From Exiguobacterium sp. s146 (GTDB lineage Bacteria > Bacillota > Bacilli > Exiguobacteriales > Exiguobacteriaceae), in NCBI RefSeq assembly GCF_018618415.1, contig NZ_JACSMA010000001.1:558001-622000 (forward strand): a stretch of DNA of 64,000 nt, written 5' to 3'. The notes beneath the pieces are model-generated. The model searched no databases and was not told where the DNA came from. It worked only from the letters and a program-made list of their open reading frames with translations. The translations under genes and the position numbers were made by a program. How positions within the stretch are numbered: position 1 is the stretch's first letter; each line of letters starts with the position of its first letter. Below are positions 1 through 64,000 of this stretch, one piece after another.

Positions 1-2
1 CG

Positions 3-152
3 CAAATCGAGGAGCTCGTTGATGCGATCACCGACCAAAACTTCGTGCCGGTCGTCGATGACGGGAAGTATTTCATCGGCATCATCCGGCGCCGCGACAT
101 CATCGAGTACTACTCGACGAAGTTGAAACAACTCGAGAATAAAGTGAACTGA
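3..152 (+). CDS. CBS-domain protein, C-terminal fragment
   Basis: The window opens inside this gene; 49 codons and a TGA stop are visible. The residues FVPVVDD, a short loop, then FIGIIRRRDIIEYY are the typical end of a CBS (Bateman) domain, which binds adenine nucleotides. The spacing resembles small stand-alone CBS proteins such as the c-di-AMP binding DarB/CbpB (YkuL) group, but the part that would separate subfamilies lies outside the window. A strong terminator follows the stop, so this is the last gene of its transcript. Confidence 0.75.
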   Translation, partial: QIEELVDAITDQNFVPVVDDGKYFIGIIRRRDIIEYYSTKLKQLENKVN

Positions 153-160
153 GCGAACGG

Positions 161-190
161 ACCAACCCGTGTGGAAGCGGGTTGGTTTTT
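161..190 (+). terminator. Rho-independent terminator of the CBS gene
   Basis: ACCAACCCG (161-169) pairs with CGGGTTGGT (178-186) around an 8-base loop and is followed by a run of T. Confidence 0.9.
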
Positions 191-228
191 GTATGTGCGA
201 ATACAAGTAACGGGGAGGCGAACTATAG

Positions 229-1482
229 ATGGAACCACGAATCATTGAATCGATTGAGCTATGGTTTCAAGAGGCAGGGTCTGAGGAAGCAGTGAACTTC
301 ATCGATTTCATGCTGTTTATGAATGAATCCGCCTATTCGTTGCTTCATCGTGACACGTTACATGGCATTTTCACCTATCAGGTCCGCTACCAGGACGGAA
401 CCTCTCAGTCCGTTTCGTACGACAAAGACGAGTGGGTTACTCATGAACGGAATGAATGGCAAACCGGTATGAGCGGCGGTGAGTGGGTATGGTGGCTCGT
501 CGAGCGATGGCGCTTTATCGTGGAGTGGCGCAGCGGTCGTGACTTCCGGACGGGTGACGAAATTGAAGAGAACTTCTATGGGGTCATCCCATACGGTGAA
601 ATTGAACCCCTCGACGTTCTGTTGTATTCAATTATTGAAAATGATGCCCATAACACAGAATCGTTAATCAAAGAGGGGTACTACCATGACCCGCTGCTGC
701 ATGAATGGATGGTCATTCCCGATTCGACGGACAGCCTACGACCGCTCGTGTTGGCCGTCTGTTACAACGAAGGAATCATCGAGACACCCCGAACTATCGA
801 GCGGATTGAAGTGACGTTCACCGATGTGACGACAGGAGCGGTCCAATCGCTTGCGAGTGCGCTCGAAGCGTATGAGAAACCGGCAAATCTCGATTTAGAT
901 GACATAGAGTATCGCGATGACATGTTTTATCGCGACGAGTCCATTCAAGGAACGATTCGTTACGAGGTGACGTATCAAGGCGGAAGGGTCCAATATGTCG
1001 AACAAGACAAATCAGAGATGTTCATGGACTGGGACATGGCGATGATTAAGTGGTTTTTCGAGCATTGGCTTAAGCTGTACGAAGCGTATGCCGAAAAGTC
1101 GTTTCCGTCCGGTCAACCGTTGCAACGCTTTGAATCAGGCTATGATTATTGGAAAGCCAGACTGTCACCGGAAGAGTGGGACGAACTCATTCATTCAACA
1201 GACCCTTTCGACCAGCAACTTTTAACGGATAAGGAACCCCATGACGAGATTCAAGACGCAAAAGAGCAGTTTGAGATGATGTTCAATCAAACAGCGGAGC
1301 TCTACCTCGAAGATTTGCGCCACGGATTCTATGTTGATCAACTGTTGGAACAGCGCATCGACGTCGAAAGCTCGTTCGATGCCGTAATTGAGCTTTACAA
1401 AGAAATATCCGAGGCAGAAGAGAAAAGGCGAGCGAGAGAGCAGCTGCTTTATGGAGAGAAGGATGAAGGTAACCTTAATTGA
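229..1482 (+). CDS. Hypothetical protein with an internal duplication
   Basis: I do not recognise this 417-residue acidic, Trp/Tyr-rich protein, and it has no signal peptide or membrane segment. The two halves resemble each other. Residues about 5-70 (IIESIELWF ... then Y-V-Y-DG and a DKDEW motif) match residues about 188-265 (TIERIEVTF ... then YEVTYQGG and DKSEM). This points to duplication of a roughly 100-residue module. A good ribosome site (GGGGAGG, 212-218) supports the ATG at 229. The C-terminus is helical and charged. It stands alone between a terminator and the next promoterless gap, so no function can be inferred from its neighbours. Confidence 0.75.
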   Translation: MEPRIIESIELWFQEAGSEEAVNFIDFMLFMNESAYSLLHRDTLHGIFTYQVRYQDGTSQSVSYDKDEWVTHERNEWQTGMSGGEWVWWLVERWRFIVEWRSGRDFRTGDEIEENFYGVIPYGEIEPLDVLLYSIIENDAHNTESLIKEGYYHDPLLHEWMVIPDSTDSLRPLVLAVCYNEGIIETPRTIERIEVTFTDVTTGAVQSLASALEAYEKPANLDLDDIEYRDDMFYRDESIQGTIRYEVTYQGGRVQYVEQDKSEMFMDWDMAMIKWFFEHWLKLYEAYAEKSFPSGQPLQRFESGYDYWKARLSPEEWDELIHSTDPFDQQLLTDKEPHDEIQDAKEQFEMMFNQTAELYLEDLRHGFYVDQLLEQRIDVESSFDAVIELYKEISEAEEKRRAREQLLYGEKDEGNLN

Positions 1483-1562
1483 ATAAAGCCTGTGTAAAAA
1501 TTGGGACATTCCTTATACTTGTACGTATAGAGTCAAAATGTACGAGGAAGGAGTGACAATGG

Positions 1563-2408
1563 ATGACGATGCCCGATCTGAATACGCTGCGTGAATCGCT
1601 CAAACCGAATTGTGCGAACTGTTTCGGTCTCTGTTGTGTGGCGTTCCACTATTTGAAGTCTGAGGATTTTCCCATCAATAAACCGGCGGGACAGCCGTGT
1701 GTCCATTTGGCAGAATCGTATGCCTGTAACATCCATTCAGAACTGCGCGAGCGGGGCTTCAAAGGATGTACGGTGTATGACTGTCTCGGGGCCGGGCAGT
1801 TCGTGTCACAAGTGACGTTTCACGGACGAAGCTGGCGAGAGGGGGAGGTCGATGGGCCGCGCATGTTCGCGATAGTGCCAATCATGAGCCAAGTCCACGA
1901 GTTGCTGCTCTACATAAGTGACATCCTGAGCCGAGACATCCCAGAGGGCGATGCCCGGTTACTCGAGACGCTATTGGAAGAACTGCTGTTGTTCCGTGAG
2001 TCTCCGCCTGAACAGTTGACCGGGACGGCGCTGATGGCGTTCCGACAACGGGCTCGTCCCTTGTTCGTCCGACTGAGTCAGCATATACGCGCGAATGGAT
2101 TGAAACAGGTCGGCCTGACGTTGACGCCCCTACACGAGCAAGACCGTGCCGATTTGATTGGACGAAACGTGAGCCGACATGATGTGAGAGGAACGTGTTA
2201 CCGGGGTGCCTTGTTGATTGGCGCTAACTTGAGCGGCCAGGACCTGTCGTATGTCGACTTCATGGGTGCCGACGTACGAGATCTCGACGTGCGGGGAGCG
2301 GTGTTAATCGACAGTCTGTTTTTGACACAGATGCAAGTGAACGCGATGAACGGGGACCGGGATACGAAACTGGCGCTTGGTTACATGCGACCGAGCCATT
2401 GGCTGTAA
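1563..2408 (+). CDS. Cys-cluster plus pentapeptide-repeat protein
   Basis: 281 residues. The N-terminus carries a C-x2-C-x3-CC cluster (C17, C20, C24, C25) with further Cys at about 46, 55, 69 and 74, like the YkgJ-type zinc/iron-chelating domain. The middle is helical. The C-terminal 50 residues hold pentapeptide-type repeats (CYRGA, LIGANL, LSYVDF, MGADV, LDVRGA), which form a right-handed quadrilateral helix. The ribosome site AGGAAGGAG lies about 10 bases before the ATG at 1563. A second in-frame ATG at 1569 is too far from it, and the ATG at 1559 is out of frame. The architecture is known from Bacillus genomes but has no established function; metal binding is inference. Confidence 0.8.
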   Translation: MTMPDLNTLRESLKPNCANCFGLCCVAFHYLKSEDFPINKPAGQPCVHLAESYACNIHSELRERGFKGCTVYDCLGAGQFVSQVTFHGRSWREGEVDGPRMFAIVPIMSQVHELLLYISDILSRDIPEGDARLLETLLEELLLFRESPPEQLTGTALMAFRQRARPLFVRLSQHIRANGLKQVGLTLTPLHEQDRADLIGRNVSRHDVRGTCYRGALLIGANLSGQDLSYVDFMGADVRDLDVRGAVLIDSLFLTQMQVNAMNGDRDTKLALGYMRPSHWL

Positions 2409-2411
2409 CGC

Positions 2412-2446
2412 AAAAGACGACTTCCACTTAGCGAAGTCGTCTTTTT
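2412..2446. terminator. Bidirectional terminator
   Basis: AAAAGACGACTTC and GAAGTCGTCTTTT form a 13-bp stem with an 8-base loop and T runs on both strands. It serves the pentapeptide gene and the convergent luciferase-like gene. Confidence 0.9.
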
Positions 2447-2459
2447 GAGTACGTGAGTA

Positions 2460-3407
2460 TTATGAAAGCGGCGGGAAATGTGGGAGCACATACTCGCCGA
2501 GCTCTTCGATGACCTCGTCGGCTGGACGTTGTCCGTCGAACAAAGCGAAGAACAAGTGATTGACGCCGATGCCCCGGTACGCCTCGAGCAGTTTGATTAA
2601 CGGGTTGCGCCCGATGCGGAAGCCGAGCCGAATCGGCGTCGGCAGTTCGTCCGGGTCGTGTGATAAGTCGAGGTGCATCGGCATCGAGAACGGTCGGAAG
2701 CCTTTGCCATATGTCTGACCTGCTTCACGCCAAGCGGTGAGCACTTGCTCTTGGGCGAACGGGGCCTGCGGATAATACATCCAGCCGTCCCCGTGTTGCC
2801 CGAGCCAATCCATGTCTTGTTGTGCGAACCCGGTGATCATCGTCGGGATGCGCTTCTTCGGACGCGGGACGAGCGTCGCCTCGTGCACCTCGCCGTACAG
2901 GGAGTCGATGGTCGGATAGTTGTGATAGAGCGCCTGCTCCATGACACGGAGCGACTCCTTGAACAACGCGCCACGCGTCGGATGGTCGATTCCGAGTCCT
3001 TTGAAGTCGGCTCGACGGTCGCCCGACGAGATCCCGAGAATCAAGCGTTCCGGGAACAACGCCTCGATCGTCGCGACTTCTTTCGCCGAACGGAGCGGGT
3101 GACGGAGCGGCAAGACGAGCGCGGACGTGCCGAGCGCGATGTTTTTCGTTTGCCCGAGCAAGTGCGTCCAGTAAATCAACATGTCGTAAATCTGACCGAC
3201 GGCCGGGTCCAAGAAGTTCGGGTCTTTCAATAAGACGTCCCGAAGCCAGAGCGCGGTGAAGCCATAGTCATCTGCTTGTTGAGCGAGCTCGACTTGACGC
3301 TCGAGCGTCGGGGTGCGCATCTTGAAATTTTCTAACGGGATGTGGAGGCCGAGCGTGAGCTCGCCCTCCCGATACATCCGATTGTAGCTTTTGTGATTGT
3401 TGAACAT
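2460..3407 (-). CDS. Luciferase-like (LLM class) flavin-dependent oxidoreductase
   Basis: 315 residues with the TIM-barrel pattern of bacterial luciferase-like monooxygenases: LGLHIPLENF near the N-terminus, ERQVELAQQADDYGFTALW, ALGTSALVLPLRHP and LGISSGDR. It matches the luciferase-type oxidoreductase subfamily that is often found next to stress regulators. It probably uses reduced FMN and O2 on an unknown small substrate. The ribosome site TAAGGAGGA precedes the ATG. It lies 10 bases downstream of the MFS gene on the same strand, so the two are one operon read from the region opposite hxlR. Substrate assignment is not possible. Confidence 0.85.
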   Translation of the reverse strand: MFNNHKSYNRMYREGELTLGLHIPLENFKMRTPTLERQVELAQQADDYGFTALWLRDVLLKDPNFLDPAVGQIYDMLIYWTHLLGQTKNIALGTSALVLPLRHPLRSAKEVATIEALFPERLILGISSGDRRADFKGLGIDHPTRGALFKESLRVMEQALYHNYPTIDSLYGEVHEATLVPRPKKRIPTMITGFAQQDMDWLGQHGDGWMYYPQAPFAQEQVLTAWREAGQTYGKGFRPFSMPMHLDLSHDPDELPTPIRLGFRIGRNPLIKLLEAYRGIGVNHLFFALFDGQRPADEVIEELGEYVLPHFPPLS

Positions 3408-3417
3408 ATGCTCCTCC

Positions 3418-4620
3418 TTAGTTCGCTTCCAAACGACGTGAGACGGCGGTCAAGATGACAGCGAGGATGACCATGATACCACCGACCCAAGGGGTGTGGA
3501 CAAGACCAATCGAGTCGGCGACGAGGCCACCGATGGTCGCACCGAGCGCAATACCGATGTTGAAGGCGGCGATGTTGAGCGCCGACGCGACATCGACCGC
3601 GGCTGGTACATATTTTTCAGCCAATTGGACGATATACAGCTGAAGTCCAGGTACGTTCATAAAGGCGAGCAGTCCCATCAAGACGATGGCCATCAGACCC
3701 GCGATTTTGAACGGAATCATGAACGACATGCCAATCATGACGGCGGCGTGGACGATGAACATATAGAACAACGCCTTGGCCGGATCTTCATTGGCGAACT
3801 TGCCGCCCGCCCAGTTACCGATGGCGACAGCGATACCGTAAACGAGTAGGACGATACTGATCAAGCTTGGGCTGATGTTCGTCACGTCCTGCATGATTGG
3901 TGTCAAGTACGTGAAGGCGACGAACGTTCCGCCATAACCGAGTGCGGTGATCAAGAAGCCGAGTAGGATGCGGCCGTTCGTGAGCAGTTTCTTCATATCG
4001 GAGAACTTTGCGGGTGGTGACTGTTTCAAATCTTTCGGGATCAAGAAGAAGCTGGCGATAATCGAGACGATTCCGAGTGCGGCGACGGCGAAGAACGTGG
4101 CGCGCCAGCCGAACGCTTGGCCGATGAACGTGCCGAGCGGGACGCCGGTGACGGTCGCGACGGTCAAACCGGTAAACATGAGTGCGATCGCACTCGCTTT
4201 TTTATGCGGTGGCACGAGTTGCACGGCGATGGTGGCCCCGATGGAGAAGAAGACACCGTGTGCGAACGCGGTGATGAACCGGGCGGCAATCAATAGCTCA
4301 AAGCTGATCGACAAGGCAGAGACCAAGTTCCCGCCGATAAAGACGACCATGAGTGTCATGAGCAACGTCTTGCGATTCATCCGATTCGTCAGTGCCGTCA
4401 AGATTGGGGCACCGACGGCGACGCCGATGGCATAACCGGAGATGATGAGTCCGGCGAGCGTGATGCCGATATTTAAGTCACTGGCGATCGAGGCGAGCAA
4501 TCCGACCGGGACAAATTCGGTCGTCCCGATGCCGAAAGCGCTGATGGCGAGGGCGAGCAGTGCCAACCCTCCGCTTTTAGGTGCCTGTTCGTCGACAGGC
4601 TGCGTGTACGGTTGATTCAT
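3418..4620 (-). CDS. MFS drug-type exporter (DHA1 family)
   Basis: 400 residues with about 12 membrane helices. The N-terminal segment GIGTTEFVPVGLL and the loop-2/3 motif GAPILTALTNRMNRK mark the AraJ/YdhP/Cml-like DHA1 branch of the major facilitator superfamily, proton-driven exporters of sugars or drugs. The ribosome site AGGAGG precedes the ATG at 4620. It is first in a two-gene operon with the luciferase-like gene and divergent from an HxlR regulator, an arrangement typical of inducible detoxification. The exported compound is unknown. Confidence 0.87.
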   Translation of the reverse strand: MNQPYTQPVDEQAPKSGGLALLALAISAFGIGTTEFVPVGLLASIASDLNIGITLAGLIISGYAIGVAVGAPILTALTNRMNRKTLLMTLMVVFIGGNLVSALSISFELLIAARFITAFAHGVFFSIGATIAVQLVPPHKKASAIALMFTGLTVATVTGVPLGTFIGQAFGWRATFFAVAALGIVSIIASFFLIPKDLKQSPPAKFSDMKKLLTNGRILLGFLITALGYGGTFVAFTYLTPIMQDVTNISPSLISIVLLVYGIAVAIGNWAGGKFANEDPAKALFYMFIVHAAVMIGMSFMIPFKIAGLMAIVLMGLLAFMNVPGLQLYIVQLAEKYVPAAVDVASALNIAAFNIGIALGATIGGLVADSIGLVHTPWVGGIMVILAVILTAVSRRLEAN

Positions 4621-4756
4621 GAGTAGTTCCTCCTAAAGTTGGGTTGGGAAGACGAGGGGCCTTCGTCTCGAAGTAGCCTAAGTCTCTGCCATCCTCCATT
4701 TCGTTCAGTACGGTCAAAAAAGAACCTTACTGTCTCAAGAGGAGATTACTGGCCAG

Positions 4757-4799
4757 ATGGACTTGTATTGCTGGGCTACAGTTGCTATCATAAGTCCAT
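4757..4799. repeat. 8-bp inverted repeat in the MFS/hxlR intergenic region
   Basis: ATGGACTT (4757-4764) and AAGTCCAT (4792-4799) are perfect inverted copies separated by 27 bases. There is no T tract, so it is not a terminator. It may be a regulator site or a hairpin in a leader. The 260-base region (4621-4880) otherwise holds only the hxlR-proximal palindrome. Confidence 0.45.
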
Positions 4800-4833
4800 C
4801 GAAACCAGTTGGGAAGTACGCACTTTCAAGTAC

Positions 4834-4857
4834 GATAGGCACTGAAAAGTACCTATC
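4834..4857. promoter_or_regulatory. Palindromic operator candidate for the HxlR regulator
   Basis: GATAGGCACT and AGTACCTATC are inverted arms of 10 bp with one mismatch and a 4-base spacer. AAGTAC also occurs three times (4814, 4828, 4847). The site ends about ten bases before the hxlR ribosome site and sits between divergent genes, as expected for an autoregulatory operator. That HxlR is the binding protein is inference. Confidence 0.6.
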
Positions 4858-4880
4858 TCGGTCCACAAGGAGGAACCTTC

Positions 4881-5207
4881 ATGCCATACAACATCCCGGT
4901 CGAGGCGACGCTCGACGTCATCGGCGGCAAATGGAAAGTCGTCATCATGTGTCATTTGATTAAAGGGGAACGCCGGACGAGCGAATTGAAAAAGCTCATG
5001 CCGAACATCACGCAAAAAATGCTCACGCAACAGTTGCGCGAGCTCGAGGCGGACGGTGTCATCATCCGCACGGTATATGAACAAGTCCCGCCGAAAGTCG
5101 TCTATTCCCTCTCCGACTACGGTTGGTCGCTCCAACCGATTTTGGATGCGATGTGTGCCTGGGGCGAAGGTCATATTGAACAGACAGGGGAAGACGTCAT
5201 CTCCTGA
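4881..5207 (+). CDS. HxlR-family winged-helix regulator
   Basis: 108 residues. The pattern LDVIGGKWKVVIMCHL, then RRTSELKKLMPNITQKML, LREL and the wing VPPKVVYSLSDYG is diagnostic of HxlR (MarR-like winged-helix) regulators, which often respond to quinones, aldehydes or other electrophiles. There is one Cys in the N-terminal helix (CHL) and one near the C-terminus (MCAW), so redox sensing is possible. The ribosome site AAGGAGGA precedes the ATG. It is divergent from the MFS/luciferase operon and upstream of the cupin and aldo/keto reductase genes; control of both is inferred. Confidence 0.9.
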   Translation: MPYNIPVEATLDVIGGKWKVVIMCHLIKGERRTSELKKLMPNITQKMLTQQLRELEADGVIIRTVYEQVPPKVVYSLSDYGWSLQPILDAMCAWGEGHIEQTGEDVIS

Positions 5208-5289
5208 CGAAACGGTTGCTCATGCCGAGCAGCCGTTTTTTGTTGCCTCATGTCGGGTACAGTCACAAGAGACAAAGGAGGGGACAATC

Positions 5290-5793
5290 ATGGATGTGAA
5301 GACATATCGATTTGAAGACGACGGGTCAATCCCGAACAATCCAGATTTTCCGGTGCTGTTATACCGGGGCGTGTTCGACGAGACGAACGGCATACAGGCG
5401 ACGTTCGAACATAACGGATGGGGCAACAGCTGGGTCAATGGTGTGTTCGATTATCACCACTATCACAGCAACACGCATGAAGTGCTCGGTGTGAAGTCAG
5501 GCCGGGCGACGGTCCAACTCGGCGGTGCGACAGGAGACCTCGTCTCGCTTCAAGCGGGGGATGTCTTGATTTTACCGGCCGGGACGGGACATCGCCGTCT
5601 CGAGGCGAGTGAGGACTTCGCCATCGTCGGCGCGTATCCAGAAGGTCGTGACTACGACACGTTGACGGGGAAACCAGAAGAACGGCCGGACAATGTGCTG
5701 CGTATCGAACGAGTCGACAAGCCGGCGACCGATCCCGTCTTCGGGACGACCGGGCCGTTACATGAACAATGGACGAAGGAGGAGATGGCATGA
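5290..5793 (+). CDS. Cupin-domain protein, YjlB-like
   Basis: 167 residues. The start is the ATG at 5290, chosen because AAAGGAGG lies just upstream; a longer open frame begins at 5056 but has no ribosome site and runs through hxlR. The sequence YHHYHSNTHEVLGV followed by LQAGDVLILPAGTGHRRL gives the two cupin metal-binding motifs with His residues and a Glu. The N-terminal FEDDGSIPNNPDFPVLLY is characteristic of the YjlB group. It overlaps the next gene by 4 bases (ATGA), so the two are translationally coupled. The enzymatic role is unknown; redox/detoxification is suggested by context. Confidence 0.85.
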   Translation: MDVKTYRFEDDGSIPNNPDFPVLLYRGVFDETNGIQATFEHNGWGNSWVNGVFDYHHYHSNTHEVLGVKSGRATVQLGGATGDLVSLQAGDVLILPAGTGHRRLEASEDFAIVGAYPEGRDYDTLTGKPEERPDNVLRIERVDKPATDPVFGTTGPLHEQWTKEEMA

Positions 5794-6680
5794 ACCGCAT
5801 ACCACACACATTGATATTGGCGGCACTGAAACAACACGTGGCTGAACTGCCGGACGGCCGTGAAATGAGAGTCCTTGGACAAGGCACGTGGCGCATGGGG
5901 GAAGACGAATCGAAACGGGATGCCGAGATCGAGGCACTCCGGACGGGACTCGACTGCGGATTACACGTCATCGATACGGCAGAGATGTACGGGGAAGGAA
6001 AATCGGAGGCGCTCGTCGGCGAAGCAATCCAAGACCGGCGGGAAGACGTGTTCCTCGTGTCGAAAGTGTATCCACATAACGCCGGGGGCGACAAGCTCAT
6101 CCAGGCGTGTGACGCCACGCTCGAACGGCTAGGTACCGATTATCTTGACCTCTATTTGCTCCATTGGCGCGGGAACATCCCGCTCGAGGAGACGGTCGAT
6201 GGACTCGAGCAATTGAAGGCGGACGGAAAGATTCGGGCGTGGGGTGTCTCGAACTTCGATGTCGACGACATGAAGGAACTGCTCGCGTTGCCGAACGGGA
6301 AGCATTGTGCGGTCAACCAAGTGTTGTATCATCTCGGCAGCCGCGGCGTCGAATACGACTTGTTGCCATTTTTACAAGAGCAAGGCATCCCGATGATGGC
6401 TTACGCCCCACTCGCCGAAGGAAGCGATGTGAAAGAGAAAGTCTTCAACGATGAGACGGTGAACCGGATCGCCAAAGCGTACAGTGCGACACCGGCCCAA
6501 ATTTTACTCGCGTGGACAGTGCGGAGCGGCAACGTCATCGCCATCCCGAAAGCAGGTCAGAAAGCCCACGTCGAAGAGAACGGGGCCGCGATGCTGCTCA
6601 ACTTGAGCGAGGACGACCTCAACGCGCTCGACGAGGCATTCCCGCCACCGAGTGGGAAGGAACCGCTCGACGTCATTTAA
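5790..6680 (+). CDS. Aldo/keto reductase, YeaE-like
   Basis: 296 residues. GQGTWRMGED near residue 30 and DTAEMYGEGKSE are classic aldo/keto reductase signatures. The catalytic tetrad is visible as Asp (IDTAEMY), Tyr, Lys (VSKVYPHN) and His (YLLHWRG). The NADPH-binding C-terminus contains IAIPKAG. The pattern is closest to the YeaE group, reported to reduce methylglyoxal. The start at 5790 overlaps the cupin stop and has AAGGAGG upstream; an earlier in-frame ATG at 5769 lies inside the cupin gene. It is the last gene of the hxlR-cupin-AKR unit and is closed by a strong terminator. Confidence 0.88.
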   Translation: MNRIPHTLILAALKQHVAELPDGREMRVLGQGTWRMGEDESKRDAEIEALRTGLDCGLHVIDTAEMYGEGKSEALVGEAIQDRREDVFLVSKVYPHNAGGDKLIQACDATLERLGTDYLDLYLLHWRGNIPLEETVDGLEQLKADGKIRAWGVSNFDVDDMKELLALPNGKHCAVNQVLYHLGSRGVEYDLLPFLQEQGIPMMAYAPLAEGSDVKEKVFNDETVNRIAKAYSATPAQILLAWTVRSGNVIAIPKAGQKAHVEENGAAMLLNLSEDDLNALDEAFPPPSGKEPLDVI

Positions 6681-6682
6681 CG

Positions 6683-6721
6683 AAAACAAGTGAGTCCCAT
6701 TGCTGGGGCTCACTTGTTTTT
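6683..6721. terminator. Terminator after the AKR gene, overlapping the lrpC-like 3' end
   Basis: AAAACAAGTGAG-CCC pairs with GGG-CTCACTTGTTTT around a short loop and T runs follow on both strands. The minus-strand lrpC-like gene ends at 6710, so its last codons form part of the stem. Confidence 0.9.
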
Positions 6722-7141
6722 AAAGTCGACCTCTGAAAAGATGAACCGTGTCTCGGTCTGTGCATACGGGATGGCCGCATCGATGAACTGCTCGGCCTCG
6801 GCGAACGTTGCGAATTGCATCTTTAGCATATAGCAGGCACTCCCAGAGATGCGATAACAGAACGACACGTTCGATTGCTGACCCAAAAACTGAGTGAACG
6901 CCTCATAGTTCCCGTTCTTCACGGTCGCCTCGATCAGACATTGAATCGGTTGACCGAGCAATTCATGGTCGACCTCGATTGTATAGCCTTTGATGACGCC
7001 GAACGATTCAAGCCGGCGGACCCGTTCACCGACGGACGGGGCCGATAAGTTGATACGACGTCCGAGTTCGCTCATCGAGAGACGGCTGTCTGAAGTCAAT
7101 TCAGCCAGAATGAGCCGGTCTGTGTCGTCAATTTTCAGCAT
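6710..7141 (-). CDS. lrpC: Lrp/AsnC-family regulator, LrpC-like
   Basis: 143 residues. The helix-turn-helix (DSRLSMSELGRRINLSAPSV, ERVRRLESFGVIKGY) is followed by a RAM effector domain (VKNGNYEAF, YRISGSACYMLKM, YAQTETRFIFSEVD). The length and these motifs fit B. subtilis LrpC closely; that protein wraps DNA and affects sporulation and amino-acid genes. GAGGAGGA precedes the ATG and a TTTCAT/TATAAT promoter lies upstream. It is divergent from an AhpD-like gene that it might regulate. The ortholog call is from recalled similarity. Confidence 0.85.
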   Translation of the reverse strand: MLKIDDTDRLILAELTSDSRLSMSELGRRINLSAPSVGERVRRLESFGVIKGYTIEVDHELLGQPIQCLIEATVKNGNYEAFTQFLGQQSNVSFCYRISGSACYMLKMQFATFAEAEQFIDAAIPYAQTETRFIFSEVDFKNK

Positions 7142-7179
7142 GGAAAGAAATCCTCCTCATCTCGTTTCATATGCCATGT

Positions 7180-7208
7180 ATTATACCGTGAACTCGTTAT
7201 GAATGAAA
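7180..7208 (-). promoter_or_regulatory. Sigma-A type promoter of the lrpC-like gene
   Basis: Read on the minus strand: -35 TTTCAT (7203-7208), 17-base spacer, -10 TATAAT (7180-7185). Confidence 0.6.
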
Positions 7209-7256
7209 TGGGAATTCTTGTTGTCACCTTCTATACTACGGATAGGAGGTGTTGAG

Positions 7257-7685
7257 ATGAGTCGAATCCAACCAGCTAGTATCGGAAAGACGCCGTTCGA
7301 GCGATTGCTCGGGCATAACGAAGATGTGATGACGCAATGGTCCGCGCTCGGTGACACGTTGACGAGCGACGGGAAACTATCCGCCGCGTTGAAAGAACAA
7401 GTGCGACGGACGCTCGCCCAACAGAACGGGTGTGACTATTGCCGGGCGAAAGGAAAACCTGAACCAGATGTATTCGATGAACGGATAGCACTCGCCGTCG
7501 GGTTCGCCGAGGTGTTTTTACAACTGAAAGGCAAGACGCCCGCCTCATCGATTCGTGTGCTCCAAGACGTCTTCACGGATGCGGAGATCAGTGAGCTATG
7601 CGCCTTCATCGCCTTTATGACGGCCTCACAATACGTTGGTGCCATGCTCGGCCTAGAACGCGAAAACCCACTCACCGTGACGTGA
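7257..7685 (+). CDS. AhpD-like carboxymuconolactone decarboxylase-family protein
   Basis: 142 residues. The sequence NGCDYCRAKG supplies the CxxC redox pair of AhpD-type peroxidase partners, and the all-helical pattern LKEQVRRTLAQQNGCDYC, ERIALAVGFAEVF, ELCAFIAFMTASQYVGAML fits the family. The usual Glu/His proton-relay residues are not all obvious, so activity as an alkylhydroperoxidase is not proven. The ATG at 7257 was chosen for the upstream AGGAGGTG; the longer frame from 7203 has no ribosome site. It stands alone with a terminator that overlaps its stop. Confidence 0.85.
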   Translation: MSRIQPASIGKTPFERLLGHNEDVMTQWSALGDTLTSDGKLSAALKEQVRRTLAQQNGCDYCRAKGKPEPDVFDERIALAVGFAEVFLQLKGKTPASSIRVLQDVFTDAEISELCAFIAFMTASQYVGAMLGLERENPLTVT

Positions 7686-7698
7686 GTGGGTTCGTTTT
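7663..7698. terminator. Bidirectional terminator inside the end of the AhpD-like gene
   Basis: AACCCACTCAC (7665-7675) pairs with GTGAGTGGGTT (7682-7692) with T or A runs on both sides. The AhpD-like stop codon lies within the hairpin and the convergent peptidase gene ends next to it. Confidence 0.85.
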
Positions 7699-9391
7699 AG
7701 TTCGCTAACGGATGTTTCAACAGATAATCTTCAATCTGTCCAATCGTCTGTTTCAACACGCCGTCCTCGAACGGCGACTTGAGGCCGGCCAATTCGACGA
7801 GCTCGAGGAACGAGCGGCTGCCGCCGGCTTGGCAGAGCGTGAGATAATCGCTCCACGCCGCTTCACGGTTCTCATGCATGCGCACCCAGAACTGGAAGGC
7901 ACACACTTGCGCGAGCGTGTAGTCGATATAATAGAACGGGCTCTGGAAGATGTGTCCTTGTTGGTGCCACCAAGCGCCCGACTCGAGATAGTCGTTCGTC
8001 TCATAGTCACGGTGCGGGAGGTACACCTTCTCCAGGTCACGCCATGCCTGGCGACGTTCAGCGGCCGTCATGTCCGGATTCCGGTAGACGACGTGCTGGA
8101 ACTCATCGACGAGGACGCCGTACGGCAAGAACGTGATGCTTCCGGCCAAGTGGTTGAACTTGTATTTGTCGACTTGGTCGCCGAAGAACAGTTCCATCCA
8201 TGGCCAGCAGAAGAACTCCATCGACATCGAGTGAATCTCACACGCCTCGTATGTCGGGAACGCGTATTCCGGTGTCGTCAAATGACGGCTTTCGTACACT
8301 TGGAAAGCGTGGCCGACCTCGTGCGTGAGCACGTCGATATCGCCGGCCGTGCCGTTGAAGTTCGAGAAAATGAACGGGAGACCTTCTGACGGGAGATACG
8401 TGCAGTAGCCGCCGCCGGCTTTGCCCGGTTTCGCCGTCAAGTCGAGGGCGCCGCGCTGTTGCATGAACTGGAAGAACTCGTCCGTCTCTTTCGACAGTTC
8501 GCGGTACATCGTGTTGCCGCCTTCGATGATGAACGCCTCGTCGCCTTTCGGTGTCGCGTTGCCATCTGGGAACACGAACGACTCATCGTAGTACGTGAGC
8601 GTGTCGACGCCGATCCGTTTCGCCTGTTTCTCTTTTAACGTCGTTGCGAGCGGGACGATGACGTCGCGCACTTGCTTGCGGAAGTTGTCGACGTTTGACT
8701 CGTCATAGCCGACACGTTGCATCCGGGCGTAACCGAGCTCTACGAACGACGGGAAGCCGAGCGCGTGAGCGATGTCGGTCCGGACGCGTACGAGTTCACC
8801 ATAAATGCGGTCGAGTTCGTCGTCGTTGTCGGCGAGATATGTATAACGGGCCTCGGACGCCGCTTTTCGGACTGAACGGTCAGGAGATTGCAGATACGGG
8901 CCGAACTGTGACAAGTTGAGCGTCTTGCCGTCGAACTCGATTTGAGCCGCCGACATGACTTTCTGATAGGCGGTCGCCAATCGGTTTTCTTCCTGCAGTT
9001 TCGGGATGAGCGACTCCTCGAACGTCTTGAGTGCGCGCTCGGCGAGTTCGAACAATTGGCTGCCCCATTCCTGTTCGAGTTGACTGCGGAGGTCATGCTC
9101 CGTCAAGACGCGGTAATACGCCTGTACTTCTTTCTCATACACCGGCAAGGCATCGTCAAAGAACGTCTGCTCGGCCTCGTAGAACGCATCGCGCGTGTCG
9201 ATCGAGTGGCGGATTGAGACGAGCTGACTTTGCGTCTCGAACTCGTTCCGTTCCTGGTTGATTTGGCGAATCAATTCGTTCGCTTCTTCGAGTGTGCTCG
9301 CTTGTTGCAATTCGACTGAATAGTCCGACAATCGGCTGTTTAGAGCGTCCAAGTCGGGCCGTTCATATGACAATTTTGTGAAAGTCGTCAT
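7697..9391 (-). CDS. M3-family oligoendopeptidase (PepF-like)
   Basis: 564 residues. LTHEVGHAFQVYESRH (zinc ligands H357 and H361, catalytic E358) and a downstream YEACEIHSMSMEFF (third ligand Glu) define a thimet-type M3 metallopeptidase. The YIDYTLAQVCAFQFW segment near the C-terminus is typical of the smaller M3 oligoendopeptidase branch. It should be a cytoplasmic enzyme cutting short peptides. The start at 9391 follows GGAGG with 8-base spacing; an upstream in-frame ATG at 9409 lies before that site. It is monocistronic and divergent from the PTS IIA gene. Confidence 0.92.
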   Translation of the reverse strand: MTTFTKLSYERPDLDALNSRLSDYSVELQQASTLEEANELIRQINQERNEFETQSQLVSIRHSIDTRDAFYEAEQTFFDDALPVYEKEVQAYYRVLTEHDLRSQLEQEWGSQLFELAERALKTFEESLIPKLQEENRLATAYQKVMSAAQIEFDGKTLNLSQFGPYLQSPDRSVRKAASEARYTYLADNDDELDRIYGELVRVRTDIAHALGFPSFVELGYARMQRVGYDESNVDNFRKQVRDVIVPLATTLKEKQAKRIGVDTLTYYDESFVFPDGNATPKGDEAFIIEGGNTMYRELSKETDEFFQFMQQRGALDLTAKPGKAGGGYCTYLPSEGLPFIFSNFNGTAGDIDVLTHEVGHAFQVYESRHLTTPEYAFPTYEACEIHSMSMEFFCWPWMELFFGDQVDKYKFNHLAGSITFLPYGVLVDEFQHVVYRNPDMTAAERRQAWRDLEKVYLPHRDYETNDYLESGAWWHQQGHIFQSPFYYIDYTLAQVCAFQFWVRMHENREAAWSDYLTLCQAGGSRSFLELVELAGLKSPFEDGVLKQTIGQIEDYLLKHPLAN

Positions 9392-9438
9392 TGTAAGCGC
9401 CTCCATCATGTGAAATTTTTATAAAGTGTAAAAAGGGC

Positions 9439-9467
9439 TTGCAAAAGCGATTGCACACTCGTATTCT
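9439..9467 (+). promoter_or_regulatory. Promoter with overlapping inverted repeat, upstream of PTS IIA
   Basis: -35 TTGCAA (9439-9444), 17-base spacer, -10 TATTCT (9462-9467). TGCAA and TTGCA around AAGCGA form an inverted repeat over the -35 end that resembles a degenerate cre (CcpA) site, with two mismatches. The ATG is 130 bases downstream. Confidence 0.55.
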
Positions 9468-9597
9468 TACGATGTGTAAACGAATTCGCACTACCTTATT
9501 ACAACTATACCGTTTATAGGGTAGGGATTGAAGAGGAAGCTTTTCGGGTATAAAAGCTAAGACTTTGATTAACAGAACATGTTGGAGGGATTAAGCT

Positions 9598-10098
9598 ATG
9601 GGATTCTTTAAAAAACTATTCGGTGGTAAAGAAGAACAACTTAACGCGGTTTCACCGCTTACAGGGAAGGTCATTGACATCACGAACGTTCCTGACCAAG
9701 TGTTCTCGCAAAAAATGATGGGTGACGGCATCGCCGTCGAACCGACAGACGGCAAAGTCGTCTCGCCGGTCAATGGTACAATCGCAACTGTCTTCCCGAC
9801 AAAACACGCGATTGGGATAAACGCTGACAACGGTGCCGAGTACTTGATTCACATCGGTCTCGACACGGTCAATCTTAAAGGTGAAGGCTTCGAAACGCAC
9901 GTGACAGAAGGTCAAGCGGTTAAAGCTGGCGACACGCTCGTCACATTCGACCTTGACTTCATCAAAGCGAACGCGCCGTCGACGATCACACCGGTGATCA
10001 TCACGAACCACGACAGCTTTGGCGTGAACAAACTCGTTGCTGAAGGCGACACGGTCACAGCCGGTTCTTCTGAAGTCGTCGAATTGACGAAAAAATAA
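9598..10098 (+). CDS. Free-standing PTS glucose-type IIA protein
   Basis: 166 residues. The sequence SPLTGKVIDITNVPDQVFSQ, then MGDGIAVEP, DGKVVSPVNGTI and EYLIHIGLDTVNLKGEGF is a complete EIIA-Glc (Crr) domain. The phosphorylated His is H85 (LIHIGLD) and the paired His is H70 (TKHAIG). It accepts phosphate from HPr and passes it to IIB domains, and free IIA proteins of this class can serve permeases lacking their own IIA. The trehalose permease at 25.6 kb is such a IIBC protein. It is monocistronic with its own terminator. Confidence 0.93.
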   Translation: MGFFKKLFGGKEEQLNAVSPLTGKVIDITNVPDQVFSQKMMGDGIAVEPTDGKVVSPVNGTIATVFPTKHAIGINADNGAEYLIHIGLDTVNLKGEGFETHVTEGQAVKAGDTLVTFDLDFIKANAPSTITPVIITNHDSFGVNKLVAEGDTVTAGSSEVVELTKK

Positions 10099-10109
10099 GT
10101 TGAACATTT

Positions 10110-10142
10110 TACTCGGAGGCATACGCTTCCGAGTATTTTTTT
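10110..10142 (+). terminator. Terminator of the PTS IIA gene
   Basis: TACTCGGAGGC pairs with GCTTCCGAGTA (one wobble) around a 3-4 base loop and is followed by seven T. Confidence 0.9.
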
Positions 10143-10184
10143 ATGGATTCGGGAACTATACTAAAAAGAGAGGGGGAGAGACAC

Positions 10185-10784
10185 ATGGATGGAAAGAACG
10201 CACCGTATCGGGGGTATGGGGATCGGATTCGAATTTTACGTGAGCGGGCCGGCATCTCGGTCGAGGCACTCGCCGACCGCATCGGCGTCGCCCCGTACTT
10301 TATTCGCCGGACCGAACTGAGTGAAGTCTACCCGACGATGCCTTACATAGAGGCGCTCGCCGAGGCGCTCAAGATCGACGCGAACTATTTGGCCCGTCAT
10401 ATTTGGACAGGTGAGTCGCTCAAAGTGCTCATGAAAGGGACGGTCCCGGAGCTCGAACAGATGAAGCTCGCCTACGATGAGGCGATGCACGGCAAGTCGC
10501 CCGAGGACATGCAGCGGCAGCTCGAGGCGCGCATGCGCATCTTCGACCTCATGCATGAGGAAGAACTCCGTCGCATCTTCGCCGAGGATGAGGAACCGAC
10601 GTCACATCAAGCGCTCGAGGCGCTCGTCGATGCTGTGCTCGACCTGGGTCGCTCGCACGAACCGACGCATCGGATCGTCCCGTTCGCTCGCTATATCGAG
10701 CGGCTCGTACCAGACCAGTTCGTCGACAACTCGTTCCAATACACGGAGTTCGGGGTCGTCGCTAAATCGTATAAATTGCAGTGA
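10185..10784 (+). CDS. XRE-family helix-turn-helix regulator
   Basis: 199 residues. The first 65 residues are a Cro/CI-type HTH (YGDRIRILRERAGISVEALA, IEALAEALKIDANYLARHIW). The remainder is a helical acidic domain of unknown fold (about residues 80-199). The DNA-binding part has the lambda-repressor spacing, but the usual Gln/Ser recognition residues are replaced (APYFIRRTE). The start at 10185 follows AGAGGGGGAG; the earlier frame start at 10143 overlaps the preceding terminator. Targets are unknown and it stands alone between terminators. Confidence 0.8.
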   Translation: MDGKNAPYRGYGDRIRILRERAGISVEALADRIGVAPYFIRRTELSEVYPTMPYIEALAEALKIDANYLARHIWTGESLKVLMKGTVPELEQMKLAYDEAMHGKSPEDMQRQLEARMRIFDLMHEEELRRIFAEDEEPTSHQALEALVDAVLDLGRSHEPTHRIVPFARYIERLVPDQFVDNSFQYTEFGVVAKSYKLQ

Positions 10785-10787
10785 CAG

Positions 10788-10808
10788 CCGTGGGAGACCA
10801 CGGTTTTT
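10788..10808 (+). terminator. Small terminator after the XRE gene
   Basis: CCGTGG (10788-10793) and CCACGG (10798-10803) with a GAGA loop, followed by five T. Confidence 0.75.
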
Positions 10809-10815
10809 ATGTACA

Positions 10816-10846
10816 CAAAAACAGCCGCTCCGAGGAACGGCTGTTT
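10816..10846. terminator. Bidirectional terminator
   Basis: AACAGCCG and CGGCTGTT form the stem with A/T runs on both sides. It mainly serves the minus-strand membrane protein ending at 10851. Confidence 0.8.
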
Positions 10847-10850
10847 TCTG

Positions 10851-11276
10851 TTAACGCGCCATGCGCGCGTCGTAGCGTACTTTCGGTCGTGTCCCGGCAA
10901 GTAGGAAGCCGAGCACGATATTGAGAATCGTGAGCACCCAGCCGACGTAACCGAACGTATAGGCGAGGCTCGCGAGCATCGTCTGCCAGTCGAGTAAGGA
11001 CGCGGCGTCACCGCGAACGGTGAAGCGGATTGCGGTAAACCCGATGAGCGTCGTCACTGTGATCAAAATGCCGATCCACGCGCCGCCGAACCGCGACGTC
11101 TCCGGACGCCGGCTGACCGGATACCAAAAAGCGAGCGTCCCGAGGAACGTGCTTCCTGCGTATGCGAGCAAGATTTGCCACAGCGCATCGGCGTCCAAGA
11201 AGACGGTATAACAGATGAACGTCGTGAGCGTCGTCATGAAAGTAAAGATTAAAGCTGCGAGTAATCGTGATCGCAT
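10851..11276 (-). CDS. Small four-helix membrane protein, unknown
   Basis: 141 residues with about four hydrophobic segments (residues about 5-25, 32-50, 65-85 and 100-125) and basic ends. I do not recognise the family. The start was set at MRSRLLAALIF (11276) because GAGGAGGA lies just upstream; the longer frame from 11303 covers that site. It lies downstream of the ABC exporter genes on the same strand, but a 63-base gap separates them, so membership of that operon is uncertain. The C-terminus (KVRYDARMAR) is charged and probably cytoplasmic. Confidence 0.7.
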   Translation of the reverse strand: MRSRLLAALIFTFMTTLTTFICYTVFLDADALWQILLAYAGSTFLGTLAFWYPVSRRPETSRFGGAWIGILITVTTLIGFTAIRFTVRGDAASLLDWQTMLASLAYTFGYVGWVLTILNIVLGFLLAGTRPKVRYDARMAR

Positions 11277-11339
11277 AGTTCGTTTCCTCCTCATTTTGCA
11301 CATTCTTTAGAGTATACGAAAACGAAAATGCTGTAAACG

Positions 11340-12533
11340 TTATTGTCGATTCTGTAATATTTGTCGCCATTGTTTAATCGCATTGTTGCCGTAGAACAAG
11401 ACACCACCGCGATAAAACTTCGAGCCGACCCACAAAATCACACCGATCGTGGCGATCATGATGCCAATCGATAACGCGACTTCCCATACCGGCACGTCGA
11501 CGAGCATGACGCGAAGGAACATGAGCATCGGCGTAAAGAACGGCACGTACGACAGGATGGTGACGATCGGAGCCTCCGGATTGTTCAAGCCGAACATGGC
11601 GGCGAGGAACCCGGCGACGAGCAGCATGATGACCGGCATCGTCATCTGTTGCGACTCCTCGACCCGGCTGACGAGCGAGCCAAGCACGGCGAACATGGCC
11701 GCATAGAGCAGGTAGCCGAGCGTGAAGAACGCCAATAGATAGACGACGGCGCGGACGTTTCCGGCGTTGTCGATGACGGACTGGGCCATCTCGTTGCTGC
11801 GGGCGCTGAAGTAACCGAAGCCGAGGAAAATGGCGATTTGGAGCAGGGCGAGCGTCCCGATGGCCGAGATTTTAGCGAGCATGTGCGTCACCGGATGTGT
11901 CGTCGAGATGATAAGCTCCATGACGCGCGACGATTTCTCGGTCGTGACCTCGGTCGAGATCATCGACCCGTACGTGATGATCGAGACGTAGAGCAACATG
12001 AGCATGACGTAGACGAAGGCGAACGACGAGAACAGCTCGTCCGAGTTCTCTCCGCCGCGCCCGAGATATGATTCCTCGACCGTGACGGGCTCGTTCAACG
12101 CCGCGAGGACGGTCGGGTCGATATTGGACGCCTCAATTAGTTCGGCGTTCCGGACTTCTCGGAGCGCTGTCTGAAGCACAGTCGTGAAATCTGGTTCCGG
12201 CCGTTCCGACAGGACGCGGGCCGAATCTCCTTCGATGAAGGCAACAATCTCATAGTCCCCGTTATCGAGCCCGGCGCGTGCCTCGGACTCGGTGATGGCG
12301 GACGATTCGATATCTTCATAGCCGAGCGACTGCATGAGCGTCGTCAATTCGTTGTTGTCGGTGACCAGGATGGCTTGTGCCTGATCTGTGTCCTCGAAAT
12401 TCGCGAGTAGGCGGTCGATGTTCGTGAAGCCGAAGATGAACAGGATCGTCAACAGCGTCGAGATGAGGAACGCTTTCGAGCGCAATTTCGAGCGTAACGT
12501 GAACGAATAGAGTGGTCCGAAGTTATGAAACAT
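11340..12533 (-). CDS. yhaP: ABC-2 type exporter permease, YhaP/NatB-like
   Basis: 397 residues. A single N-terminal helix (residues about 17-38) is followed by a roughly 130-residue extracytoplasmic domain. A cluster of about five more helices starts near residue 170, containing SSRVMELIISTTHPVTHMLAK, the ABC-2 coupling helix. This layout is that of NatB/YhaP sodium or lipid exporters. The gene overlaps the 3' end of the ATPase gene by 11 bases, so the two are coupled. The substrate (Na+ in NatAB, unknown for YhaQP) cannot be read from sequence. Confidence 0.88.
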   Translation of the reverse strand: MFHNFGPLYSFTLRSKLRSKAFLISTLLTILFIFGFTNIDRLLANFEDTDQAQAILVTDNNELTTLMQSLGYEDIESSAITESEARAGLDNGDYEIVAFIEGDSARVLSERPEPDFTTVLQTALREVRNAELIEASNIDPTVLAALNEPVTVEESYLGRGGENSDELFSSFAFVYVMLMLLYVSIITYGSMISTEVTTEKSSRVMELIISTTHPVTHMLAKISAIGTLALLQIAIFLGFGYFSARSNEMAQSVIDNAGNVRAVVYLLAFFTLGYLLYAAMFAVLGSLVSRVEESQQMTMPVIMLLVAGFLAAMFGLNNPEAPIVTILSYVPFFTPMLMFLRVMLVDVPVWEVALSIGIMIATIGVILWVGSKFYRGGVLFYGNNAIKQWRQILQNRQ

Positions 12534-13413
12534 GTTGGCCGACCTCCTTGATGAAGATGTCGTTTAATGAGACGGGTTGACGCATGAACGTCTTGATGGC
12601 GGCACCGTTCGCCACGAGGGCGCCGAGTACCGCATCGCTGTCGTCGAACGAGTCGAGTCGGACGAAATGGCCGTCCTTATGTGGTTCGACCGCTCGGACG
12701 ACCGGGAGCGCTTGAAGCAGGTCTGGCCGATCGGTCTCGATGAAGAGCACCGGTTCCTCATAACGGGTCTTGATCGTCGGGACGTCACCGCTGACGACGG
12801 CACGTCCACCTTTCAAGATGCCGATATGCTGGCACAGCTCCTCGACGTGTTCCATCCGGTGGCTCGAGAAGACGATTGTCGTCCCGGCGTCACGGAGGGC
12901 GAGCACCTCACGCTTCAAAATCTCGACGTTGACCGGGTCGAGGCCGCTGAACGGTTCATCGAGAATGAGCAGTTCCGGGTTGTGGAGCAGGGCGGCCACG
13001 AGTTGAATCTTCTGCTGATTCCCTTTGGACAGCTGTTCGACGCGCATCGTCTCATACTGTGGGATCTCAAGTCGTTCAAGCCACGTCTTGACGGCCCGTT
13101 TCGCCTCGGCCTGGCGCATCCCTTTCAGGCTCGCCAAGAAGACGAGCTGGTCACGGACGGGTGACTTCGGATACAGTCCCCGTTCTTCCGGCAAATAGCC
13201 GACGATGCGATGGTCGACGTTGCGGCCGTCCCACGTGATTGTTCCGGCACTCGGTTTGAGGATGTCGAGGATCATGCGGAACGTCGTCGTCTTCCCGGCC
13301 CCGTTCGCCCCGAGCAGGCCGAACATCTCGCCTTTCGGGACATGGAAGCTCAAGTCGTCGACAGCTGTGAAATCGCCGAACTGTTTCGAGACACGATCGA
13401 TGTGTAACGTCAT
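12523..13413 (-). CDS. yhaQ: ABC transporter ATPase, YhaQ/NatA-like
   Basis: 296 residues. Walker A is GANGAGKTT (about residue 35), the signature is LSKGNQQK, Walker B is LLILDEP and the H-loop is FSSHRM. The sequence GYLPEERGLYPKSPV after the Q-loop region and the C-terminal 70-residue extension with SLNDIFIKEVG are typical of the YhaQ group. It dimerises and powers the permease encoded immediately downstream. The ribosome site is AAGGAGGT. It is divergent from the mhqO-like gene with about 120 bases between them. Confidence 0.9.
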   Translation of the reverse strand: MTLHIDRVSKQFGDFTAVDDLSFHVPKGEMFGLLGANGAGKTTTFRMILDILKPSAGTITWDGRNVDHRIVGYLPEERGLYPKSPVRDQLVFLASLKGMRQAEAKRAVKTWLERLEIPQYETMRVEQLSKGNQQKIQLVAALLHNPELLILDEPFSGLDPVNVEILKREVLALRDAGTTIVFSSHRMEHVEELCQHIGILKGGRAVVSGDVPTIKTRYEEPVLFIETDRPDLLQALPVVRAVEPHKDGHFVRLDSFDDSDAVLGALVANGAAIKTFMRQPVSLNDIFIKEVGQHVS

Positions 13414-13469
13414 AGTATGTACCTCCTTATAGGTGTCTACTACTAGCGTACGCCATGTTGAGCAAAAAG

Positions 13470-13511
13470 TTTCACATTTCTTCGAAAATGATTTATCTTG
13501 AAATCAAGATA
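13470..13511 (+). promoter_or_regulatory. Promoter with perfect palindrome resembling the MhqR operator
   Basis: TATCTTGA (13494-13501) and TCAAGATA (13504-13511) are perfect inverted arms with a 2-base spacer. They overlap a -10 TTATCT (13493-13498) that sits 17 bases after TTTCAC (13470-13475). MhqR boxes of B. subtilis have the form ATCTCGA/TCGAGAT and control mhqO/mhqD genes like those downstream. No MarR-type gene is present in the window, so the repressor would act in trans. Confidence 0.7.
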
Positions 13512-13531
13512 TTAAAAAAGGAGGACATGAC

Positions 13532-14476
13532 ATGGCGAAACAATCAGCGGGCATCCATCATATTTCGGCGATGGTGAAAGACCCACAACGTACGATCGAT
13601 TTTTACGGAAATGTCCTCGGACTTCGATTCGTCAAACAGACGGTCAACTTCGATGACCCGGGCACGTATCACCTTTATTTCGGGGACGAGCAAGGCTCGC
13701 CGGGGACGGCCATCACGTTCTTCCCGATTCCTGGTATCGGCAAAGGCAGCGTTGGCAGCGGACAGGTCGGTGTCACGGCTTATCTCGTCCCGGAAGGCAG
13801 TCTCTTGTTCTGGGAGAAACGATTGAACGACCACGGTGTCGGCACGGTCGCGACCGAGCGCTTCGGTGAACCGTCGCTCTTGTTTGAAGACCCGGACGGA
13901 CTCGTCGTCGAGCTCGTCGCCCGGGCCAGCACAAAACAGACCAAGTGGGTCGTGCCGGGCGTGACGCCACGCGAGGCAATCACCGGGTTCGCCGGGGCGA
14001 CGCTGCTGTCGAAAGACCCGGAGGCGACGGTCCGCCTGTTGACCGGACTGTTTGGCTTTGAGACGGTAGGGGAAGATTCAGAATGGATTCGCCTCGAGGC
14101 GACGGCCGACTATGGCAACGTCATCGACGTGAAAAAGACCATCTTGCCGAACGGGGTTCCCGGTTCGGGTACGGTCCATCACATCGCCTGGCGCATCAAC
14201 GACGGGGCAGACTACGCCTCGTGGCAAGATGCCATTTTCGAGCTCGGATTACGCCCGACCGAAGTGAAAGAGCGTCATTACTTCCGCTCGGTCTACTTCC
14301 ATGACGGCGGCCGAATTTTGCATGAACTGGCGACCGATGCCCCTGGCTTTTTGGTGGATGAGGGGATGGATGACCTCGGCTCGACGCTCAAGCTCCCGGC
14401 CTGGTTCGAACAAGACCGTGAGGCGATCACCCGTACGTTACCGACGATTACGATTCCTAAAGGAGAGATCATATGA
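13532..14476 (+). CDS. mhqO: Ring-cleaving dioxygenase, MhqO-like (glyoxalase fold)
   Basis: 314 residues, two tandem vicinal-oxygen-chelate domains. Domain 1 starts GIHHISAMVKDPQRTIDFYGNVLGLR and domain 2 starts near residue 150 (ITGFAGATLLSKDP). Metal-ligand candidates are His in GIHHIS and in VHHIAWR and Glu in ILHELATD. Length and motifs match the MhqO/MhqA/LinE group, Fe(II) dioxygenases acting on hydroquinones or catechols. Translation starts after AAAAAGGAGG. It overlaps mhqD by 4 bases, and a MhqR-type palindrome covers the promoter, so induction by quinone-like electrophiles is likely. Confidence 0.88.
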   Translation: MAKQSAGIHHISAMVKDPQRTIDFYGNVLGLRFVKQTVNFDDPGTYHLYFGDEQGSPGTAITFFPIPGIGKGSVGSGQVGVTAYLVPEGSLLFWEKRLNDHGVGTVATERFGEPSLLFEDPDGLVVELVARASTKQTKWVVPGVTPREAITGFAGATLLSKDPEATVRLLTGLFGFETVGEDSEWIRLEATADYGNVIDVKKTILPNGVPGSGTVHHIAWRINDGADYASWQDAIFELGLRPTEVKERHYFRSVYFHDGGRILHELATDAPGFLVDEGMDDLGSTLKLPAWFEQDREAITRTLPTITIPKGEII

Positions 14477-15072
14477 TTCATCAATTCATTAAAGGCACGA
14501 CCGAGACGACACTCGTTTTATTGCACGGCACAGGAGGGACGGAACAGGATTTGATTCCGCTCGCCCGCATCCTCGCCCCTGAGGCGAACATCTTGACGCT
14601 GCGCGGGGATGTCCTTGAGAACGGAATGTCCCGCTTCTTCCGCCGTCACGCGGAAGGCGTCCTCGACCTCGAGGACTTGAAGAAACAGACGGAGCGGTTC
14701 TTGACGTTTTTGGATGACGCAACGTCGGAGTACGGCATCGACCGGGACAAGATGATTCCGCTCGGTTATTCGAACGGGGCCAACTTGATCGGCTCGGCAC
14801 TGTACCGGGAAAGCGCGTTCCACGCGTCGCTCTTGTTCCATCCGATGGTCCCGGACCGCTCGCTCACGTTGCCGGACCTCACGGGGGCGAACGTGTTCAT
14901 CTCGGCCGGGGAACGTGACCCGATTTGCCCGCAAACAGAAACAGAAGAGCTCACGTCGACGCTACGGGGTGCCGGAGCGGACGTCGAACTCTTCTATCAC
15001 GGAGGTGGGCATGAGCTTCGCATGGAGGAAGTCGAGGCGGCCCGGGATTGGATTTCCCGGTTTCTCGGTTAA
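14473..15072 (+). CDS. mhqD: Alpha/beta hydrolase, MhqD-like esterase
   Basis: 199 residues. LLHGTGGTEQDL supplies the oxyanion region, GYSNGAN the nucleophile elbow, SAGERDPICP the Asp and GGGHELR the catalytic His. This is the phospholipase/carboxylesterase branch that includes MhqD (YodD), co-induced with MhqO by quinones in B. subtilis. Its start overlaps the mhqO stop (ATGA) with AAAGGAGA upstream. The stop codon overlaps the convergent gene's stop by a few bases and no hairpin lies between them. Confidence 0.87.
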   Translation: MIHQFIKGTTETTLVLLHGTGGTEQDLIPLARILAPEANILTLRGDVLENGMSRFFRRHAEGVLDLEDLKKQTERFLTFLDDATSEYGIDRDKMIPLGYSNGANLIGSALYRESAFHASLLFHPMVPDRSLTLPDLTGANVFISAGERDPICPQTETEELTSTLRGAGADVELFYHGGGHELRMEEVEAARDWISRFLG

Positions 15073-15557
15073 GCCATCTTCTTCGGTTTTGGTGGTCTCG
15101 AATAGACGACGAGCACACCGCGATCAATCAAATAGGCGGCGAACAGACGTTTCGCCTCTTCAGAACGAACGGTTCGGTCGATTTGGATATACAATCGGCC
15201 GAGCTTTTTTTGTGACGTGCGGGTCAATAACCAGATGGAGTCGAGCGTGTACTGCCAACCGCGGAGCGTATCCGCCCCAATGTACATATACCGGTTCGAC
15301 GTGTGCTCGAGCAGATAGTTGAGCCACCAGACGTCCCGGGCGAGCTTCATGGCGACACCGATGACGAACGAGATGAACACGAACGATAGGACAGATAGAA
15401 TCGGATGGATGGCGGTGAATCGTTCCCGGATGGGTTCGAAGGCGACGATGAGCAGTCCGACGGAAAAGGCGCCGGTGAACCACCAAAATCCGAAGTTAGA
15501 GAATGAACGTTTCGGGTCATGTACCATGTGATGACGGTTACGGATGACGGAAGCCAT
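15069..15557 (-). CDS. Hypothetical membrane protein
   Basis: 162 residues with two hydrophobic segments (residues about 22-42 and 52-75) followed by a soluble, basic C-terminal half ending PPKPKKMA. I do not recognise the family. The ATG at 15557 was chosen because GGAGG lies 8 bases upstream; the frame could start at 15566. It is convergent with mhqD and the two stop codons share bases, so the transcripts must overlap. The sequence NYLLEHTSNRYMYIGADTLRGW between helix 2 and the C-terminal region suggests a cytoplasmic domain. Confidence 0.72.
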   Translation of the reverse strand: MASVIRNRHHMVHDPKRSFSNFGFWWFTGAFSVGLLIVAFEPIRERFTAIHPILSVLSFVFISFVIGVAMKLARDVWWLNYLLEHTSNRYMYIGADTLRGWQYTLDSIWLLTRTSQKKLGRLYIQIDRTVRSEEAKRLFAAYLIDRGVLVVYSRPPKPKKMA

Positions 15558-15833
15558 TCTCCACACCTCCTTTTATTAGAATATTCTGATTATTTAGTAA
15601 GACTACTATACTATACTGTACCCACTCTCGTCTATTTGAATACGCGCGAAACCTGCTAGTGGATGAAGATTTCTTGACGTTTCGGCTTGCGGAAGGCGAA
15701 TCCGGGGAATGATGACAATGAAGTCATCACTTTTTTGTCGAATCGTAATTTCATCGCGTCGAGAAATCGGCTATGATGGATGAGGCAAAAAAGAGAGTAC
15801 ATCAGAAAACTAATCAGAACTAGAGGGAAAGAC
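15558..15833. other. 276-base intergenic region
   Basis: It holds AT-rich DNA next to the minus-strand gene with several TAATA/TATAC elements suitable for its promoter. It also holds a weak plus-strand TTTCAT (15749-15754) and TATGAT (15772-15777) pair that could drive the acyltransferase gene. No hairpin terminator and no ORF with a ribosome site was found. Confidence 0.4.
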
Positions 15834-16889
15834 ATGCGAAATCATTGGTACGATAATATTAAAGGCGTGCTCGTCTTGCTCGTCGTGTTCGGTCACTTGT
15901 TGACCGACGTGCGCGGTGCCTACGACGACATCTTGCCGAAATGGGTCTATTTATTTTTATACACGTTCCACATGCCGCTCTTTATCATGTTGAGCGGCTA
16001 CTTCTTCCGGGAGAACCGCTATTTACGTGTCATCCAGCTGTTTGTCGTCTACGTCATCTGGCAAGTCATTCTCGGCTCATGGTTCGCCTTCACCGAGGGC
16101 ATCCCGCTCACGTCGCTCGAGAATCCGGCGTTGAACATCTTGACGCCGTATTGGGCGCTCTGGTATTTGATGGCGATCATCATCTGGTATGTCATCACGC
16201 CGTACGTGACACAATTGAAAGGATACGTGCTGTTCGCGCTCCTGTTCGCGCTCCTGTTCGGCTTCCAAGCCGAGTCGACCGGGTTCTTCGCGCTCCGGAA
16301 AGTCATCATGTTCTATCCGTTCTTCTTGATCGGGAACTGGATGAGCGAGCGGAACACGATGAACTTCTTCGAACTGCCGAAGCGGGCCGAGCAACGCAAC
16401 TGTTACCGAATCGGCGGCTTTGCCGTCTTCACGACGCTCACGCTCGGGTTGCTCGCCTCGATGAGCTTCCAACAGGAAGGTGCGTTCTATCACATCGGTA
16501 ACTTGTTCAAGTTCCGGTTCGCCTATGAGACGGCGGTGCCGGAGGCAATTTGGAGCGGGCCGTTCGCCTTCCTAATCGTCTATACGGTATCGACGCTCAT
16601 GGCGATCAGCTTCGCCTTGATGATCCCGGGGCGCGAACTGCCGGTCTTCACCCGGGCCGGGAAGTATAGTCTCTACGTCTATTTGGTGCACGTCTTCCTC
16701 GTCGTCGCCTGGAAGGCGTTCGTCCCGGCCGGTTTCATGCCCACATCGTGGCTCCAGCTGCTCGTCTTGTTCGGCGTCTCGTTCTTGATGGTCGTGGTCA
16801 TTATCAGCTCGCCAGTCGTCAAGCTGTTGAAGCCGCTCGTCGAGATTGACGTCCGCCGCGCCCAAGATGTGAAGGACGCGAAATCGTAA
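15834..16889 (+). CDS. Integral-membrane acyltransferase (acyltransferase-3 type)
   Basis: 351 residues with about ten membrane helices. WYDNIKGVLVLLVVFGHLL at the N-terminus carries the catalytic-type His, and FHMPLFIMLSGYFF follows at about residue 45. These are hallmarks of the acyltransferase-3/OpgC family, close to the fucose 4-O-acetylase-like branch. Such proteins O-acetylate surface sugars, so decoration of a wall or capsular glycan is likely; TagO and an LCP protein are encoded a few kb downstream. The start at 15834 follows AGAGGGAA; the frame continues to an ATG at 15780 without a ribosome site. Confidence 0.85.
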   Translation: MRNHWYDNIKGVLVLLVVFGHLLTDVRGAYDDILPKWVYLFLYTFHMPLFIMLSGYFFRENRYLRVIQLFVVYVIWQVILGSWFAFTEGIPLTSLENPALNILTPYWALWYLMAIIIWYVITPYVTQLKGYVLFALLFALLFGFQAESTGFFALRKVIMFYPFFLIGNWMSERNTMNFFELPKRAEQRNCYRIGGFAVFTTLTLGLLASMSFQQEGAFYHIGNLFKFRFAYETAVPEAIWSGPFAFLIVYTVSTLMAISFALMIPGRELPVFTRAGKYSLYVYLVHVFLVVAWKAFVPAGFMPTSWLQLLVLFGVSFLMVVVIISSPVVKLLKPLVEIDVRRAQDVKDAKS

Positions 16890-16962
16890 ACCCTTTTCTA
16901 AACGGGCGTTTTCCGCTACACTTTAAGATGGGAAGCGAAACTAGAGTTAAGGAAGTGACACC

Positions 16963-17298
16963 ATGCCATACGAAAATGGAATGCACAGCACTGAAGGAGA
17001 CGTCAACGTCTCACGCCACGTCGTGGAAATGATCGCCGCTGTCGCGGTCAAAGAGACGAAACACGTGTCGTTCACACAAGAAGATACGAAACTATCAGAG
17101 CGCGCGCTCATGAAGCACGTCAAAGTCGACGAATCGTCAGAAGGCGTCACGATCAACTTGTCGCTTTACATCGCGTACGGCCAATCGATTGTCAAGACGG
17201 TGACGGTCGTACAAGAACGCATCACGCAAGACATGGACACGATGCTTGCCATGACACCGTTGTCGGTGAACGTAAAAGTCGTCGGGATCCAATTATAA
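16963..17298 (+). CDS. Asp23/Gls24-family envelope stress protein
   Basis: 111 residues. GDVNVSRHVVEMIAAVAVKET, LSLYIAYGQSIVKTVTVVQERI and VNVKVVGIQL reproduce the Asp23/Gls24 pattern, with shorter termini than staphylococcal Asp23. Family members sit at the membrane and help with cell-envelope stress or alkaline tolerance. AAGGAAGTGA precedes the ATG. It is monocistronic with its own terminator, between the acyltransferase gene and the carbon-regulated pgmB promoter. Confidence 0.88.
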   Translation: MPYENGMHSTEGDVNVSRHVVEMIAAVAVKETKHVSFTQEDTKLSERALMKHVKVDESSEGVTINLSLYIAYGQSIVKTVTVVQERITQDMDTMLAMTPLSVNVKVVGIQL

Positions 17299-17304
17299 GC
17301 CGTG

Positions 17305-17334
17305 GGAGAAGCACCTGCTTCTCCTGCTTTTTTA
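17305..17334 (+). terminator. Terminator of the Asp23 gene
   Basis: GGAGAAGC (17305-17312) and GCTTCTCC (17317-17324) with an ACCT loop, followed by a T-rich stretch. Confidence 0.88.
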
Positions 17335-17342
17335 TTTTTTTG

Positions 17343-17409
17343 CGAAAGCGGTTGCATGATGATGGCTTTTTCATTTATAATAGAAATCGAACAAGTGCAA
17401 CCGTTTGCA
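17343..17409 (+). promoter_or_regulatory. Promoter of pgmB flanked by two cre-like sites
   Basis: -35 TTGCAT (17352-17357), 18-base spacer, -10 TATAAT (17376-17381). A cre-like CGAAAGCGGTTGCA (17343-17356, one mismatch to TGNAANCGNTNNCA) covers the -35. A second, TGCAACCGTTTGCA (17396-17409, full match), lies just past the start region. This is consistent with CcpA repression, or with a LacI-family repressor since the sites are near-palindromic. GTGCAAC recurs at 17421. Confidence 0.7.
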
Positions 17410-17498
17410 TCAATGACCAATCGTGCAACGGGTACTTGTCAAGTTCCCTTAATGTAGTCTGACGACAGAAGCATTAGAAGGAAAGGCGGAAAGCATGT

Positions 17499-18164
17499 AT
17501 GTCGACGATTGAAGCAGTCATTTTTGATTTGGACGGTGTCATCACTGACACCGCGGAGTACCATTACCTCGCTTGGAAACAACTTGGAGAAGAGCTCGAT
17601 ATTCCGTTTGATCGCGAGTTCAATGAGACGCTGAAAGGCGTGAGCCGGACCGACTCGCTCGAGCGCATCCTCGCGCTCGGTGGAAGACAGGACGATTTCA
17701 CACCGGATGAAAAAGCGGAACTCGCGCAGAAGAAGAACGAGCATTACGTTGAACTCATTCGACACATCTCTTCAGCCGACTTGTTGCCGGGCATCATTTC
17801 ATTCCTCGATGAAATTAAGGAGGCTGGTCTCAAAATCGGAATGGCATCGGCTTCTAAAAACGCATTCGCGGTCGTTGACGCACTTGGTGTCCGTCATTAC
17901 TTCGATCACATTGTCGATGCAGCAACTGTCGCCGAATCAAAACCACATCCCGAAGTGTTTTTGAAGGCTGCCTCTGCCCTTGGCGTGAAACCCGAACATG
18001 CCATCGGCGTTGAAGATGCAGCTGCAGGCGTCACTGCAATCAAAGCGGCAAACATGTTTGCTGTCGCCGTCGGGGAAGAGTCGATGCTCGGTCATGCAGA
18101 CCTCATCGTTTCTTCGACCGACGAACTCTCGCTCGCACGCATCCTCGAACGCGTCGGCGCGTAA
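17499..18164 (+). CDS. pgmB: Beta-phosphoglucomutase (HAD family)
   Basis: 221 residues. VIFDLDGVITDTAEYHYLAWK provides the nucleophile Asp and acid/base Asp of HAD mutases, and the cap region carries LKGVSRTDSLERIL. MASASKN is motif II and GVEDAAAGVTAIKAA motif IV. The enzyme converts beta-glucose 1-phosphate to glucose 6-phosphate after phosphorolysis of maltose or trehalose. No phosphorylase gene is adjacent, so its partner is elsewhere. The ATG at 17499 is favoured; an ATG four bases earlier opens only a five-codon frame. Confidence 0.92.
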   Translation: MSTIEAVIFDLDGVITDTAEYHYLAWKQLGEELDIPFDREFNETLKGVSRTDSLERILALGGRQDDFTPDEKAELAQKKNEHYVELIRHISSADLLPGIISFLDEIKEAGLKIGMASASKNAFAVVDALGVRHYFDHIVDAATVAESKPHPEVFLKAASALGVKPEHAIGVEDAAAGVTAIKAANMFAVAVGEESMLGHADLIVSSTDELSLARILERVGA

Positions 18165-18185
18165 AGACTACGATCATCTTCCGTG

Positions 18186-18222
18186 AGATGACGACTGCCC
18201 CGAACAGTCGTCATCTTTTTTT
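18186..18222 (+). terminator. Terminator of pgmB
   Basis: AGATGACGACTG (18186-18197) and CAGTCGTCATCT (18205-18216) form a perfect 12-bp stem followed by T7. Confidence 0.95.
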
Positions 18223-18384
18223 GCGTTGGTCCATAAGACCTAAAATAGATAGAAATGCCTAATAATAGATGACAAGCACATTACAAAAACGTTACACTTT
18301 TATATGGGAACAAGTAATAACTGGCAATAATTGATGAATTTGGGTAATGGGGAGCATCAATTAGATGTAGAGGAGGATTTGTGC

Positions 18385-18798
18385 ATGGAATCTACTGGCG
18401 TCAATGAAAACATTTATCGGGAACTGATGGAAATCGAAGAGTCGTATCGCCAGCTGCAGCGCCGGGCCGAGTATTTGATTTCGGAACTGAACCGGAGCAA
18501 ACGGGAAGAGGAATCGCTCCTCGATCCGTCGAAACGGATGCGCCCGCGTCGTGTCAATCAACGTTATCCGCTCGAGGTCTATGTCCATCAGGTAACAGAC
18601 CTGTTGAAGGAACGGAAGACGATGAGCGTGCGGGACATTCAAATGGAGCTCGAGTTGCGCTATCGCCACCATATTAGCAACATTTACCAATTGATGGTGA
18701 AAATCGAGTCTGTCAATCCTGACATTAAAAAAGTAGGGCGCGGATTGTATACATACGAAGCCACGGACGACGTGACGACGCACCCGGCCCACGCCTGA
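18385..18798 (+). CDS. Coiled-coil plus winged-helix protein, Rok-like
   Basis: 137 residues. The first about 40 residues form an amphipathic, probably coiled-coil helix (IYRELMEIEESYRQLQRRAE). A basic linker (KRMRPRRVNQR) follows. The C-terminal 70 residues resemble a winged helix (VHQVTDLLKERKTMSVRDIQ, HISNIYQLMVKI, NPDIKKVGRGLYTYE). The end (IKKVGRGLYTYE) recalls the C-terminus of B. subtilis Rok (VKKPYRGQYILE), a nucleoid protein that silences AT-rich foreign DNA and represses comK. The assignment is tentative. A strong AGGAGGA precedes the ATG at 18385, and the gene has its own terminator. Confidence 0.6.
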   Translation: MESTGVNENIYRELMEIEESYRQLQRRAEYLISELNRSKREEESLLDPSKRMRPRRVNQRYPLEVYVHQVTDLLKERKTMSVRDIQMELELRYRHHISNIYQLMVKIESVNPDIKKVGRGLYTYEATDDVTTHPAHA

Positions 18799-18803
18799 CC
18801 AGA

Positions 18804-18832
18804 CCCGACGAGATCGCTCGTCGGGATTTTTT
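18804..18832 (+). terminator. Terminator of the Rok-like gene
   Basis: CCCGACGAG (18804-18812) and CTCGTCGGG (18817-18825) with an ATCG loop and a T6 tail. Confidence 0.93.
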
Positions 18833-18872
18833 CGCTGTAACATTTCTGATACGTCTCGCCTCACGGGAAATA

Positions 18873-18881
18873 TGCTATAAT
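18873..18881 (+). promoter_or_regulatory. Extended -10 promoter element of tagO
   Basis: TGCTATAAT is a consensus extended -10. No good -35 is seen 17 bases upstream, as is common with extended -10 promoters. Confidence 0.6.
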
Positions 18882-18922
18882 TCGCCAGAGTCTATTTTTT
18901 TATGAGAGAGGAACGTTGGCCC

Positions 18923-19975
18923 ATGCTATGGATTGCCATGTTGGTCAGTTTTGTGATGGCCATCTTGATCACGCCGCTCGTTCGCCGGTTTGCTTTTCTG
19001 ATCGGAGCGGTCGATCACCCGAACGCCCGAAAAGTACATTTACGGACGATGCCACGGATCGGCGGCCTCGCCATCTTCATCGCATTCTTTATCGGTTACG
19101 CGCTCCTGTTGCCGACGAGCCGTTATAACGATGCCATCTTGATCGGGGCGGTCGTGATTTTGTTGACCGGATTGATCGATGATCGCTTCCAACTGACGGC
19201 CCGCGTCAAACTGATGGGCCAGATGATTGCGACGGTCATCGTCTTGAACTCAGGCATGCGCATCGAATTGATTAACCTGCCGTTCGACCAACAGCTGTAT
19301 CTCGGTTCATGGAGCATCCCGGTGACGGTGCTCTGGTTGATCGGGATTACGAACGCGATCAACTTGATTGACGGTCTCGACGGCCTCGCCGCCGGGGTCT
19401 CGAGCATCGCCCTCGGGACGATCGCTCTGCTCGCCATCATCCAAGGGAACGTCTATCTAACGATGATGGCGCTGTTGCTCCTGGCAAGCACGCTCGGTTT
19501 TCTTGTCCACAACTTCTATCCGGCCAAGATATTCATGGGCGACACCGGGGCGCTCTTCCTCGGCTATATGCTCGCCGTCTTCTCCTTGATCGGATTCAAG
19601 AACGTGACGCTGTTCTCGCTCGTCGTCCCGGTCCTCTTGCTCGGCCTGCCGATCTCGGACACGATTTTCGCCATCGTCCGTCGGCTCGTGCAAGGCCGAC
19701 CGCCGATGTCGCCCGATAAGTCGCACATGCACCACCAGCTGATCGATATGGGCTTCACGACGCGACAAGCCGTCCTGCTCATGTATGGGATGACGTTCTT
19801 CTTCGGCATCGCCTCGATTTTATTCGCGAAGACGACGATGCTCGGCGCCGTCATCACGTTCGTCATCGTCTTGATCGTCATCGAGCTGATCGTCGAGTCG
19901 ACCGAGTTGATTCACCCGAACTATAAGCCGATTATCCAGACGTCCCGGCGTCTGCTCGGACGGCCGAAGACGTGA
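18923..19975 (+). CDS. tagO: TagO-type undecaprenyl-phosphate GlcNAc-1-phosphate transferase
   Basis: 350 residues, about 11 membrane helices. Diagnostic polyprenyl-P HexNAc-1-P transferase motifs are present: RKVHLRTMPRIGGLAIF, LIDDRFQLTARVKL (the Asp-Asp pair), NLIDGLDGLAAG, FMGDTGALFLGY and the HMHHQL loop near residue 275. It makes C55-PP-GlcNAc, the first step of wall teichoic acid and related glycans. The ATG at 18923 has GAGAGGAA upstream; the in-frame ATG at 18902 has no ribosome site. An LCP ligase gene follows convergently, as in the B. subtilis lytR-tagO neighbourhood. Confidence 0.92.
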   Translation: MLWIAMLVSFVMAILITPLVRRFAFLIGAVDHPNARKVHLRTMPRIGGLAIFIAFFIGYALLLPTSRYNDAILIGAVVILLTGLIDDRFQLTARVKLMGQMIATVIVLNSGMRIELINLPFDQQLYLGSWSIPVTVLWLIGITNAINLIDGLDGLAAGVSSIALGTIALLAIIQGNVYLTMMALLLLASTLGFLVHNFYPAKIFMGDTGALFLGYMLAVFSLIGFKNVTLFSLVVPVLLLGLPISDTIFAIVRRLVQGRPPMSPDKSHMHHQLIDMGFTTRQAVLLMYGMTFFFGIASILFAKTTMLGAVITFVIVLIVIELIVESTELIHPNYKPIIQTSRRLLGRPKT

Positions 19976-19981
19976 GTCATC

Positions 19982-20020
19982 AAAAAAACGCCCAAGGACA
20001 TGATGTCTTTGGGCGTTTTT
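19982..20020. terminator. Bidirectional terminator between tagO and the LCP gene
   Basis: AAAAACGCCCAA pairs with TTGGGCGTTTTT, with A/T runs on both sides. Confidence 0.93.
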
Positions 20021-20024
20021 GTGG

Positions 20025-21047
20025 TCAGTAGGTCGTCGTCTCGCTGAAACCGTCTTCCGTCTCATTCAAGCCGTCGCCTGTCCCGTTGTCGCCATCCTCC
20101 GCTGTGAGCGGGAGGCCGAGCTCGGTCTTCAAGAGCGAGCGTTTGTCGCTCAAATCGGCCGGATCGAGCTCGTAATAGTAGACGCCGCCGATCGTCAAGT
20201 CGCCGCCAGCCAGCGTCTCCTGATTGAACGAGCGGAGCGACTTCGTGTACGGCTGCAACTGTGACGCCTCGGAGAGGGACATGTTCGTTCGGATGTTATC
20301 GCCGACCGCATTCATGATCCGGTTTAGCTTCGTGAACGAATTGATCGTCGTCGCCTCATTGATGATGGCCTCGAGCACTTGCTGTTGACGCTTCGCCCGT
20401 CCGACGTCGCCTTCCGGGTCGTCTTTGCGCATACGCGCATAGGCGAGCGCTTCTTTGCCGTCTAGCGTCTGGACGCCTGGTCGGAGTTCGACGTTGCCGG
20501 TCGCCCGTCCGGAGATCGGGACGAGCACATCGACCTCGACGCCGCCGACCGCATCGACGAGATCCTCGATACCATCGAAGTTGATCGTCGCGTAATAGTC
20601 GATCGGGATGTCGAACAGCTTCTCGACCGTCGCGATCGTCGTGTCGATGCCACCGTAGGCGTAGGCGTGGTTGATTTTGTCCTTGAACTCGCCGTCGGTC
20701 GTGACGATATCGACGTACGAGTCGCGCGGGATGCTGACGAGCGTCACTTGGAGCGATTCCTTGTTGAACGTCGCCACCATGAGCGAGTCGGTCCGTCCTT
20801 CTTCGAGCGAGGCACCGCCATCGACGCCGGCGAGTAAGACGGAGAAGTGGTCTTTCGTCAAATCGACCGTTTCTTCACGGCGATCCGATTTGTCCCCGCG
20901 TGTCAGTTCGCTGTTCGCATTCTCCGCCGTCTCGTTCGCCTTATAGACGAAGTAGCCGAAGGCCGACCCGCCGATCAGCAAGACGAGGCCGAACACGAGC
21001 AGTACGATTTTCCACACGGGACGTTTCTTGCGGGAGTCTTGGTCCAT
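20025..21047 (-). CDS. LytR-CpsA-Psr (LCP) family transferase
   Basis: 340 residues. A short cytoplasmic N-terminus and one membrane helix (about residues 13-34) precede the extracellular LCP domain. The arginine-rich catalytic pocket is visible in EEGRTDSLMVATF, VSIPRDSYV and YARMRKDD. KINHAYAYGG and VGGVEVDV are also typical. LCP enzymes attach wall teichoic acid or other C55-PP-linked glycans to peptidoglycan (TagT/U/V in B. subtilis). The C-terminal tail is acidic and Thr/Glu-rich. It faces tagO, consistent with a role in teichoic-acid attachment. Confidence 0.9.
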   Translation of the reverse strand: MDQDSRKKRPVWKIVLLVFGLVLLIGGSAFGYFVYKANETAENANSELTRGDKSDRREETVDLTKDHFSVLLAGVDGGASLEEGRTDSLMVATFNKESLQVTLVSIPRDSYVDIVTTDGEFKDKINHAYAYGGIDTTIATVEKLFDIPIDYYATINFDGIEDLVDAVGGVEVDVLVPISGRATGNVELRPGVQTLDGKEALAYARMRKDDPEGDVGRAKRQQQVLEAIINEATTINSFTKLNRIMNAVGDNIRTNMSLSEASQLQPYTKSLRSFNQETLAGGDLTIGGVYYYELDPADLSDKRSLLKTELGLPLTAEDGDNGTGDGLNETEDGFSETTTY

Positions 21048-21088
21048 GTCGTCTCCTCATTTCATTCGTTTCCTTTAGTATACGTGAC

Positions 21089-21730
21089 CTACCGCACAAA
21101 ATCACGTTCGATGATACGTTGGTCCTGGGTCTCGAGTCCTCCTTGACCGTTCGTCAAATCAACGAGCCAGGCGAGCGCGGCCTCGGTCTCTTCGACCGGC
21201 ACCGAGATATGGAACGTGACGGTGTCCGCGTAGACGATGTCGTCGAGGAGGTACGACGATTGCCGCAGCTCGTTCTCGACTTTGCCGATCCAGCCGTAAT
21301 CGACCGTGATCGTCAAGCGTTGCATCGGGATGCGTTCGACGATGCCGACCGCGTCGAGCCCTTCGCTCACCGTGCCGCCGTAGGAGCGGATGAGACCGCC
21401 GCCACCGAGTTTGATGCCGCCGAAGTAGCGGGTGACGACGACGACCGTGTCCTTCAAGTTGCGTTTGCGCAACACCTCGAGCATCGGCAACCCGGCCGTC
21501 CCGCTCGGTTCGCCGTCATCGTTCGCTTTTTGGAACTCGTTCCGTGCGCCGATGATATAGGCGGAACAATTATGGTTGGCGTTCCAGTGCGCCTTCTTGA
21601 TGGCTTGGATGAACGCCTGCGCCTCGTCCTCGGACGTGACCCGTTTGAAGTGGGCGATAAATTTCGACTTTTGAATGACGACCTCGTATTCTCCGTCTTG
21701 TTTTATAGTATAATTCGGTTCAGTAGACAT
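21089..21730 (-). CDS. yvyE: YvyE/YigZ family protein (IMPACT fold)
   Basis: 213 residues. KSKFIAHFKRV, NANHNCSAYIIG, GEPSGTAGLPML and TRYFGGIKLGGGGLIRSYG are the UPF0029/IMPACT signature, followed by the small C-terminal DUF1949 domain. The cellular role is not established; the eukaryotic relative IMPACT regulates Gcn2. It sits between the LCP gene and degS, as yvyE does in B. subtilis, which supports orthology. About 40 bases separate it from the LCP gene, so the two may be cotranscribed. Confidence 0.9.
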   Translation of the reverse strand: MSTEPNYTIKQDGEYEVVIQKSKFIAHFKRVTSEDEAQAFIQAIKKAHWNANHNCSAYIIGARNEFQKANDDGEPSGTAGLPMLEVLRKRNLKDTVVVVTRYFGGIKLGGGGLIRSYGGTVSEGLDAVGIVERIPMQRLTITVDYGWIGKVENELRQSSYLLDDIVYADTVTFHISVPVEETEAALAWLVDLTNGQGGLETQDQRIIERDFVR

Positions 21731-21904
21731 TTCTGAAAATTCTCCTTTCTATTTTTGAATATTTTTTTTAAAATTCAAGTAGGCGTCAACGCCAGTTGCG
21801 GCGAAATGGAAGGAGAGCCTCCAAGTTTTACTGGAAACGAACGTTCCGCAGACGATAATAGGAATAGATGAGGACTTACTACCGAATTATTAGGGGATGG
21901 CATC

Positions 21905-23029
21905 GTGAATCATATTACTGATCGTACAGCTTTAGAACATATCATAACAAATATGATTGATACGGTGACGGAAAGTAAAGAGGAGATCGTCCGGATTACC
22001 GAGAGTTCGGCCAACGAGTATTCGTTGATTCAGAACGAACTGAAAGAGTTGACGCAAAAGATAGAGTTTTACATCGAGGAGTCGGAACGGCTCGACCTGC
22101 TCGTCAAAGCGGCGAAGAACAAACTCGTCCAAGTGAGCAAGAAGTTTCATATACATAGCGAGCAAGAGATTCGGGAGGCGTACGAACGCGCCAACCAAAT
22201 GCAGCTCGAGCGTTTTCTCATCCAAAAAGAAGAGATGGCCGGCCAACAGCGTCGCAACGACCTTGAACGCCGCCTGCTCATCCTCGAGGACACGATTGAG
22301 CGGGCCGACAAGCTCGTCAGCCGCGTCTCCGTCGTGTTGAACTTCCTGCGGGACGACCTGCAGCAAGAGTACTCGGACATGATGAAGAAGCAAGAGATGG
22401 CGATCAGCGTGTTTGAGGCGGCCGAACGTGAACGGCGCCACCTTGCCCGTGAGATGCACGATGGACCAGCGCAATCGCTTGCTCACATCTTGATTCGGGC
22501 TGATTTGATTGAGAAGACGTTCGACAAGCGGGGGAAAGACGAGGCGTTCGCCGAACTGCACGAGCTGAAACGCCTCATCCGCGGCGCGCTCGTCGACGTC
22601 CGGCGTCTCATCTACGACCTTCGTCCGATGTCGCTTGACGACCTCGGTTTCTTGCCGACGCTCGAACGGTATCTCCATCAGACGGAGGAATACACGGCTA
22701 TCAAGACCCGGCTCAACTACCGGGGCTCACGGGCCCGTCTCCCTGAACGATTGGAGATTAACGTGTTCCGGCTCGTCCAAGAGGCCGTCCAAAACGCGAT
22801 CAAACATTCGAAGACGGCGGAGATTATCGTCAACGTCGAGCAAGCGCATGATGCGATACATATTCATGTACGCGACCATGGGGTCGGATTCGTGCCGAGT
22901 TCGATTGGCGAAGAGTCATTCGGGATTGTGGGGATGCGAGAACGGATCGAGTTGGTGAACGGAAGTATGACCATTGATTCGGAAGTCGGCAAAGGGACGG
23001 TCGTCCGCATGTCGATTCCGATCACGTAA
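21905..23029 (+). CDS. degS: Sensor histidine kinase DegS
   Basis: 374 residues, starting at a GTG after GGGGATGG. It is cytoplasmic with no membrane segment. Residues about 30-185 form the long coiled-coil sensor typical of DegS. The phosphoacceptor is the His in [21 protein letters not shown] (HisKA_3). The HATPase domain follows with [20 protein letters not shown] and [10 protein letters not shown]. DegS phosphorylates DegU, controlling exoenzymes, biofilm, motility and competence. The gene is 25 bases upstream of degU. Confidence 0.95.
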
Positions 23030-23054
23030 GACAAGAACAAGGGGGAGTATCCAG

Positions 23055-23747
23055 ATGGAACAATTACAAACACGCATCGCGATTGTGGATGACCATGAGC
23101 TGTTTCGAGAAGGCTTGAAACGGATTTTTGATTTAGAGGACGAGTTCAGGGTCGTCGCCGAAGGGCGCACCGGGACCGAGGCGATTCGCATCGCCGCGGA
23201 CCACAAGCCGGAAATCTTGATTCTCGACATCAACATGCCGGAATTGAACGGGATTGAGGCGACGAAACAGTTGTCCGTGCTCTCACCAGAGACGCGCGTC
23301 CTCATCTTGTCGATCCATGACGATGAGTCGTACATCACGCATGCACTCGAAGCCGGGGCATCTGGGTTCTTGCTCAAAGAAGTCGCATCGACCGAACTCA
23401 TCTCGGCCGTGCGCTCGGTCGCGAAGGACGGGGCGTACTTGCACCCGAAAGTGACGACGAACGTCTTGAAAGAATACCGTCGCTTGCTCCAATTCAAAGG
23501 CGAACAGGCCGGCCGCAACGTCGAGAGCCGTACCGATGATCCCGTCTACCAATTGCTCTCACGCCGTGAAGTCGAAGTGCTCCACTTGCTCGCCGAGGGC
23601 CGCTCGAACCGTGATATCAGCGACATGCTGTTCATCAGCGAGAAGACGGTCAAGAACCACGTCTCGTCAGTGCTCCGCAAGATGGAAGTGAACGACCGGA
23701 CTCAAGCCGTCGTCGATGCCATCCGTCGCGGATGGGTCGAGATTTGA
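23055..23747 (+). CDS. degU: Response regulator DegU (NarL/FixJ class)
   Basis: 230 residues. The receiver domain (residues about 8-125) has the phosphorylated Asp in [11 protein letters not shown], an acidic pair in VDDHE, and Lys in FLLKEVA. The LuxR-type HTH ([35 protein letters not shown]) is at the C-terminus. The start at 23055 follows AAGGGGGAG; a longer open frame from 22974 runs back into degS. Unphosphorylated DegU primes comK transcription in B. subtilis, and a comK homologue lies at the far end of this window. Confidence 0.95.
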
Positions 23748-23775
23748 CCTCGACCGATGCAATACATCGTTTTTA

Positions 23776-23784
23776 TGCTACAAT
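23776..23784 (+). promoter_or_regulatory. Extended -10 element before the DegV gene
   Basis: TGCTACAAT, identical to the element at 43641, lies about 60 bases before the ATG. Confidence 0.5.
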
Positions 23785-23841
23785 ATGGAATGGAATCCAC
23801 ATTCAATTGGAAAATGAAACGATGTAAAGTGAGGATATAGC

Positions 23842-24690
23842 ATGGGAAACATAGCCATTTTGACCGACAGTACCGCCTATTTGCCGGCCGAATTTTGTGA
23901 GCGCCACGACGTCCACGTCGCACCGCTCAGCGTGATTTTTGACGGGGAGTCGTTCCGCGAAGCCGTCGATATCACGACCGAGGCTTTTTATGACCGGATC
24001 GAGGCAGGGAACTTGCCGACGACGTCCCAGCCGAGCATCGGAGAAACGATTGAACTGATTGAGCGTCTCCCGAACGAGGTGACGGACGTGATCGCCATCA
24101 CGCTCTCGAGCGGGATCAGCGGGACGTATCAATCGATGCTCGCTTTGAACGACATGGTCGACGTCAACGTCCACGCATTCGATTCGGAGATCTCATGTAT
24201 GCCTCAAGCGTTCCTCGTCGAGGAAGCGATTCATTTACGCGACGCAGGCGCGTCGGCGCAAGAAATCATGGCCCACCTGGAAAAGATGCGCGAGTTGATT
24301 CGGGCGTACTTCGTCGTCGATGACCTCGACCACCTCCAACGGGGCGGTCGACTCAGCGCGGCGCAAGCGCTCGTCGGGTCGTTCCTTCAAATCAAACCGG
24401 TGCTCCATTTCCAAGACCGCATGATCGTCCCATTCGAGAAGATTCGGACGTACAAGAAGGCGGTCCGTCGCATCGAAGAGATGATGGAACAGTCGATTCA
24501 AGGCGATGGGGCAGGCTACTGTATCGGTATCATCCACGCCAACTGCCCGGAACGTCAGGCCGAGGAAATCGCCTCGATGAAACAGAAGTTTCCGCAGGCG
24601 CATGTCACGGGTGCTTATTTCGGACCGGTCATCGGGACACACCTTGGGCCAGGCGCGATCGGCATCACGTGGTATCGCCGCGAATGGTAA
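23842..24690 (+). CDS. DegV-family fatty-acid-binding protein (FakB-like)
   Basis: 282 residues. IAILTDSTAYLPAEF, PTTSQPS, TLSSGISGTYQSM and LQRGGRLSAAQAL are the DegV/FakB hallmarks. These proteins hold a fatty acid for phosphorylation by FakA, feeding exogenous fatty acids into phospholipid. The position after degU matches yviA of B. subtilis. GTGAGGA precedes the ATG, and a terminator separates it from treR. Confidence 0.9.
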   Translation: MGNIAILTDSTAYLPAEFCERHDVHVAPLSVIFDGESFREAVDITTEAFYDRIEAGNLPTTSQPSIGETIELIERLPNEVTDVIAITLSSGISGTYQSMLALNDMVDVNVHAFDSEISCMPQAFLVEEAIHLRDAGASAQEIMAHLEKMRELIRAYFVVDDLDHLQRGGRLSAAQALVGSFLQIKPVLHFQDRMIVPFEKIRTYKKAVRRIEEMMEQSIQGDGAGYCIGIIHANCPERQAEEIASMKQKFPQAHVTGAYFGPVIGTHLGPGAIGITWYRREW

Positions 24691-24692
24691 AC

Positions 24693-24719
24693 AAAAGACG
24701 GCCATCCGGTCGTCTTTTT
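24693..24719 (+). terminator. Terminator of the DegV gene
   Basis: AAAAGACG (24693-24700) and CGTCTTTT (24711-24718) with an imperfect upper stem; T5 tail. Confidence 0.75.
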
Positions 24720-24739
24720 CGATAGAGAGGAGTGAGCCT

Positions 24740-25447
24740 GTGGCCAAATATCGTCAAATCTATGAGCGCCTCGCCGAGCGGATGAAGACGGGCGAGTATG
24801 CGGCGGAGTCGAAACTACCGTCCGAGACCGAGCTCATGCACGAGTACGAGGCGAGCCGAGGCACGGTCCGGAAAGCGCTCGACTTGCTCCAAGAGCACGG
24901 CTATGTCCGGAAGCATCACGGGAAAGGCGTGTTCGTGCTGCGGCGCGATCAGATCGAGTTCCAGTTCAACGGCATCGTCAGTTTCTCGGAAGTGTATGCC
25001 AGCATGCTCGGCCGCTCGATTCAGACATCGGTCGCCTCGTTCGAGGACATCGAGGCGCCGGCGTGGCTCGCCGAACGGATGAACTTGGCGCCGGGGACAC
25101 GGATGTATCGGATCGAGCGGGTCCGCAACTTCGATGGCGAGAACGTCATCTTGGACGTGAATTATTTCGTCAAAGACCTCGTGCCCGGCCTGACAGAAGA
25201 GATCGCCGCACAATCGATTTACGCCTATGTCGAGCACGAGCTCGGGATGCAAATCAGTTACGCCAAACGAAAGATTGCGGCCGAGGACGTGACCGAGCTC
25301 GACCGGTTGCGGCTCGATCTGCACGATTATGAATATGTCATCGTCATCACGAATGACACGTTCCTTTATGAGGGAAGACAGTTCGAATATACCGAGTCCC
25401 GCCACCGGCTCGACAAGTTCCAGTTCAGCGATCTGGCGCGCCGGTAA
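24740..25447 (+). CDS. treR: Trehalose operon repressor TreR (GntR family)
   Basis: 235 residues. An N-terminal GntR winged helix (KYRQIYERLAERMKTGEY, LPSETELMHEYEASRGTVRK, GKGVFVL) is followed by a UTRA effector domain (FQFNGIVSFSEVY through DKFQFSDLARR), as in B. subtilis TreR, which senses trehalose 6-phosphate. The start is a GTG at 24740 with AGAGGAG upstream. The frame stays open back to 24602 but that part lies in the DegV gene. A terminator separates treR from treP and the operator pair lies in the gap. Confidence 0.92.
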   Translation: MAKYRQIYERLAERMKTGEYAAESKLPSETELMHEYEASRGTVRKALDLLQEHGYVRKHHGKGVFVLRRDQIEFQFNGIVSFSEVYASMLGRSIQTSVASFEDIEAPAWLAERMNLAPGTRMYRIERVRNFDGENVILDVNYFVKDLVPGLTEEIAAQSIYAYVEHELGMQISYAKRKIAAEDVTELDRLRLDLHDYEYVIVITNDTFLYEGRQFEYTESRHRLDKFQFSDLARR

Positions 25448-25477
25448 GGCTCCTTTTTCGAAAGGAGTCTTTTTTTC
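25448..25477 (+). terminator. Terminator of treR
   Basis: GCTCCTTT and AAAGGAGT form the stem, followed by seven T. Confidence 0.85.
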
Positions 25478-25540
25478 GTTTTGAATCAAGGCAAGAGGGA
25501 ACAAAAATACTGAACGCCTGTCACAGAGTTGTCACACCTA

Positions 25541-25588
25541 ACTTATCTATATAAGTTGTTGACATGACTTATATAGATAAGTTAAACT
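25541..25588 (+). promoter_or_regulatory. treP promoter embedded in a double TreR operator
   Basis: ACTTATCTATATAAGT (25541-25556) and its exact reverse complement (25567-25582) flank a 10-base spacer. Each copy is itself nearly palindromic. The consensus -35 TTGACA (25559-25564) lies between them and the second copy fills the promoter spacer; the -10 is about TAAACT (25583-25588). Occupancy would block RNA polymerase. TreR as the ligand is inferred from position. Confidence 0.85.
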
Positions 25589-25616
25589 TTGTTTGTACTC
25601 ATAAGTAACCGTTTTC

Positions 25617-25630
25617 AACAAACGCTTTCA
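25617..25630 (+). promoter_or_regulatory. Candidate cre site upstream of treP
   Basis: The complement reads TGAAAGCGTTTGTT, two mismatches from the CcpA consensus. It sits between the promoter and the ribosome site, as expected for a roadblock. Confidence 0.5.
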
Positions 25631-25649
25631 AACAAAGGAGGCCTACAAT

Positions 25650-27098
25650 ATGAAGGCAGATTATCGTCAAATCGCCGCGGATATCCTAGAAGCCATCGGG
25701 GGCAAGGATAACGTCGACAAAGCGGCACACTGTGTCACACGGCTCCGTCTTTCGTTGAAAGACCAGTCACTCGTCAATGAAGCGAAAGTGAAAGAAGCCG
25801 ATCTCGTCAAAGGGGCATTCGAAAACTCGGGTGTGTACCAGGTCGTCATCGGGGCCGGGGACGTCGAGCGCGTCTATGCCGAGTTCATCAAACTCGCCGG
25901 GCTTGAAGCAGCGACGGTCGCCGAGGTCAAATCGTCAGGCGGCAAGAAGATGAATCCGCTCCAGAAACTTGTCAAAGTCTTCTCGGACGTGTTCATGCCG
26001 ATCATTCCGGCCATCATCGTCGCCGGTCTCTTGATGGGGATTAACAACCTGCTCGCTTCAGAAGGACTGTTCGTCGAAGGTGCGACGCTGATTGAGGAGT
26101 ATCCGAACCTGCAAGGGTTATGGGATCTCGTCAACATGATGGCGAACACGGCGTTCGTCTTCCTGCCAGCCCTCGTCGGTTGGTCGGCGACGAAGCGGTT
26201 CGGCGGCAGCGAAGTGCTCGGGATCGTCATGGGTCTCTTGCTCGTCCACCCAGACCTCTTGAACGCTTGGGGTTACGGACAAGCGGCGCTTGAAGGCGAC
26301 GTTCCGACGTTCAACATCCTCGGCTTGTTCGAGATCGAGAAAGTCGGCTACCAAGGTCAGATTCTTCCGATTTTGGCCGCGGCCTTCATTTTGAGCCATA
26401 TTGAAATCTTCTTGAAAAAACATGTACCGAACGCGATTCAATTGCTCGTCGTGCCGATCACGACGATTGTCATCACTGGTTTCCTCGCCCTCTCGATCGT
26501 CGGACCGCTCACACGCGGCCTCGGTAACGTGATCGCGACGGGAATCGTCAACGTGTTCGAAGCGGTACCGGTCGTCGGGGCACTCCTGTTCGGTCTGCTC
26601 TACGCACCGCTCGTCGTCACGGGAATGCACCACTTGTTCCTCGCCATCGACTTGCAGCTCATCGCGGAGACGAACGGGACGTTCCTCTGGCCGATGCTCG
26701 CCTTGTCGAACATCGCCCAAGGTGCAGCCGCACTCGCCATGTTCCTCGTGTTCAAACACGACGCGAAACAAAAGAGTATGGCGTCCACGTCATCGATCTC
26801 GGCTTTCTTCGGAATCACCGAGCCGGCCATGTTCGGGGTAAACTTGCCGAACAAGTTCCCATTCTACTCGGCGATGATCGGATCAGCCGTCGCGGCAGTG
26901 TTCATCACATTGAACGACGTCCAGGCGTTCGCTGTCGGGGTCGGAGGTCTTCCTGGATTCCTGTCAATCTTCACCGATAAGATTCTCATCTTCATCGTCG
27001 GGATGGTCATCGCCCTCGTCATCCCATTCGTGTTGACGCTCGTCTTGTCGAAGCGTTACATGAAGAAGGGTGAAATCGAACAAAATAAAGTTGCATAA
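25650..27098 (+). CDS. treP: Trehalose PTS permease, EIIBC (TreP)
   Basis: 482 residues. The N-terminal IIB domain (about 1-85) has the phosphorylated Cys in KAAHCVTRLRLSLKD. The IIC domain (about 105-475) has about ten helices and the conserved GITEPAMFGVN loop. There is no C-terminal IIA domain, so a separate IIA must supply phosphate; the free IIA at 9598 is a candidate. It imports trehalose as trehalose 6-phosphate for TreA. AAAGGAGG precedes the ATG. It is controlled by the double operator upstream. Confidence 0.93.
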   Translation: MKADYRQIAADILEAIGGKDNVDKAAHCVTRLRLSLKDQSLVNEAKVKEADLVKGAFENSGVYQVVIGAGDVERVYAEFIKLAGLEAATVAEVKSSGGKKMNPLQKLVKVFSDVFMPIIPAIIVAGLLMGINNLLASEGLFVEGATLIEEYPNLQGLWDLVNMMANTAFVFLPALVGWSATKRFGGSEVLGIVMGLLLVHPDLLNAWGYGQAALEGDVPTFNILGLFEIEKVGYQGQILPILAAAFILSHIEIFLKKHVPNAIQLLVVPITTIVITGFLALSIVGPLTRGLGNVIATGIVNVFEAVPVVGALLFGLLYAPLVVTGMHHLFLAIDLQLIAETNGTFLWPMLALSNIAQGAAALAMFLVFKHDAKQKSMASTSSISAFFGITEPAMFGVNLPNKFPFYSAMIGSAVAAVFITLNDVQAFAVGVGGLPGFLSIFTDKILIFIVGMVIALVIPFVLTLVLSKRYMKKGEIEQNKVA

Positions 27099-27111
27099 GA
27101 AGATGACTGAC

Positions 27112-27141
27112 AAGGGGAGGGACGGAGGTTCTTCCCCTTTT
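27112..27141 (+). terminator. Weak hairpin between treP and treA
   Basis: AAGGGGA and TCCCCTT with a 14-base loop, then a short T-rich stretch. It may lower treA expression relative to treP or stabilise the upstream mRNA. Confidence 0.45.
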
Positions 27142-27181
27142 CCAATTGAAATGAAAACTCTTACAAAAGGAGACTACATCT

Positions 27182-28816
27182 ATGACACAACCAAACTGGC
27201 GCAAATCCGTCGTCTATCAAATCTATCCGAAAAGTTTCTATAGCCCGGAAGGCAATGCCACCGGCTCCATCAAAGGGGTGACGGCGAAACTCGATTACTT
27301 GGCCGAGCTCGGCATCGAATACATCTGGATGACACCGGTCTACAAGTCGCCGCAAAACGACAACGGCTATGACGTCAGCGACTATTACGCGATCGACCCA
27401 TCGTACGGGACGATGGATGACCTTGACGAGCTCGTCCGCGAGGCCGAGGCGCGCGGCATCGGGCTCATGATGGACATCGTCGTCAACCACTCCTCGACCG
27501 AGCACGAATGGTTCCAGAAGTCGCTCGCCGGTGACGCGCGTTATCGCGACTATTACATTTGGCGCAACGAACCGACGAACTGGGAGTCGAAGTTCGGCGG
27601 CAACGCCTGGAAGTATGACGAGGCGAGCGGCCAGTACTACCTCCACTTGTTCGATGTGACCCAGGCCGACTTGAACTGGGAGAACGAACAGATGCGCGAG
27701 GACGTCTATGAGATGATGCGCTTCTGGCGCGATAAGGGCATCAAAGGGTTCCGTCTCGACGTCATCAACTTGATCTCGAAGCAACAGGACTTCCCACAAG
27801 ACGACTCGGACGGCCGCAAGTTCTATACGGACGGGCCGCGCATCCATGAATACTTGAAAGAGATGAACCGCGAGGTGTTCGACGGCCACGACGTCATCAC
27901 GGTCGGCGAGATGTCGTCGACGACGCTCGACCACTGCGTCCGCTACTCGAGTCCGGACGAGCGCGAGCTCAGCATGACGTTCAGCTTCCATCACTTGAAA
28001 GTCGACTATCCGAACGGGGAGAAGTTCGTCGCCGCGCCGTTCGACTTCGTGCAACTGAAAGACATCATGTCGACGTGGCAGGAAGGGATGCACGGCAAGG
28101 GCTGGAACGCCATCTTCTGGTGCAACCACGACCAGCCGCGCGTCGTCAGCCGCTTCGGCAACGACACCGACCATCGCGTCGAGAGCGCGAAGATGCTCGC
28201 GACGGTGCTCCACGGCCTGCAAGGGACGCCGTACATCTATCAAGGCGAAGAGATCGGGATGACGAACCCGGGCTTCGATTCGCTCGACGAGTATCGCGAC
28301 ATCGAGACGCTCAACGTCTACAAGTTGAAGCGTGAACAGGGCGTGTCGCACGAGGACATGATGGCTGCCATCAAACAGAAGTCGCGGGACAATTCGCGGA
28401 CGCCGATGCAGTGGGACGCGACGCCGCACGCCGGCTTCACGAGCGGGACGCCGTGGATCAACGTGGCACCGAACTATGCGGACGTGAACGTCGAGACGGC
28501 ACTCGACGACCCGAACTCTGTGTTCTACCACTACAAGAACTTGATTTCGCTCCGTAAAGAGCTCGACGTCTTGACGGACGGGGATTACACGATTCTCACG
28601 CCGGACGCGCTCGACGTCTGGGCATACACGCGCAAGACGGAGCAGGAGGAAGTGCTCGTCGTCGCCAACTTCTACGGACCGGAGACGACGTACGAGATTC
28701 CGGACGGCTTCACGCATGCCGAGGTCGTCAGCCATAACTATGACGTACCGCAGCTCGACGAGACGACGCTGTCGCTCCGGGCGTACGAGGCGATCATGTT
28801 CTATAAGAAAAAATAA
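27182..28816 (+). CDS. treA: Alpha,alpha-phosphotrehalase (GH13)
   Basis: 544 residues. WRKSVVYQIYPKSF opens the (beta/alpha)8 barrel. The catalytic residues are Asp in GFRLDVIN, Glu in VGEMSS and Asp in NHDQPR. It hydrolyses trehalose 6-phosphate to glucose and glucose 6-phosphate in the cytoplasm (TreA of B. subtilis, TreC of E. coli). AAAAGGAG precedes the ATG. It is the last gene of the treP-treA operon, closed by a terminator at 28822. Confidence 0.95.
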   Translation: MTQPNWRKSVVYQIYPKSFYSPEGNATGSIKGVTAKLDYLAELGIEYIWMTPVYKSPQNDNGYDVSDYYAIDPSYGTMDDLDELVREAEARGIGLMMDIVVNHSSTEHEWFQKSLAGDARYRDYYIWRNEPTNWESKFGGNAWKYDEASGQYYLHLFDVTQADLNWENEQMREDVYEMMRFWRDKGIKGFRLDVINLISKQQDFPQDDSDGRKFYTDGPRIHEYLKEMNREVFDGHDVITVGEMSSTTLDHCVRYSSPDERELSMTFSFHHLKVDYPNGEKFVAAPFDFVQLKDIMSTWQEGMHGKGWNAIFWCNHDQPRVVSRFGNDTDHRVESAKMLATVLHGLQGTPYIYQGEEIGMTNPGFDSLDEYRDIETLNVYKLKREQGVSHEDMMAAIKQKSRDNSRTPMQWDATPHAGFTSGTPWINVAPNYADVNVETALDDPNSVFYHYKNLISLRKELDVLTDGDYTILTPDALDVWAYTRKTEQEEVLVVANFYGPETTYEIPDGFTHAEVVSHNYDVPQLDETTLSLRAYEAIMFYKKK

Positions 28817-28821
28817 GTGCC

Positions 28822-28852
28822 AGGAGGCGTTCCACATGGGCGCCTCCTTTTA
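28822..28852 (+). terminator. Terminator of the tre operon
   Basis: AGGAGGCG (28822-28829) and CGCCTCCT (28841-28848) followed by T4. Confidence 0.85.
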
Positions 28853-28930
28853 GTTGCCGAGAGGCAGACTATCATGGTAGGTTATTCATTAGACGAGGAA
28901 CACAGTCGTGTGACCTTGTAAATTATTTAT

Positions 28931-30331
28931 ATGGAGGTGACCCTCGAGTCTCTCGAGGAACATGTGGACAGGATCTACTCTACACACGTAATAGCTGCCG
29001 GTGGCGGTGGCGGAGAAGTGGAAGGCCCGATTTGGGTATTGTTGTCGTTGGTGGCGTTATTAATCGCGCTCACCGCATTCTTTGTCGGATCGGAGTTCGC
29101 GGTCGTCAAAGTGCGGATGTCGCGACTCGATCAATTGGTGGCGGAAGGGAACAAGTCGGCGATTCTCGCGAAAAAGGTCGCATCGGACCTCGACTATTAC
29201 TTATCGGCGTGTCAGCTCGGCATCACGGTGACGGCGCTCGGACTCGGTTTCCTCGGGGAACCGTCGATCGTACGTTTGCTCACGCCGCTGTTTAACGAGT
29301 TTGATATCCCGGCGTCGCTCGCATCGGTCATCTCGTTCGCCGTCGCGTTCGCGATCGTGACGTTCTTACACGTCGTCATCGGGGAACTCGCACCGAAGAC
29401 GCTCGCGATTCAGTATGCGGAACGGATGACGCTCATCTTCGCCCGACCGTTGTTCTGGTTCGGACGGATCATGTTCCCGTTCATCTGGTTGTTGAACGGG
29501 TCGGCCCGATTGTTGCTCGGCTTGTTCGGCGTCAAACCGGCCGGACATGAGCAAGCACACTCGGAAGAAGAGTTGAAGATCATCATGGCGCAAAGTTTCC
29601 AAAGCGGTGAAATCAACCAGACGGAACTCGCGATGATGCAAAACATCTTCTCGTTCGATCAGCACGTCACGAAAGACGTGATGGTGCCCCGGACGAAAGT
29701 CGAGGCGATTGACATCGAAGCGACGCGGGCCGAAGTGCTCGAGACGTTCGCGGACAGTCAATATACCCGTTACCCGATCACAGAGGACGGCGACAAGGAC
29801 AACTTGATCGGCTACATCAACGTCAAAGAGGTATTGATGGGACTCGCGGTCAGCCCGTCCATCAATCTCACTACTTACGTGAAAGAGCTTCCGGTCGTGC
29901 ATGAAATGACACCTTTGGAAGATACATTGAAACAGATGCGTGAGGCCCGGACCCATATCGCCATCGTCTTGGACGAGTACGGCGGGACGGCCGGTCTCAT
30001 CACGCTCGAAGACTTGCTCGAGGAGATCGTCGGGGAAATCCGCGACGAGTTCGACGAGGACGAGGTCGACCCGATCCATACGGTCGACGACACGACGTAC
30101 GAGATTGATACGCGCGTCTTGCTCGAAGAACTCGAGGAACGGTTCGGCATCACGTTCGAACAGTCCGAAGGCATCGATACGCTCGGCGGTTGGCTCCAAG
30201 TCCACCGCGAAACGCACGAGGTCGGTGACACGCTCGAGTTCGACCGTTACGTCTTGACCGTCATCGAGATGACGGAGAATCACGTGGAGCGGGTGCGACT
30301 CGTCGTCCGTCCTGAAGTCCAAGAGGCATAA
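28931..30331 (+). CDS. CNNM/hemolysin-family membrane protein (start uncertain)
   Basis: 466 residues from the first ATG. A CNNM membrane domain (three or four helices, FFVGSEFAVVKVRMSRLDQL, then LGFLGEPSI and VVIGELAPKTLAIQ) is followed by two CBS repeats (RYPITEDGD to VLMGLAVS, then IAIVLDEYGGTAGLITLEDLLEEIVGE) and a CorC_HlyC C-domain. Relatives such as MpfA/YhdP export magnesium or give cation resistance. The ATG at 28931 has no ribosome site and its first 29 codons use codons rare in this window. A GTG at 29018 gives the N-terminus usual for the family, so the start may be there. A terminator follows. Confidence 0.85.
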   Translation: MEVTLESLEEHVDRIYSTHVIAAGGGGGEVEGPIWVLLSLVALLIALTAFFVGSEFAVVKVRMSRLDQLVAEGNKSAILAKKVASDLDYYLSACQLGITVTALGLGFLGEPSIVRLLTPLFNEFDIPASLASVISFAVAFAIVTFLHVVIGELAPKTLAIQYAERMTLIFARPLFWFGRIMFPFIWLLNGSARLLLGLFGVKPAGHEQAHSEEELKIIMAQSFQSGEINQTELAMMQNIFSFDQHVTKDVMVPRTKVEAIDIEATRAEVLETFADSQYTRYPITEDGDKDNLIGYINVKEVLMGLAVSPSINLTTYVKELPVVHEMTPLEDTLKQMREARTHIAIVLDEYGGTAGLITLEDLLEEIVGEIRDEFDEDEVDPIHTVDDTTYEIDTRVLLEELEERFGITFEQSEGIDTLGGWLQVHRETHEVGDTLEFDRYVLTVIEMTENHVERVRLVVRPEVQEA

Positions 30332-30368
30332 GAAAAAGGTTCATCCGTTGCGGGATGAGCCTTTTTTA
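30332..30368. terminator. Bidirectional terminator
   Basis: AAAAAGG-TCATCC pairs with GGATGA-CCTTTTT with one wobble; T runs on both strands. The minus-strand gene ends inside it. Confidence 0.88.
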
Positions 30369-31109
30369 GTCTTTCATCCGTTGCTTGAGGCGTGCTAACA
30401 GGTGAGGCGAATCGAGGTCACTGTATCGGATTCCTTCTACATAACGTTCGTTGCCGTCGATTGTGATTTGCAACTTTAAAGAATGGAAGGGAAGCTCGTT
30501 CTCGTCGGCGACACGTTTCACGTCCCGCAGTAAAGCGATCACGTCGTCGTATGTATAGGAATCGTCTTTTGCATGAAGGAAGAGTATACCGTAACGCGCG
30601 CCGTAAAATTCAAGGTCGATGGTTTGATCGAGTTGTAAGTCAGTGAACGCATCTCCGTGTGCCACATCGTCACGCCAAGCAGGATCCGAGAGTTCGGTCA
30701 TGAAATCGATACGGTTGGAAAAGGTGGGTGTGATTGTCTGTTGAACGGCAGTGTCATACGCCTCGCTGATGCGCTGATAGGTGTTCTCCTTCGAGACGAC
30801 GTCTTCTTCATAGCTGTCGTCGACGACTTGGCCGCTTCGAGTGATTCGGACGACGAACTCGGTATCGACGCTTGTGTCAGAAGCCATCGTCACATGGTAT
30901 TTTGGGTCGTATAGAGAAAGATACATGACGTCCGCTACGCGAAGCGACAGGTCCGGGTACGTGACATTGACATATTCCTGTGCTGCTTCCATCGCGCGTT
31001 GCTCCGCTTTGTCGCTGCCGTCAAAGACATACCAGCCCCACCATCCTACCAAGAGGACGCCGAGCATGCCTAAACCGGTCAAGATGTTGTGGATGGGTCG
31101 TTTGAACAT
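30366..31109 (-). CDS. Hypothetical membrane-anchored protein
   Basis: 247 residues. A basic start and one hydrophobic helix (NILTGLGMLGVLLVGWWGWY, about residues 7-27) anchor a soluble, acidic domain that is probably outside the cell. I do not recognise the family. A segment like YPDLSLRVADVMYLSLYDPKYHV suggests a small alpha/beta fold. The start at 31109 was chosen for the GAGGAAA just upstream; the frame could extend to 31172. It is divergent from comFA. Confidence 0.7.
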   Translation of the reverse strand: MFKRPIHNILTGLGMLGVLLVGWWGWYVFDGSDKAEQRAMEAAQEYVNVTYPDLSLRVADVMYLSLYDPKYHVTMASDTSVDTEFVVRITRSGQVVDDSYEEDVVSKENTYQRISEAYDTAVQQTITPTFSNRIDFMTELSDPAWRDDVAHGDAFTDLQLDQTIDLEFYGARYGILFLHAKDDSYTYDDVIALLRDVKRVADENELPFHSLKLQITIDGNERYVEGIRYSDLDSPHLLARLKQRMKD

Positions 31110-31292
31110 GACTGTTTCCTCATTTCCAGTAATTGGTCTACTTGGAGTATAGTCGATTGTCTGCTCGTTCACCTCCGTCTACAGCCTGAAATGAGAGGGC
31201 ATCTTGCCGTTAGTCGTCCCCGTTCCATCGACGAACATGACGTGTGGACGTGATGTTCGTCTGCTAGCGTGAACAGAAAAAGGACTGATGTT

Positions 31293-32450
31293 ATGGGTCA
31301 ACTCATCGTAGCACCCGAAGGAACTCCCGCCATCCGCTTCGGCGTCTGCCAGCGCTGTCTGAGCACGGACACGCGTGCCTACACGTGCCATCACGGACCG
31401 TGCCGCTATTGCCGCAACTGCCTCCACCTCGGTCGCGTCTGTCAGTGCGACCGTCTTGCCGAAGCGGAGGTGACAACGCCGGTCGAGCCGACTGACCTCG
31501 TCATGCCGTTCGCGTTGGGCGCGGACCAACAGCGCGTGAGCGCACAGCTCCTTACTTGGTGGGAGACGAAGACGAGCGGGCTCGTCCATGCCGTCTGCGG
31601 GGCGGGCAAGACAGAGATGACGTTCCCGGTCATCGCACGCGCCGTCAATGACGGGAAGCGCGTCCTCATCGTCTCACCGCGCCGTGACGTCGCCATCGAA
31701 TGGGCCGACCGGCTCGAGGCCGCCTTCACCGTCCCGATCACTCGGCGCTACGGCGGTGGGGACAAAGAAACGATTGGCATGATCACCGTCGCGACGGCGC
31801 CGCTGCTCGTGAACTTGCGACATGTGTTCGATTACGTGCTCGTCGACGAGTCCGACGCGTTCCCGTTCGCCTTCGACCTCGCGCTCTGGTGGATGCTCCG
31901 CCGGGCCGGCAAGGGTCTATTTTTGTTCGTGACGGCGACACCGACCGTCTGGCAACGTCAGTTCCCGACGGTGCATCTGTCTCGGCGTTATCACGGCCAC
32001 GACTTGCCCGTGCCTCGGCTCGTCCGTGAGACGGAACAAGCGATTTTTGACTTCTGTCGTCAGTATGAGGCGTGCCCGCGTCTGTTGTTCGTCCCGACGA
32101 AACCGGACCTCGTCCGTTACGGGGAACTGCTCACGGCGAACGGGTTCATCTATCAGGCCGTCTCGGCCGATACGGATGAGCGGACGGACGTGCTCGAGTG
32201 GCTCGAGGCGACGAACGGGGTCGTGCTCGCGACATCGATTTGGGAGCGGGGCATGACCGTCACCGGGGTACATGTCGCCGTCCTAAACAGTTGCCATCCG
32301 CTGTTCACGTCACGCGCCCTCATTCAGATGGCCGGGCGGGCCGGACGAAAACCGGCCGTGCCGACCGGCGACGTCATCTTCTTTTACGAGGAGCGCACGT
32401 TCCGGCAAGACAACGCCATCCGTGAGATTGAGGAGGCGAACCGACGATGA
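31293..32450 (+). CDS. comFA: ComFA, DNA-uptake helicase-like ATPase
   Basis: 385 residues. A Cys-rich zinc region (CQRC, CHHGPCRYCRNC, CQC; residues about 19-57) precedes a superfamily-2 helicase core. Walker A is AVCGAGKTEM, the DEAD-like motif is VDESDAF, motif III VTATPT, and the C-terminal domain has QMAGRAGR. ComFA powers import of transforming single-stranded DNA at the membrane. The ATG at 31293 has AAGGA upstream; a GTG eight codons earlier has no ribosome site. It overlaps comFC by 4 bases. comFB, which lies between them in B. subtilis, is missing. Confidence 0.93.
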   Translation: MGQLIVAPEGTPAIRFGVCQRCLSTDTRAYTCHHGPCRYCRNCLHLGRVCQCDRLAEAEVTTPVEPTDLVMPFALGADQQRVSAQLLTWWETKTSGLVHAVCGAGKTEMTFPVIARAVNDGKRVLIVSPRRDVAIEWADRLEAAFTVPITRRYGGGDKETIGMITVATAPLLVNLRHVFDYVLVDESDAFPFAFDLALWWMLRRAGKGLFLFVTATPTVWQRQFPTVHLSRRYHGHDLPVPRLVRETEQAIFDFCRQYEACPRLLFVPTKPDLVRYGELLTANGFIYQAVSADTDERTDVLEWLEATNGVVLATSIWERGMTVTGVHVAVLNSCHPLFTSRALIQMAGRAGRKPAVPTGDVIFFYEERTFRQDNAIREIEEANRR

Positions 32451-33115
32451 ACTGCCTCGTCTGTCGAAAACCGTTCGCCGTCCCGTGGAGTCCGGCGACG
32501 TTGTTGAAGCGGGACTGGGTCTGTCCGGACTGTGAGAAGATGTTGACGCCGCTGAACGAAGGTTGTCCGCGCTGTGGGCATCCGACCGTGGACAGGGCGA
32601 CTTGTGGCGATTGCGTCCGTTGGCTCGCCCTCGGTCTCGACTTGACCGTCCGTTCGCTTTACGCCTATGACGAGGCGGGCGCGAATTGGCTCCATCGCTA
32701 CAAGTTCGGTGGCGATGTCGTTCTGGCGCATCAGCTGCGCGATGGATTACGCGCGGTGCGGGAACCCGGTGTCGCCTACGTCCCGATACCCCTCAGTGAG
32801 GAACGCTTGCGGACGCGGCGTTTCAATCAGGCGGAGCTGCTCGCCCGGCTGATCGGGCCGACCGAGCAGGTGCTCATCAAAGCCGAGGTTTCGAGTCAGC
32901 GTGAACTTGGGAAAGAAGAAAGGCGGCACCGGATCAATCCGTTCGCTGTACAGCAGTTGCCGCGTTGTGGCAAAATTGTCCTCGTCGATGATGTCTATAC
33001 AACCGGGACGACACTCCATCAGGCGGCGCTCACCCTACGCCGGGCCGGGGCGGAACAAGTTTCTGCTGTTTGCCTGTTCCGGACGCTAAACAAATCAAAA
33101 ATGCGTCCGATATAA
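32447..33115 (+). CDS. comFC: ComFC phosphoribosyltransferase-domain competence protein
   Basis: 222 residues. Two N-terminal zinc-type Cys pairs (CLVC, CPDC and CPRCG, C) precede a double-zinc-ribbon/PRTase fold. The PRPP-binding loop is IVLVDDVYTTGTTLHQ. ComFC is needed for DNA import and interacts with ComFA and DprA in other Firmicutes. The ATG overlaps the comFA stop, so translation is coupled. yvyF starts 14 bases after its stop, so competence and flagellar genes appear to share a transcript, as in B. subtilis. Confidence 0.93.
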   Translation: MNCLVCRKPFAVPWSPATLLKRDWVCPDCEKMLTPLNEGCPRCGHPTVDRATCGDCVRWLALGLDLTVRSLYAYDEAGANWLHRYKFGGDVVLAHQLRDGLRAVREPGVAYVPIPLSEERLRTRRFNQAELLARLIGPTEQVLIKAEVSSQRELGKEERRHRINPFAVQQLPRCGKIVLVDDVYTTGTTLHQAALTLRRAGAEQVSAVCLFRTLNKSKMRPI

Positions 33116-33128
33116 AGGGCAGAGGTGA

Positions 33129-33518
33129 ATGACTGTGGAAGCAACAACTTGTCAAACGTGCGGACGGCTGTTCATGAAACAAGGCCGCTCGCCATACTGC
33201 CCATCCTGCGCGGAAGTCGATTTCCAAAACTTCTTAAAAGTCCGGGACTTCATCCGCGAACCCGCCAACAAACAGACGACAATCGGAGCCCTCGTCGAAG
33301 CGACGAACGTCTCCGAACTTGATATCACGCGATATATCCATGAAGGACGCTTGATCATCAAGGACAACCCGTCACTGAACATCGCCTGCGTGCGTTGCGG
33401 CAATCCGACGAACCAAGGAAAGGTATGCGCGGACTGTCAGACCGACATGCAGCAAGAACTGAAAGGGCTACAAGCCAGCGTCACGAAACAAAGCGTTCGC
33501 GCTTATCGTTTGGATTAA
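33129..33518 (+). CDS. yvyF: YvyF flagellar-operon zinc-ribbon protein
   Basis: 129 residues. CQTCGRLF with CPSC and, later, CVRCG with CADC give two zinc-ribbon pairs. An HTH-like MerR segment lies between them (TIGALVEATNVSELDITRYIHEGRL). This is the YvyF family, found only in flagellar operons; a regulatory role is suspected but unproven. GGCAGAGGTG precedes the ATG. It is followed by flgM. Confidence 0.9.
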   Translation: MTVEATTCQTCGRLFMKQGRSPYCPSCAEVDFQNFLKVRDFIREPANKQTTIGALVEATNVSELDITRYIHEGRLIIKDNPSLNIACVRCGNPTNQGKVCADCQTDMQQELKGLQASVTKQSVRAYRLD

Positions 33519-33542
33519 CAACTGAGAAGAGGGGGGACACGT

Positions 33543-33794
33543 ATGCGCATCGATTCTGCAAAGTGGGTACACTTACCGAACACTTACGAGAAGAAAACGC
33601 AACCTGAGACGAAGCCCGAGCTGACACGCCAAACGGACCAACTATCGATATCGGCCGAAGCCCGCGCCCGGTTTGAAGAACCGGTGAAACACCCGGAGCG
33701 CCTGGAAAAGATCAACGCCTTGAAGGCGGAGATTAACGCCGGGACGTATTCACGGGACGCGCGCGACATCGCCAAACGCTTTCTACAAGGATGA
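33543..33794 (+). CDS. flgM: Anti-sigma-D factor FlgM
   Basis: 83 residues, the usual length. The C-terminal half (LSISAEARARF, RLEKINALKAEINAGTYSRD, IAKRFL) is the sigma-28-binding FlgM domain; the N-terminus is disordered and Pro/Gln/Thr-rich. FlgM holds sigma-D inactive until the hook-basal body is finished and it is exported. Sigma-D type promoters are visible before hag, flaG, the second flagellin and the chemotaxis receptor. GAGGGGGGA precedes the ATG. A terminator-like hairpin separates it from flgN. Confidence 0.93.
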   Translation: MRIDSAKWVHLPNTYEKKTQPETKPELTRQTDQLSISAEARARFEEPVKHPERLEKINALKAEINAGTYSRDARDIAKRFLQG

Positions 33795-33843
33795 ATGAAA
33801 GCGGGGTCCGAGGGAGACCTTCGCATAAATAAGATGGCACGGA

Positions 33844-33889
33844 AGCTGACTAAACAAGGGACACCCTTTCTTTAGTCGGCTCTTTTTTT
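33844..33889 (+). terminator. Terminator between flgM and flgN
   Basis: AGCTGACTAAA (33844-33854) and TTTAGTCGGCT (33871-33881) with an inner AAGGG/CCCTT hairpin, followed by T7. Partial termination would uncouple flgM from flgNKL. Confidence 0.85.
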
Positions 33890-33906
33890 GGACAAAGGAG
33901 AGACTT

Positions 33907-34263
33907 ATGCTCACATTACATACACGCTTGCTCGAACTCGCTTATGACAAAGAACGCTTGCTCGTCACTGGAGACATGCCCGCTTTCAGCGCGCTCGTCA
34001 AAGAAGAGGCGACGCTCCTCCGACAAATCAAACAAAAAGAAGCGGAACGACTTCAAGGAACGCTTGTTTTGGACGATGAAGAGAAGGAAGCGTTACGACC
34101 GGTTCTCTTCGAGCTGAAACGGCAGAATGAATTGAACGCCGTCCTGCTCGAACAGTCGCTCCGGTATATCGAATGGCATTTGGACATGCTCATGCCAGAG
34201 GCAGATGATTTCACGTACGGCCAACAGGCGCTCGAGACGCGCTCGTTCAGCCGGGATGTATAA
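33907..34263 (+). CDS. flgN: Flagellar export chaperone FlgN
   Basis: 118 residues, all-helical (LHTRLLELAYDKERLLVTGD, KEEATLLRQIKQKEAERL, LKRQNELNAVLLEQSLRYIE), as in FlgN/YvyG. It binds the C-termini of FlgK and FlgL, encoded immediately downstream, and escorts them to the export gate. Overall identity in this family is low, so the call relies on helix pattern and position. CAAAGGAGA precedes the ATG. Confidence 0.88.
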   Translation: MLTLHTRLLELAYDKERLLVTGDMPAFSALVKEEATLLRQIKQKEAERLQGTLVLDDEEKEALRPVLFELKRQNELNAVLLEQSLRYIEWHLDMLMPEADDFTYGQQALETRSFSRDV

Positions 34264-34275
34264 GGAGGAAGTTTG

Positions 34276-35769
34276 ATGGGCTCAACATTTATGGGATTAG
34301 AGACGGCGCGCCGCAGTTTGACGACGCACCAATGGGCGCTCCAGGCGACGGGGAACAACGTCGCCAACGCCTCGAACCCGGGCTACTCGCGCCAACGCTT
34401 GTCGCTCGGCATGACCGAACAACTCAGCGTCAACTTCGGGGGGACGAAGGCCGGGCAGTTCGGGACCGGTGTCCGCGGTGAGACGCTCGCCCGGATCCGC
34501 GATTTGATGATCGACCAGCAATACCGCGACGAGTCGGTGAAGAACGCCTACTACGCGACGAAAGAGGCGGCGTTCGGCCGGATGGAGGACATCGTCAACG
34601 AGCCGTCCGAGACGGGCCTCGCCAAATCGCTCGACTTGTTCTGGGCCTCGCTTCAGGACTTGTCGGTCAACCCGGATGACGCCGGTGCGCGCAGCGTCGT
34701 GCGCCAGCGGGCGATGACACTCTCCGAGACGTTCAACTACATGTCGTCCTCGCTCCAAAAAGTGCAGGCCGACCTGGCCTCAGAGGGCGATGTCGTCGTC
34801 AAGAAAGTGAACGACTTGATGACGAAGATCAGTCAGGTCAACCGTCAAATCGGGGATGCGGAGCCGCTCGGCGTGCTCCCGAACGAACTGTATGACGAAC
34901 GAGACCGCTATATGGACGAGCTCGCCCAATACATGGACTTCACCCGCGTCCCGGTCGACTATACGAACGGGGAGTCACGCGGGAATTCACAAAAGGTCGC
35001 AGAGGGCCGCATCGACATCGTCGTCTCGATCAATGGCGTCGACCATAAGCTCGTCGACGGCATCAACGGCACGGTCGGTTCGTTCGACGGTCTCGACATG
35101 ACCGACGCGAGCGGGGCGGACGTCGCCCTCACACACGCGACGATGCCGAACGGAAAATGGAAAGCGCTCGTCGAGATGTACGGCACGGACACGGCGGAAA
35201 CAGGCAGCGTGAACGGCGTCTACGCGACGATGTTGAAAGACTTGGACGAGATGGCCGGCAAGTTCGCCTCGGCGTTCAACTCGGCACACAGTAATAACAT
35301 GGATGCCAAAGGCAACGCCGGGACGGCGAACTTCTTCGAAGGGACGGCGAGCGCCGCGACGATTAAAGTGAGCGACGCCGTCATGAACAACCTCGACTTG
35401 ATTGCCGCGTCCCAGGACGGCAACATCGGGGACGGCAGCGGTGCTCTCGCCTTGGCGAATTTGAAGTCGGCGACGCTCAGCTTCGACGGGTCGGTCCAGA
35501 CGGACACGTCAATCGGAAAATACTATCAGAACGTCATCGGCAACATGGCCGTCGCCGCCGACCAGAGCGGACGCCTCGCCAAGAGCACGTTCGCGCTCAT
35601 GGCGAGCTCGGACCAGCGTCGCCAAGCGGTGAGCGCGGTGTCACTCGACGAAGAGATGACGATGATGATTCAATATCAACACGCTTATAACGCGGCGGCC
35701 CGTAACATCACGGCCGTTGACGAGATGCTCGACAAAATCATCAACGGCATGGGTGTCGTAGGGAGGTAA
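34276..35769 (+). CDS. flgK: Hook-filament junction protein FlgK (HAP1)
   Basis: 497 residues. The N-terminal TFMGLETARRSLTTHQWALQ and NNVANASNPGYSRQR is the rod/hook/HAP signature. The C-terminus has SLDEEMTMMIQYQHAYNAAA and DEMLDKIINGMG. FlgK forms the first ring on the hook, joined by FlgL. The ATG at 34276 follows AAGGAGGAAG; a TTG one codon earlier is a weaker option. It is followed directly by flgL. Confidence 0.95.
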   Translation: MGSTFMGLETARRSLTTHQWALQATGNNVANASNPGYSRQRLSLGMTEQLSVNFGGTKAGQFGTGVRGETLARIRDLMIDQQYRDESVKNAYYATKEAAFGRMEDIVNEPSETGLAKSLDLFWASLQDLSVNPDDAGARSVVRQRAMTLSETFNYMSSSLQKVQADLASEGDVVVKKVNDLMTKISQVNRQIGDAEPLGVLPNELYDERDRYMDELAQYMDFTRVPVDYTNGESRGNSQKVAEGRIDIVVSINGVDHKLVDGINGTVGSFDGLDMTDASGADVALTHATMPNGKWKALVEMYGTDTAETGSVNGVYATMLKDLDEMAGKFASAFNSAHSNNMDAKGNAGTANFFEGTASAATIKVSDAVMNNLDLIAASQDGNIGDGSGALALANLKSATLSFDGSVQTDTSIGKYYQNVIGNMAVAADQSGRLAKSTFALMASSDQRRQAVSAVSLDEEMTMMIQYQHAYNAAARNITAVDEMLDKIINGMGVVGR

Positions 35770-35775
35770 TGCTTG

Positions 35776-36705
35776 ATGCGAGTCACACAGACGATGCTCA
35801 CACAGACGAACTTGAAACATTTATCGAGCAGTTATAACAAGCTCGCCCAAGTCCAAGAACAGCTCATCAGCGGGAAACGGATTCAGAAGGCGTCCGAGGA
35901 CCCGGTCGTCGCCATGCAGGGCATGCGCTACCGGACCGAGGTGCGCGAGGTCGACCAGTTCCGTCGCAACGTCAGCGAGGCGACGAGCTGGATGGACTTG
36001 ACCGATTCGACGTTGAACGAGGTGACGGAAGCCGTCAAGCGGATCCGCGAATTGACGACGCAGGCGGCCAACGACACGTACGAGTCGTCGCAACGTCAAA
36101 TCATCCAGAGTGAGGTCAATCAGTTGATCGAACATCTCGGCTCGCTCGCGAACGCGAAGTCGGGCGAGAAATATATCTATAACGGTACGAAGACGGATCA
36201 ACCGCTCGTCGATATGGACGCCTTGAAGGCGTTCCTCGCCGACCCGAACGGGGATGTCAACAGCATCTACCCGGGCGGGGCACCGGCCGCGAGCGGAAAA
36301 GTCGCCTTCGAAGTATCGAAAGGCATCACCGTCCAAGTGAACATGCAACCGGAGACGGTGTTCGGCAGCGATGTGTTCGCCGGGCTGCACGACCTTGTCT
36401 CGAAACTGGCAGACCCGAACACGACCGGTGAAGTGCTCTCGAACGAGCTCGCCGACCTCGATGTCATCGCCCAAAACTTGATTACGGAGCGGGCCGAGCT
36501 CGGGGCCCGTGCCAACCGGTTGGAACTCGTCGACAACCGCCTGCAAGAACATGAGATTATCGCCAAGACGATCATGTCCGATAACGAGGACATCGACATC
36601 GAACGCGTCATCATGGAGCTCAAGTCGCATGAGACGGTGCACCGGGCCGCACTATCGGCCGGCGCCCGCATCATCCAACCGACGCTCCTCGACTTCCTCC
36701 GGTAA
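35776..36705 (+). CDS. flgL: Hook-filament junction protein FlgL (HAP3)
   Basis: 309 residues. MRVTQTMLTQTNLKHLSSSY and LISGKRIQKASEDPVVAMQGM are the flagellin-like N-domain of FlgL; the C-terminal helix (IDIERVIMELKSHETVHRAALSAG) matches the D0 region. It links FlgK to the flagellin filament. The ATG at 35776 lies 9 bases after GGGAGG; a TTG at 35773 is the alternative. Only a few bases separate it from flgK and yviE. Confidence 0.94.
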   Translation: MRVTQTMLTQTNLKHLSSSYNKLAQVQEQLISGKRIQKASEDPVVAMQGMRYRTEVREVDQFRRNVSEATSWMDLTDSTLNEVTEAVKRIRELTTQAANDTYESSQRQIIQSEVNQLIEHLGSLANAKSGEKYIYNGTKTDQPLVDMDALKAFLADPNGDVNSIYPGGAPAASGKVAFEVSKGITVQVNMQPETVFGSDVFAGLHDLVSKLADPNTTGEVLSNELADLDVIAQNLITERAELGARANRLELVDNRLQEHEIIAKTIMSDNEDIDIERVIMELKSHETVHRAALSAGARIIQPTLLDFLR

Positions 36706-36708
36706 GCG

Positions 36709-37284
36709 ATGAATATCGCCCGGCTTGAGATGCGGCAGACGCAGGCCGCCATCCAAATCACGTCGAACCGGCCCCACCTCGAAATGCGGCAAGGTCGGGC
36801 CGACGTGTCGATGACACAAGGCAAGGTCGAGATGACCCAACAGACGACAGGCGGGACGCTCGAGGTCGACTCGTCGGTCGCGCGCAGTGAAAGCAATTTG
36901 AAGGCCGCCCTCGAGCTCGGCCGTCATTTCGGTCAGCTCGGGGAACAGGCGGCCCGGGAAGCGACGTCGACCACGGCTCGAGACGGGGATCGGCTCATGC
37001 GCATCGAGAACGGCAATCCGATCGCCGCGATGGCCGCAGAGAAGACAAGTGCCCCCTATCCGGTCGTCGACATGGACTTCATGCCGAAGTCGCTCGACCG
37101 CGTGAAGTTGACGTATACGCCGGCGGATGTCAAAATCGAGTGGAACCTGACGCCGGCACAGATTGATGTATCACTCACCCCGGCCGACATCTCGTTCACG
37201 CCATGGACGACGGACATCTCGCTCCGTCAACAGGCATCGCTCGAGATGTGGCCGGTCGGTGGCATGTATGATGAGACGCGTTGA
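36709..37284 (+). CDS. yviE: YviE flagellar-operon protein (DUF6470-type)
   Basis: 191 residues. Short repeated beta-like segments (RLEMRQTQAAIQI, HLEMRQGRADVSM, VKIEWNLTPAQIDVSLTP) and the position between flgL and fliW identify YviE. It is soluble and function is unknown; the alternating pattern suggests a beta-rich fold. The start is three bases after the flgL stop with no clear ribosome site (GGTAAGCG), so it is likely translationally coupled. Confidence 0.88.
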   Translation: MNIARLEMRQTQAAIQITSNRPHLEMRQGRADVSMTQGKVEMTQQTTGGTLEVDSSVARSESNLKAALELGRHFGQLGEQAAREATSTTARDGDRLMRIENGNPIAAMAAEKTSAPYPVVDMDFMPKSLDRVKLTYTPADVKIEWNLTPAQIDVSLTPADISFTPWTTDISLRQQASLEMWPVGGMYDETR

Positions 37285-37299
37285 AAGTGAGGACAAGCC

Positions 37300-37737
37300 A
37301 TGTTCATTGAGACAGACTATTTTGGTAAGATCGAAGTAAATGAAGACGAGACGATCTCGTTCGTCAGCGAGATTCCTGGGTTCCCGGAATCGAAGACGTT
37401 CGCCCTCATCCCGTACGGCGACGAGCTCCCGTTCTGGTCGCTCCAGTCCATCGAGGACCCGGCCTGCGCCTTCGTCGTGACGAATCCGTTCTGGCACAAG
37501 CAGGACTATGCGTTCGAATTGACCGACGGTGCGAAAGAGCAGCTCGGCATCGATGAAGCGGAACACGTCTCGGTGTATGCCATCGTGACGCTGCGCGACC
37601 CGTTCGACGCCTCGACGCTCAACTTGAAGGCCCCAATCGTCATTGAGACGAAAGAACGCCGTGGGAAGCAAGTCATCTTGGATGACATCTACCCGGCCCG
37701 GTTCCCGCTCGGCGGTCAGAAAGAAGAGGTGCGCTGA
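37300..37737 (+). CDS. fliW: Flagellar assembly factor FliW
   Basis: 145 residues. [32 protein letters not shown] and [21 protein letters not shown] are FliW hallmarks. FliW binds flagellin when free and otherwise binds CsrA, releasing hag mRNA from repression. It shares one base (TGATG) with csrA, so the two are made together. The target leader lies 8.4 kb downstream in front of hag. Confidence 0.95.
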
Positions 37738-37964
37738 TGCTCGTATTGAAACGAAAACAAGGCGAGGCCATCCATATCGGGGACGATGTGACGCTCACCG
37801 TGCTCGCCATCGAAGGCGACCAGGTTAAGCTCGGCATCGACGCCCCGCGCCATATCGACATCCATCGTCATGAGGTGTACATCCAGATGCAGGCCGAGAA
37901 TGAATCGGCCCGCGACAGCGCCAATTTGATGAAACAGATGATGCAGAACAAGTCGGAAGCGTGA
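37737..37964 (+). CDS. csrA: Carbon storage regulator CsrA
   Basis: 75 residues. [30 protein letters not shown] and IHRHEVY define CsrA, a dimeric protein that binds GGA motifs in RNA hairpins. In B. subtilis it blocks hag translation and is itself blocked by FliW. The leader of hag here has several GGA motifs. The C-terminal extension ([13 protein letters not shown]) is typical of the FliW-controlled CsrA group. The stop codon lies in the loop of the terminator hairpin. Confidence 0.95.
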
Positions 37965-37978
37965 GCTTCCGGCTTTTT
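37952..37978 (+). terminator. Terminator overlapping the csrA stop codon
   Basis: GTCGGAAGC pairs with GCTTCCGGC around a GTGA loop; the TGA stop (37962-37964) is in the loop; T5 tail. Confidence 0.88.
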
Positions 37979-38043
37979 AGCTGTCCTAAAATTTGGATAG
38001 GGTGACATGTGTCACTTTTGTACGATAGGATAGGAGGAAAGAA

Positions 38044-38127
38044 ATGGCGGGAGAGGACAAGGCTTGGGTCAAGTCATCAACATCTTTTTCATCAATGTCA
38101 GTATCATCTATCTCGTTTTGTCGCTGA
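38044..38127 (+). other. Possible 27-codon upstream ORF overlapping the diguanylate cyclase start
   Basis: An ATG behind the strongest ribosome site in this area (TAGGAGGAAAGAA) opens a frame ending at a TGA at 38125, in a different frame from the cyclase whose TTG start is at 38064. The predicted peptide is Ser-rich with no known match. It may modulate translation of the cyclase or be fortuitous. Confidence 0.4.
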
Positions 38128-39119
38128 CCCTGTATCTCATGCGCCAGCTGTTGCCGATTCAGGCGGCTTCCCCGTATGCGGTCCGCGTCTGGTTTGGGCT
38201 CGCCATGGGGCTTGCGGCCGTGCTGTTGACGGTCAACTCGTTCCAAGTCGGGGAGGCGCGGGTCGACCTGCGGATTATCCCGCTCGCGCTCGCGGGCGCC
38301 TATGCCGGTCCGGTTGGGGTCGCCGTCACGATGGGGATGACCCTGCTCGGTCGCTTCGGCCTCGACGGCATGACGGACCAATTCATCCGCTTGTTCGGCA
38401 CACTGGGCCTGTTCTTTGTGTTGTCGCTCGTGTTGAATCGCGTCGTGCTGAGGCGTGGTCATCTCTACTCGGCCTATCTCGTGTTCGGCGCCGTGCTCGT
38501 CTTGTTTCGGGTGGTCGGCAACGTCCCGACGCAGGCGTTCACGACCGTGTTCCTGCCATATTTCGTCATGACGTTCCTCGGCGGCTGGATGTGTTACTGG
38601 GTCGCGAAACAGATTGAGACGCATCTGCGCATGTTCCGGCTCCATACGCAGCGGGCGACGATTGACGAGCTGACTGGTCTTCCGAACCGGTATATGACGC
38701 TCGAACGGTTGAACGAGGTCGAGATGTCGGGTATCCCTTGGGCGCTGTTCGTCATCGACGTCGATCGCTTCAAACAGTTGAACGATACATATGGCCATCG
38801 GGCCGGTGACGCGGCGCTCCGTCACATCGGTCAAACGTTACAGGCAAACTGTCCGCCGGACGGTTTCGTCGGCCGCTACGGCGGGGAAGAGTTTCTGATG
38901 GTGCTCGAGGATGCCGGTGACGTCCGGGTGATGGCGGATGAGATCGTCACGGTCATCCGCGACACGCCGTTCTCGTTCGAAGGGACCCCTATCCCGATGA
39001 CGGTGTCGCTCGGGGCCTCGCTCGCCGGCGCCGAACCGGGCACGGTCGTCTTCGAGCGGGCCGACGCCGCCCTCTACGCGGCGAAGACGAGCGGGCGTGA
39101 TCAAGCGAAAATCGGATAA
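38064..39119 (+). CDS. Membrane diguanylate cyclase (GGDEF)
   Basis: 351 residues with about five or six helices in the first 190 residues, resembling the 5TM-LYT sensor module. A GGDEF domain (about 195-350) follows with TIDELTGLPNRYM, VIDVDRFKQLNDTYGH and the active-site loop RYGGEEFLMVL (GGEEF, competent type). The RxxD inhibitory site is not evident before the loop. It makes c-di-GMP, which favours sessile growth. The TTG start follows GGGAGAGG with 7-base spacing. It is monocistronic, directly downstream of the csrA terminator. Confidence 0.87.
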   Translation: MGQVINIFFINVSIIYLVLSLTLYLMRQLLPIQAASPYAVRVWFGLAMGLAAVLLTVNSFQVGEARVDLRIIPLALAGAYAGPVGVAVTMGMTLLGRFGLDGMTDQFIRLFGTLGLFFVLSLVLNRVVLRRGHLYSAYLVFGAVLVLFRVVGNVPTQAFTTVFLPYFVMTFLGGWMCYWVAKQIETHLRMFRLHTQRATIDELTGLPNRYMTLERLNEVEMSGIPWALFVIDVDRFKQLNDTYGHRAGDAALRHIGQTLQANCPPDGFVGRYGGEEFLMVLEDAGDVRVMADEIVTVIRDTPFSFEGTPIPMTVSLGASLAGAEPGTVVFERADAALYAAKTSGRDQAKIG

Positions 39120-39121
39120 AC

Positions 39122-39151
39122 AAAAAAATCGGTCCCGAGGGCCGATTTTTT
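39122..39151. terminator. Bidirectional terminator
   Basis: AAAAATCGG and CCGATTTTT with a short GC-rich upper stem and A/T tails on both strands, between the cyclase and the convergent yitT gene. Confidence 0.88.
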
Positions 39152-40064
39152 AGTGGATGTTTTTCTTTTTGAACTGGCCGCCCCGGACGTCATGGATATT
39201 GCCGATGGCGAGGAACGCCTTCTCGTCATAGTCGTCGAGGATGTCTTTCAGTTTCGTCTCTTCAAGTCGGCTGATGACGGTGAAGACGACCTTCTTGCCG
39301 TCGCCCGTATAGGCGCCTTCCCCGTGCAAATACGTCACGCCCCGGCCGAGCCGGTCCATGATGGCTTGACCGACGTCATCGGGTGAGGTGGTGATGATCC
39401 ACGCGGCCTTCGACTGATCGATTCCTTCGAGCACGATATCGATCGTCTTGAAGGCGATGAAATACGTGAGGAGCGAGTACATGGCCCGGTCCCAGCTGAA
39501 GATGAACCCGGCCATTCCGAGGATGAAGATGTTGAAGAACATGACGATTTCCCCGACGGAGAACGGGAGCCGGTCCGTGAACGACACGGCCAAAATCTCG
39601 GTCCCGTCGAGCGACCCGCCGGCCCTAATGACGAGACCGATACCGGCCCCGAGCAGGAAGCCGCCGAACACGGTCGACAACAGCAAATCGTCAGTGAACG
39701 GCTCGACCGAATGGAGCAAGATCGTGAAGCCGGACATGAGCGTGATCGCCAACAACGTGACGACGGCGAACGTCTTCCCGATTTGGCGATAGCCGAAGAA
39801 GATGAACGGGATGTTGAACAAGACGAGCCAAATGGCGAGCTTCGTCTCCGTCAAATACGACGTGATGATCGAGACGCCGACGATGCCGCCGTCGATGATT
39901 TGGTTCGGGACGAGGAACGCCTCGAGGCCGATGGCGAAGATGAAGGCGCCGATCAACAGGAGCAGCCCTTTGGCAAGAAGCTCGGTCGGTTTGATCGGGT
40001 TGTGGACACGTTTCAAACGGAGCACTTCCTCCGGAGACGGGGAAGGCATCGGTGGACGCTGCAT
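39150..40064 (-). CDS. YitT-family membrane protein (DUF161/DUF2179), copy 1
   Basis: 304 residues. Five or six helices (about residues 30-205) include FLVPNQIIDGGIVGVSIITS and GGSLDGTEILA. A cytoplasmic DUF2179 domain (about 215-304) ends with VRGGQFKKKNIH. Family members (YitT, YvjA) are of unknown transport function. The N-terminus is longer and Pro-rich compared with copy 2 at 40227, to which it is clearly paralogous. AAAAGGAGTG precedes the ATG. It is divergent from copy 2. Confidence 0.88.
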   Translation of the reverse strand: MQRPPMPSPSPEEVLRLKRVHNPIKPTELLAKGLLLLIGAFIFAIGLEAFLVPNQIIDGGIVGVSIITSYLTETKLAIWLVLFNIPFIFFGYRQIGKTFAVVTLLAITLMSGFTILLHSVEPFTDDLLLSTVFGGFLLGAGIGLVIRAGGSLDGTEILAVSFTDRLPFSVGEIVMFFNIFILGMAGFIFSWDRAMYSLLTYFIAFKTIDIVLEGIDQSKAAWIITTSPDDVGQAIMDRLGRGVTYLHGEGAYTGDGKKVVFTVISRLEETKLKDILDDYDEKAFLAIGNIHDVRGGQFKKKNIH

Positions 40065-40226
40065 CGGGGGTCACTCCTTTTTCTTTTTAGTATAGCAAAC
40101 CTCACACGGGATGAAGCAGAAGCGGCAGACAATCTGACACAAGTTTTTCAGTGACACCAGAGATGTTATTCTACTATTTTTTTATGCTAGACTAGGAAAG
40201 TTAAAACAAAAAGGAGGACGTTACTC

Positions 40227-41087
40227 ATGAAACGTGACAATCGAGCCTGGCTCATGGGCTTTCAAATCATCATGAACATCATCGGCGGGATGATCGCGGC
40301 GTACGGCCTCGAGTCGGTGTTGATCCCGAACAGTGTGTCGGACGGGGGCATCACCGGAATCAGCATCGTCGTCTCCCAACTCACCGGCGTCCCGCTCGGT
40401 GTATTCCTCGGCATCCTGAATCTCCCGTTCGTCTATCTCGGCTATAAGCAGATCGGGAAGAGCTTCGCCATCCTGTCAATCACGGGCATCGCCTCGCTGT
40501 CGGTCGGGACGGTCATCATGCATCGCGTCCCGACGATCATCGATGGGGACACGCTCCTCGTCACCGTCGTCGGCGGAATCATTCTCGGACTCGGCATGGG
40601 GCTGTCGCTCCGGAACGGGGGCGCGCTCGACGGCATCGACATGCTGGCCGTCCTGCTATCGAAGAAGTTGCCGTTCGGGACGAGCGACTTGATTCTGTTC
40701 TTGAACGTGTTCGTCTTCATCGTCGTCTCGACGGTGTTCGGCCTGCAAGGAGCGGTCCTGTCGGCCATCGCCTACTTCATCGCCTCGAAAGTGATTCATA
40801 TCGTCGAGGAGGGGCTCAGCGGGGCGAAGACGTTCAAAATCATCACGAGCGTACCGGACGTCATGGTCGAGACGGTGCGGGACCGGCTCGGCCGGAGCGC
40901 GACGCTCAACCAGATTCAAGGCGCCTACTCGAAAGAGTGCTATTACGAGATCACGTGCGTCATCAACCGGCTCGAGGAGCGGAAGATGAAAGAGATCATC
41001 AACCAAGTCGACCCCGAGGCGTTCGTCGTCGTATACGAGGTGTCGGAGGTCAAAGGCGGGAATTTCCGCAAACGTGATATCCATTGA
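40227..41087 (+). CDS. YitT-family membrane protein (DUF161/DUF2179), copy 2
   Basis: 286 residues with the same layout as copy 1: LIPNSVSDGGITGISIVVSQ, GGALDGIDMLA and a C-terminal VKGGNFRKRDIH. The sequences are well diverged but align end to end, so the pair is an old duplication arranged back to back. AAAGGAGGA precedes the ATG. Function is unknown; small-molecule transport with ligand sensing through the DUF2179 domain is conjecture. Confidence 0.88.
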   Translation: MKRDNRAWLMGFQIIMNIIGGMIAAYGLESVLIPNSVSDGGITGISIVVSQLTGVPLGVFLGILNLPFVYLGYKQIGKSFAILSITGIASLSVGTVIMHRVPTIIDGDTLLVTVVGGIILGLGMGLSLRNGGALDGIDMLAVLLSKKLPFGTSDLILFLNVFVFIVVSTVFGLQGAVLSAIAYFIASKVIHIVEEGLSGAKTFKIITSVPDVMVETVRDRLGRSATLNQIQGAYSKECYYEITCVINRLEERKMKEIINQVDPEAFVVVYEVSEVKGGNFRKRDIH

Positions 41088-41091
41088 GACG

Positions 41092-41122
41092 AATCAAGCA
41101 GCCGACGCTGCTTGATTTTTTT
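41092..41122 (+). terminator. Terminator of yitT copy 2
   Basis: AATCAAGCAGC and GCTGCTTGATT form a perfect 11-bp stem followed by T7. Confidence 0.95.
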
Positions 41123-41185
41123 GTTGGAGGCAGGGAAATGTGAGGAAGATAGGGAACAAGTGAGGATTCAGAAAGGAGAGAACGT

Positions 41186-42139
41186 ATGCGTCCGCTGTTA
41201 TTAGGTGTACTCGCCGCCTTGTTTTTCGCGAGCACGTTCGTCCTGAATGAATCGATGCAGGTCGGCGGGGGCAGTTGGGCGTATAGTGCCTCGCTCCGCT
41301 TCCTGTTCATGATCCCGCTGCTCATGCTCGTCGTGGCTATCCGGGGCGGGATGCATCGGGTGCGTCGTGCCCTTACCGAGACCCCGCTCCCGTGGCTCGT
41401 CTGGGGGACGGTCGGCTTCGGCCTGTTTTACGTCCCGATCTGTCTCGCCGCCGAGGTCGCCCCGCCTTGGCTCATCGCCGGCACGTGGCAAGTGACCATC
41501 ATCGCCGGGGCGCTGTTGTCACCACTGTTTCGCCGGAGCGACGGGACGCGGGAGCGGATCCCGTGGACGGCGCTCCGCTTCTCGGGGCTGATCCTGTTCG
41601 GCGTCGTCTTGATGCAAGTCGAGTTCCTCGCCGATTTCGAGCCGCGCTTTCTGTGGATCGGGGTGGTACCGGTGTTGATCGCCGCGTTCGCCTATCCACT
41701 CGGCAACCGGAAGATGATGGCCCACACCGACCTCGACGTGTTCGAGCGCATCCTCGGCATGTGCATCGGCTCGCTCCCGGTCTGGCTCCTGTTGTTCGGC
41801 TATGGGCTGACGACAGGGGCACCTACGAACTCGCAACTGACGCAGACGCTCCTCGTCGCACTCTTATCGGGCGTCGTCGCGACGGTGCTCTTCTTCAAGG
41901 CGACCGACCTCGTCAAACACGATATGGGAAAACTCGCCACCGTCGAGGCGACCCAGGCGTTCGAGGTGTTGTTCGCGCTCATCGGCGAGCTGATTTTCCT
42001 CCAAGCGCATCTGCCGTCCGGGTTGTCGCTCGTCGGCATCTCGCTCGTTATGGTCGGGGTCGTGCTGCATAGTCGTAGCCAATTCAACGTAAAGGAGACT
42101 GTCGTACCGGTGACGAATCGATACGGGAAGGAGGGATGA
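41186..42139 (+). CDS. DMT-superfamily multidrug efflux-type transporter
   Basis: 317 residues with about ten helices in two EamA-like halves. It opens LLLGVLAALFFASTFVLNESM, and GGGSWAYSASLRFLFMIPLL and ATVEATQAFEVLFALIGELIF fit the multidrug resistance efflux transporter (EmrE-type, ten-helix) family. The substrate is unknown. AAAGGAGAG precedes the ATG. It is followed without a gap by the monooxygenase-fold gene, so the two form an operon. Confidence 0.85.
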   Translation: MRPLLLGVLAALFFASTFVLNESMQVGGGSWAYSASLRFLFMIPLLMLVVAIRGGMHRVRRALTETPLPWLVWGTVGFGLFYVPICLAAEVAPPWLIAGTWQVTIIAGALLSPLFRRSDGTRERIPWTALRFSGLILFGVVLMQVEFLADFEPRFLWIGVVPVLIAAFAYPLGNRKMMAHTDLDVFERILGMCIGSLPVWLLLFGYGLTTGAPTNSQLTQTLLVALLSGVVATVLFFKATDLVKHDMGKLATVEATQAFEVLFALIGELIFLQAHLPSGLSLVGISLVMVGVVLHSRSQFNVKETVVPVTNRYGKEG

Positions 42140-42141
42140 AC

Positions 42142-42435
42142 ATGTCCTATGGATTGATTGGGAAAATGACGGCTGTGCCGGGCGAGCGCGAGACGCTGCT
42201 CGCGATTTTGCTCGAGGCGGCTACGGCGATGGAACGAGAGCCGACGTGCGAAACATACCGGGTGAACGTCTCGCTCGATGACGAGTCGATCGTCGTCTAT
42301 GAGGTGTGGGAGAGTATGGAGGCGCATCAGCAATCGCTGTCGCTCGAGACGACGCAGACGTTGATTGGGAAGGCACGGCCGATTCTGGCCAATATCGAGC
42401 GCTTGGCCGTATTCGAACCGAGAAGCGGGTACTAA
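42142..42435 (+). CDS. Antibiotic biosynthesis monooxygenase-fold protein (ABM, YgiN-like)
   Basis: 97 residues. GLIGKMTAVPGERETLLAILLEAA, CETYRVNVSLDDESIVVYEVWESMEAHQQSL is the ferredoxin-like ABM dimer pattern, as in YgiN and HmoB relatives that act on quinones or haem. The ATG at 42142 is preferred because AAGGAGGG ends 6-7 bases before it; the ATG at 42136 touches that site. It is cotranscribed with the DMT exporter. Confidence 0.85.
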   Translation: MSYGLIGKMTAVPGERETLLAILLEAATAMEREPTCETYRVNVSLDDESIVVYEVWESMEAHQQSLSLETTQTLIGKARPILANIERLAVFEPRSGY

Positions 42436-42463
42436 AAAACACCACGTCTGCGGACGTGGTGTT
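42434..42463 (-). terminator. Terminator of the minus-strand hypothetical gene
   Basis: AACACCACGTC (42438-42448) and GACGTGGTGTT (42453-42463) with a TGCG loop. The U tract is on the minus strand, so it terminates the gene at 42469; it may also act weakly on the plus strand. Confidence 0.85.
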
Positions 42464-42468
42464 GGGCA

Positions 42469-42966
42469 TTATGCTTTCGTCAAGCTGCCTTTGACTTGCT
42501 CATAAAATTCGTCCATCATCCCAGTCCGGCTACCGAGCTGGCAGATGAGTTCGAGCGTCTCTTTATAGAACTTTTTGACGAGTCCTTTGTTTTTGATGCC
42601 GTCCATCGACGCCATCGTCTTGTCGAGGTTTTGGAGGATCTCTTCGATTTGGTCGTCCGAGTCCGGTTTGACGACCGTCATGTTGTCCGGGATTTTGACG
42701 ACTTTGTCTTGTTCCTGATGACGGAACGACGCGCCGAAGCCGAGGTTCTCGATGAACAAGTGCGGCATCACTTTCTGGCCGAAGAACTGCTTATGCCACT
42801 CCGACGCTTTCATCGTGTCCATGTCCTGCTTGAACGTGGACGCCGTCGAGACGTACTTTCTGAACAGGTCGGTCATGAACTTCTCGATGACCGGGATTTG
42901 AAGGGCGAAGACGTTTTTTAAGAGCGCGTCGAGCTGTGCGCGTGACAATTGTTGCTCGTTTGACAT
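42469..42966 (-). CDS. Hypothetical cytoplasmic protein
   Basis: 165 residues, mostly helical, no membrane segment or signal. I do not recognise it. Helical segments LDALLKNVFALQIPVIEKFM, DDQIEEILQNLDKTMASMDG and FYKETLELICQLGS surround a short basic/aromatic segment (FGFGASFRHQEQDK). GAGGAAC precedes the ATG. It is monocistronic. Confidence 0.7.
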   Translation of the reverse strand: MSNEQQLSRAQLDALLKNVFALQIPVIEKFMTDLFRKYVSTASTFKQDMDTMKASEWHKQFFGQKVMPHLFIENLGFGASFRHQEQDKVVKIPDNMTVVKPDSDDQIEEILQNLDKTMASMDGIKNKGLVKKFYKETLELICQLGSRTGMMDEFYEQVKGSLTKA

Positions 42967-43123
42967 ATGAGTTCCTCTTTTCTATGATACGATATCTTCA
43001 TCGTATGGGATTGACGGACGTGCGTCAACGCATCCTAAAACATTTTTTCAGAATATTTAGTGTACGCTCGATGAGATATGAGATAATCAAGTCATGACAG
43101 ACTTCACAGAAGGAGTGGTTCAG

Positions 43124-43609
43124 ATGAACAAAACAATGAAATGGGCGGTCGCGCTCGGCGTGACGGGTGCCCTCGTCGCAACGGTCGGTGTCGTCTCGTC
43201 CCGGGGACGGACGGATGATACGACGCAGACGATCCGTGACCGTGAGCTCGGTTACGAGATCATTCTCCCGTCGAAAATCGTCGAGGCGATCGAGCGCGGG
43301 GACGTCTATATCGAGAAGGCGCAGGACGTCGTCGATGTCGGCGACAAGAACAGCTACGGCACGTTCGACCTCTACTATAACGTCGAGGATGGCGACGACC
43401 AATTGTTGTTCCATTTGGACTTGATTGACCGTGAACTATCGGAAGAGGCGTTCGCCCAGGAAGTCGGCTACGGCAACTACCTCGGTGCGAGCGACAAGAC
43501 GTTCTTCTGGGTCGAGCCGACCGAGGCCGTCCCAGGTGCCGAGGCGCACACGGACGAGATTGCAGAACTCATCGAGACGCTCCCAGAGCTCGAGTTCCGG
43601 ACGTTATGA
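43124..43609 (+). CDS. Hypothetical secreted or anchored protein
   Basis: 161 residues. A basic start and a hydrophobic stretch (KWAVALGVTGALVATVGVVS, residues about 5-24) form a signal anchor or signal peptide without a lipobox Cys. The rest is acidic. It alternates short beta-like segments (LGYEIILPSKIVEAIERG, YGTFDLYYN, LLFHLDLIDRE), suggesting a small extracellular alpha/beta domain of unknown family. The ATG at 43124 has AGAAGGAGTG upstream; the frame extends to 43094 without one. A terminator follows. Confidence 0.75.
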   Translation: MNKTMKWAVALGVTGALVATVGVVSSRGRTDDTTQTIRDRELGYEIILPSKIVEAIERGDVYIEKAQDVVDVGDKNSYGTFDLYYNVEDGDDQLLFHLDLIDRELSEEAFAQEVGYGNYLGASDKTFFWVEPTEAVPGAEAHTDEIAELIETLPELEFRTL

Positions 43610-43612
43610 GTC

Positions 43613-43635
43613 AGCCCGCTACGGCGGGCTTTTTC
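43613..43635 (+). terminator. Terminator
   Basis: AGCCCGC (43613-43619) and GCGGGCT (43624-43630) with a TACG loop and T tail. Confidence 0.92.
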
Positions 43636-43640
43636 GATTA

Positions 43641-43649
43641 TGCTACAAT
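43641..43649 (+). promoter_or_regulatory. Extended -10 element before the GNAT gene
   Basis: TGCTACAAT, identical to the element before the DegV gene at 23776; the start codon is 19 bases downstream. Confidence 0.5.
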
Positions 43650-43667
43650 ATGACGTGAGGTGATTTC

Positions 43668-44495
43668 ATGAATTGGACAGTAGAAGAAGTGAGACAGGCA
43701 GACCAGGTCGCGGCACTCGAGGCAGCGGTCAACACGTTTGACAAGATCGACGTGAAAGTCGGGCACGTGACGGTCGGGCAGAACGACTACGCCGTCTATG
43801 ACGGGGACACGCTCGTCGGTTATATGGTGCTCTTCCCATATCTCCCGAACGAGTATGAGGTGAACGCGCTCGTCCATCCGGACTATCGCAAACAAGGCGT
43901 CTTCACGGCGCTCTTCGAGGCGGCGAAACATGACGCGAAAGCGAACGGCTGCGAGGCGTTCACGTTCGTCATCGACCGCAAGTCGAAGGACGGCAAGGCG
44001 GTCATCGACCATATCGGTGCCGCTTACCAGTTCTCGGAGTACAACTTGGTACTGAAAAAAGCGGAGCTGTTCTTGAAGCCGAACGAGGTGTCGCTCCGCG
44101 AGGCGACCGACGCCGACCGTCCGCTCATCATCACGACGCTCAGTGAGGCGTTCGGTGACCCGGAGGACGTGACGGAGAACATCTATCAACAGATTGACAC
44201 GCCGGACCGGGTGACGTACATCGGTGAGGTCGAAGGACGGCCCGTCGGTGTCATCCGTGCGCTCCTCGCTGGCGACGATGCCGGCAGCATCCACGCGTTC
44301 GGCGTCAAGGCGGACGAGCAGGGCAAAGGCTACGGCACGAAGATGTTGAAGCAGATGGTCCAACAGCTGTTCCGCATGGGCCGGACGAAGCTCGAGCTCG
44401 ACGTCGAGACGGAGAACATGGCCGCGCTCGAGATTTACAAGCGGGCCGGGTTCGCGGAGAACGGCGGCTATGAGTTTTATCTGTTAGAACTGTGA
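43668..44495 (+). CDS. Two-domain GNAT acetyltransferase
   Basis: 275 residues with two GNAT folds. The first (about 10-135) has HPDYRKQGVFTALFEAA and the second (about 145-275) has GVKADEQGKGYGTKMLKQMV, the acetyl-CoA pyrophosphate loop. The C-terminal AALEIYKRAGFAENGGYEFY is typical. Tandem GNAT proteins often have one degenerate domain; here the first lacks the canonical second Gly of motif A (R-K-Q-G-V-F). The substrate is unknown. GAGGTGA precedes the ATG. It is monocistronic. Confidence 0.85.
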   Translation: MNWTVEEVRQADQVAALEAAVNTFDKIDVKVGHVTVGQNDYAVYDGDTLVGYMVLFPYLPNEYEVNALVHPDYRKQGVFTALFEAAKHDAKANGCEAFTFVIDRKSKDGKAVIDHIGAAYQFSEYNLVLKKAELFLKPNEVSLREATDADRPLIITTLSEAFGDPEDVTENIYQQIDTPDRVTYIGEVEGRPVGVIRALLAGDDAGSIHAFGVKADEQGKGYGTKMLKQMVQQLFRMGRTKLELDVETENMAALEIYKRAGFAENGGYEFYLLEL

Positions 44496-44504
44496 ATTAG
44501 ACAG

Positions 44505-44531
44505 ACGCTCTCGGTGACGAGGGCGTTTTTT
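44505..44531 (+). terminator. Terminator of the GNAT gene
   Basis: ACGCTCTCG and CGAGGGCGT (one wobble) with a GTGA loop, T tail. Confidence 0.88.
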
Positions 44532-44559
44532 CATTGACCAAAACTTCAACTGAAAACGC

Positions 44560-44587
44560 TATACAAATGCTGGGACGCGGACGATAT
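44560..44587 (+). promoter_or_regulatory. Sigma-D (sigma-28) type promoter of the chemotaxis receptor
   Basis: TATA (44560-44563), 16-base spacer, GACGATAT (44580-44587). This is one base off both the TAAA and GCCGATAT consensus elements. Confidence 0.6.
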
Positions 44588-44622
44588 AAAAGGTGATGAA
44601 GACATAAGAGGAGGAACTCATA

Positions 44623-45915
44623 GTGAAGCTATTCAAAAACTTTACGACCCAGCTGCTCGCTTGGATTTTGGTCACATCGTTTATCACAGGCGGTGCGGTC
44701 GGGTACATCACGCTCTTGTTGCTCACGGAGCTTGAGATGGCGAAAGGGCAAGTCATGCTCGTCGGGACGGCCGTGGCGTTGCTCATTTCAGGGATTGGCG
44801 GAGCCATCATCTACTTGATCGCCCGTCGTCCACTCAAGGCGATCGAATTGGCGTCGGACAAGGCGGTCGAGGTCGGGAACGGTGACTTGACGGTCTCGTT
44901 CGCGGACGAGACGACGACAGACCGTTCGGAGATGGGACGTCTGCTTCTCTCGATGGACAACATGGTCGGGCACTTGCGTGAACAAGGCACGAACATGCGC
45001 TACACGGCGGACCAGCTCACCGGTTCGGCACAAGAGATTGCGGCAGCTGTCCAAGAGGGCAATATCGCCGGCGAGAACATCCGTCAAGCGATGGACGCCT
45101 TGAACAAGATGCTTGAAGACAACGTCAATGCGACGTACAGTTCGATGGACTTGCTCGGTGCCGTCGCCCGAACGATGGAGAATATCCGTAACGAGATGGG
45201 ATCGGCTTTGAATGCAGCGAGCGAGATGCAAAAAGAAGCGGAGAGCGGCAAAGGCCTCGCTTCATCTTCAGTTGATGCGATGCATGCGATTGCCGGCAAG
45301 GTTGAGCAGTCGTCGACGCTCAACAGCAAGTTGACAGAGATGACAGGTGAGATTTCGCGCATCACGGACGTCATCAGTGACATCTCGGCGCAGACGAACT
45401 TGCTCGCTTTGAACGCGTCGATTGAAGCGGCACGGGCTGGCGAACATGGACGCGGCTTCGCGGTCGTCGCGGCCGAGGTCAAGAAGCTTGCCGAACAGAC
45501 AGCAAACTCGACGCAAGAGATCACCGATTTGATCGTTGACGTCAAACGTTTGGTCGGCGACACGTCGTCATCGATGGCGAACGTGAAAGCCGAAGTCGAG
45601 ACGGGCGTCGGTCTCGTCGAGAAGGCGGGCGGTGCGTTCGCATCGATTCATAACTCGGCGAACGAGGTGTACAGCCACGTTCATTCGGTCGATGCGCTCT
45701 TGGATGAGTCGCGTGGACAGATCGACTCGGTCGTCACGAACTCGGCCGGCATCGTCGGCATGGTCGAAGAGGCCTCGCGCTACGCGACGGAAGTCACGTC
45801 AGCGGCGAGCCAACAGGCGGCGAGTCTCGGTGAAGTGAACGGCGCGATGACAGAGCTCGTCCGTGTCGCGGAGAGTTTGCAGAATGAGACGGAGCAAGTG
45901 AAGGTAGAAGCGTAA
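44623..45915 (+). CDS. Methyl-accepting chemotaxis protein without a large sensor domain
   Basis: 430 residues from a GTG start behind AGAGGAGGA. Two membrane helices (about 8-33 and 44-67) with only about ten residues between them leave no extracellular ligand domain. A HAMP-like linker ([20 protein letters not shown]) follows. The signalling hairpin has [20 protein letters not shown] near its tip. Such receptors may sense membrane state or work within mixed arrays. A sigma-D type promoter precedes it and a strong terminator follows. Confidence 0.92.
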
Positions 45916-45922
45916 GGAGGAG

Positions 45923-45947
45923 CGACCCAGCGATGGGTCGTTTTTTA
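45923..45947 (+). terminator. Terminator of the chemotaxis receptor gene
   Basis: CGACCCA (45923-45929) and TGGGTCG (45934-45940) with a GCGA loop and T6. A second A/T-rich hairpin (ACTACTC/GAGTAACT) follows at about 45962-45981. Confidence 0.9.
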
Positions 45948-45996
45948 TTCAAAATTAAAAAACTACTCGAAATGAGTAACTTTTTTCGAAAAACAC

Positions 45997-46023
45997 TAAA
46001 CAGAATGAATATGACTCCGATAT
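45997..46023 (+). promoter_or_regulatory. Sigma-D promoter of hag
   Basis: TAAA (45997-46000), exactly 15 bases, then TCCGATAT (46016-46023), one base off GCCGATAT. It is the best match of the sigma-D type promoters in the window. Confidence 0.9.
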
Positions 46024-46030
46024 AGAGTAT

Positions 46031-46146
46031 GGAAACGCAAAAACGTTACCAACTAGTACAAGGTGAGGGGCCGGCCTAAACCTTGTATGCTCGGACAAAT
46101 GGATTTGGAAGAGCGGAAAAACTCAAACCTATGGAGGGAAATTACA
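46031..46146 (+). promoter_or_regulatory. Structured hag leader with GGA motifs (candidate CsrA target)
   Basis: TACAAGGT (46057-46064) and ACCTTGTA (46080-46087) form a perfect 8-bp stem with an AGG/CCT inner pairing. GGA occurs at 46031, 46093, 46101, 46107, 46115, 46133 and 46137; the last two are the ribosome site. CsrA binding is inferred from the known B. subtilis hag control and the nearby fliW-csrA genes. Confidence 0.75.
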
Positions 46147-46968
46147 ATGATTATTAACCACAACCTTAATTCGATGAACGCACACCGTAACATGAACATT
46201 AACACAGCACAAACAGGAAAAGCGATGGAGAAATTATCGTCAGGTCTTCGCATCAACCGTGCTGGAGACGACGCGGCTGGTCTTGCAATTTCTGAAAAAA
46301 TGCGCGGACAGATTCGCGGTTTGGATCAAGCATCACGTAACTCACAAGATGCCATTTCATTGATTCAAACAGCTGAAGGTGCATTGAACGAGACTCACTC
46401 AATTCTTCAACGTATGCGTGAACTTGCAGTTCAATCAAGTTCTGACACAAATACTGGTGATGACCGTTCTGAAATTCAAAAAGAATTCGTAGAGTTGAAA
46501 AATGAAGTTGACCGTATCTCAACTCAAACAGAGTTTAACACTAAAAAATTGATCAATGGTAGCCTCGCTACAGCTTCATTGAGCTTCCAAATTGGAGCAA
46601 ATAAAGACCAAACGTTAGAGTTGACAATTGCCAACATGGGAGCTACAGCATTAACAATCTCAGGAATTAACTTAGGATCAACTTCTGCACTTTCAACTGC
46701 AGCTATCGAAACAATTGATACTGCAATCAAAGCGGTTTCTCAAGAGCGTTCTAAACTTGGTGCTAACCAAAACCGTCTTGAACACACAATTAACAACTTA
46801 AGTGTTGGTGCGGAAAACCTTCAAGCAGCTGAATCACGTATCCGTGATGTAGATATGGCGAAAGAAATGATGAACTTCACGAAGAACAACATTTTGAATC
46901 AAGCTGCACAAGCTATGATGTCGCAATCAAATCAACAGCCTCAAGCAGTGCTTCAATTGCTTCGTTAA
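46147..46968 (+). CDS. hag: Flagellin Hag (main filament protein)
   Basis: 273 residues. The N-terminal D0/D1 (MIINHNLNSMNAHRNMNINT, EKLSSGLRINRAGDDAAGLA) and C-terminal D1/D0 (LEHTINNLSVGAENLQAAES, SQSNQQPQAVLQLLR) are complete. The middle (about 135-190) is a short variable part rich in Ser/Thr, plausible for O-glycosylation by the two genes downstream. The ATG at 46147 follows GGAGGGA; the frame extends back to 46063 through the leader. Codons are more A/T-rich than in the flgK-csrA operon. Confidence 0.96.
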   Translation: MIINHNLNSMNAHRNMNINTAQTGKAMEKLSSGLRINRAGDDAAGLAISEKMRGQIRGLDQASRNSQDAISLIQTAEGALNETHSILQRMRELAVQSSSDTNTGDDRSEIQKEFVELKNEVDRISTQTEFNTKKLINGSLATASLSFQIGANKDQTLELTIANMGATALTISGINLGSTSALSTAAIETIDTAIKAVSQERSKLGANQNRLEHTINNLSVGAENLQAAESRIRDVDMAKEMMNFTKNNILNQAAQAMMSQSNQQPQAVLQLLR

Positions 46969-46981
46969 GGTTAATTATCTA

Positions 46982-47022
46982 AAAATAGACATCATTCAGA
47001 AATGAATGATGTCTATTTTTTT
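46982..47022 (+). terminator. Strong terminator after hag
   Basis: A 17-bp stem (AAAATAGACATCATTCA with its complement) around GAAA, followed by T8. The glycosyltransferase ribosome site begins immediately after it. Confidence 0.95.
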
Positions 47023-47037
47023 TAAAAGGTGGATACA

Positions 47038-48567
47038 ATGAATAAATTATCAGCAGTCATAATCGTAAAAAATGAAGAGAAGGTAATTCGGAGATGCTTG
47101 GAATCAATTAAAGACTTAGTGGATGAAATAGTAATTGTTGATACAGGATCAACTGACCAAACTGTACAAATTTCTAGAGAATATACAGATGATGTTTATT
47201 TCTTTCAGTGGTGTGATGATTTTTCAGCAGCAAGAAACTTTGGAAAAGAAAATGCGAAGAATACATTTATTTTAAACATAGATGCTGATGAATATATAGA
47301 TGTATCAAAAATATCTGAATATAAAGAATGGATTCAAAAAAAAATTCATATCAATAAAGCCTATGTAACTAAAATTCACAATTTTACCGATGATTCAAAA
47401 GTTGTAGAACACATAGCAGTTAGAATCGCCTCCAGTAATTTAGAATATACTGGAGCTGTCCATGAAGAAATAATTACAAGCGATGTAGGAATCTCTCCAA
47501 TTGAACTTTATCATACTGGATATCTAGAAAAAACTCGAAAAGAGAAACGAAAATCTGAAAGAAACTTAAAATTATTAAAGGAAAAACTTAAAAATTCAAA
47601 TCAAAAAATTGATCATTATTATTTAGCAAAAGAGTATTTATCAATAGATAATTTAGAAATGGCGAAAAAAGAACTTATAAATGCATTGTCTGATAAAAAA
47701 TATTACGACCAACTTTGGGTTCCATTTGCTTGGACAACATTACTAGATATTTTAATAGTTGAAAAGGATTATAATAACTTGTTAATTATTAGTTCTGATT
47801 TAACTGAAGGTTATCCGGACAGTCCTGAGTATGCATTTTACAACGGATTGAGTTTGTTGTTTGTTGGAGAATTGGTGAAATCTAACCATAAACTCATGAA
47901 CTCGTTGGAGAAAATTGAAGGATCATTTATTGGAAAAGATTTATTGTATGAAAAAATATTATCTTTATTGTGGAAATACAACTGTGCATTTGAAGAATAC
48001 GAAACAGCTATTGAAATTTTGTATACTTTATCTAGCAGGTATGGAACGTTCAACCATAGACATATTTCTCTTTTAGCTGGAATGTTAGGTAGGTTCCCGG
48101 ATATTGCAAAACATTATATTAATATTAGTGATGATTTTTTAAGAAGAAGTATTTTGAGGGAACTATTAGTGCAGGAAAATTATCATTTAGGAAAACTATT
48201 TTTTAATGAACATACACAAGATATTTGTGAATATAAAAAATGGAGAAAATCAAACTTTTTAAAATATTCCGAATTAACTTTCACGGATGTATTTAAAAAT
48301 ATCATGTTTGGAAATTTTGAAAATATAATCGATAATAACAATAATCTATTAGATGAGATTGATAATTCAAATTCTTTTCTTTTTATGGCATACCCTTTTA
48401 AAAACAAAATAAATAACGTGAAAAATTTAGAATTGACTTTAGAATCGTTAGAGCATTCAGATATTTATTTTGATTTATATATCTGTTATCAATATATGAA
48501 GATAGTGCACGAAAAGAATGGACTAGACGGACTTCATAATCTGATAGTTAAAAATCTAAAAGTTTAG
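47038..48567 (+). CDS. Family-2 glycosyltransferase with C-terminal helical repeats
   Basis: 509 residues. The GT-A domain (about 1-180) begins LSAVIIVKNEEKVIRRCLES, with IVDTGSTD (35-40), FSAARNFG and the DxD metal site DADE (82-85). The remaining 300 residues are helical and TPR-like. This layout occurs in flagellin and spore-surface glycosyltransferases. The ATG at 47038 follows AAGGTGG; a GTG at 47029 lies inside that site. The DNA is strongly A/T-rich with AAA/ATT/GAA codons, unlike the surrounding genes, which suggests transfer. It most likely glycosylates flagellin, judged from position. Confidence 0.88.
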   Translation: MNKLSAVIIVKNEEKVIRRCLESIKDLVDEIVIVDTGSTDQTVQISREYTDDVYFFQWCDDFSAARNFGKENAKNTFILNIDADEYIDVSKISEYKEWIQKKIHINKAYVTKIHNFTDDSKVVEHIAVRIASSNLEYTGAVHEEIITSDVGISPIELYHTGYLEKTRKEKRKSERNLKLLKEKLKNSNQKIDHYYLAKEYLSIDNLEMAKKELINALSDKKYYDQLWVPFAWTTLLDILIVEKDYNNLLIISSDLTEGYPDSPEYAFYNGLSLLFVGELVKSNHKLMNSLEKIEGSFIGKDLLYEKILSLLWKYNCAFEEYETAIEILYTLSSRYGTFNHRHISLLAGMLGRFPDIAKHYINISDDFLRRSILRELLVQENYHLGKLFFNEHTQDICEYKKWRKSNFLKYSELTFTDVFKNIMFGNFENIIDNNNNLLDEIDNSNSFLFMAYPFKNKINNVKNLELTLESLEHSDIYFDLYICYQYMKIVHEKNGLDGLHNLIVKNLKV

Positions 48568-48592
48568 AGTCGAGAAAGAGGGCTATTAATTA

Positions 48593-50950
48593 ATGGAAGC
48601 TGAAATTGATACGCTAAAAAATGAATTGGAACAACATCTTGAATTACTAATTGAAAATAATGAATTTCTTAAAGCAGAAAAATTGATTGATGAGTTTGAG
48701 CTTCTGTTTCCGAATGATTCTTTAGTTTACTGTGCAAGAGGTATTATCTGTTTTAATAAAAAAGAATATAATAGCGCTCAGTTCCATTTTGAGACTGGGT
48801 TAAATATAGATTCTAATAATATCGATCTTTTATACAATTTAGCCTATCTAAATGAAAATGTTGAGAACTATATCTCTGCTTATAGAATTTATAAAAAAGC
48901 AAAAAAAATAAACACTGGGAAAAAATTTGAGTTCTTACTTGCTGAAAAAGTAAATACACTTGAAAAATATCAAAGTGTTATCGAATATATTAACAGAAAA
49001 AAAGTCTTATTTATTGATTATATATTTCCACCATTAGCAGGTTCAGGAGTTCAAAGAGCTTTAAAGTTTATTAAATACTGTAGAGACTTTAATTATGAAC
49101 CTATTGTTGTTACTACATCAAATCATGTTTACTACCCTACGGACGCTACTCTTCTAAAAGAAATTCCCAATGAAGTTGAAGTGATTTATATTGATGAGTC
49201 GAATGTGCTAACTAGTGAAAAATTAAATGAATTATTCGATATGTACGCAAAGGTTTTGAAAAACGACTTAGAAATTCTAAAAGAATTATTAAATTCACTT
49301 AGTAACTCCAAAGAAGACATTACAAATTATCTCATTCCTGATATTCACATTTTATTTGCAAATGAGATTATTAGGATACTGCCTGAGATATTAGATATAA
49401 AAGATATCGATTTAATATATTCTACCTCTGGCCCGTACTCCTCGCATATTGCTGCACTTTTATTAAAGCAAAGGTTTAAATTACCTTGGGTAGCAGACTT
49501 TAGGGATGAGTGGACTAATAATGCCTATTTAGAAAATACAGATAAATCGGATTTATTATTTAGTACTCTTGAAAAAATGGAAAAAAGTATTTTAGAAAAT
49601 GCAGACCATATCATTACAACAACAGTTGAAGCGAAAGATAATTATATAGTTGATTTTTCGGTAAATCCTTCTAGGATTACGACAATATTTAATGGATACG
49701 ACGAAAGTGATTTTATAAGTTCTGATACAAAAAATGCAACTAATACTAAATTTAGAATGATTCATAACGGGAGTTTTTATATGAATAGAACTCCGCTGAG
49801 CATCTTTAAAGCAATTAATTTGTTGGTTAAAAATCAAAAAATCAACATCAAAGAAATTGAAATGATATTTACTTCTGAAAATCATAATTTAGAAAATTGG
49901 CAACAATTAGTGGAAAGAATGGGATTAAGTGAAATAATTCAATACACTGGATACTTATCTCACCCTGATAGTATTGAAATTTCTTCAAATGCTAATTTGT
50001 TACTTTTAATAGTTGGTGACACACCTAAGTGTAAAAATGTTATACCAGGTAAACTATTTGAATATTTAAAACTTGATGCACCTATTGTAGCTATATCTCC
50101 TTCGAATAGCGCAGTAGAGAATGTTCTTAACAACACAAATAGAGGTCTCAATTTCGAATGCGGTGATGAATTAATATTGGCTGATTTTATATATGAAAAT
50201 TATCTTGCTTGGAAAACCGGTAAGGTTGTCAGTAATCAAGGAATTCAAGATGAAATTGAGAAGTTTACGAGAAAAAACTTAACAAGACAATTGTGTGAAA
50301 TATTTAACTATGTTACTGAGCAAAGGAATAATATTACGAGTGAAGAATATACAATTCCGGTTAACAAAGAAGAAGATAAAAATTTCTATGATTCTCTTTT
50401 CAGTGACGGCGGATGGGATCAAACATATTTCAAACATTATTCTGATACTCATTACTTTCCTATTTGGGAAAAGGCATTTAGCTTAATTAAAGGGAAGGGG
50501 AAAGACCTAAAAATATTAGAAATAGGTTGCGGTCCAGGTCAATTTGCCCAGCTATTATTCGAAAGAAAAGTTACAGATTATCAAGGATTTGATTTTAGTG
50601 ACAAAGCTATTGAAATGGCAAAGCAAACAAATAAAATGCATCACGAAAAATTTCATGTGGGCGATGCATTTGAAACTAAAGTCTTTGATCATTATATGTA
50701 CAATCTAGTGATTATCTTCGAAGTTCTTGAACATATTGAGGATGATATTGCAATTTTAGATAAAATCAAAGAGGACACAACTATTTTATTCTCTGTTCCA
50801 AATTTTGACTCACCCGGACATGTAAGATGGTTTAATTCAATTTTTGATATTTACGAAAGATACAGACTTATTTTAGATATCAAATCTATTAGTATTCATA
50901 AGCTAGCCGGAGAAAATAAAATCTATTTAGTGAAAGCTAATAAAAAATGA
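48593..50950 (+). CDS. TPR - GT4 glycosyltransferase - SAM methyltransferase fusion
   Basis: 785 residues in three parts. Residues about 1-125 are TPR-like helices (FNKKEYNSAQFHFETGLN). About 136-570 is a GT-B/GT4 transferase (VLFIDYIFPPLAGSGVQRAL, LPWVADFRDEWTNNAY, IFNGYDESDF, KLFEYLKLDAPIVAISP). About 610-785 is a class I SAM methyltransferase (ILEIGCGPGQFAQLL at about 640, IIFEVLEHIEDD). One chain could add and then methylate a sugar on flagellin. It follows the GT2 gene by 25 bases in the same A/T-rich DNA. The closing segment SVPNFDSPGHVRWFN is typical of O-antigen methyltransferases. Confidence 0.88.
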   Translation: MEAEIDTLKNELEQHLELLIENNEFLKAEKLIDEFELLFPNDSLVYCARGIICFNKKEYNSAQFHFETGLNIDSNNIDLLYNLAYLNENVENYISAYRIYKKAKKINTGKKFEFLLAEKVNTLEKYQSVIEYINRKKVLFIDYIFPPLAGSGVQRALKFIKYCRDFNYEPIVVTTSNHVYYPTDATLLKEIPNEVEVIYIDESNVLTSEKLNELFDMYAKVLKNDLEILKELLNSLSNSKEDITNYLIPDIHILFANEIIRILPEILDIKDIDLIYSTSGPYSSHIAALLLKQRFKLPWVADFRDEWTNNAYLENTDKSDLLFSTLEKMEKSILENADHIITTTVEAKDNYIVDFSVNPSRITTIFNGYDESDFISSDTKNATNTKFRMIHNGSFYMNRTPLSIFKAINLLVKNQKINIKEIEMIFTSENHNLENWQQLVERMGLSEIIQYTGYLSHPDSIEISSNANLLLLIVGDTPKCKNVIPGKLFEYLKLDAPIVAISPSNSAVENVLNNTNRGLNFECGDELILADFIYENYLAWKTGKVVSNQGIQDEIEKFTRKNLTRQLCEIFNYVTEQRNNITSEEYTIPVNKEEDKNFYDSLFSDGGWDQTYFKHYSDTHYFPIWEKAFSLIKGKGKDLKILEIGCGPGQFAQLLFERKVTDYQGFDFSDKAIEMAKQTNKMHHEKFHVGDAFETKVFDHYMYNLVIIFEVLEHIEDDIAILDKIKEDTTILFSVPNFDSPGHVRWFNSIFDIYERYRLILDIKSISIHKLAGENKIYLVKANKK

Positions 50951-50955
50951 TGTTT

Positions 50956-50981
50956 TAAATAAATATAACATCATCCGATAA
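50956..50981 (+). promoter_or_regulatory. Sigma-D type promoter of the flaG-fliD-fliS-fliT operon
   Basis: TAAA (50956-50959), 14-base spacer, TCCGATAA (50974-50981). It starts right after the stop codon of the fusion gene. Confidence 0.75.
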
Positions 50982-51017
50982 TAAGGGAGATAAAACATTA
51001 TTAAAGGAGTTTTCAAG

Positions 51018-51374
51018 ATGAGTTTATTTAACTCTGAAATCCGCCTTCACCTACCTCCCTCTGTCTTACCATACGAACAAACGAAAAATGTGTTCGTCGA
51101 AGCGAATCAAAAAGCGCTCGCAGACGAAGGGATTGTCATTCTTCCGACGCCTCAACACGTTACAAAACTAGAGGCGGCTGTCAAGAAGGCGAATCTTGTA
51201 CTAGAGCAACAACGTACCGGTTTAAAGTTCATGAAACATGAGAAATTGAATGACTTCTATATTCAAATCGTAGATACGAACAACGAAGTCATCCGGGAGA
51301 TTCCAAGTAAGAAGTCGCTCGATTTTTTTGCGGCATTTATGGAATTCAATCAACTCTTCGATGAACGTATTTAA
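51018..51374 (+). CDS. flaG: FlaG/YvyC flagellar protein
   Basis: 118 residues. The conserved FlaG C-terminal part KFMKHEKLNDFYIQIVDTNN, EVIREIPSKKSLDFFAAF is present, with a poorly conserved N-terminus. FlaG family members influence filament length; the exact role is unclear. AAAGGAG precedes the ATG, and it is first in the operon with fliD, fliS and fliT, as yvyC is in B. subtilis. Confidence 0.92.
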   Translation: MSLFNSEIRLHLPPSVLPYEQTKNVFVEANQKALADEGIVILPTPQHVTKLEAAVKKANLVLEQQRTGLKFMKHEKLNDFYIQIVDTNNEVIREIPSKKSLDFFAAFMEFNQLFDERI

Positions 51375-51386
51375 AGGAGGTATACG

Positions 51387-53060
51387 ATGACGTCACCAAT
51401 CCGATTTGGCGGACTCGCCAGTGGAATTGATACCGATTCAATTATCAAACAATTGATGCAAGCTGAACGTATGCCAGTTGATAAACTTGAACAACAAAAA
51501 CAGACGACCGAATGGAAACGAGATGCGTATCGCGAAATCAACCGTTCGCTCATGACCCTTCGAAACAGTGCGGTCGATCTCATGTTCAGTCGTAATTTTT
51601 ACGCCAAAACGTCTAGTTCATCTGATGAATCACGTGTCTCTGTCGTAGCGGGACCTTCTAGTGGGAACACGGCAATTCGTATCGAATCTGTCAGTCAGCT
51701 CGCAACAGCGGCTACCCAAGTCGTTGAGCCTAAAGATAAAAATGGAGTTGCAGTAACGAAGGCAACAAAAGTTGCTGATATGAACTTACAATCGGCCATA
51801 CAAGAAGTGAAGTTGTCTACTGATACAAAGGAATGGACGCTTTCTCCTAAGCCAAAAGCCGGAGCGACTATTTCGTTGAAAGACGCAACAAATACACCTG
51901 TTGATGCCTCAAGTTATACTTATGATGAAGCGACTGGGAAAGTAACGATGAATGATGGCTCGGATATACCGACTGGCACAACGGCCACTTACACATCTGG
52001 TTATCAGATTCAAATCCGTTCCGTTGAAGGCGGAGACTTTCAGACAATTAAGGTGGCGGAAGACGCCACAATGGAGAACCTAGTTACTGCTTTGAATGGA
52101 AAAGAATCAGGAGTGTCAGCATTTTTTGAACCGATTTCTGGTAAATTGTCAATTACTCAAAAGCAGACCGGTGAAAATGCAATCATAGAATTTGACGCAA
52201 CAACGAAGGCTGCTTTTGGTGTCGCTCCTGGAGATTTACCGAAAACAGGAACAGATGCAAGCTTCATAGTGAACGGTATTCCGATGACACAGAGCTCAAA
52301 CACGGTTACGATTGATAACATGACCGTCACGTTAAAATCGGAATTTGCATCTGGTGCGGTGACGCTTTCTGCTGCAACAGACACACAAAAAATCTTTAAT
52401 AATATTAAAGGATTTGTCGATAAGTATAACGAGACGATTGATCTCATGAATAAGAAAGTCCGTGAAGAACGGTTCCGTTCGTTTGCACCGCTCACACAAG
52501 CCCAACGCGATGAACTTTCTGATGATGAGATTAAGAAGTGGGAAGAAAAAGCGATGAGTGGGATGCTGCGTGGCGATACGATTGTCCGCAGTGCGATGGA
52601 CACGATGCGAGGCAAGTGGTCAAGTGCGACATCGAGTACTAACGACGATGAGATGAAGCAACTCTTCCAAATCGGGCTCTCAACCGGTGCTGATTTCACC
52701 AATGGTGGGAAAATTGAACTAAACGAAGAAAAGCTTAAAGCGGCCATTGAAAAGGATCCGGATCAAGTATACCAACTCTTCACTAATGCGGAGAGCGGAC
52801 TACTTCCCCAAATTCGTGATGCAGCGACTAACTCGCGATCGTCCATTACTCGGATTGCTGGTGCTGATGGTGCCGGTGCTCCGACGTATTCGATGGGGCG
52901 TGAGATGACGCAAATCGATACACGGATTAAGCGTTTGAACGATTTATTAGTCGATAAAGAAAACGCCTATTACCGTCGCTTTGCAGCGATGGAGACGGCG
53001 ATGAACCAGGCGAACTCACAAGCCGCCTCATTGCAACAGTTCTTAGGCGGAGGCATGTAA
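51387..53060 (+). CDS. fliD: Filament cap protein FliD (HAP2)
   Basis: 557 residues. The N-terminal FGGLASGIDTDSIIKQLMQAER and the C-terminal REMTQIDTRIKRLNDLLVDK with EAMNQANSQ-type coiled coil are FliD hallmarks. The centre (about 90-330) is a variable exposed domain with more A/T-rich codons. FliD caps the growing filament and folds exported flagellin. AAAGGAGG precedes the ATG; fliS follows after 15 bases. Confidence 0.95.
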   Translation: MTSPIRFGGLASGIDTDSIIKQLMQAERMPVDKLEQQKQTTEWKRDAYREINRSLMTLRNSAVDLMFSRNFYAKTSSSSDESRVSVVAGPSSGNTAIRIESVSQLATAATQVVEPKDKNGVAVTKATKVADMNLQSAIQEVKLSTDTKEWTLSPKPKAGATISLKDATNTPVDASSYTYDEATGKVTMNDGSDIPTGTTATYTSGYQIQIRSVEGGDFQTIKVAEDATMENLVTALNGKESGVSAFFEPISGKLSITQKQTGENAIIEFDATTKAAFGVAPGDLPKTGTDASFIVNGIPMTQSSNTVTIDNMTVTLKSEFASGAVTLSAATDTQKIFNNIKGFVDKYNETIDLMNKKVREERFRSFAPLTQAQRDELSDDEIKKWEEKAMSGMLRGDTIVRSAMDTMRGKWSSATSSTNDDEMKQLFQIGLSTGADFTNGGKIELNEEKLKAAIEKDPDQVYQLFTNAESGLLPQIRDAATNSRSSITRIAGADGAGAPTYSMGREMTQIDTRIKRLNDLLVDKENAYYRRFAAMETAMNQANSQAASLQQFLGGGM

Positions 53061-53075
53061 GAGGAGGAATTTTAA

Positions 53076-53450
53076 ATGGTAGCCAACCCATATGCAGCAT
53101 ATCAGAACAATGCGGTCACGACCGCGAACCCACAAGAACTGACGCTCATGCTTTACGACGGGGCGCTCAAGTTCATGCGCCTCGCCAAACTCGCTATCGA
53201 GCAAGGAAATCCAGACTTAAAGAACACGAACATTCAGAAGACGCAAGCCATCTTCCAAGAGCTTCGTCTGACACTCAATAAAAATATTAAAATCTCGTCG
53301 AATTTAGACTCGCTCTATGAGTACATGTGGCGCCGCCTTGTCGATGCGAACGTCAAGAACGACACGACGATTCTCGATGAAGTCCTCGACTTCACGACTG
53401 AGCTCCGCGACACGTGGAAGGAAGCGATGAAACTCGCGAAGCAGGAATGA
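53076..53450 (+). CDS. fliS: Flagellin chaperone FliS
   Basis: 124 residues. NPYAAYQNNAVTTANPQELT, LMLYDGALKFMRLAK, IFQELRLTLNKN and SLYEYMWRRLVDANVKND match FliS throughout. It binds the C-terminal helix of flagellin before export. The gene returns to GC-rich codons. GAGGAGGAA precedes the ATG; its stop overlaps the fliT start. A divergent paralogue lies at 60666. Confidence 0.95.
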   Translation: MVANPYAAYQNNAVTTANPQELTLMLYDGALKFMRLAKLAIEQGNPDLKNTNIQKTQAIFQELRLTLNKNIKISSNLDSLYEYMWRRLVDANVKNDTTILDEVLDFTTELRDTWKEAMKLAKQE

Positions 53451-53800
53451 GACCCATCGATGAGATTATCTTCAAAACGCAACGATTAAAGGATTTACTT
53501 GAAAAAGTACCAGAAGAACCGACGTATGACACATGGATGGACCAAATCCATGAATTGCTCGACGACCGTGAGCAACTGCTCGCGGCTCATGGACCGGACC
53601 TGAAGGATGCTGACCAGACAGTGATTCGCCAACTCGTCGACGACAGCCAGCATATTACGCGGTTAATCGAGGCGGAACACCAACGGCTCGGGATGACGCT
53701 CGGGACGGCTCGTCAGGAACGAAAAACGGTCAAGTCATACGTCGACCCATATGAAGACGTCGATTCGAACTTCTCAGGATTGTTCGATCAACAGACATAA
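53447..53800 (+). CDS. fliT: FliT-like flagellar chaperone
   Basis: 117 residues, helical (IIFKTQRLKDLLEKVPEEPT, IHELLDDREQLLAA, LVDDSQHITRLIEAEHQRLG). The position after fliS and the small helical-hairpin pattern indicate FliT, the FliD chaperone, though the family is weakly conserved. The ATG at 53447 overlaps the fliS stop (ATGA); the frame runs back to 53414 inside fliS. It is the last gene of the operon. Confidence 0.83.
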   Translation: MRPIDEIIFKTQRLKDLLEKVPEEPTYDTWMDQIHELLDDREQLLAAHGPDLKDADQTVIRQLVDDSQHITRLIEAEHQRLGMTLGTARQERKTVKSYVDPYEDVDSNFSGLFDQQT

Positions 53801-53829
53801 AAAAGCGCTGAATATATCAGTGCTTTTTT
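53799..53829 (+). terminator. Terminator of the flaG-fliT operon
   Basis: AAAAGCGCTGA and TCAGTGCTTTT (one wobble) around ATATA, T tail. Confidence 0.9.
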
Positions 53830-53856
53830 ATTTTAATAAAATATTGATGTATCGTT

Positions 53857-53882
53857 GAAAAAAACAACCTTCCATCCGATAA
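53857..53882 (+). promoter_or_regulatory. Sigma-D type promoter of the second flagellin
   Basis: GAAA (53857-53860), 14-base spacer, TCCGATAA (53875-53882), the same -10 as the flaG promoter. Confidence 0.65.
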
Positions 53883-53942
53883 TATCAATGGGATGATTTG
53901 GATATGAATTATCATTAATGGAATGTTGTGGAGGAATTTCTT

Positions 53943-55532
53943 ATGATTATCAAAAATAACAGCAATGCAAATCAAGCGTTACGTCAATCACAAATAAATA
54001 CAGGTCAAGCCGGTAAAGCGATGCAGAAACTGTCTTCTGGATTAAGAATTAATCAAGCAGCTGATGATGCGGCAGGATTAGCAATCTCTGAGAAGATGAG
54101 AGCTCAGATTCGTGGGCTAGATCAAGCTGCTCAAAACGCTGTGGATGGAATCAGTTTAATTCAAACTGGAGAAGGTGGATTGAACGAATCTCATTCAATT
54201 CTACAACGTATGCGTGAACTTGCTGTTCAGTCTGCTAATGATACAAATAACTTAGCTGACCGCGGAGCGATTCAAAAAGAGTTTAATGAGATGACCACAG
54301 AGTTAAATCGGATCGGGAATCAGACTTCCTTTAATACTAAAACTGTTCTGAACGGATTAAATGGTAAAGGAGGAGAGGCGTTAGTCACCCATAGTATTCC
54401 TGGAACCCCTGGTGCGATTCGGGGAATCTATACAGTTGGTATCAATACGACATCATTGAATATCAATGATACGATTCAAGTTGATGGACATACGTTTTTA
54501 AAATCTTCAAATGACCCGTTGTTATCGGGTGAATTCAATGATTTATCGACACTAGTCACTGCGATACGTGCTGTACCTGATTTGAACACTCGATACACGG
54601 TACAGGTGATAGGTACTCCTACTCCGAACGGATTACGGTTCGAGCATAAAACAGGGGAAGAGTCTTGGTCTCAACCTAATATCGGTACTACCAAATCACC
54701 TGATCCATATATCAGCTCCCCAATAAATACAGTTAGACCCGGAAGAGGGGGAAGTCAACCTATTCCAGGGGAGTTCGAAGTTTATGAACAAGATATTATG
54801 CCCTTGAAACCAGGAGAGACAATTAAGGTAGAATGGATTGGGAAGTCACCGTTCAACAATCGTGAAATAGAATTGACGTTTATTCCAGATGCACCTATTC
54901 AATCGGGTGGGAATGTGAGAAGTTTGGCAGAACTAATGAGTGAAGTTAGTGGTGCCGCATCACCACATATGACACATAATTCGTCGTCAAACCCTATAAA
55001 ATTTGAAGAAACTTATACTTACGAAGGTACATATCATCAGTTGAAATTGACGCGAGGAGGTAAAGAAATAACCCTTCAAATTGGCGCAAATTCTGGTCAA
55101 TCTATGCAGTTAGACCTTAATGATATGAGAGCCGCACGAATTGGGTTGACCTCTACGGTAAAGGGAGAAGAGGGTTTCACATCTGAACGTGTCGTTAAAA
55201 ATCGTGAAGGAAATCGAGACGCTGAGTATGCATTAGACATTACTACCCAGTCTGGTGCCAGTCAGGCAATTAGCAAAATTGACCAAGCTACCCAACTCGT
55301 GTCCTCTGAACGATCAAAGATGGGGTCATGGCAAAATCGCTTAGATCATGTAGTGGCAAATGTTTCGATATCGGCTGAGAACTTGCAGGCTGCCGAATCC
55401 CGAATCCGAGATGTCGATATGGCAAAAGAAATGATGGCATTTACGAAATCAAACATTTTAGGCCAAGCTTCTCAGGCAATGATTGCCCAAGCCAATAAAC
55501 AGCCAGAGGCCATCCTTCAACTGCTTCGCTAA
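53943..55532 (+). CDS. Second flagellin with a large central insertion
   Basis: 529 residues, about 250 longer than Hag. The terminal domains are close to Hag (MQKLSSGLRINQAADDAAGL; VSISAENLQAAESRIRDVDM; QPEAILQLLR). Between LNGLNG (about 140) and LQIGANSGQSM (about 378) lies a beta-rich insert (TIQVDGHTFLKS, YTVQVIGTPTPN, IPGEFEVYEQDI, ETIKVEWIGKSP) that would form D2/D3 domains on the filament surface. No HExxH protease motif is present. GTGGAGGA precedes the ATG. Codons are A/T-rich. It could be a minor flagellin, an adhesive one, or one used under other conditions. Confidence 0.9.
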   Translation: MIIKNNSNANQALRQSQINTGQAGKAMQKLSSGLRINQAADDAAGLAISEKMRAQIRGLDQAAQNAVDGISLIQTGEGGLNESHSILQRMRELAVQSANDTNNLADRGAIQKEFNEMTTELNRIGNQTSFNTKTVLNGLNGKGGEALVTHSIPGTPGAIRGIYTVGINTTSLNINDTIQVDGHTFLKSSNDPLLSGEFNDLSTLVTAIRAVPDLNTRYTVQVIGTPTPNGLRFEHKTGEESWSQPNIGTTKSPDPYISSPINTVRPGRGGSQPIPGEFEVYEQDIMPLKPGETIKVEWIGKSPFNNREIELTFIPDAPIQSGGNVRSLAELMSEVSGAASPHMTHNSSSNPIKFEETYTYEGTYHQLKLTRGGKEITLQIGANSGQSMQLDLNDMRAARIGLTSTVKGEEGFTSERVVKNREGNRDAEYALDITTQSGASQAISKIDQATQLVSSERSKMGSWQNRLDHVVANVSISAENLQAAESRIRDVDMAKEMMAFTKSNILGQASQAMIAQANKQPEAILQLLR

Positions 55533-55546
55533 ATATAGGTACTTCA

Positions 55547-55583
55547 AACAGCTCGAAGGCGCCGCGCCTTCGAGCTGTTTTGA
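55547..55583. terminator. Terminator of the second flagellin
   Basis: AAACAGCTCGAAGGCG and its complement form a 16-bp stem with a 3-base loop; T run on the plus strand and a shorter one on the minus strand for the facing gene. Confidence 0.93.
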
Positions 55584-55584
55584 T

Positions 55585-55962
55585 TTATGAAGTTTTGATT
55601 TGTTGCCGCACTTTCAAAAGCACTCTGGATAGCGTGAACAAAACCAGCCCGCTCACATTAAACTTCAAGTAAACCATCAGGGCATCTTGAGGTGACGAAA
55701 CCGGCAGAAAACCACTGAATATGACGAGCGGCAGAATCGTCACATGCATCGTGGCCCAATGTATCAGAATCTGTTTTCGGAACGACCACTTTCGAACTTC
55801 ATAGATGACACTCGTCAGACCAAGGAAAAATGCCATTCCGCCATAGACGAGCATATTATGTATACCTTCCATATTTCCATCCCACCACTGATACGCCGCA
55901 AGCAATCCGAATAGCGTGAACCACTTTACACCGCGAACCAATCCTCGTTTCAATAAAGTCAT
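55585..55962 (-). CDS. DUF3021-type four-helix membrane protein
   Basis: 125 residues with four hydrophobic segments. The pattern GGMAFFLGLTSVIYEVRKWSF, KQILIHWATMHVTILPLVIF is that of DUF3021 proteins, which usually stand beside a LytTR-family regulator and act as its membrane partner. No LytTR gene is adjacent here, so it is an orphan. AAGGGA precedes the ATG. Confidence 0.75.
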   Translation of the reverse strand: MTLLKRGLVRGVKWFTLFGLLAAYQWWDGNMEGIHNMLVYGGMAFFLGLTSVIYEVRKWSFRKQILIHWATMHVTILPLVIFSGFLPVSSPQDALMVYLKFNVSGLVLFTLSRVLLKVRQQIKTS

Positions 55963-56071
55963 CTAGATCGTCCCTTCACTCATTCGTTGTCCTTATCTAC
56001 GACTCAACTTATGAAAAGTTTCAATTTCGAAGTAATGGTGCAATATCGTCTGTTTTCGTTTACAATCGAAC

Positions 56072-56112
56072 AAATACCACTTAAACCGGTAAAAAACCGG
56101 GTAAATACCACT
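56072..56112. repeat. Direct repeats with a central palindrome upstream of a small gene
   Basis: AAATACCACT occurs at 56072-56081 and 56103-56112, followed each time by a similar AAACCG/TAACCG segment; the period is 31 bases, about three helical turns. ACCGGT-AAAA-ACCGG lies between. The repeats sit downstream of a possible TACAAT -10 (56061-56066), as expected for a repressor site. Confidence 0.6.
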
Positions 56113-56152
56113 GTAACCGTTGCTTCTTTTCTGGAAAGGGGAGGGAAACGAG

Positions 56153-56338
56153 ATGAGTGAGAAAAAAGTGAAACCTGAGTCAGCGAAAGACCGTCGTTAC
56201 TTCGTCTATGGTCCAGAAGGGGCGTACGATGAGTACGTGGAACGTGACCCGAAACTTGAGGCGTATGTCGAGGACGATGCGCCAATCGAAGACGGTCCCG
56301 ATCCGTATGAAGAAGAAGAGCTCAAATCAAGAGGATAA
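56153..56338 (+). CDS. Small acidic hypothetical protein
   Basis: 61 residues, highly charged (SEKKVKPESAKDRRYFVYGP, then EAYVEDDAPIEDGPDPYEEE) with no hydrophobic core, so it is likely disordered or needs a partner. I do not recognise it. GGGGAGGGAAA precedes the ATG at 56153. It is preceded by two direct repeats that could be an operator. Confidence 0.7.
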   Translation: MSEKKVKPESAKDRRYFVYGPEGAYDEYVERDPKLEAYVEDDAPIEDGPDPYEEEELKSRG

Positions 56339-56486
56339 ATAAGTCGAAGTCAAGGTCGTTTCCATGACCTTGACTTTTATTTGTTCAGGGTAATAACCTT
56401 CAACTTTTTCTTACACCGGTCAGGCTAGACAATCCAGTATGCTCATCTTATCAACCACCACTCACACGAAAAGGGAGAGAGTTAAA

Positions 56487-57114
56487 ATGAACATGAAACG
56501 ATACGGATTGTTGCTAGCCTTACCATTGACGCTACTTGTCGGATGCGGGGAAGCCGATGAACTGAAGACGACCGCGACCGACACAGAGGAAGTCGTCGAG
56601 GCGGAGAAGACGGAAGAACCGGTTTCGGAATCCACAACAGATGCGGAAGTACAGGAGAGTGAGCTAGGCTCGAACCAGTTACATGAAGAACAAGGCGCTC
56701 GATATCAAAGAGACGATTGGCTCCGTCAACTTCGCCATCGATAAAGTGCAGACGTCACGGCTCACCGTCAACGAAGCGTATCGCGATTCGTTCGATGGAC
56801 AAGAAGAAGTGACGGTCGTCGCGATGAATGTCATCGTCGAAAACACGATTGACGACACGATTAGTTTCCATCCGAATCAGGCGACGCTCGTGACGAACAC
56901 GGGTGAACAAGTGTCAGCCGACTTATGGTTCTCGGATGATGTCGGCGGGGAGTTCCTCGGCAAAGTGAAGAAGGAAGGGAACGTCCTCTTCTTCGTCAAA
57001 GCGATGCCGGAAAAGCTAGGGGACGTGAAAGTCGTCATCGATGGACCTTCTGATGCGAACTATCAGTCAATCGGGGAATCCCGTTACGAATATACAATCA
57101 ACGTCGAGAAATAA
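56487..57114 (+). pseudogene. Frameshifted lipoprotein (DUF4352-like), copy 1
   Basis: The first frame (56487-56744) gives a lipoprotein signal (MNMKRYGLLLALPLTLLVGC) and an acidic linker up to about GSNQL. It then diverges from copy 2. From about 56680 another frame (to 57114) continues the match: MKNKALDIKETIGSVNFAID, ISFHPNQATLVTNTGEQVSA, GGEFLGKVKKEG. Comparison with copy 2 shows that two bases are missing (or one is extra) just before the second ATG (56683). So the gene is broken, is frameshifted in translation, or the sequence has an error. A separately translated 143-residue C-terminal piece is possible but has no good ribosome site. Confidence 0.8.
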
Positions 57115-57117
57115 GCA

Positions 57118-57152
57118 ATGGCCGCTCCAGGGAACTGGTGCGGCCGTTTTGT
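57118..57152 (+). terminator. Terminator after lipoprotein copy 1
   Basis: TGGCCGCTCCAG and CTGGTGCGGCCG pair imperfectly around GGAA and are followed by T4. Confidence 0.7.
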
Positions 57153-57262
57153 GTCCTGACTAATACCTAAAAAATTTTACGTTTCACTCGAATTCCCTTC
57201 TAAAAATGGGGAATAAGATTTATATAAGTTGGAAAAGTCTAGAGGTAAAGGAGAGGATTGGA

Positions 57263-57904
57263 TTGAAGTCGTACGGATTCATCTTAGCCATTCCCTTGCT
57301 CATGTTAGTCGGATGTGGAGACGCGGGGTCTTCATCGACTACTACCGAACCTACCAGTCAAAGTGAAAGCGTTCCGTCGACAGACAGCCAAGAAAAACCG
57401 CAAGAAACAGAAACAGTGAAGGAGGAAGAATTTGAAGTTCAAGAAGATGAGGTTGGCCGCAGTCAAATTTATATGAAGAATCGGAATCTTGGGATTGAAG
57501 AAACGATTGGGCCAATCATCTTTCAAATCGATAAGGTGCAAACGCTTCGTCTAGAAGTCGCTTCTGATTATCGATTCATGTTCGATGATCAAAAAGAAGT
57601 GACCATCGTCTCGTTCAATGTCATTGTCGAAAATACGAGTGACGAGACGGTCAGTTTTCATCCGAACCAAGCCAGGCTTGTGACAAACACAGGCGAACAG
57701 GTTAATGCTGACATCGTCATTTCAGAGGATGTAGGCGGAGAGTTTTTAGGGAAAGTGAAAAAAGAAGGTGGGGTACTGTTCCATGTCGAATCGATGCCGG
57801 AAGAGCTGACAGAAGTCCGATTCGTCGTCGAAGGCCCTTATGATGATCAATATCGTCCGATTGCCGAGGAGCGATATGAATACACAATCGATGTCACCAA
57901 ATAA
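57263..57904 (+). CDS. Lipoprotein with DUF4352-like domain, copy 2
   Basis: 213 residues from a TTG start behind AAAGGAGAGG; the frame extends to an ATG at 57206 without a ribosome site. The signal peptide ends at the lipobox LVGC (Cys about 16). A Ser/Thr/Glu-rich linker (to about 65) leads to a C-terminal immunoglobulin-like domain (EVTIVSFNVIVENTSDETVS, FHPNQARLVTNTGEQ), like DUF4352/telomeric-repeat-like domains of Gram-positive lipoproteins. It is intact and paralogous to the frameshifted copy upstream. Function unknown. Confidence 0.82.
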   Translation: MKSYGFILAIPLLMLVGCGDAGSSSTTTEPTSQSESVPSTDSQEKPQETETVKEEEFEVQEDEVGRSQIYMKNRNLGIEETIGPIIFQIDKVQTLRLEVASDYRFMFDDQKEVTIVSFNVIVENTSDETVSFHPNQARLVTNTGEQVNADIVISEDVGGEFLGKVKKEGGVLFHVESMPEELTEVRFVVEGPYDDQYRPIAEERYEYTIDVTK

Positions 57905-57907
57905 CAA

Positions 57908-57938
57908 GAACGCGCATCTCCACGATGCGCGTTCCTTT
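57908..57938. terminator. Hairpin between lipoprotein copy 2 and the DinB gene
   Basis: GAACGCGCATC (57908-57918) and GATGCGCGTTC (57924-57934) form a perfect 11-bp stem; the T tract is interrupted, so termination efficiency is uncertain. Confidence 0.7.
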
Positions 57939-57940
57939 AT

Positions 57941-58438
57941 TTATCGTTGATGCGGCAACGGGATCGTCAACACGTTCCAGTTCTCGCCGGCGAATACTTT
58001 CGCGAGATAAACGATTTGTCCGACGTGATAACTGTAGTGCGACACTTGCTTCTCGATCGCCCAGATGACGGTCTTCTCCTCGCCGCGGATGAAAACGGTC
58101 TTGCCGAGGTCTTCCGGTGTGAGGCTCGCCAATACGTCGTCCAACAATCGCCAACGTTCATCCCACGTCGCCATCAGTTCGACGCGGGACTGTTGCTGGT
58201 CCTCGAACTCGGCGTCACGGTTCCGGTCCGGCTTCTCGCCGTCCGTCGTCAAAAAGTCGGTCCAGCGCGACTTCATGTTGTTCGAGATGTGCTGGACGAT
58301 GACCGTGAGCGAGAGCGTGTCCTTCGCGAGCACGCGATGCATGTCCTCGTCGCTCACTTGCTTCAACGCATCCTCGGCGAGTTGTTTCTGTTCTTGGAAA
58401 ATCGAGCGTACCGTTTCGATATAGCGGACTTCAAACAT
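57941..58438 (-). CDS. DinB-like protein (DUF1572)
   Basis: 165 residues, a helical-bundle pattern with His at the three family positions: VIVQHISNNMKSRW near residue 50, and KQVSHYSYHVGQIVYLAK near 135. These are the presumed metal ligands of DinB/YfiT four-helix proteins, which relate to bacillithiol-dependent transferases. The specific reaction is unknown. GAGGTCATTCC precedes the ATG. It is divergent from the structured RNA candidate. Confidence 0.85.
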   Translation of the reverse strand: MFEVRYIETVRSIFQEQKQLAEDALKQVSDEDMHRVLAKDTLSLTVIVQHISNNMKSRWTDFLTTDGEKPDRNRDAEFEDQQQSRVELMATWDERWRLLDDVLASLTPEDLGKTVFIRGEEKTVIWAIEKQVSHYSYHVGQIVYLAKVFAGENWNVLTIPLPHQR

Positions 58439-58520
58439 GGAATGACCTCCTTTAGATTCCTACTAAGCATACCCCATTCTAGACGTGATAAAAATAATAG
58501 TAAAATAGCGATATTCGAAT

Positions 58521-58526
58521 TATAAT
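58521..58526 (+). promoter_or_regulatory. -10 element of the structured RNA candidate
   Basis: A consensus TATAAT, 4-5 bases before the base of the first hairpin. No convincing -35 is present. Confidence 0.5.
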
Positions 58527-58530
58527 AAGA

Positions 58531-58686
58531 GAGAACCGTGCAAGACGCCACCGCGTGGTCGGTTCTTGGGTGCCCTGTTTAGGTTTAGACGGGAGTCATG
58601 TTCCGTCGATCTCCTTTCGGTTTGGGGGTTCATCCTTATAGAGAATCGATCGCGTTTGTCCGTGAGTGGATGAGCGCGGTTTTTTG
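58531..58686 (+). ncRNA. Candidate structured small RNA, unassigned
   Basis: About 155 bases without a coding frame. The 5' hairpin pairs GAGAACCG (58531-58538) with CGGTTCTT (58560-58567) and has an inner CCAC/GTGG stem. A second stem is GACGGGA/TTCCGTC (about 58588-58607). A third is an intrinsic terminator (58649-58685). AACCGTGC at the 5' end can instead pair with GCGCGGTT in the terminator. A TATAAT lies just upstream and no plus-strand gene follows. It resembles none of the classes I can recall, such as 6S, tmRNA, SRP or T-box. Confidence 0.5.
58649..58685 (+). terminator. Terminator of the small RNA candidate
   Basis: A 13-bp stem with G-U pairs (ATCGCGTTTGTCC with GGATGAGCGCGGT), GTGAGT loop and a T6 tail. 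There is no plus-strand gene after it. Confidence 0.8.
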
Positions 58687-58689
58687 TAT

Positions 58690-58722
58690 GTGAAAAGGGA
58701 GAGCCGCGGCTCTCCCTTTTAC
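58690..58722 (-). terminator. Terminator of the accessory flagellar operon
   Basis: AAAAGGGAGAGCC and GGCTCTCCCTTTT form a 13-bp stem overlapping the end of the DUF2225 gene, with a U run on the minus strand. Confidence 0.9.
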
Positions 58723-59384
58723 GCGTGTTCGATTCTAAAGTCTTCCCAATGCGACCGGGCTTGTGTGCGGATCCGCTCCGACACTTCCTTGCTACCGAGC
58801 AAGATGCCGTACCAACGCCTCGCGTCCTCATACAGACCGAGCGCGGCCGACAAGTCGGCGATCCGCAGCATGAGCTGGTCGTACGGGAGGCCGGTCCGGA
58901 CTTGGTCCGTGTACGCCTCTTGTACTTCGTTGTATTTGTCGAGCGTCCGTTTCATCCATTCCTTCTCGGACGCCTCATTCCCCGTCAGGCGATACATCCA
59001 GACGAGCCGCATGCCGAGCATGGCGACGACGGACGGCTTCTGGCCGCTCAGTTGGGCCGTCACGACGGCGAACTTGTAGAGCCGGATGACGTGATCGGCC
59101 GAGCGGTCGCCCGCGAGCGCCTCGGCATTGACCCGGTCGAAGTAGCCATTCTCGAGCGCTTCGCGATGCGTCTTTCGCACCTTGTCGAACGAGTCGTGGA
59201 AGACGAGGTGACAATGGCTACAGACGGTCGGCTCATAAAAGTACGGGTTGGCACCGTCGTACGTCGTATACCCGTCCTTCGCAACTTCCTGCGGTCGGAT
59301 ATGACGCGACAAGACACGCGGCGTCTCGCTTTGCTTCAAGCAATACGGACATTTTACTTTTTTCGAAAAGATATGTTCTGCCAT
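58719..59384 (-). CDS. DUF2225 zinc-ribbon/TPR-like protein
   Basis: 221 residues. The N-terminal CPYCLKQSETPRVLS and VCSHCHLVFHD give two Cys pairs of a zinc ribbon. The remaining 160 residues are helical repeats (LRIADLSAALGLYEDARRWY), the DUF2225 layout. The function of the family is unknown. The second of two adjacent ATGs (59384) is better spaced from GAGGTGAG; the first (59387) almost touches it. It is the last gene of a six-gene operon containing flagellar paralogues, and starts about 10 bases after yaaR. Confidence 0.85.
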   Translation of the reverse strand: MAEHIFSKKVKCPYCLKQSETPRVLSRHIRPQEVAKDGYTTYDGANPYFYEPTVCSHCHLVFHDSFDKVRKTHREALENGYFDRVNAEALAGDRSADHVIRLYKFAVVTAQLSGQKPSVVAMLGMRLVWMYRLTGNEASEKEWMKRTLDKYNEVQEAYTDQVRTGLPYDQLMLRIADLSAALGLYEDARRWYGILLGSKEVSERIRTQARSHWEDFRIEHA

Positions 59385-59393
59385 CATCTCACC

Positions 59394-59837
59394 TCACACG
59401 TATACGTTGACGAGCAGGCCACGAATCTCGCCGACCTGGTCGAGGAGCGACAGACGTGATGCTTCGCCCGAGATGACCTGGTCCGTTAGCGCGAGCAGCT
59501 TCTGGTCGACTTGTTCGACAATCTTATAGATTTTGGCGCGACCGCGGCGGTTGAAGCCGCGTTTGTCCTCGAGGCGAAGCGCCGCGTCAACGGCGTCTTT
59601 CATAAAGTCTTTAATGAGCTGTTTATATTCAGCGAGTGACTCGACCGTCTGGCTCTCGGCGAGGAGCTCACCTTTCTCGTGGATGGCCGCGATTTGGCGT
59701 TGGAAGCGCTCGTGCTCGCGGTCCTCACGTTTTTGACCGATGACGTTCTGGAACGATACGCCGGGCTCAGCCTCGGGGCGTTTCGCCTTACCGGCGCCGT
59801 GAAGCGACTGCGTCTCCATGATGCGACGAATGTCCAT
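59394..59837 (-). CDS. yaaR: YaaR-family protein (DUF327)
   Basis: 147 residues. YKQLIKDFMKDAVDAALRLE, FNRRGRAKIYKIVEQVDQKLLALT and ISGEASRLSLLDQVGEIRGLLVNVYV are the DUF327/YaaR pattern. The family is found in Firmicutes and spirochaetes and its role is unknown. Here it sits directly behind a flagellin gene, which hints at a motility link. AAGGAAGGA precedes the ATG. Confidence 0.88.
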   Translation of the reverse strand: MDIRRIMETQSLHGAGKAKRPEAEPGVSFQNVIGQKREDREHERFQRQIAAIHEKGELLAESQTVESLAEYKQLIKDFMKDAVDAALRLEDKRGFNRRGRAKIYKIVEQVDQKLLALTDQVISGEASRLSLLDQVGEIRGLLVNVYV

Positions 59838-59857
59838 AGGATCCGTCCTTCCTTAAG

Positions 59858-60682
59858 TTAGTTCAACAATTGTAGCACGCCTTGCGGCAAGGCGTTCGAC
59901 TGGGCGATCATCGCCATGCCGGATTGGTTCAAGATGTTGAGGCGGGCGAAGTCCATCATCTCGCGCGCCATGTCGGCGTCACGGATGCGTGACTCGGACG
60001 CCGTCAAGTTCTCGGACCCGATCGTCACGACGCTCACGTTCGCCTCGAGCCGGTTCTGGATGGCACCGAGTTTTGAACGTTCGAGTGATACCTTTTGAAT
60101 CGCGGCGTCGAACTTGGCGATGGCGTCATTGGCGCCACCTTGTGTCGTCACGTCTAAGCCGTCGATTCCGAGCGCGCCGGCGCGCATGTCGTCGACGTTC
60201 AAGACGACGCCCTCGCCGCTGCCGGCACCGAGTTGGAAGAAGAGCGTCTCATTGCCGGCGATAAAGTCACCGTTCATGATTTTCTTCGAGTTGAACTCGG
60301 TCGTCTCGGCAATCCGGGTCACTTCATCCGTGAGCGCAGCAATCTCGTCTTGAATCGCCTTGGCGTCATCACCGCTCAGCGTCCCGTTCGACGCTTGGAC
60401 CGACAACTCGCGCATCCGCTGCAGGAGGGCGTGCGTCTCGCTCATCCCGCCTTCAAGCGTCTGGGTGAGCGAGATACCGTCGAGCGTGTTGCGTTCGGCC
60501 ATCGACAACGAGTCGAGCCGGATGCGCATCTTCTCAGAGATGGCGAGTCCGGCCGCGTCGTCGGACGCCTTGTTGATGCGGACCCCGCTCGAGAGGCGGT
60601 CCATCGTCTTCTTCATCGTCGCCTGATTGACGGTGAGCGATGAGTAGGCTTTCAGTGCCTGGACGTTATTGGTAATTTTCAT
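59858..60682 (-). CDS. Third flagellin (divergent, GC-rich)
   Basis: 274 residues, the same size as Hag but with GC-rich codons and clear divergence. It has D0/D1 regions KITNNVQALKAYSSLTVNQA and DRLSSGVRINKASDDAAGLA. The C-terminus is ESRIRDADMAREMMDFARLN, ending VLQLLN. It is a minimal D0/D1 flagellin without an insert. GGAGGAAA precedes the ATG. It overlaps the preceding fliS-like gene by 17 bases, so the putative chaperone and its client are coupled. It lacks a sigma-D type promoter of its own. Confidence 0.92.
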   Translation of the reverse strand: MKITNNVQALKAYSSLTVNQATMKKTMDRLSSGVRINKASDDAAGLAISEKMRIRLDSLSMAERNTLDGISLTQTLEGGMSETHALLQRMRELSVQASNGTLSGDDAKAIQDEIAALTDEVTRIAETTEFNSKKIMNGDFIAGNETLFFQLGAGSGEGVVLNVDDMRAGALGIDGLDVTTQGGANDAIAKFDAAIQKVSLERSKLGAIQNRLEANVSVVTIGSENLTASESRIRDADMAREMMDFARLNILNQSGMAMIAQSNALPQGVLQLLN

Positions 60683-61046
60683 AGCGGTTTCCTCCTGCCG
60701 GTACGGGTTTCAGACGGGCATTCTCGATCGCCTCGCCCCATGTCTGGTCGAGCTCGGTCGCGAGACCGTGAAGCTCCTCGATTTTATCCATGTCTTGCTC
60801 GATCAGCGCCTCGAGGCTCGATTTCGCCATATAGAGGTAAAGCTCATCGAGTTGAGCTGAAATAATGCCACCGCCGTCGTGGAGGCCTTGGTGAAGCTTC
60901 GCGAGCAGTTCACGCGCTTGGCGCAAATGGCGGTTGCGTTCGGCGATGGTCGCCGTCCTGGCTTGTTCATAATGATAGACGAGCGCGTGGAGCATCGCTT
61001 GGGTCAGCTCTTCCGGGCTCATTTCGTATAGTCGGTTCGGGTTCAT
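60666..61046 (-). CDS. Divergent FliS-like flagellin chaperone
   Basis: 126 residues with the FliS helix pattern in diverged form: MSPEELTQAMLHALVYHYEQ, LLAKLHQGLHDGGGIISAQL, DELYLYMAKSSLEALIEQD and LDQTWGEAIENA. The typical NPYxxY start is replaced by NPNRLYE. It lies immediately upstream of the third flagellin, with a 17-base overlap, and probably serves it. It overlaps ylqH by 4 bases. Confidence 0.82.
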   Translation of the reverse strand: MNPNRLYEMSPEELTQAMLHALVYHYEQARTATIAERNRHLRQARELLAKLHQGLHDGGGIISAQLDELYLYMAKSSLEALIEQDMDKIEELHGLATELDQTWGEAIENARLKPVPAGGNRYENYQ

Positions 61047-61333
61047 GATGGGTCTCCTTTGATGGTGTCGAGTTCTTCAATCAGTAATAGCACTTCGGCC
61101 ATGACGTCATACAGTTGGGGCGGAATCGCGTCCCCGAGGTCGAGGTCGAGCAGGTGGCCAAGGAGCGAATGGTCATGCTCGATGGCGACGCCGCGCGCTC
61201 TCGCCTCATCTAAGATTTTATCGGCGACGGCGCCGGTGCCGCGGGCGACGATGACCGGGGAGCGGTCAATCGTCTCGTCATAGCGGACGACGGCGGCCGT
61301 CTTGCGCTTTGTCAAATCCATGCGTTGATACAT
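61043..61333 (-). CDS. ylqH: YlqH, FlhB C-terminal domain homologue
   Basis: 96 residues. KTAAVVRYDETIDRSPVIVA, ADKILDEARARGVAIEHDHS, LGHLLDLDLGDAIPPQLYDVMAEV is the cytoplasmic domain of FlhB/EscU without the membrane part. The NPTH autocleavage motif of FlhB is absent; the sequence starts after that point. Such FlhX/YlqH proteins can replace the C-terminal piece of FlhB in the export gate. GGAGGCTGTT precedes the ATG. It follows ylqG by 9 bases, as in B. subtilis. Confidence 0.9.
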   Translation of the reverse strand: MYQRMDLTKRKTAAVVRYDETIDRSPVIVARGTGAVADKILDEARARGVAIEHDHSLLGHLLDLDLGDAIPPQLYDVMAEVLLLIEELDTIKGDPS

Positions 61334-61342
61334 AACAGCCTC

Positions 61343-63007
61343 CTAGATGCGGAAATCATAGCCGGTCGTCTCGAGCGTCGGGCGCTCGGTCTCCGGTCGG
61401 TCAGACTTCGTCAATGGGCGGAACTGGGTCGTCACACTCTTGTAGCCGATCGCCTCGAGCGTCGTCTCGATCTTGCCGAGTAGGGGACGGGCGAGTGCCT
61501 CGACGGTCGGGTCATCGTGTTCGAGCGTGAGCCGGAGATTCCGGTCGATCGCTTCGAGCTTGACGCCGATCTCGCCGAGCCGTGGCGTCTCGAGCCGGAT
61601 ATAGAGCACACTGTTCTCCCAGTCGACGACGTCCCCAGCCTCCCGGTTTTGGATATGGACGTGGATGCCGGTGTCGATCTCTTGGACTTTCGCCGGCAAG
61701 GCGAGGATGAGCTGGTGGAGCTGCCCGCCGTCGAGCCGATTCAACGTCTGTTGGACTTGGAAGAACGAGGCGAGCCGTTGCGCCTCGGGTGTCGCCGCGT
61801 CGGCTTTCATCGACAGCGTCGACGCCTGGACGCGCTGCGCCGTCTCTTGGATGACGCGGCCCGATAGGTTCGGGTCGACTTTGAACGGCGTGACGCGCGG
61901 CAGTTCGCCGGCACGGGTCGCCTGATGCGGGATGTATTCGAGACGGACGTGATTCGGCACGTACCGGAACTCGTTCAAGCTGGCGCGCACTTCTTTGATG
62001 AGCGCGGCGCTCTCGGCCGGTTTCGTCGACAGCAACCCGAGGGCGACGTCGAGCTTCGCTGTCATCGCGACGAGCGCCTTCTCTTGGGTCGCGCTCGTAT
62101 GTAACAAGGCGTCCGTCTTTTGGATGAGTTGCGTCAAGCGGGTCGATACCGTCTCGAGCGCGGGCCGGGCCTGATGCGGGTTCGTCTCGACGAGGGTGGC
62201 GACTTGGCCGAGTTGTTTCGTCACCGTCACTTGTTCGCTTCGGAACGTGTTCGTCACGGTCGCGAGATGCGTCGTCACTTCTTTGACGAGCACCGGGCGT
62301 CCGAGGGCAGGCGGTAACGCCTCGCGCGGTTCGATGCGCACAGGGCGCGGCTCCGGCAACTCGTTGATGAGCCGGTCGACCGTCTCCGGTGTCGGTGTCA
62401 TACGCTCGCTGACCGGGCGCGACAGGTTGACGTGCTCGATGAACCGTTCTTTCTGCGGGTATGGCGCGTCGGGCGCCGGTAGTTTAAGTTGTTGTCTCGC
62501 TTCATCTAATGACGCGATGGCGAGATCGCGCGCGACGTCACGCGGGAGCGTCGGCGCCTCGACTGTCTTCAGCCAAAGGACGGCGTCGCGCATGTCGCCT
62601 TTGAAGACGGTCTCGAGCAGTCGCACCGTGTCCTCGTTCATCGGCAACCGTCCCGATTGGAGCAGACGGCTGACGGCGCTGCGGACCTCGGGCGGGAGCG
62701 ATGCGAGCAACGCCTGAATCTTCGTATCGAGTTTCACCGGTTGACCGGTTGACGTGTCCGGCGTCTCGCTCTCGGGCTTGACGACGATTGTCGCGATGAG
62801 CTGGCCGTCCTGTTCGGCGAGCGTCAGTTGAAACGGGTTCGTCTTCGGGAGCCCGCCCTCGAACGTGACCTCGACGTGCTCGCCGTTGATTTTGACGATC
62901 CCGGTGTCGGGTCCGGTCTGTTTGACGAGCTCGGCTTTATAGATGCGGTTCGTCTGGATGCCGGCTGTGACCGCGACGGCCGCGGTCATGGGGGCTTGGA
63001 TTTGCAT
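61343..63007 (-). CDS. ylqG: YlqG-like protein with FliK-type C-terminal domain
   Basis: 554 residues. There is no signal or membrane helix. The N-terminal 60 residues are beta-rich and the middle is Pro/Thr/Glu-rich and helical. The C-terminal 120 residues (IHVHIQNREAGDVVDWENSV, LYIRLETPRLGEIGVKLEAI, LRLTLEHDDPTVEALARPLL) resemble the hook-length-control domain of FliK. The pairing with ylqH matches B. subtilis. The ATG at 63007 follows GAGGTGA; the frame begins at 63025. It is the first gene of the accessory operon. A role as a secreted ruler or substrate-switch factor is inference. Confidence 0.8.
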   Translation of the reverse strand: MQIQAPMTAAVAVTAGIQTNRIYKAELVKQTGPDTGIVKINGEHVEVTFEGGLPKTNPFQLTLAEQDGQLIATIVVKPESETPDTSTGQPVKLDTKIQALLASLPPEVRSAVSRLLQSGRLPMNEDTVRLLETVFKGDMRDAVLWLKTVEAPTLPRDVARDLAIASLDEARQQLKLPAPDAPYPQKERFIEHVNLSRPVSERMTPTPETVDRLINELPEPRPVRIEPREALPPALGRPVLVKEVTTHLATVTNTFRSEQVTVTKQLGQVATLVETNPHQARPALETVSTRLTQLIQKTDALLHTSATQEKALVAMTAKLDVALGLLSTKPAESAALIKEVRASLNEFRYVPNHVRLEYIPHQATRAGELPRVTPFKVDPNLSGRVIQETAQRVQASTLSMKADAATPEAQRLASFFQVQQTLNRLDGGQLHQLILALPAKVQEIDTGIHVHIQNREAGDVVDWENSVLYIRLETPRLGEIGVKLEAIDRNLRLTLEHDDPTVEALARPLLGKIETTLEAIGYKSVTTQFRPLTKSDRPETERPTLETTGYDFRI

Positions 63008-63066
63008 AGTTGTCACCTCGACCAATATATCGACCTCTTTTTCAAAAAGTGAAGTGAAACCGGCAG

Positions 63067-63096
63067 AAAAAAACCTCCCGTCGAATCGACGGAAGG
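63067..63096 (-). terminator. Terminator of comK
   Basis: On the minus strand CCTTCCGTCG pairs with CGACGGGAGG (one G-U) followed by seven U. Confidence 0.88.
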
Positions 63097-63097
63097 G

Positions 63098-63592
63098 TCA
63101 AGAGTTGAGCGTGGCACTCTGGTTTAATTGTTGGAACCGCGCGACGAGTTCGCCCGTCGCTTTCAACTGATTGCGGAGGACGTATGAGGTCGCATTCGTG
63201 GTGATCCGGTGACCGTTCTGGGTGACGACCAAGCCTTTCGACTCGATCGGGTCGCTCGTGATGTCACGGATGTGCGACCAGGCGTACCATTCACATTCAG
63301 GCCGTTTCGGGGACATCGTCGGGAAGAAGACGAGCCCGGACGTCGGTTCGATGACGACCGGCACTTTGCCTTTGATTCCGGCGACGCGCTTGGCGACAAA
63401 GATGCGCTCCTCAATCGAACTGCTGTACTGGCGGCAGGAGAGCTGCAAGAGCTGGTAGGGCCGGAGCGGGGTCTTGATCTCGGAGCCGTCCTCGAGAATG
63501 ACTCGTGATTCCCAAGCTGTCTCGTAACATGGCATAATAGCGACCGTTCGCTTCGTAATACGGTACTTTTCCTCGGAATGGTAGGGGCGCAT
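63098..63592 (-). CDS. comK: ComK-family competence transcription factor, short form
   Basis: 164 residues. LRPYQLLQLSCRQYSSSIEE, VPVVIEPTSGLVFFPTMSPK, RPECEWYAWSHI and LRNQLKATGELVARF match ComK, which activates the DNA-uptake genes, including comFA. The B. subtilis protein is about 192 residues and ends in a tail carrying the MecA-binding FMLYPK; that tail is missing here. The ATG at 63592 has AAAAGGAC upstream at a rather long spacing. No clear AAAA-N5-TTTT K-box was seen in front of comFA in this window. It is divergent from the cold-shock gene. Confidence 0.88.
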   Translation of the reverse strand: MRPYHSEEKYRITKRTVAIMPCYETAWESRVILEDGSEIKTPLRPYQLLQLSCRQYSSSIEERIFVAKRVAGIKGKVPVVIEPTSGLVFFPTMSPKRPECEWYAWSHIRDITSDPIESKGLVVTQNGHRITTNATSYVLRNQLKATGELVARFQQLNQSATLNS

Positions 63593-63671
63593 ATGGCTGC
63601 ACCGTCCTTTTCGTATTAGATTTTCAGGCTCGGCTCGCCCGGATGGCGTACAAACCTAAATCATCCCCTTC

Positions 63672-63700
63672 ATGATATATCACAAAATATGTAAATTCAA
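63672..63700 (-). promoter_or_regulatory. Promoter candidate of comK
   Basis: On the minus strand: -35 TTGAAT (63695-63700), 17-base spacer, -10 TATCAT (63672-63677). The surrounding DNA is A/T-rich. Confidence 0.5.
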
Positions 63701-63780
63701 TAACTCTATATGAAAAGTAGGGAAATATAATTCCAATGTAAGCCAAAAGACGATTCATTTACAAAAAATTGAGAAAGTGT

Positions 63781-63809
63781 TTGTCACGCTTCCAAGAAGG
63801 TGGTAAGAT
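63781..63809 (+). promoter_or_regulatory. Sigma-A promoter of the cold-shock gene
   Basis: -35 TTGTCA (63781-63786), 17-base spacer, -10 TAAGAT (63804-63809) with a TGG extension. The leader would be about 50 bases. Confidence 0.7.
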
Positions 63810-63865
63810 TACCGATAGAGGGAAAGCCTCTGTATTCTTCAATGGTGAAAGGAATGGATTTACAC

Positions 63866-64000
63866 ATGGTAGGTAAAGTAAAATGGTTTAACTCAGAAAA
63901 AGGTTTTGGATTCATCGAAGTAGAAGGCGGCAAAGACGTATTCGTACACTTCTCTGCAATCCAAACTGACGGCTACAAATCACTTGACGAAGGTCAAGAG
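63866..64000 (+). CDS. csp: Cold-shock protein (CspA family), 5' part
   Basis: 45 codons are in the window and the frame is open at the end. [20 protein letters not shown] and [12 protein letters not shown] carry both RNA-binding motifs (RNP1 GFGFI, RNP2 VFVHF) of the small single-domain Csp proteins, which melt mRNA structure in the cytoplasm. GTGAAAGGAA precedes the ATG. The adenine-rich codons fit a very highly expressed gene. Confidence 0.95.

Follow-up and report, generated by a model that had tools for sequence, protein, structure and literature searches.

Six genes on the reverse strand of the window, the 64,000-nucleotide stretch of the Exiguobacterium sp. s146 genome analysed here, form a real operon with a terminator at either end and a sigma-D-like promoter. 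On balance, we read the operon as a dedicated switch-plus-chaperone module for the export of an accessory flagellin. Flagella have one known export switch, from hook to filament, which takes a single FliK and a single FlhB. In the widespread operon described here, a flagellin and its chaperone are joined by a free FlhB C-domain and by a second ruler that is longer and in many cases composed of repeats. This arrangement suggests that a second switch may act within the filament in many Bacillales, which, if true, would be a new way of controlling flagellum construction. With the module, the way in which cells arrange more than one flagellin within a filament also becomes open to direct test, the YlqG2 family supplies a ruler in naturally differing lengths, and YaaR and DUF2225, both proteins of unknown function, are linked to flagella.

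Table 1. Operon, genes and flanking signals in the window
Feature	Coordinates	Strand	Description
comK terminator	63074..63096	-	10-bp stem followed by T7; divides comK from the operon
Sigma-D-like promoter	63027..63053	-	candidate, by sequence; TTCA-N15-GTCGATAT
Six-gene operon	58719-63007	-	YlqG2, YlqH2, FliS2, Fla3, YaaR and DUF2225 in 5'-to-3' order
YlqG2	61343..63007	-	FliK/YlqG-like predicted ruler and specificity-switch protein; 554 aa; C-terminus GYDFRI
YlqH2	61043..61333	-	free FlhB C-domain; 96 aa; PF01312, 3.9e-11
FliS2	60666..61046	-	divergent predicted chaperone of the FliS family; PF02561, 1.5e-15; overlaps Fla3 by 17 bases
Fla3	59858..60682	-	274-aa flagellin; PF00669, 9e-41, and PF00700, 2e-24; N- and C-terminal domains complete
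YaaR (DUF327)	59394..59837	-	sole copy in the genome; PF03885, 6e-37
DUF2225 protein	58719..59387	-	zinc-ribbon and TPR-like helical; PF09986, 4e-33
Operon terminator	58690..58720	-	perfect hairpin 3' of DUF2225; -21.6 kcal/mol, z = -6.1

All six packed reading frames of named families that the sequence-only reading had listed were found on the reverse strand (Table 1), and its count of a third flagellin agrees with four Flagellin_N matches in the genome, one being FlgL. The spacing between the reading frames, in the direction of transcription, is +9, -4, -17, +20 and +6 bases. The genes stand in one and the same order in all 24 Exiguobacteriaceae genomes compared, from two genera, and dN/dS values of 0–0.15 in each of the six genes indicate purifying selection; the set is therefore not a product of chance. 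The promoter-like site resembles other late promoters within the 64-kb window. GTCGATAT is kept in all other relatives of the same genus, the sister genus has GCCGATAT, and the -35 is poor in Exiguobacterium. Upstream of YlqG2 in other genera, similar sites with a score of at least 10 were found in 36 of 77 cases, against 0.7 expected. For YlqG2 itself, an ATG start at 63007 is preferred over a TTG at 63025, directly after the promoter -10.

YlqG2 is assigned a switch domain of the T3S4 type, and with it membership of the FliK/T3S4 proteins, by sequence comparison and structure prediction. Taken alone, the window protein matches PF02120 with E = 0.009, under the Pfam cut-off; Flg_hook matches are present in 14 of 19 homologous C-terminal regions of YlqG2 members. 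The protein aligns to YlqG (hhalign, 99%, E 6e-20), and the predicted fold of its C-domain, from a model that is confident in the switch domain only, has PscP-SS and FliK-C as its top structure matches. The C-terminal tail is conserved, with its glycine present in 80 of 80 proteins at the best YlqH2 loci. The central part is very variable, so that total length runs from 554 to 2,072 aa, and it is often built of 95–115-aa repeats (19 of 79 proteins); no repeats were found in the window's own YlqG2, and they are absent from all 15 canonical YlqG proteins examined.

YlqH2 is homologous to the cytoplasmic C-domain of FlhB without the membrane part. Its match is to PF01312 residues 262–333, and it matches the FlhB of the same genome at 35%. 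Against TIGR00789 it reaches 77 bits, under the cut-off of 117, and the NPTH cleavage site present in FlhB occurs in 0 of 76 YlqH2 sequences, which places the family outside the autocleaving FlhB proteins. The first two genes had initially been named ylqG and ylqH. This name does not hold, since the usual rnhB-ylqG-ylqH-sucC locus is present in the same genome as well, along with a FliK and an FlhB; YlqG2 and YlqH2 are thus paralogues and constitute a third switch pair in the genome. A mere relocation of ylqG and ylqH to the operon was rejected, as the standard pair still lies between rnhB and sucC. The rnhB-ylqG-ylqH-sucC locus of Bacillus resembles the module in its homologous switch domain, similar C-terminal tail and free FlhB C-domain, but occupies another position, encodes a YlqG that is shorter, at 281 to about 525 aa, and lacks repeats, and contains no chaperone or flagellin. 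The proteins of the two loci, which are present together in the genome, fall into separate tree groups, YlqH2 being set apart from YlqH with a support of 99.

FliS2 belongs to the FliS family by its PF02561 score (57.9 bits, cut-off 26.7). Against the NCBIfam fliS equivalog, the window protein scores 34.8, under the cut-off of 53.75, with the L110 homologue above it, and in the tree FliS2 is separate from FliS1 with a support of 100. FliS2 and the flagellin are jointly missing in L216 and L221. A flagellin-tree test for a single origin of the module flagellins gave a p-AU of 0.11, which neither proves nor rejects it. The module flagellin is not usually the sole filament protein, as nearly all genomes checked have a main flagellin too; the exception is the draft genome of L155, which showed the module flagellin only and no FlgL, and may therefore be incomplete. 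Because module flagellins have variable, often large central domains and are kept beside a main flagellin, the module might be thought to make or secrete a non-motility product, for instance a fibre for adhesion or signalling. We regard this as very improbable: the Fla3 of the window is small with its polymerisation domains complete, there is no separate export gate, and in Anoxybacillus and Geobacillus the module sits inside the comF-yvyF-flgM-flgK-flgL locus.

The module is not a peculiarity of Exiguobacterium. A five-gene core, YlqG2-YlqH2-FliS2-flagellin-YaaR, stands in exact order in 68 of the best 80 YlqH2 relatives, including Geobacillus, Anoxybacillus, alkaliphilic Bacillaceae and even Heliorestis, and the same gene order recurs at loci drawn from an even sample of Bacilli. 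A third FlhB_C tends to go with a second FliS (17 of 22 genomes, Fisher 6e-17). The proposed conservation of the six-gene order thus stands within the family, whereas beyond it the core comprises five genes and DUF2225 is family-specific. Genes scattered in relatives would have spoken against the dedicated module, and a check for this does not refute it. The earlier proposal of a dedicated module that joins an export switch to a chaperone-substrate pair is upheld by the conserved order in and beyond the family, the separation of FliS2 and YlqH2 in trees, and the late-type promoter.

A few genomes keep YlqG2-YlqH2-YaaR but have neither FliS2 nor the module flagellin, and the switch pair must therefore have a job of its own there. 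This retention would suit a view in which YlqG2 and YlqH2 serve as spares for, or modify, the ordinary hook switch and lie near a flagellin merely as fellow late genes. A precedent is HP1575 (FlhX) of Epsilonproteobacteria, likewise a stand-alone FlhB C-domain, which in work by Wand et al. from 2006 is said to be able to replace the deleted FlhB domain in H. pylori; we know of no pairing of HP1575/FlhX with a ruler, chaperone and flagellin. The spare-part view is nonetheless unlikely, as the genome is already equipped with FliK-FlhB and YlqG-YlqH, the linkage to the chaperone-flagellin pair is highly conserved, and a late promoter would work after the hook switch.

The closest described locus is that of Geobacillus flaA1 and a second fliS, which is very likely the same locus as the module: between comF and flgM, the flagellin has the second fliS at its flank, and a gene close by is labelled 'flhB' (PMC5109656). 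There, flaA1 and its fliS are absent together (PMC5109656). The text of that paper, by contrast, is without fliK or YaaR, is confined to Geobacillus and proposes phase variation (PMC5109656). Phase variation would fit a rival account, in which the module provides the cell with a different flagellin to suit other circumstances (surface, salt, temperature or variation) and YlqG2 and YlqH2 are general export helpers without a second ruler or switch. The varying length of module flagellins is consistent with this account, as is the effect of salt on motility and fliS expression in Exiguobacterium, for a fliS copy that is unspecified (PMC6158405). It leaves unexplained why the flagellin keeps a free FlhB C-domain and a protein of the ruler type as neighbours across genera and why the length of YlqG2 changes by repeats, and we consider it rather doubtful. 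The correlation between ruler length and module-flagellin length is weak (rho 0.34, kinship ignored) and was not used as evidence.

Under the favoured reading of a dedicated switch-plus-chaperone module, Fla3, FliS2, YlqG2/YlqH2 and YaaR would be a late-stage export set, whose switch pair works at the one export gate that is shared; the set may alter export specificity or build a filament segment. The hook would be completed by FliK and FlhB with release of sigma-D, which would then transcribe the module. YlqH2, resembling an already-cleaved FlhB C-domain, could dock on the gate, replacing or competing with FlhB-CC, and bias it towards FliS2-Fla3. In Salmonella, from which the switch mechanism cited here is taken, the export switch occurs by FliK removing the FlhB C-domain (PMC13344023). 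YlqG2 would be exported as a ruler, and tip growth beyond its reach would be the trigger for its switch domain and C-terminal tail to act on YlqH2; the Fla3 phase would then end and give way to the main flagellin. The stricter version, in which YlqG2, extended in many species by entire repeat units, works with YlqH2 to switch specificity for a second time once the hook switch is over, and so fixes the length of a module-flagellin segment, is tentative and less likely than the dedicated module as such. The Salmonella ruler works at 0.2 nm per residue (a 55-nm hook at about 405 residues). By extrapolation from this rate, the window's YlqG2 would reach ~85 nm out from the gate, and the longest family member about 350–390 nm. 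The filament of Shewanella putrefaciens similarly contains two flagellins, FlaA and FlaB, in sequence, but their order is attributed to promoter timing, the segment length is loosely set and no second switch pair is present (PMC6299084).

A literature search on flagellar roles of YaaR, DUF2225 or a paralogue of FliK returned nothing specific. YaaR, an orthologue of BH1478 with a solved structure (PDB 2qup), is linked to flagella across Bacilli in general, and its role is therefore not peculiar to the operon. FliS accompanies it in 184 of 188 genomes (kinship ignored), and exclusivity to the module was rejected, as in module-free genomes it usually adjoins tmk and elsewhere it is also found in other flagellar operons. 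DUF2225 lies in the operon only in Exiguobacteriaceae and has non-flagellar neighbours elsewhere, and a place in the module core was rejected, though all 124 full-length DUF2225 carriers have FliS.

The six open reading frames share the minus strand with intergenic spacings of +9, -4, -17, +20 and +6 bases (minus denoting overlap), and their families are those first named, which bears out the six-gene operon proposed in the sequence-only reading. They encode YlqG2 (a FliK/YlqG-like ruler protein), YlqH2 (a free FlhB C-domain), the FliS-family chaperone FliS2, the flagellin Fla3, YaaR and a DUF2225 protein. All 24 relatives compared, which belong to two genera of the Exiguobacteriaceae, keep the order comK-ylqG2-ylqH2-fliS2-fla3-yaaR-DUF2225, as the check for a conserved gene order had anticipated, and FliS2 and Fla3 overlap by 17 or 4 bases in every one. 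Purifying selection acts on each of the six genes (dN/dS 0-0.15), with between-genera identity lowest for YlqG2 (~35%) and highest for YlqH2 (~73%). The comK-YlqG2 interval holds GTCGATAT, preceded at a distance of 15 bases by TTCA; all other same-genus relatives have GTCGATAT too, and the sister genus has TCAA-N15-GCCGATAT. The window's other late genes (Fla1 of the main flagellar locus, the flgM operon and flaG) carry TAAA-N15-TCCGATA or a sequence near it. Judged by its sequence, the site is read as a sigma-D-type promoter with a weak -35 element in this genus. A perfect hairpin (-21.6 kcal/mol, z -6.1) lies 3' of DUF2225. The anatomy of the module is firm.

Features of the window and of two module loci in other genomes (L178, L113)
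Feature	Coordinates	Strand	Remarks
Main late locus	46063-53800		Fla1, GT2 glycosyltransferase, FlaG, FliD, FliS1, FliT-like protein; also a 785-aa glycosyltransferase/methyltransferase/TPR protein
Second large flagellin	53928-55532		534 aa; own sigma-D-like site just upstream
First lipoprotein-like gene	56439-56744 + 56683-57114		Apparently frameshift-split
Second lipoprotein-like gene	57206-57904		Intact; adjacent and related to the first (pair, 56439-57904)
Six-gene operon	63007-58719	minus	YlqG2 to DUF2225
comK terminator	63074-63096		Upstream of operon; comK's own
comK	63098-63592		Competence master regulator; directly 5' of module in 24/24 family genomes
Heliorestis module	L178:7918-12796		Outside class Bacilli; two tandem flagellins before YaaR
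Module locus L113	L113:5847-8584		Two YlqH2 copies flank YlqG2, one per side

The first two genes had been named ylqG and ylqH, a naming that does not hold, as the standard rnhB-ylqG-ylqH-sucC locus sits on another contig of the same genome, together with FliK and a full FlhB with its NPTH site; the window pair is thus a third FliK-like/FlhB_C set. YlqH2 shares 35% identity with the YlqH of its own genome versus 49% with a Geobacillus YlqH2. In quick maximum-likelihood trees, one branch splits YlqH2 from YlqH (support 99, with a long-branch warning), and FliS2 separates from FliS1, the main-locus chaperone, with support 100. The NPTH cleavage site is absent from 76 of 76 YlqH2 sequences. HP1575 of H. 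pylori, going by a title, is reportedly a free FlhB C-domain that serves as a spare part.

The conserved assembly is larger than first described. When an FlhB_C profile was run over 300 evenly drawn Bacilli genomes, at least three copies were found in 22 genomes outside the family, 17 of which have a second FliS (Fisher 6e-17). Among 14 loci inspected from these 22 genomes, six show YlqG2-YlqH2-FliS2-flagellin followed by YaaR, six, all from one family, show the same four genes without YaaR, and two consist of YlqG2-YlqH2-YaaR, with chaperone and flagellin missing. Scanning named genomes yielded 281 YlqH2 relatives; the exact five-gene order occurs in 68 of the best 80, a sample picked by YlqH2 similarity and therefore biased, which gives no general rate. 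Carriers include Geobacillus, Anoxybacillus, Cytobacillus, Evansella, Halalkalibacter, A. pseudofirmus OF4 and Halalkalibacterium halodurans, with near variants in Heliorestis and an uncultured Brevibacillus; DUF2225 joins in the Exiguobacteriaceae only. The YlqG2 and YlqH2 reading frames overlap in 75 of 76 loci, and sigma-D-like sites scoring at least 10 lie 5' of YlqG2 in 36 of 77, versus 0.7 expected from shuffled sequence. Fictibacillus gelatini and Brevibacillus borstelensis each lack both FliS2 and the flagellin and keep YlqG2-YlqH2-YaaR, which supports a chaperone-substrate pairing but also shows that the switch pair is of some use even where these two are missing.

The C-terminal domain of YlqG2 resembles YlqG by profile comparison (99%, E 6e-20) and matches Pfam Flg_hook in 14 of 19 members. 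The confident model covers this switch domain only, and its predicted fold best matches the specificity-switch domain of PscP, then the FliK C-domain. The terminus reads G-[YFML]-[DN]-x-x-[IV] and resembles that of canonical YlqG; the glycine is present in 80 of 80, and the single deviation elsewhere in the motif falls in an apparently disturbed frame. The centre is rich in Q/A/E/L and nearly devoid of cysteine. Lengths, which are provisional because draft assemblies may collapse repeats, are 554 aa in the window, 847 aa in the median of 80 loci and 2,072 aa at most, a 2,222-aa frame being set aside for its unread bases. At least 20 repeated six-residue words occur in the centre of 19 of 79 proteins, mostly from near-identical tandem blocks of ~95-115 aa (nine units of ~100 aa in locus L205); no such repeats were seen in 15 canonical YlqG. 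YlqG2 proteins from two Cytobacillus firmus genomes, 93-94% identical at both ends, measure 1,709 versus 908 aa, and Anoxybacillus proteins with C-termini at least 89% identical range from 845 to 1,885 aa.

Salmonella changes from early to late export substrates when FliK drives off the FlhB C-domain after its cleavage; the final FliK residues have been proposed to act on this domain (PMC13344023). The length of the hook is set by that of the ruler, each residue adding 0.2 nm (PMC6126814). The late pair, a free FlhB C-domain lacking the cleavage site and a longer ruler, stands beside a chaperone and a flagellin; these parts fit a model in which YlqG2/YlqH2 would give the gate a second state, serving Fla3 until YlqG2 terminates it, an order of events that we infer. 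The earlier interpretation stands in part: the core order, which reaches far beyond the family, strongly supports a dedicated module, whose effect on export specificity or on a filament segment is putative. Geobacillus flaA1 is flanked by a second fliS, the two being absent together, and phase variation was suggested (PMC5109656); the text of that report contains neither fliK nor YaaR. Ordered two-flagellin filaments of Shewanella owe their order to promoter timing (PMC6299084). Neither the five-gene module nor a second ruler built of repeats turned up in a literature search with most subscription papers outside its scope.

A role for YaaR peculiar to this operon is not upheld. Among the 300 Bacilli, in counts uncorrected for shared ancestry, 184 carry both DUF327 (YaaR) and FliS, 27 have FliS but no DUF327, 4 (fragmented drafts without exception) have DUF327 but no FliS, and 85 have neither (Fisher 4e-45). 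In most inspected genomes that lack the module, YaaR is found close to tmk-holB; in others it belongs to flagellar operons, in flaG-fliD-fliS-fliT-like-yaaR, after an flhA-sigD cluster or beside cheA-cheW. This co-occurrence and these flagellar settings mark YaaR as a general flagellum-linked protein; the protein of structure 2qup (BH1478) and the YaaR encoded in the H. halodurans module are identical. FliS is likewise present in 124 of 124 full-length DUF2225 carriers, again uncorrected for ancestry. DUF2225, whose model combines a zinc ribbon and a TPR-like helical region, has non-flagellar neighbours outside the family operon, usually iron-sulphur or tRNA genes, and is a functionally uncharacterised candidate for a link to the flagellum.

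Three flagellins were counted in the window, in agreement with the description of Fla3 as the third. In addition to FlgL and the module flagellin, nearly all module genomes checked encode one or more other flagellins; the module flagellin is therefore usually accessory. Main flagellins form a group of their own (support 99, six rows), apart from the module flagellins; an AU test neither establishes nor refutes that the latter arose once (p-AU 0.11). The second large flagellin is the most divergent row of this tree, and the main late locus looks like a flagellin glycosylation island.

The module lies between comF and yvyF-flgM-flgN-flgK-flgL in Anoxybacillus and Geobacillus, where the preceding comF genes follow from the usual comF-yvyF-flgM order.
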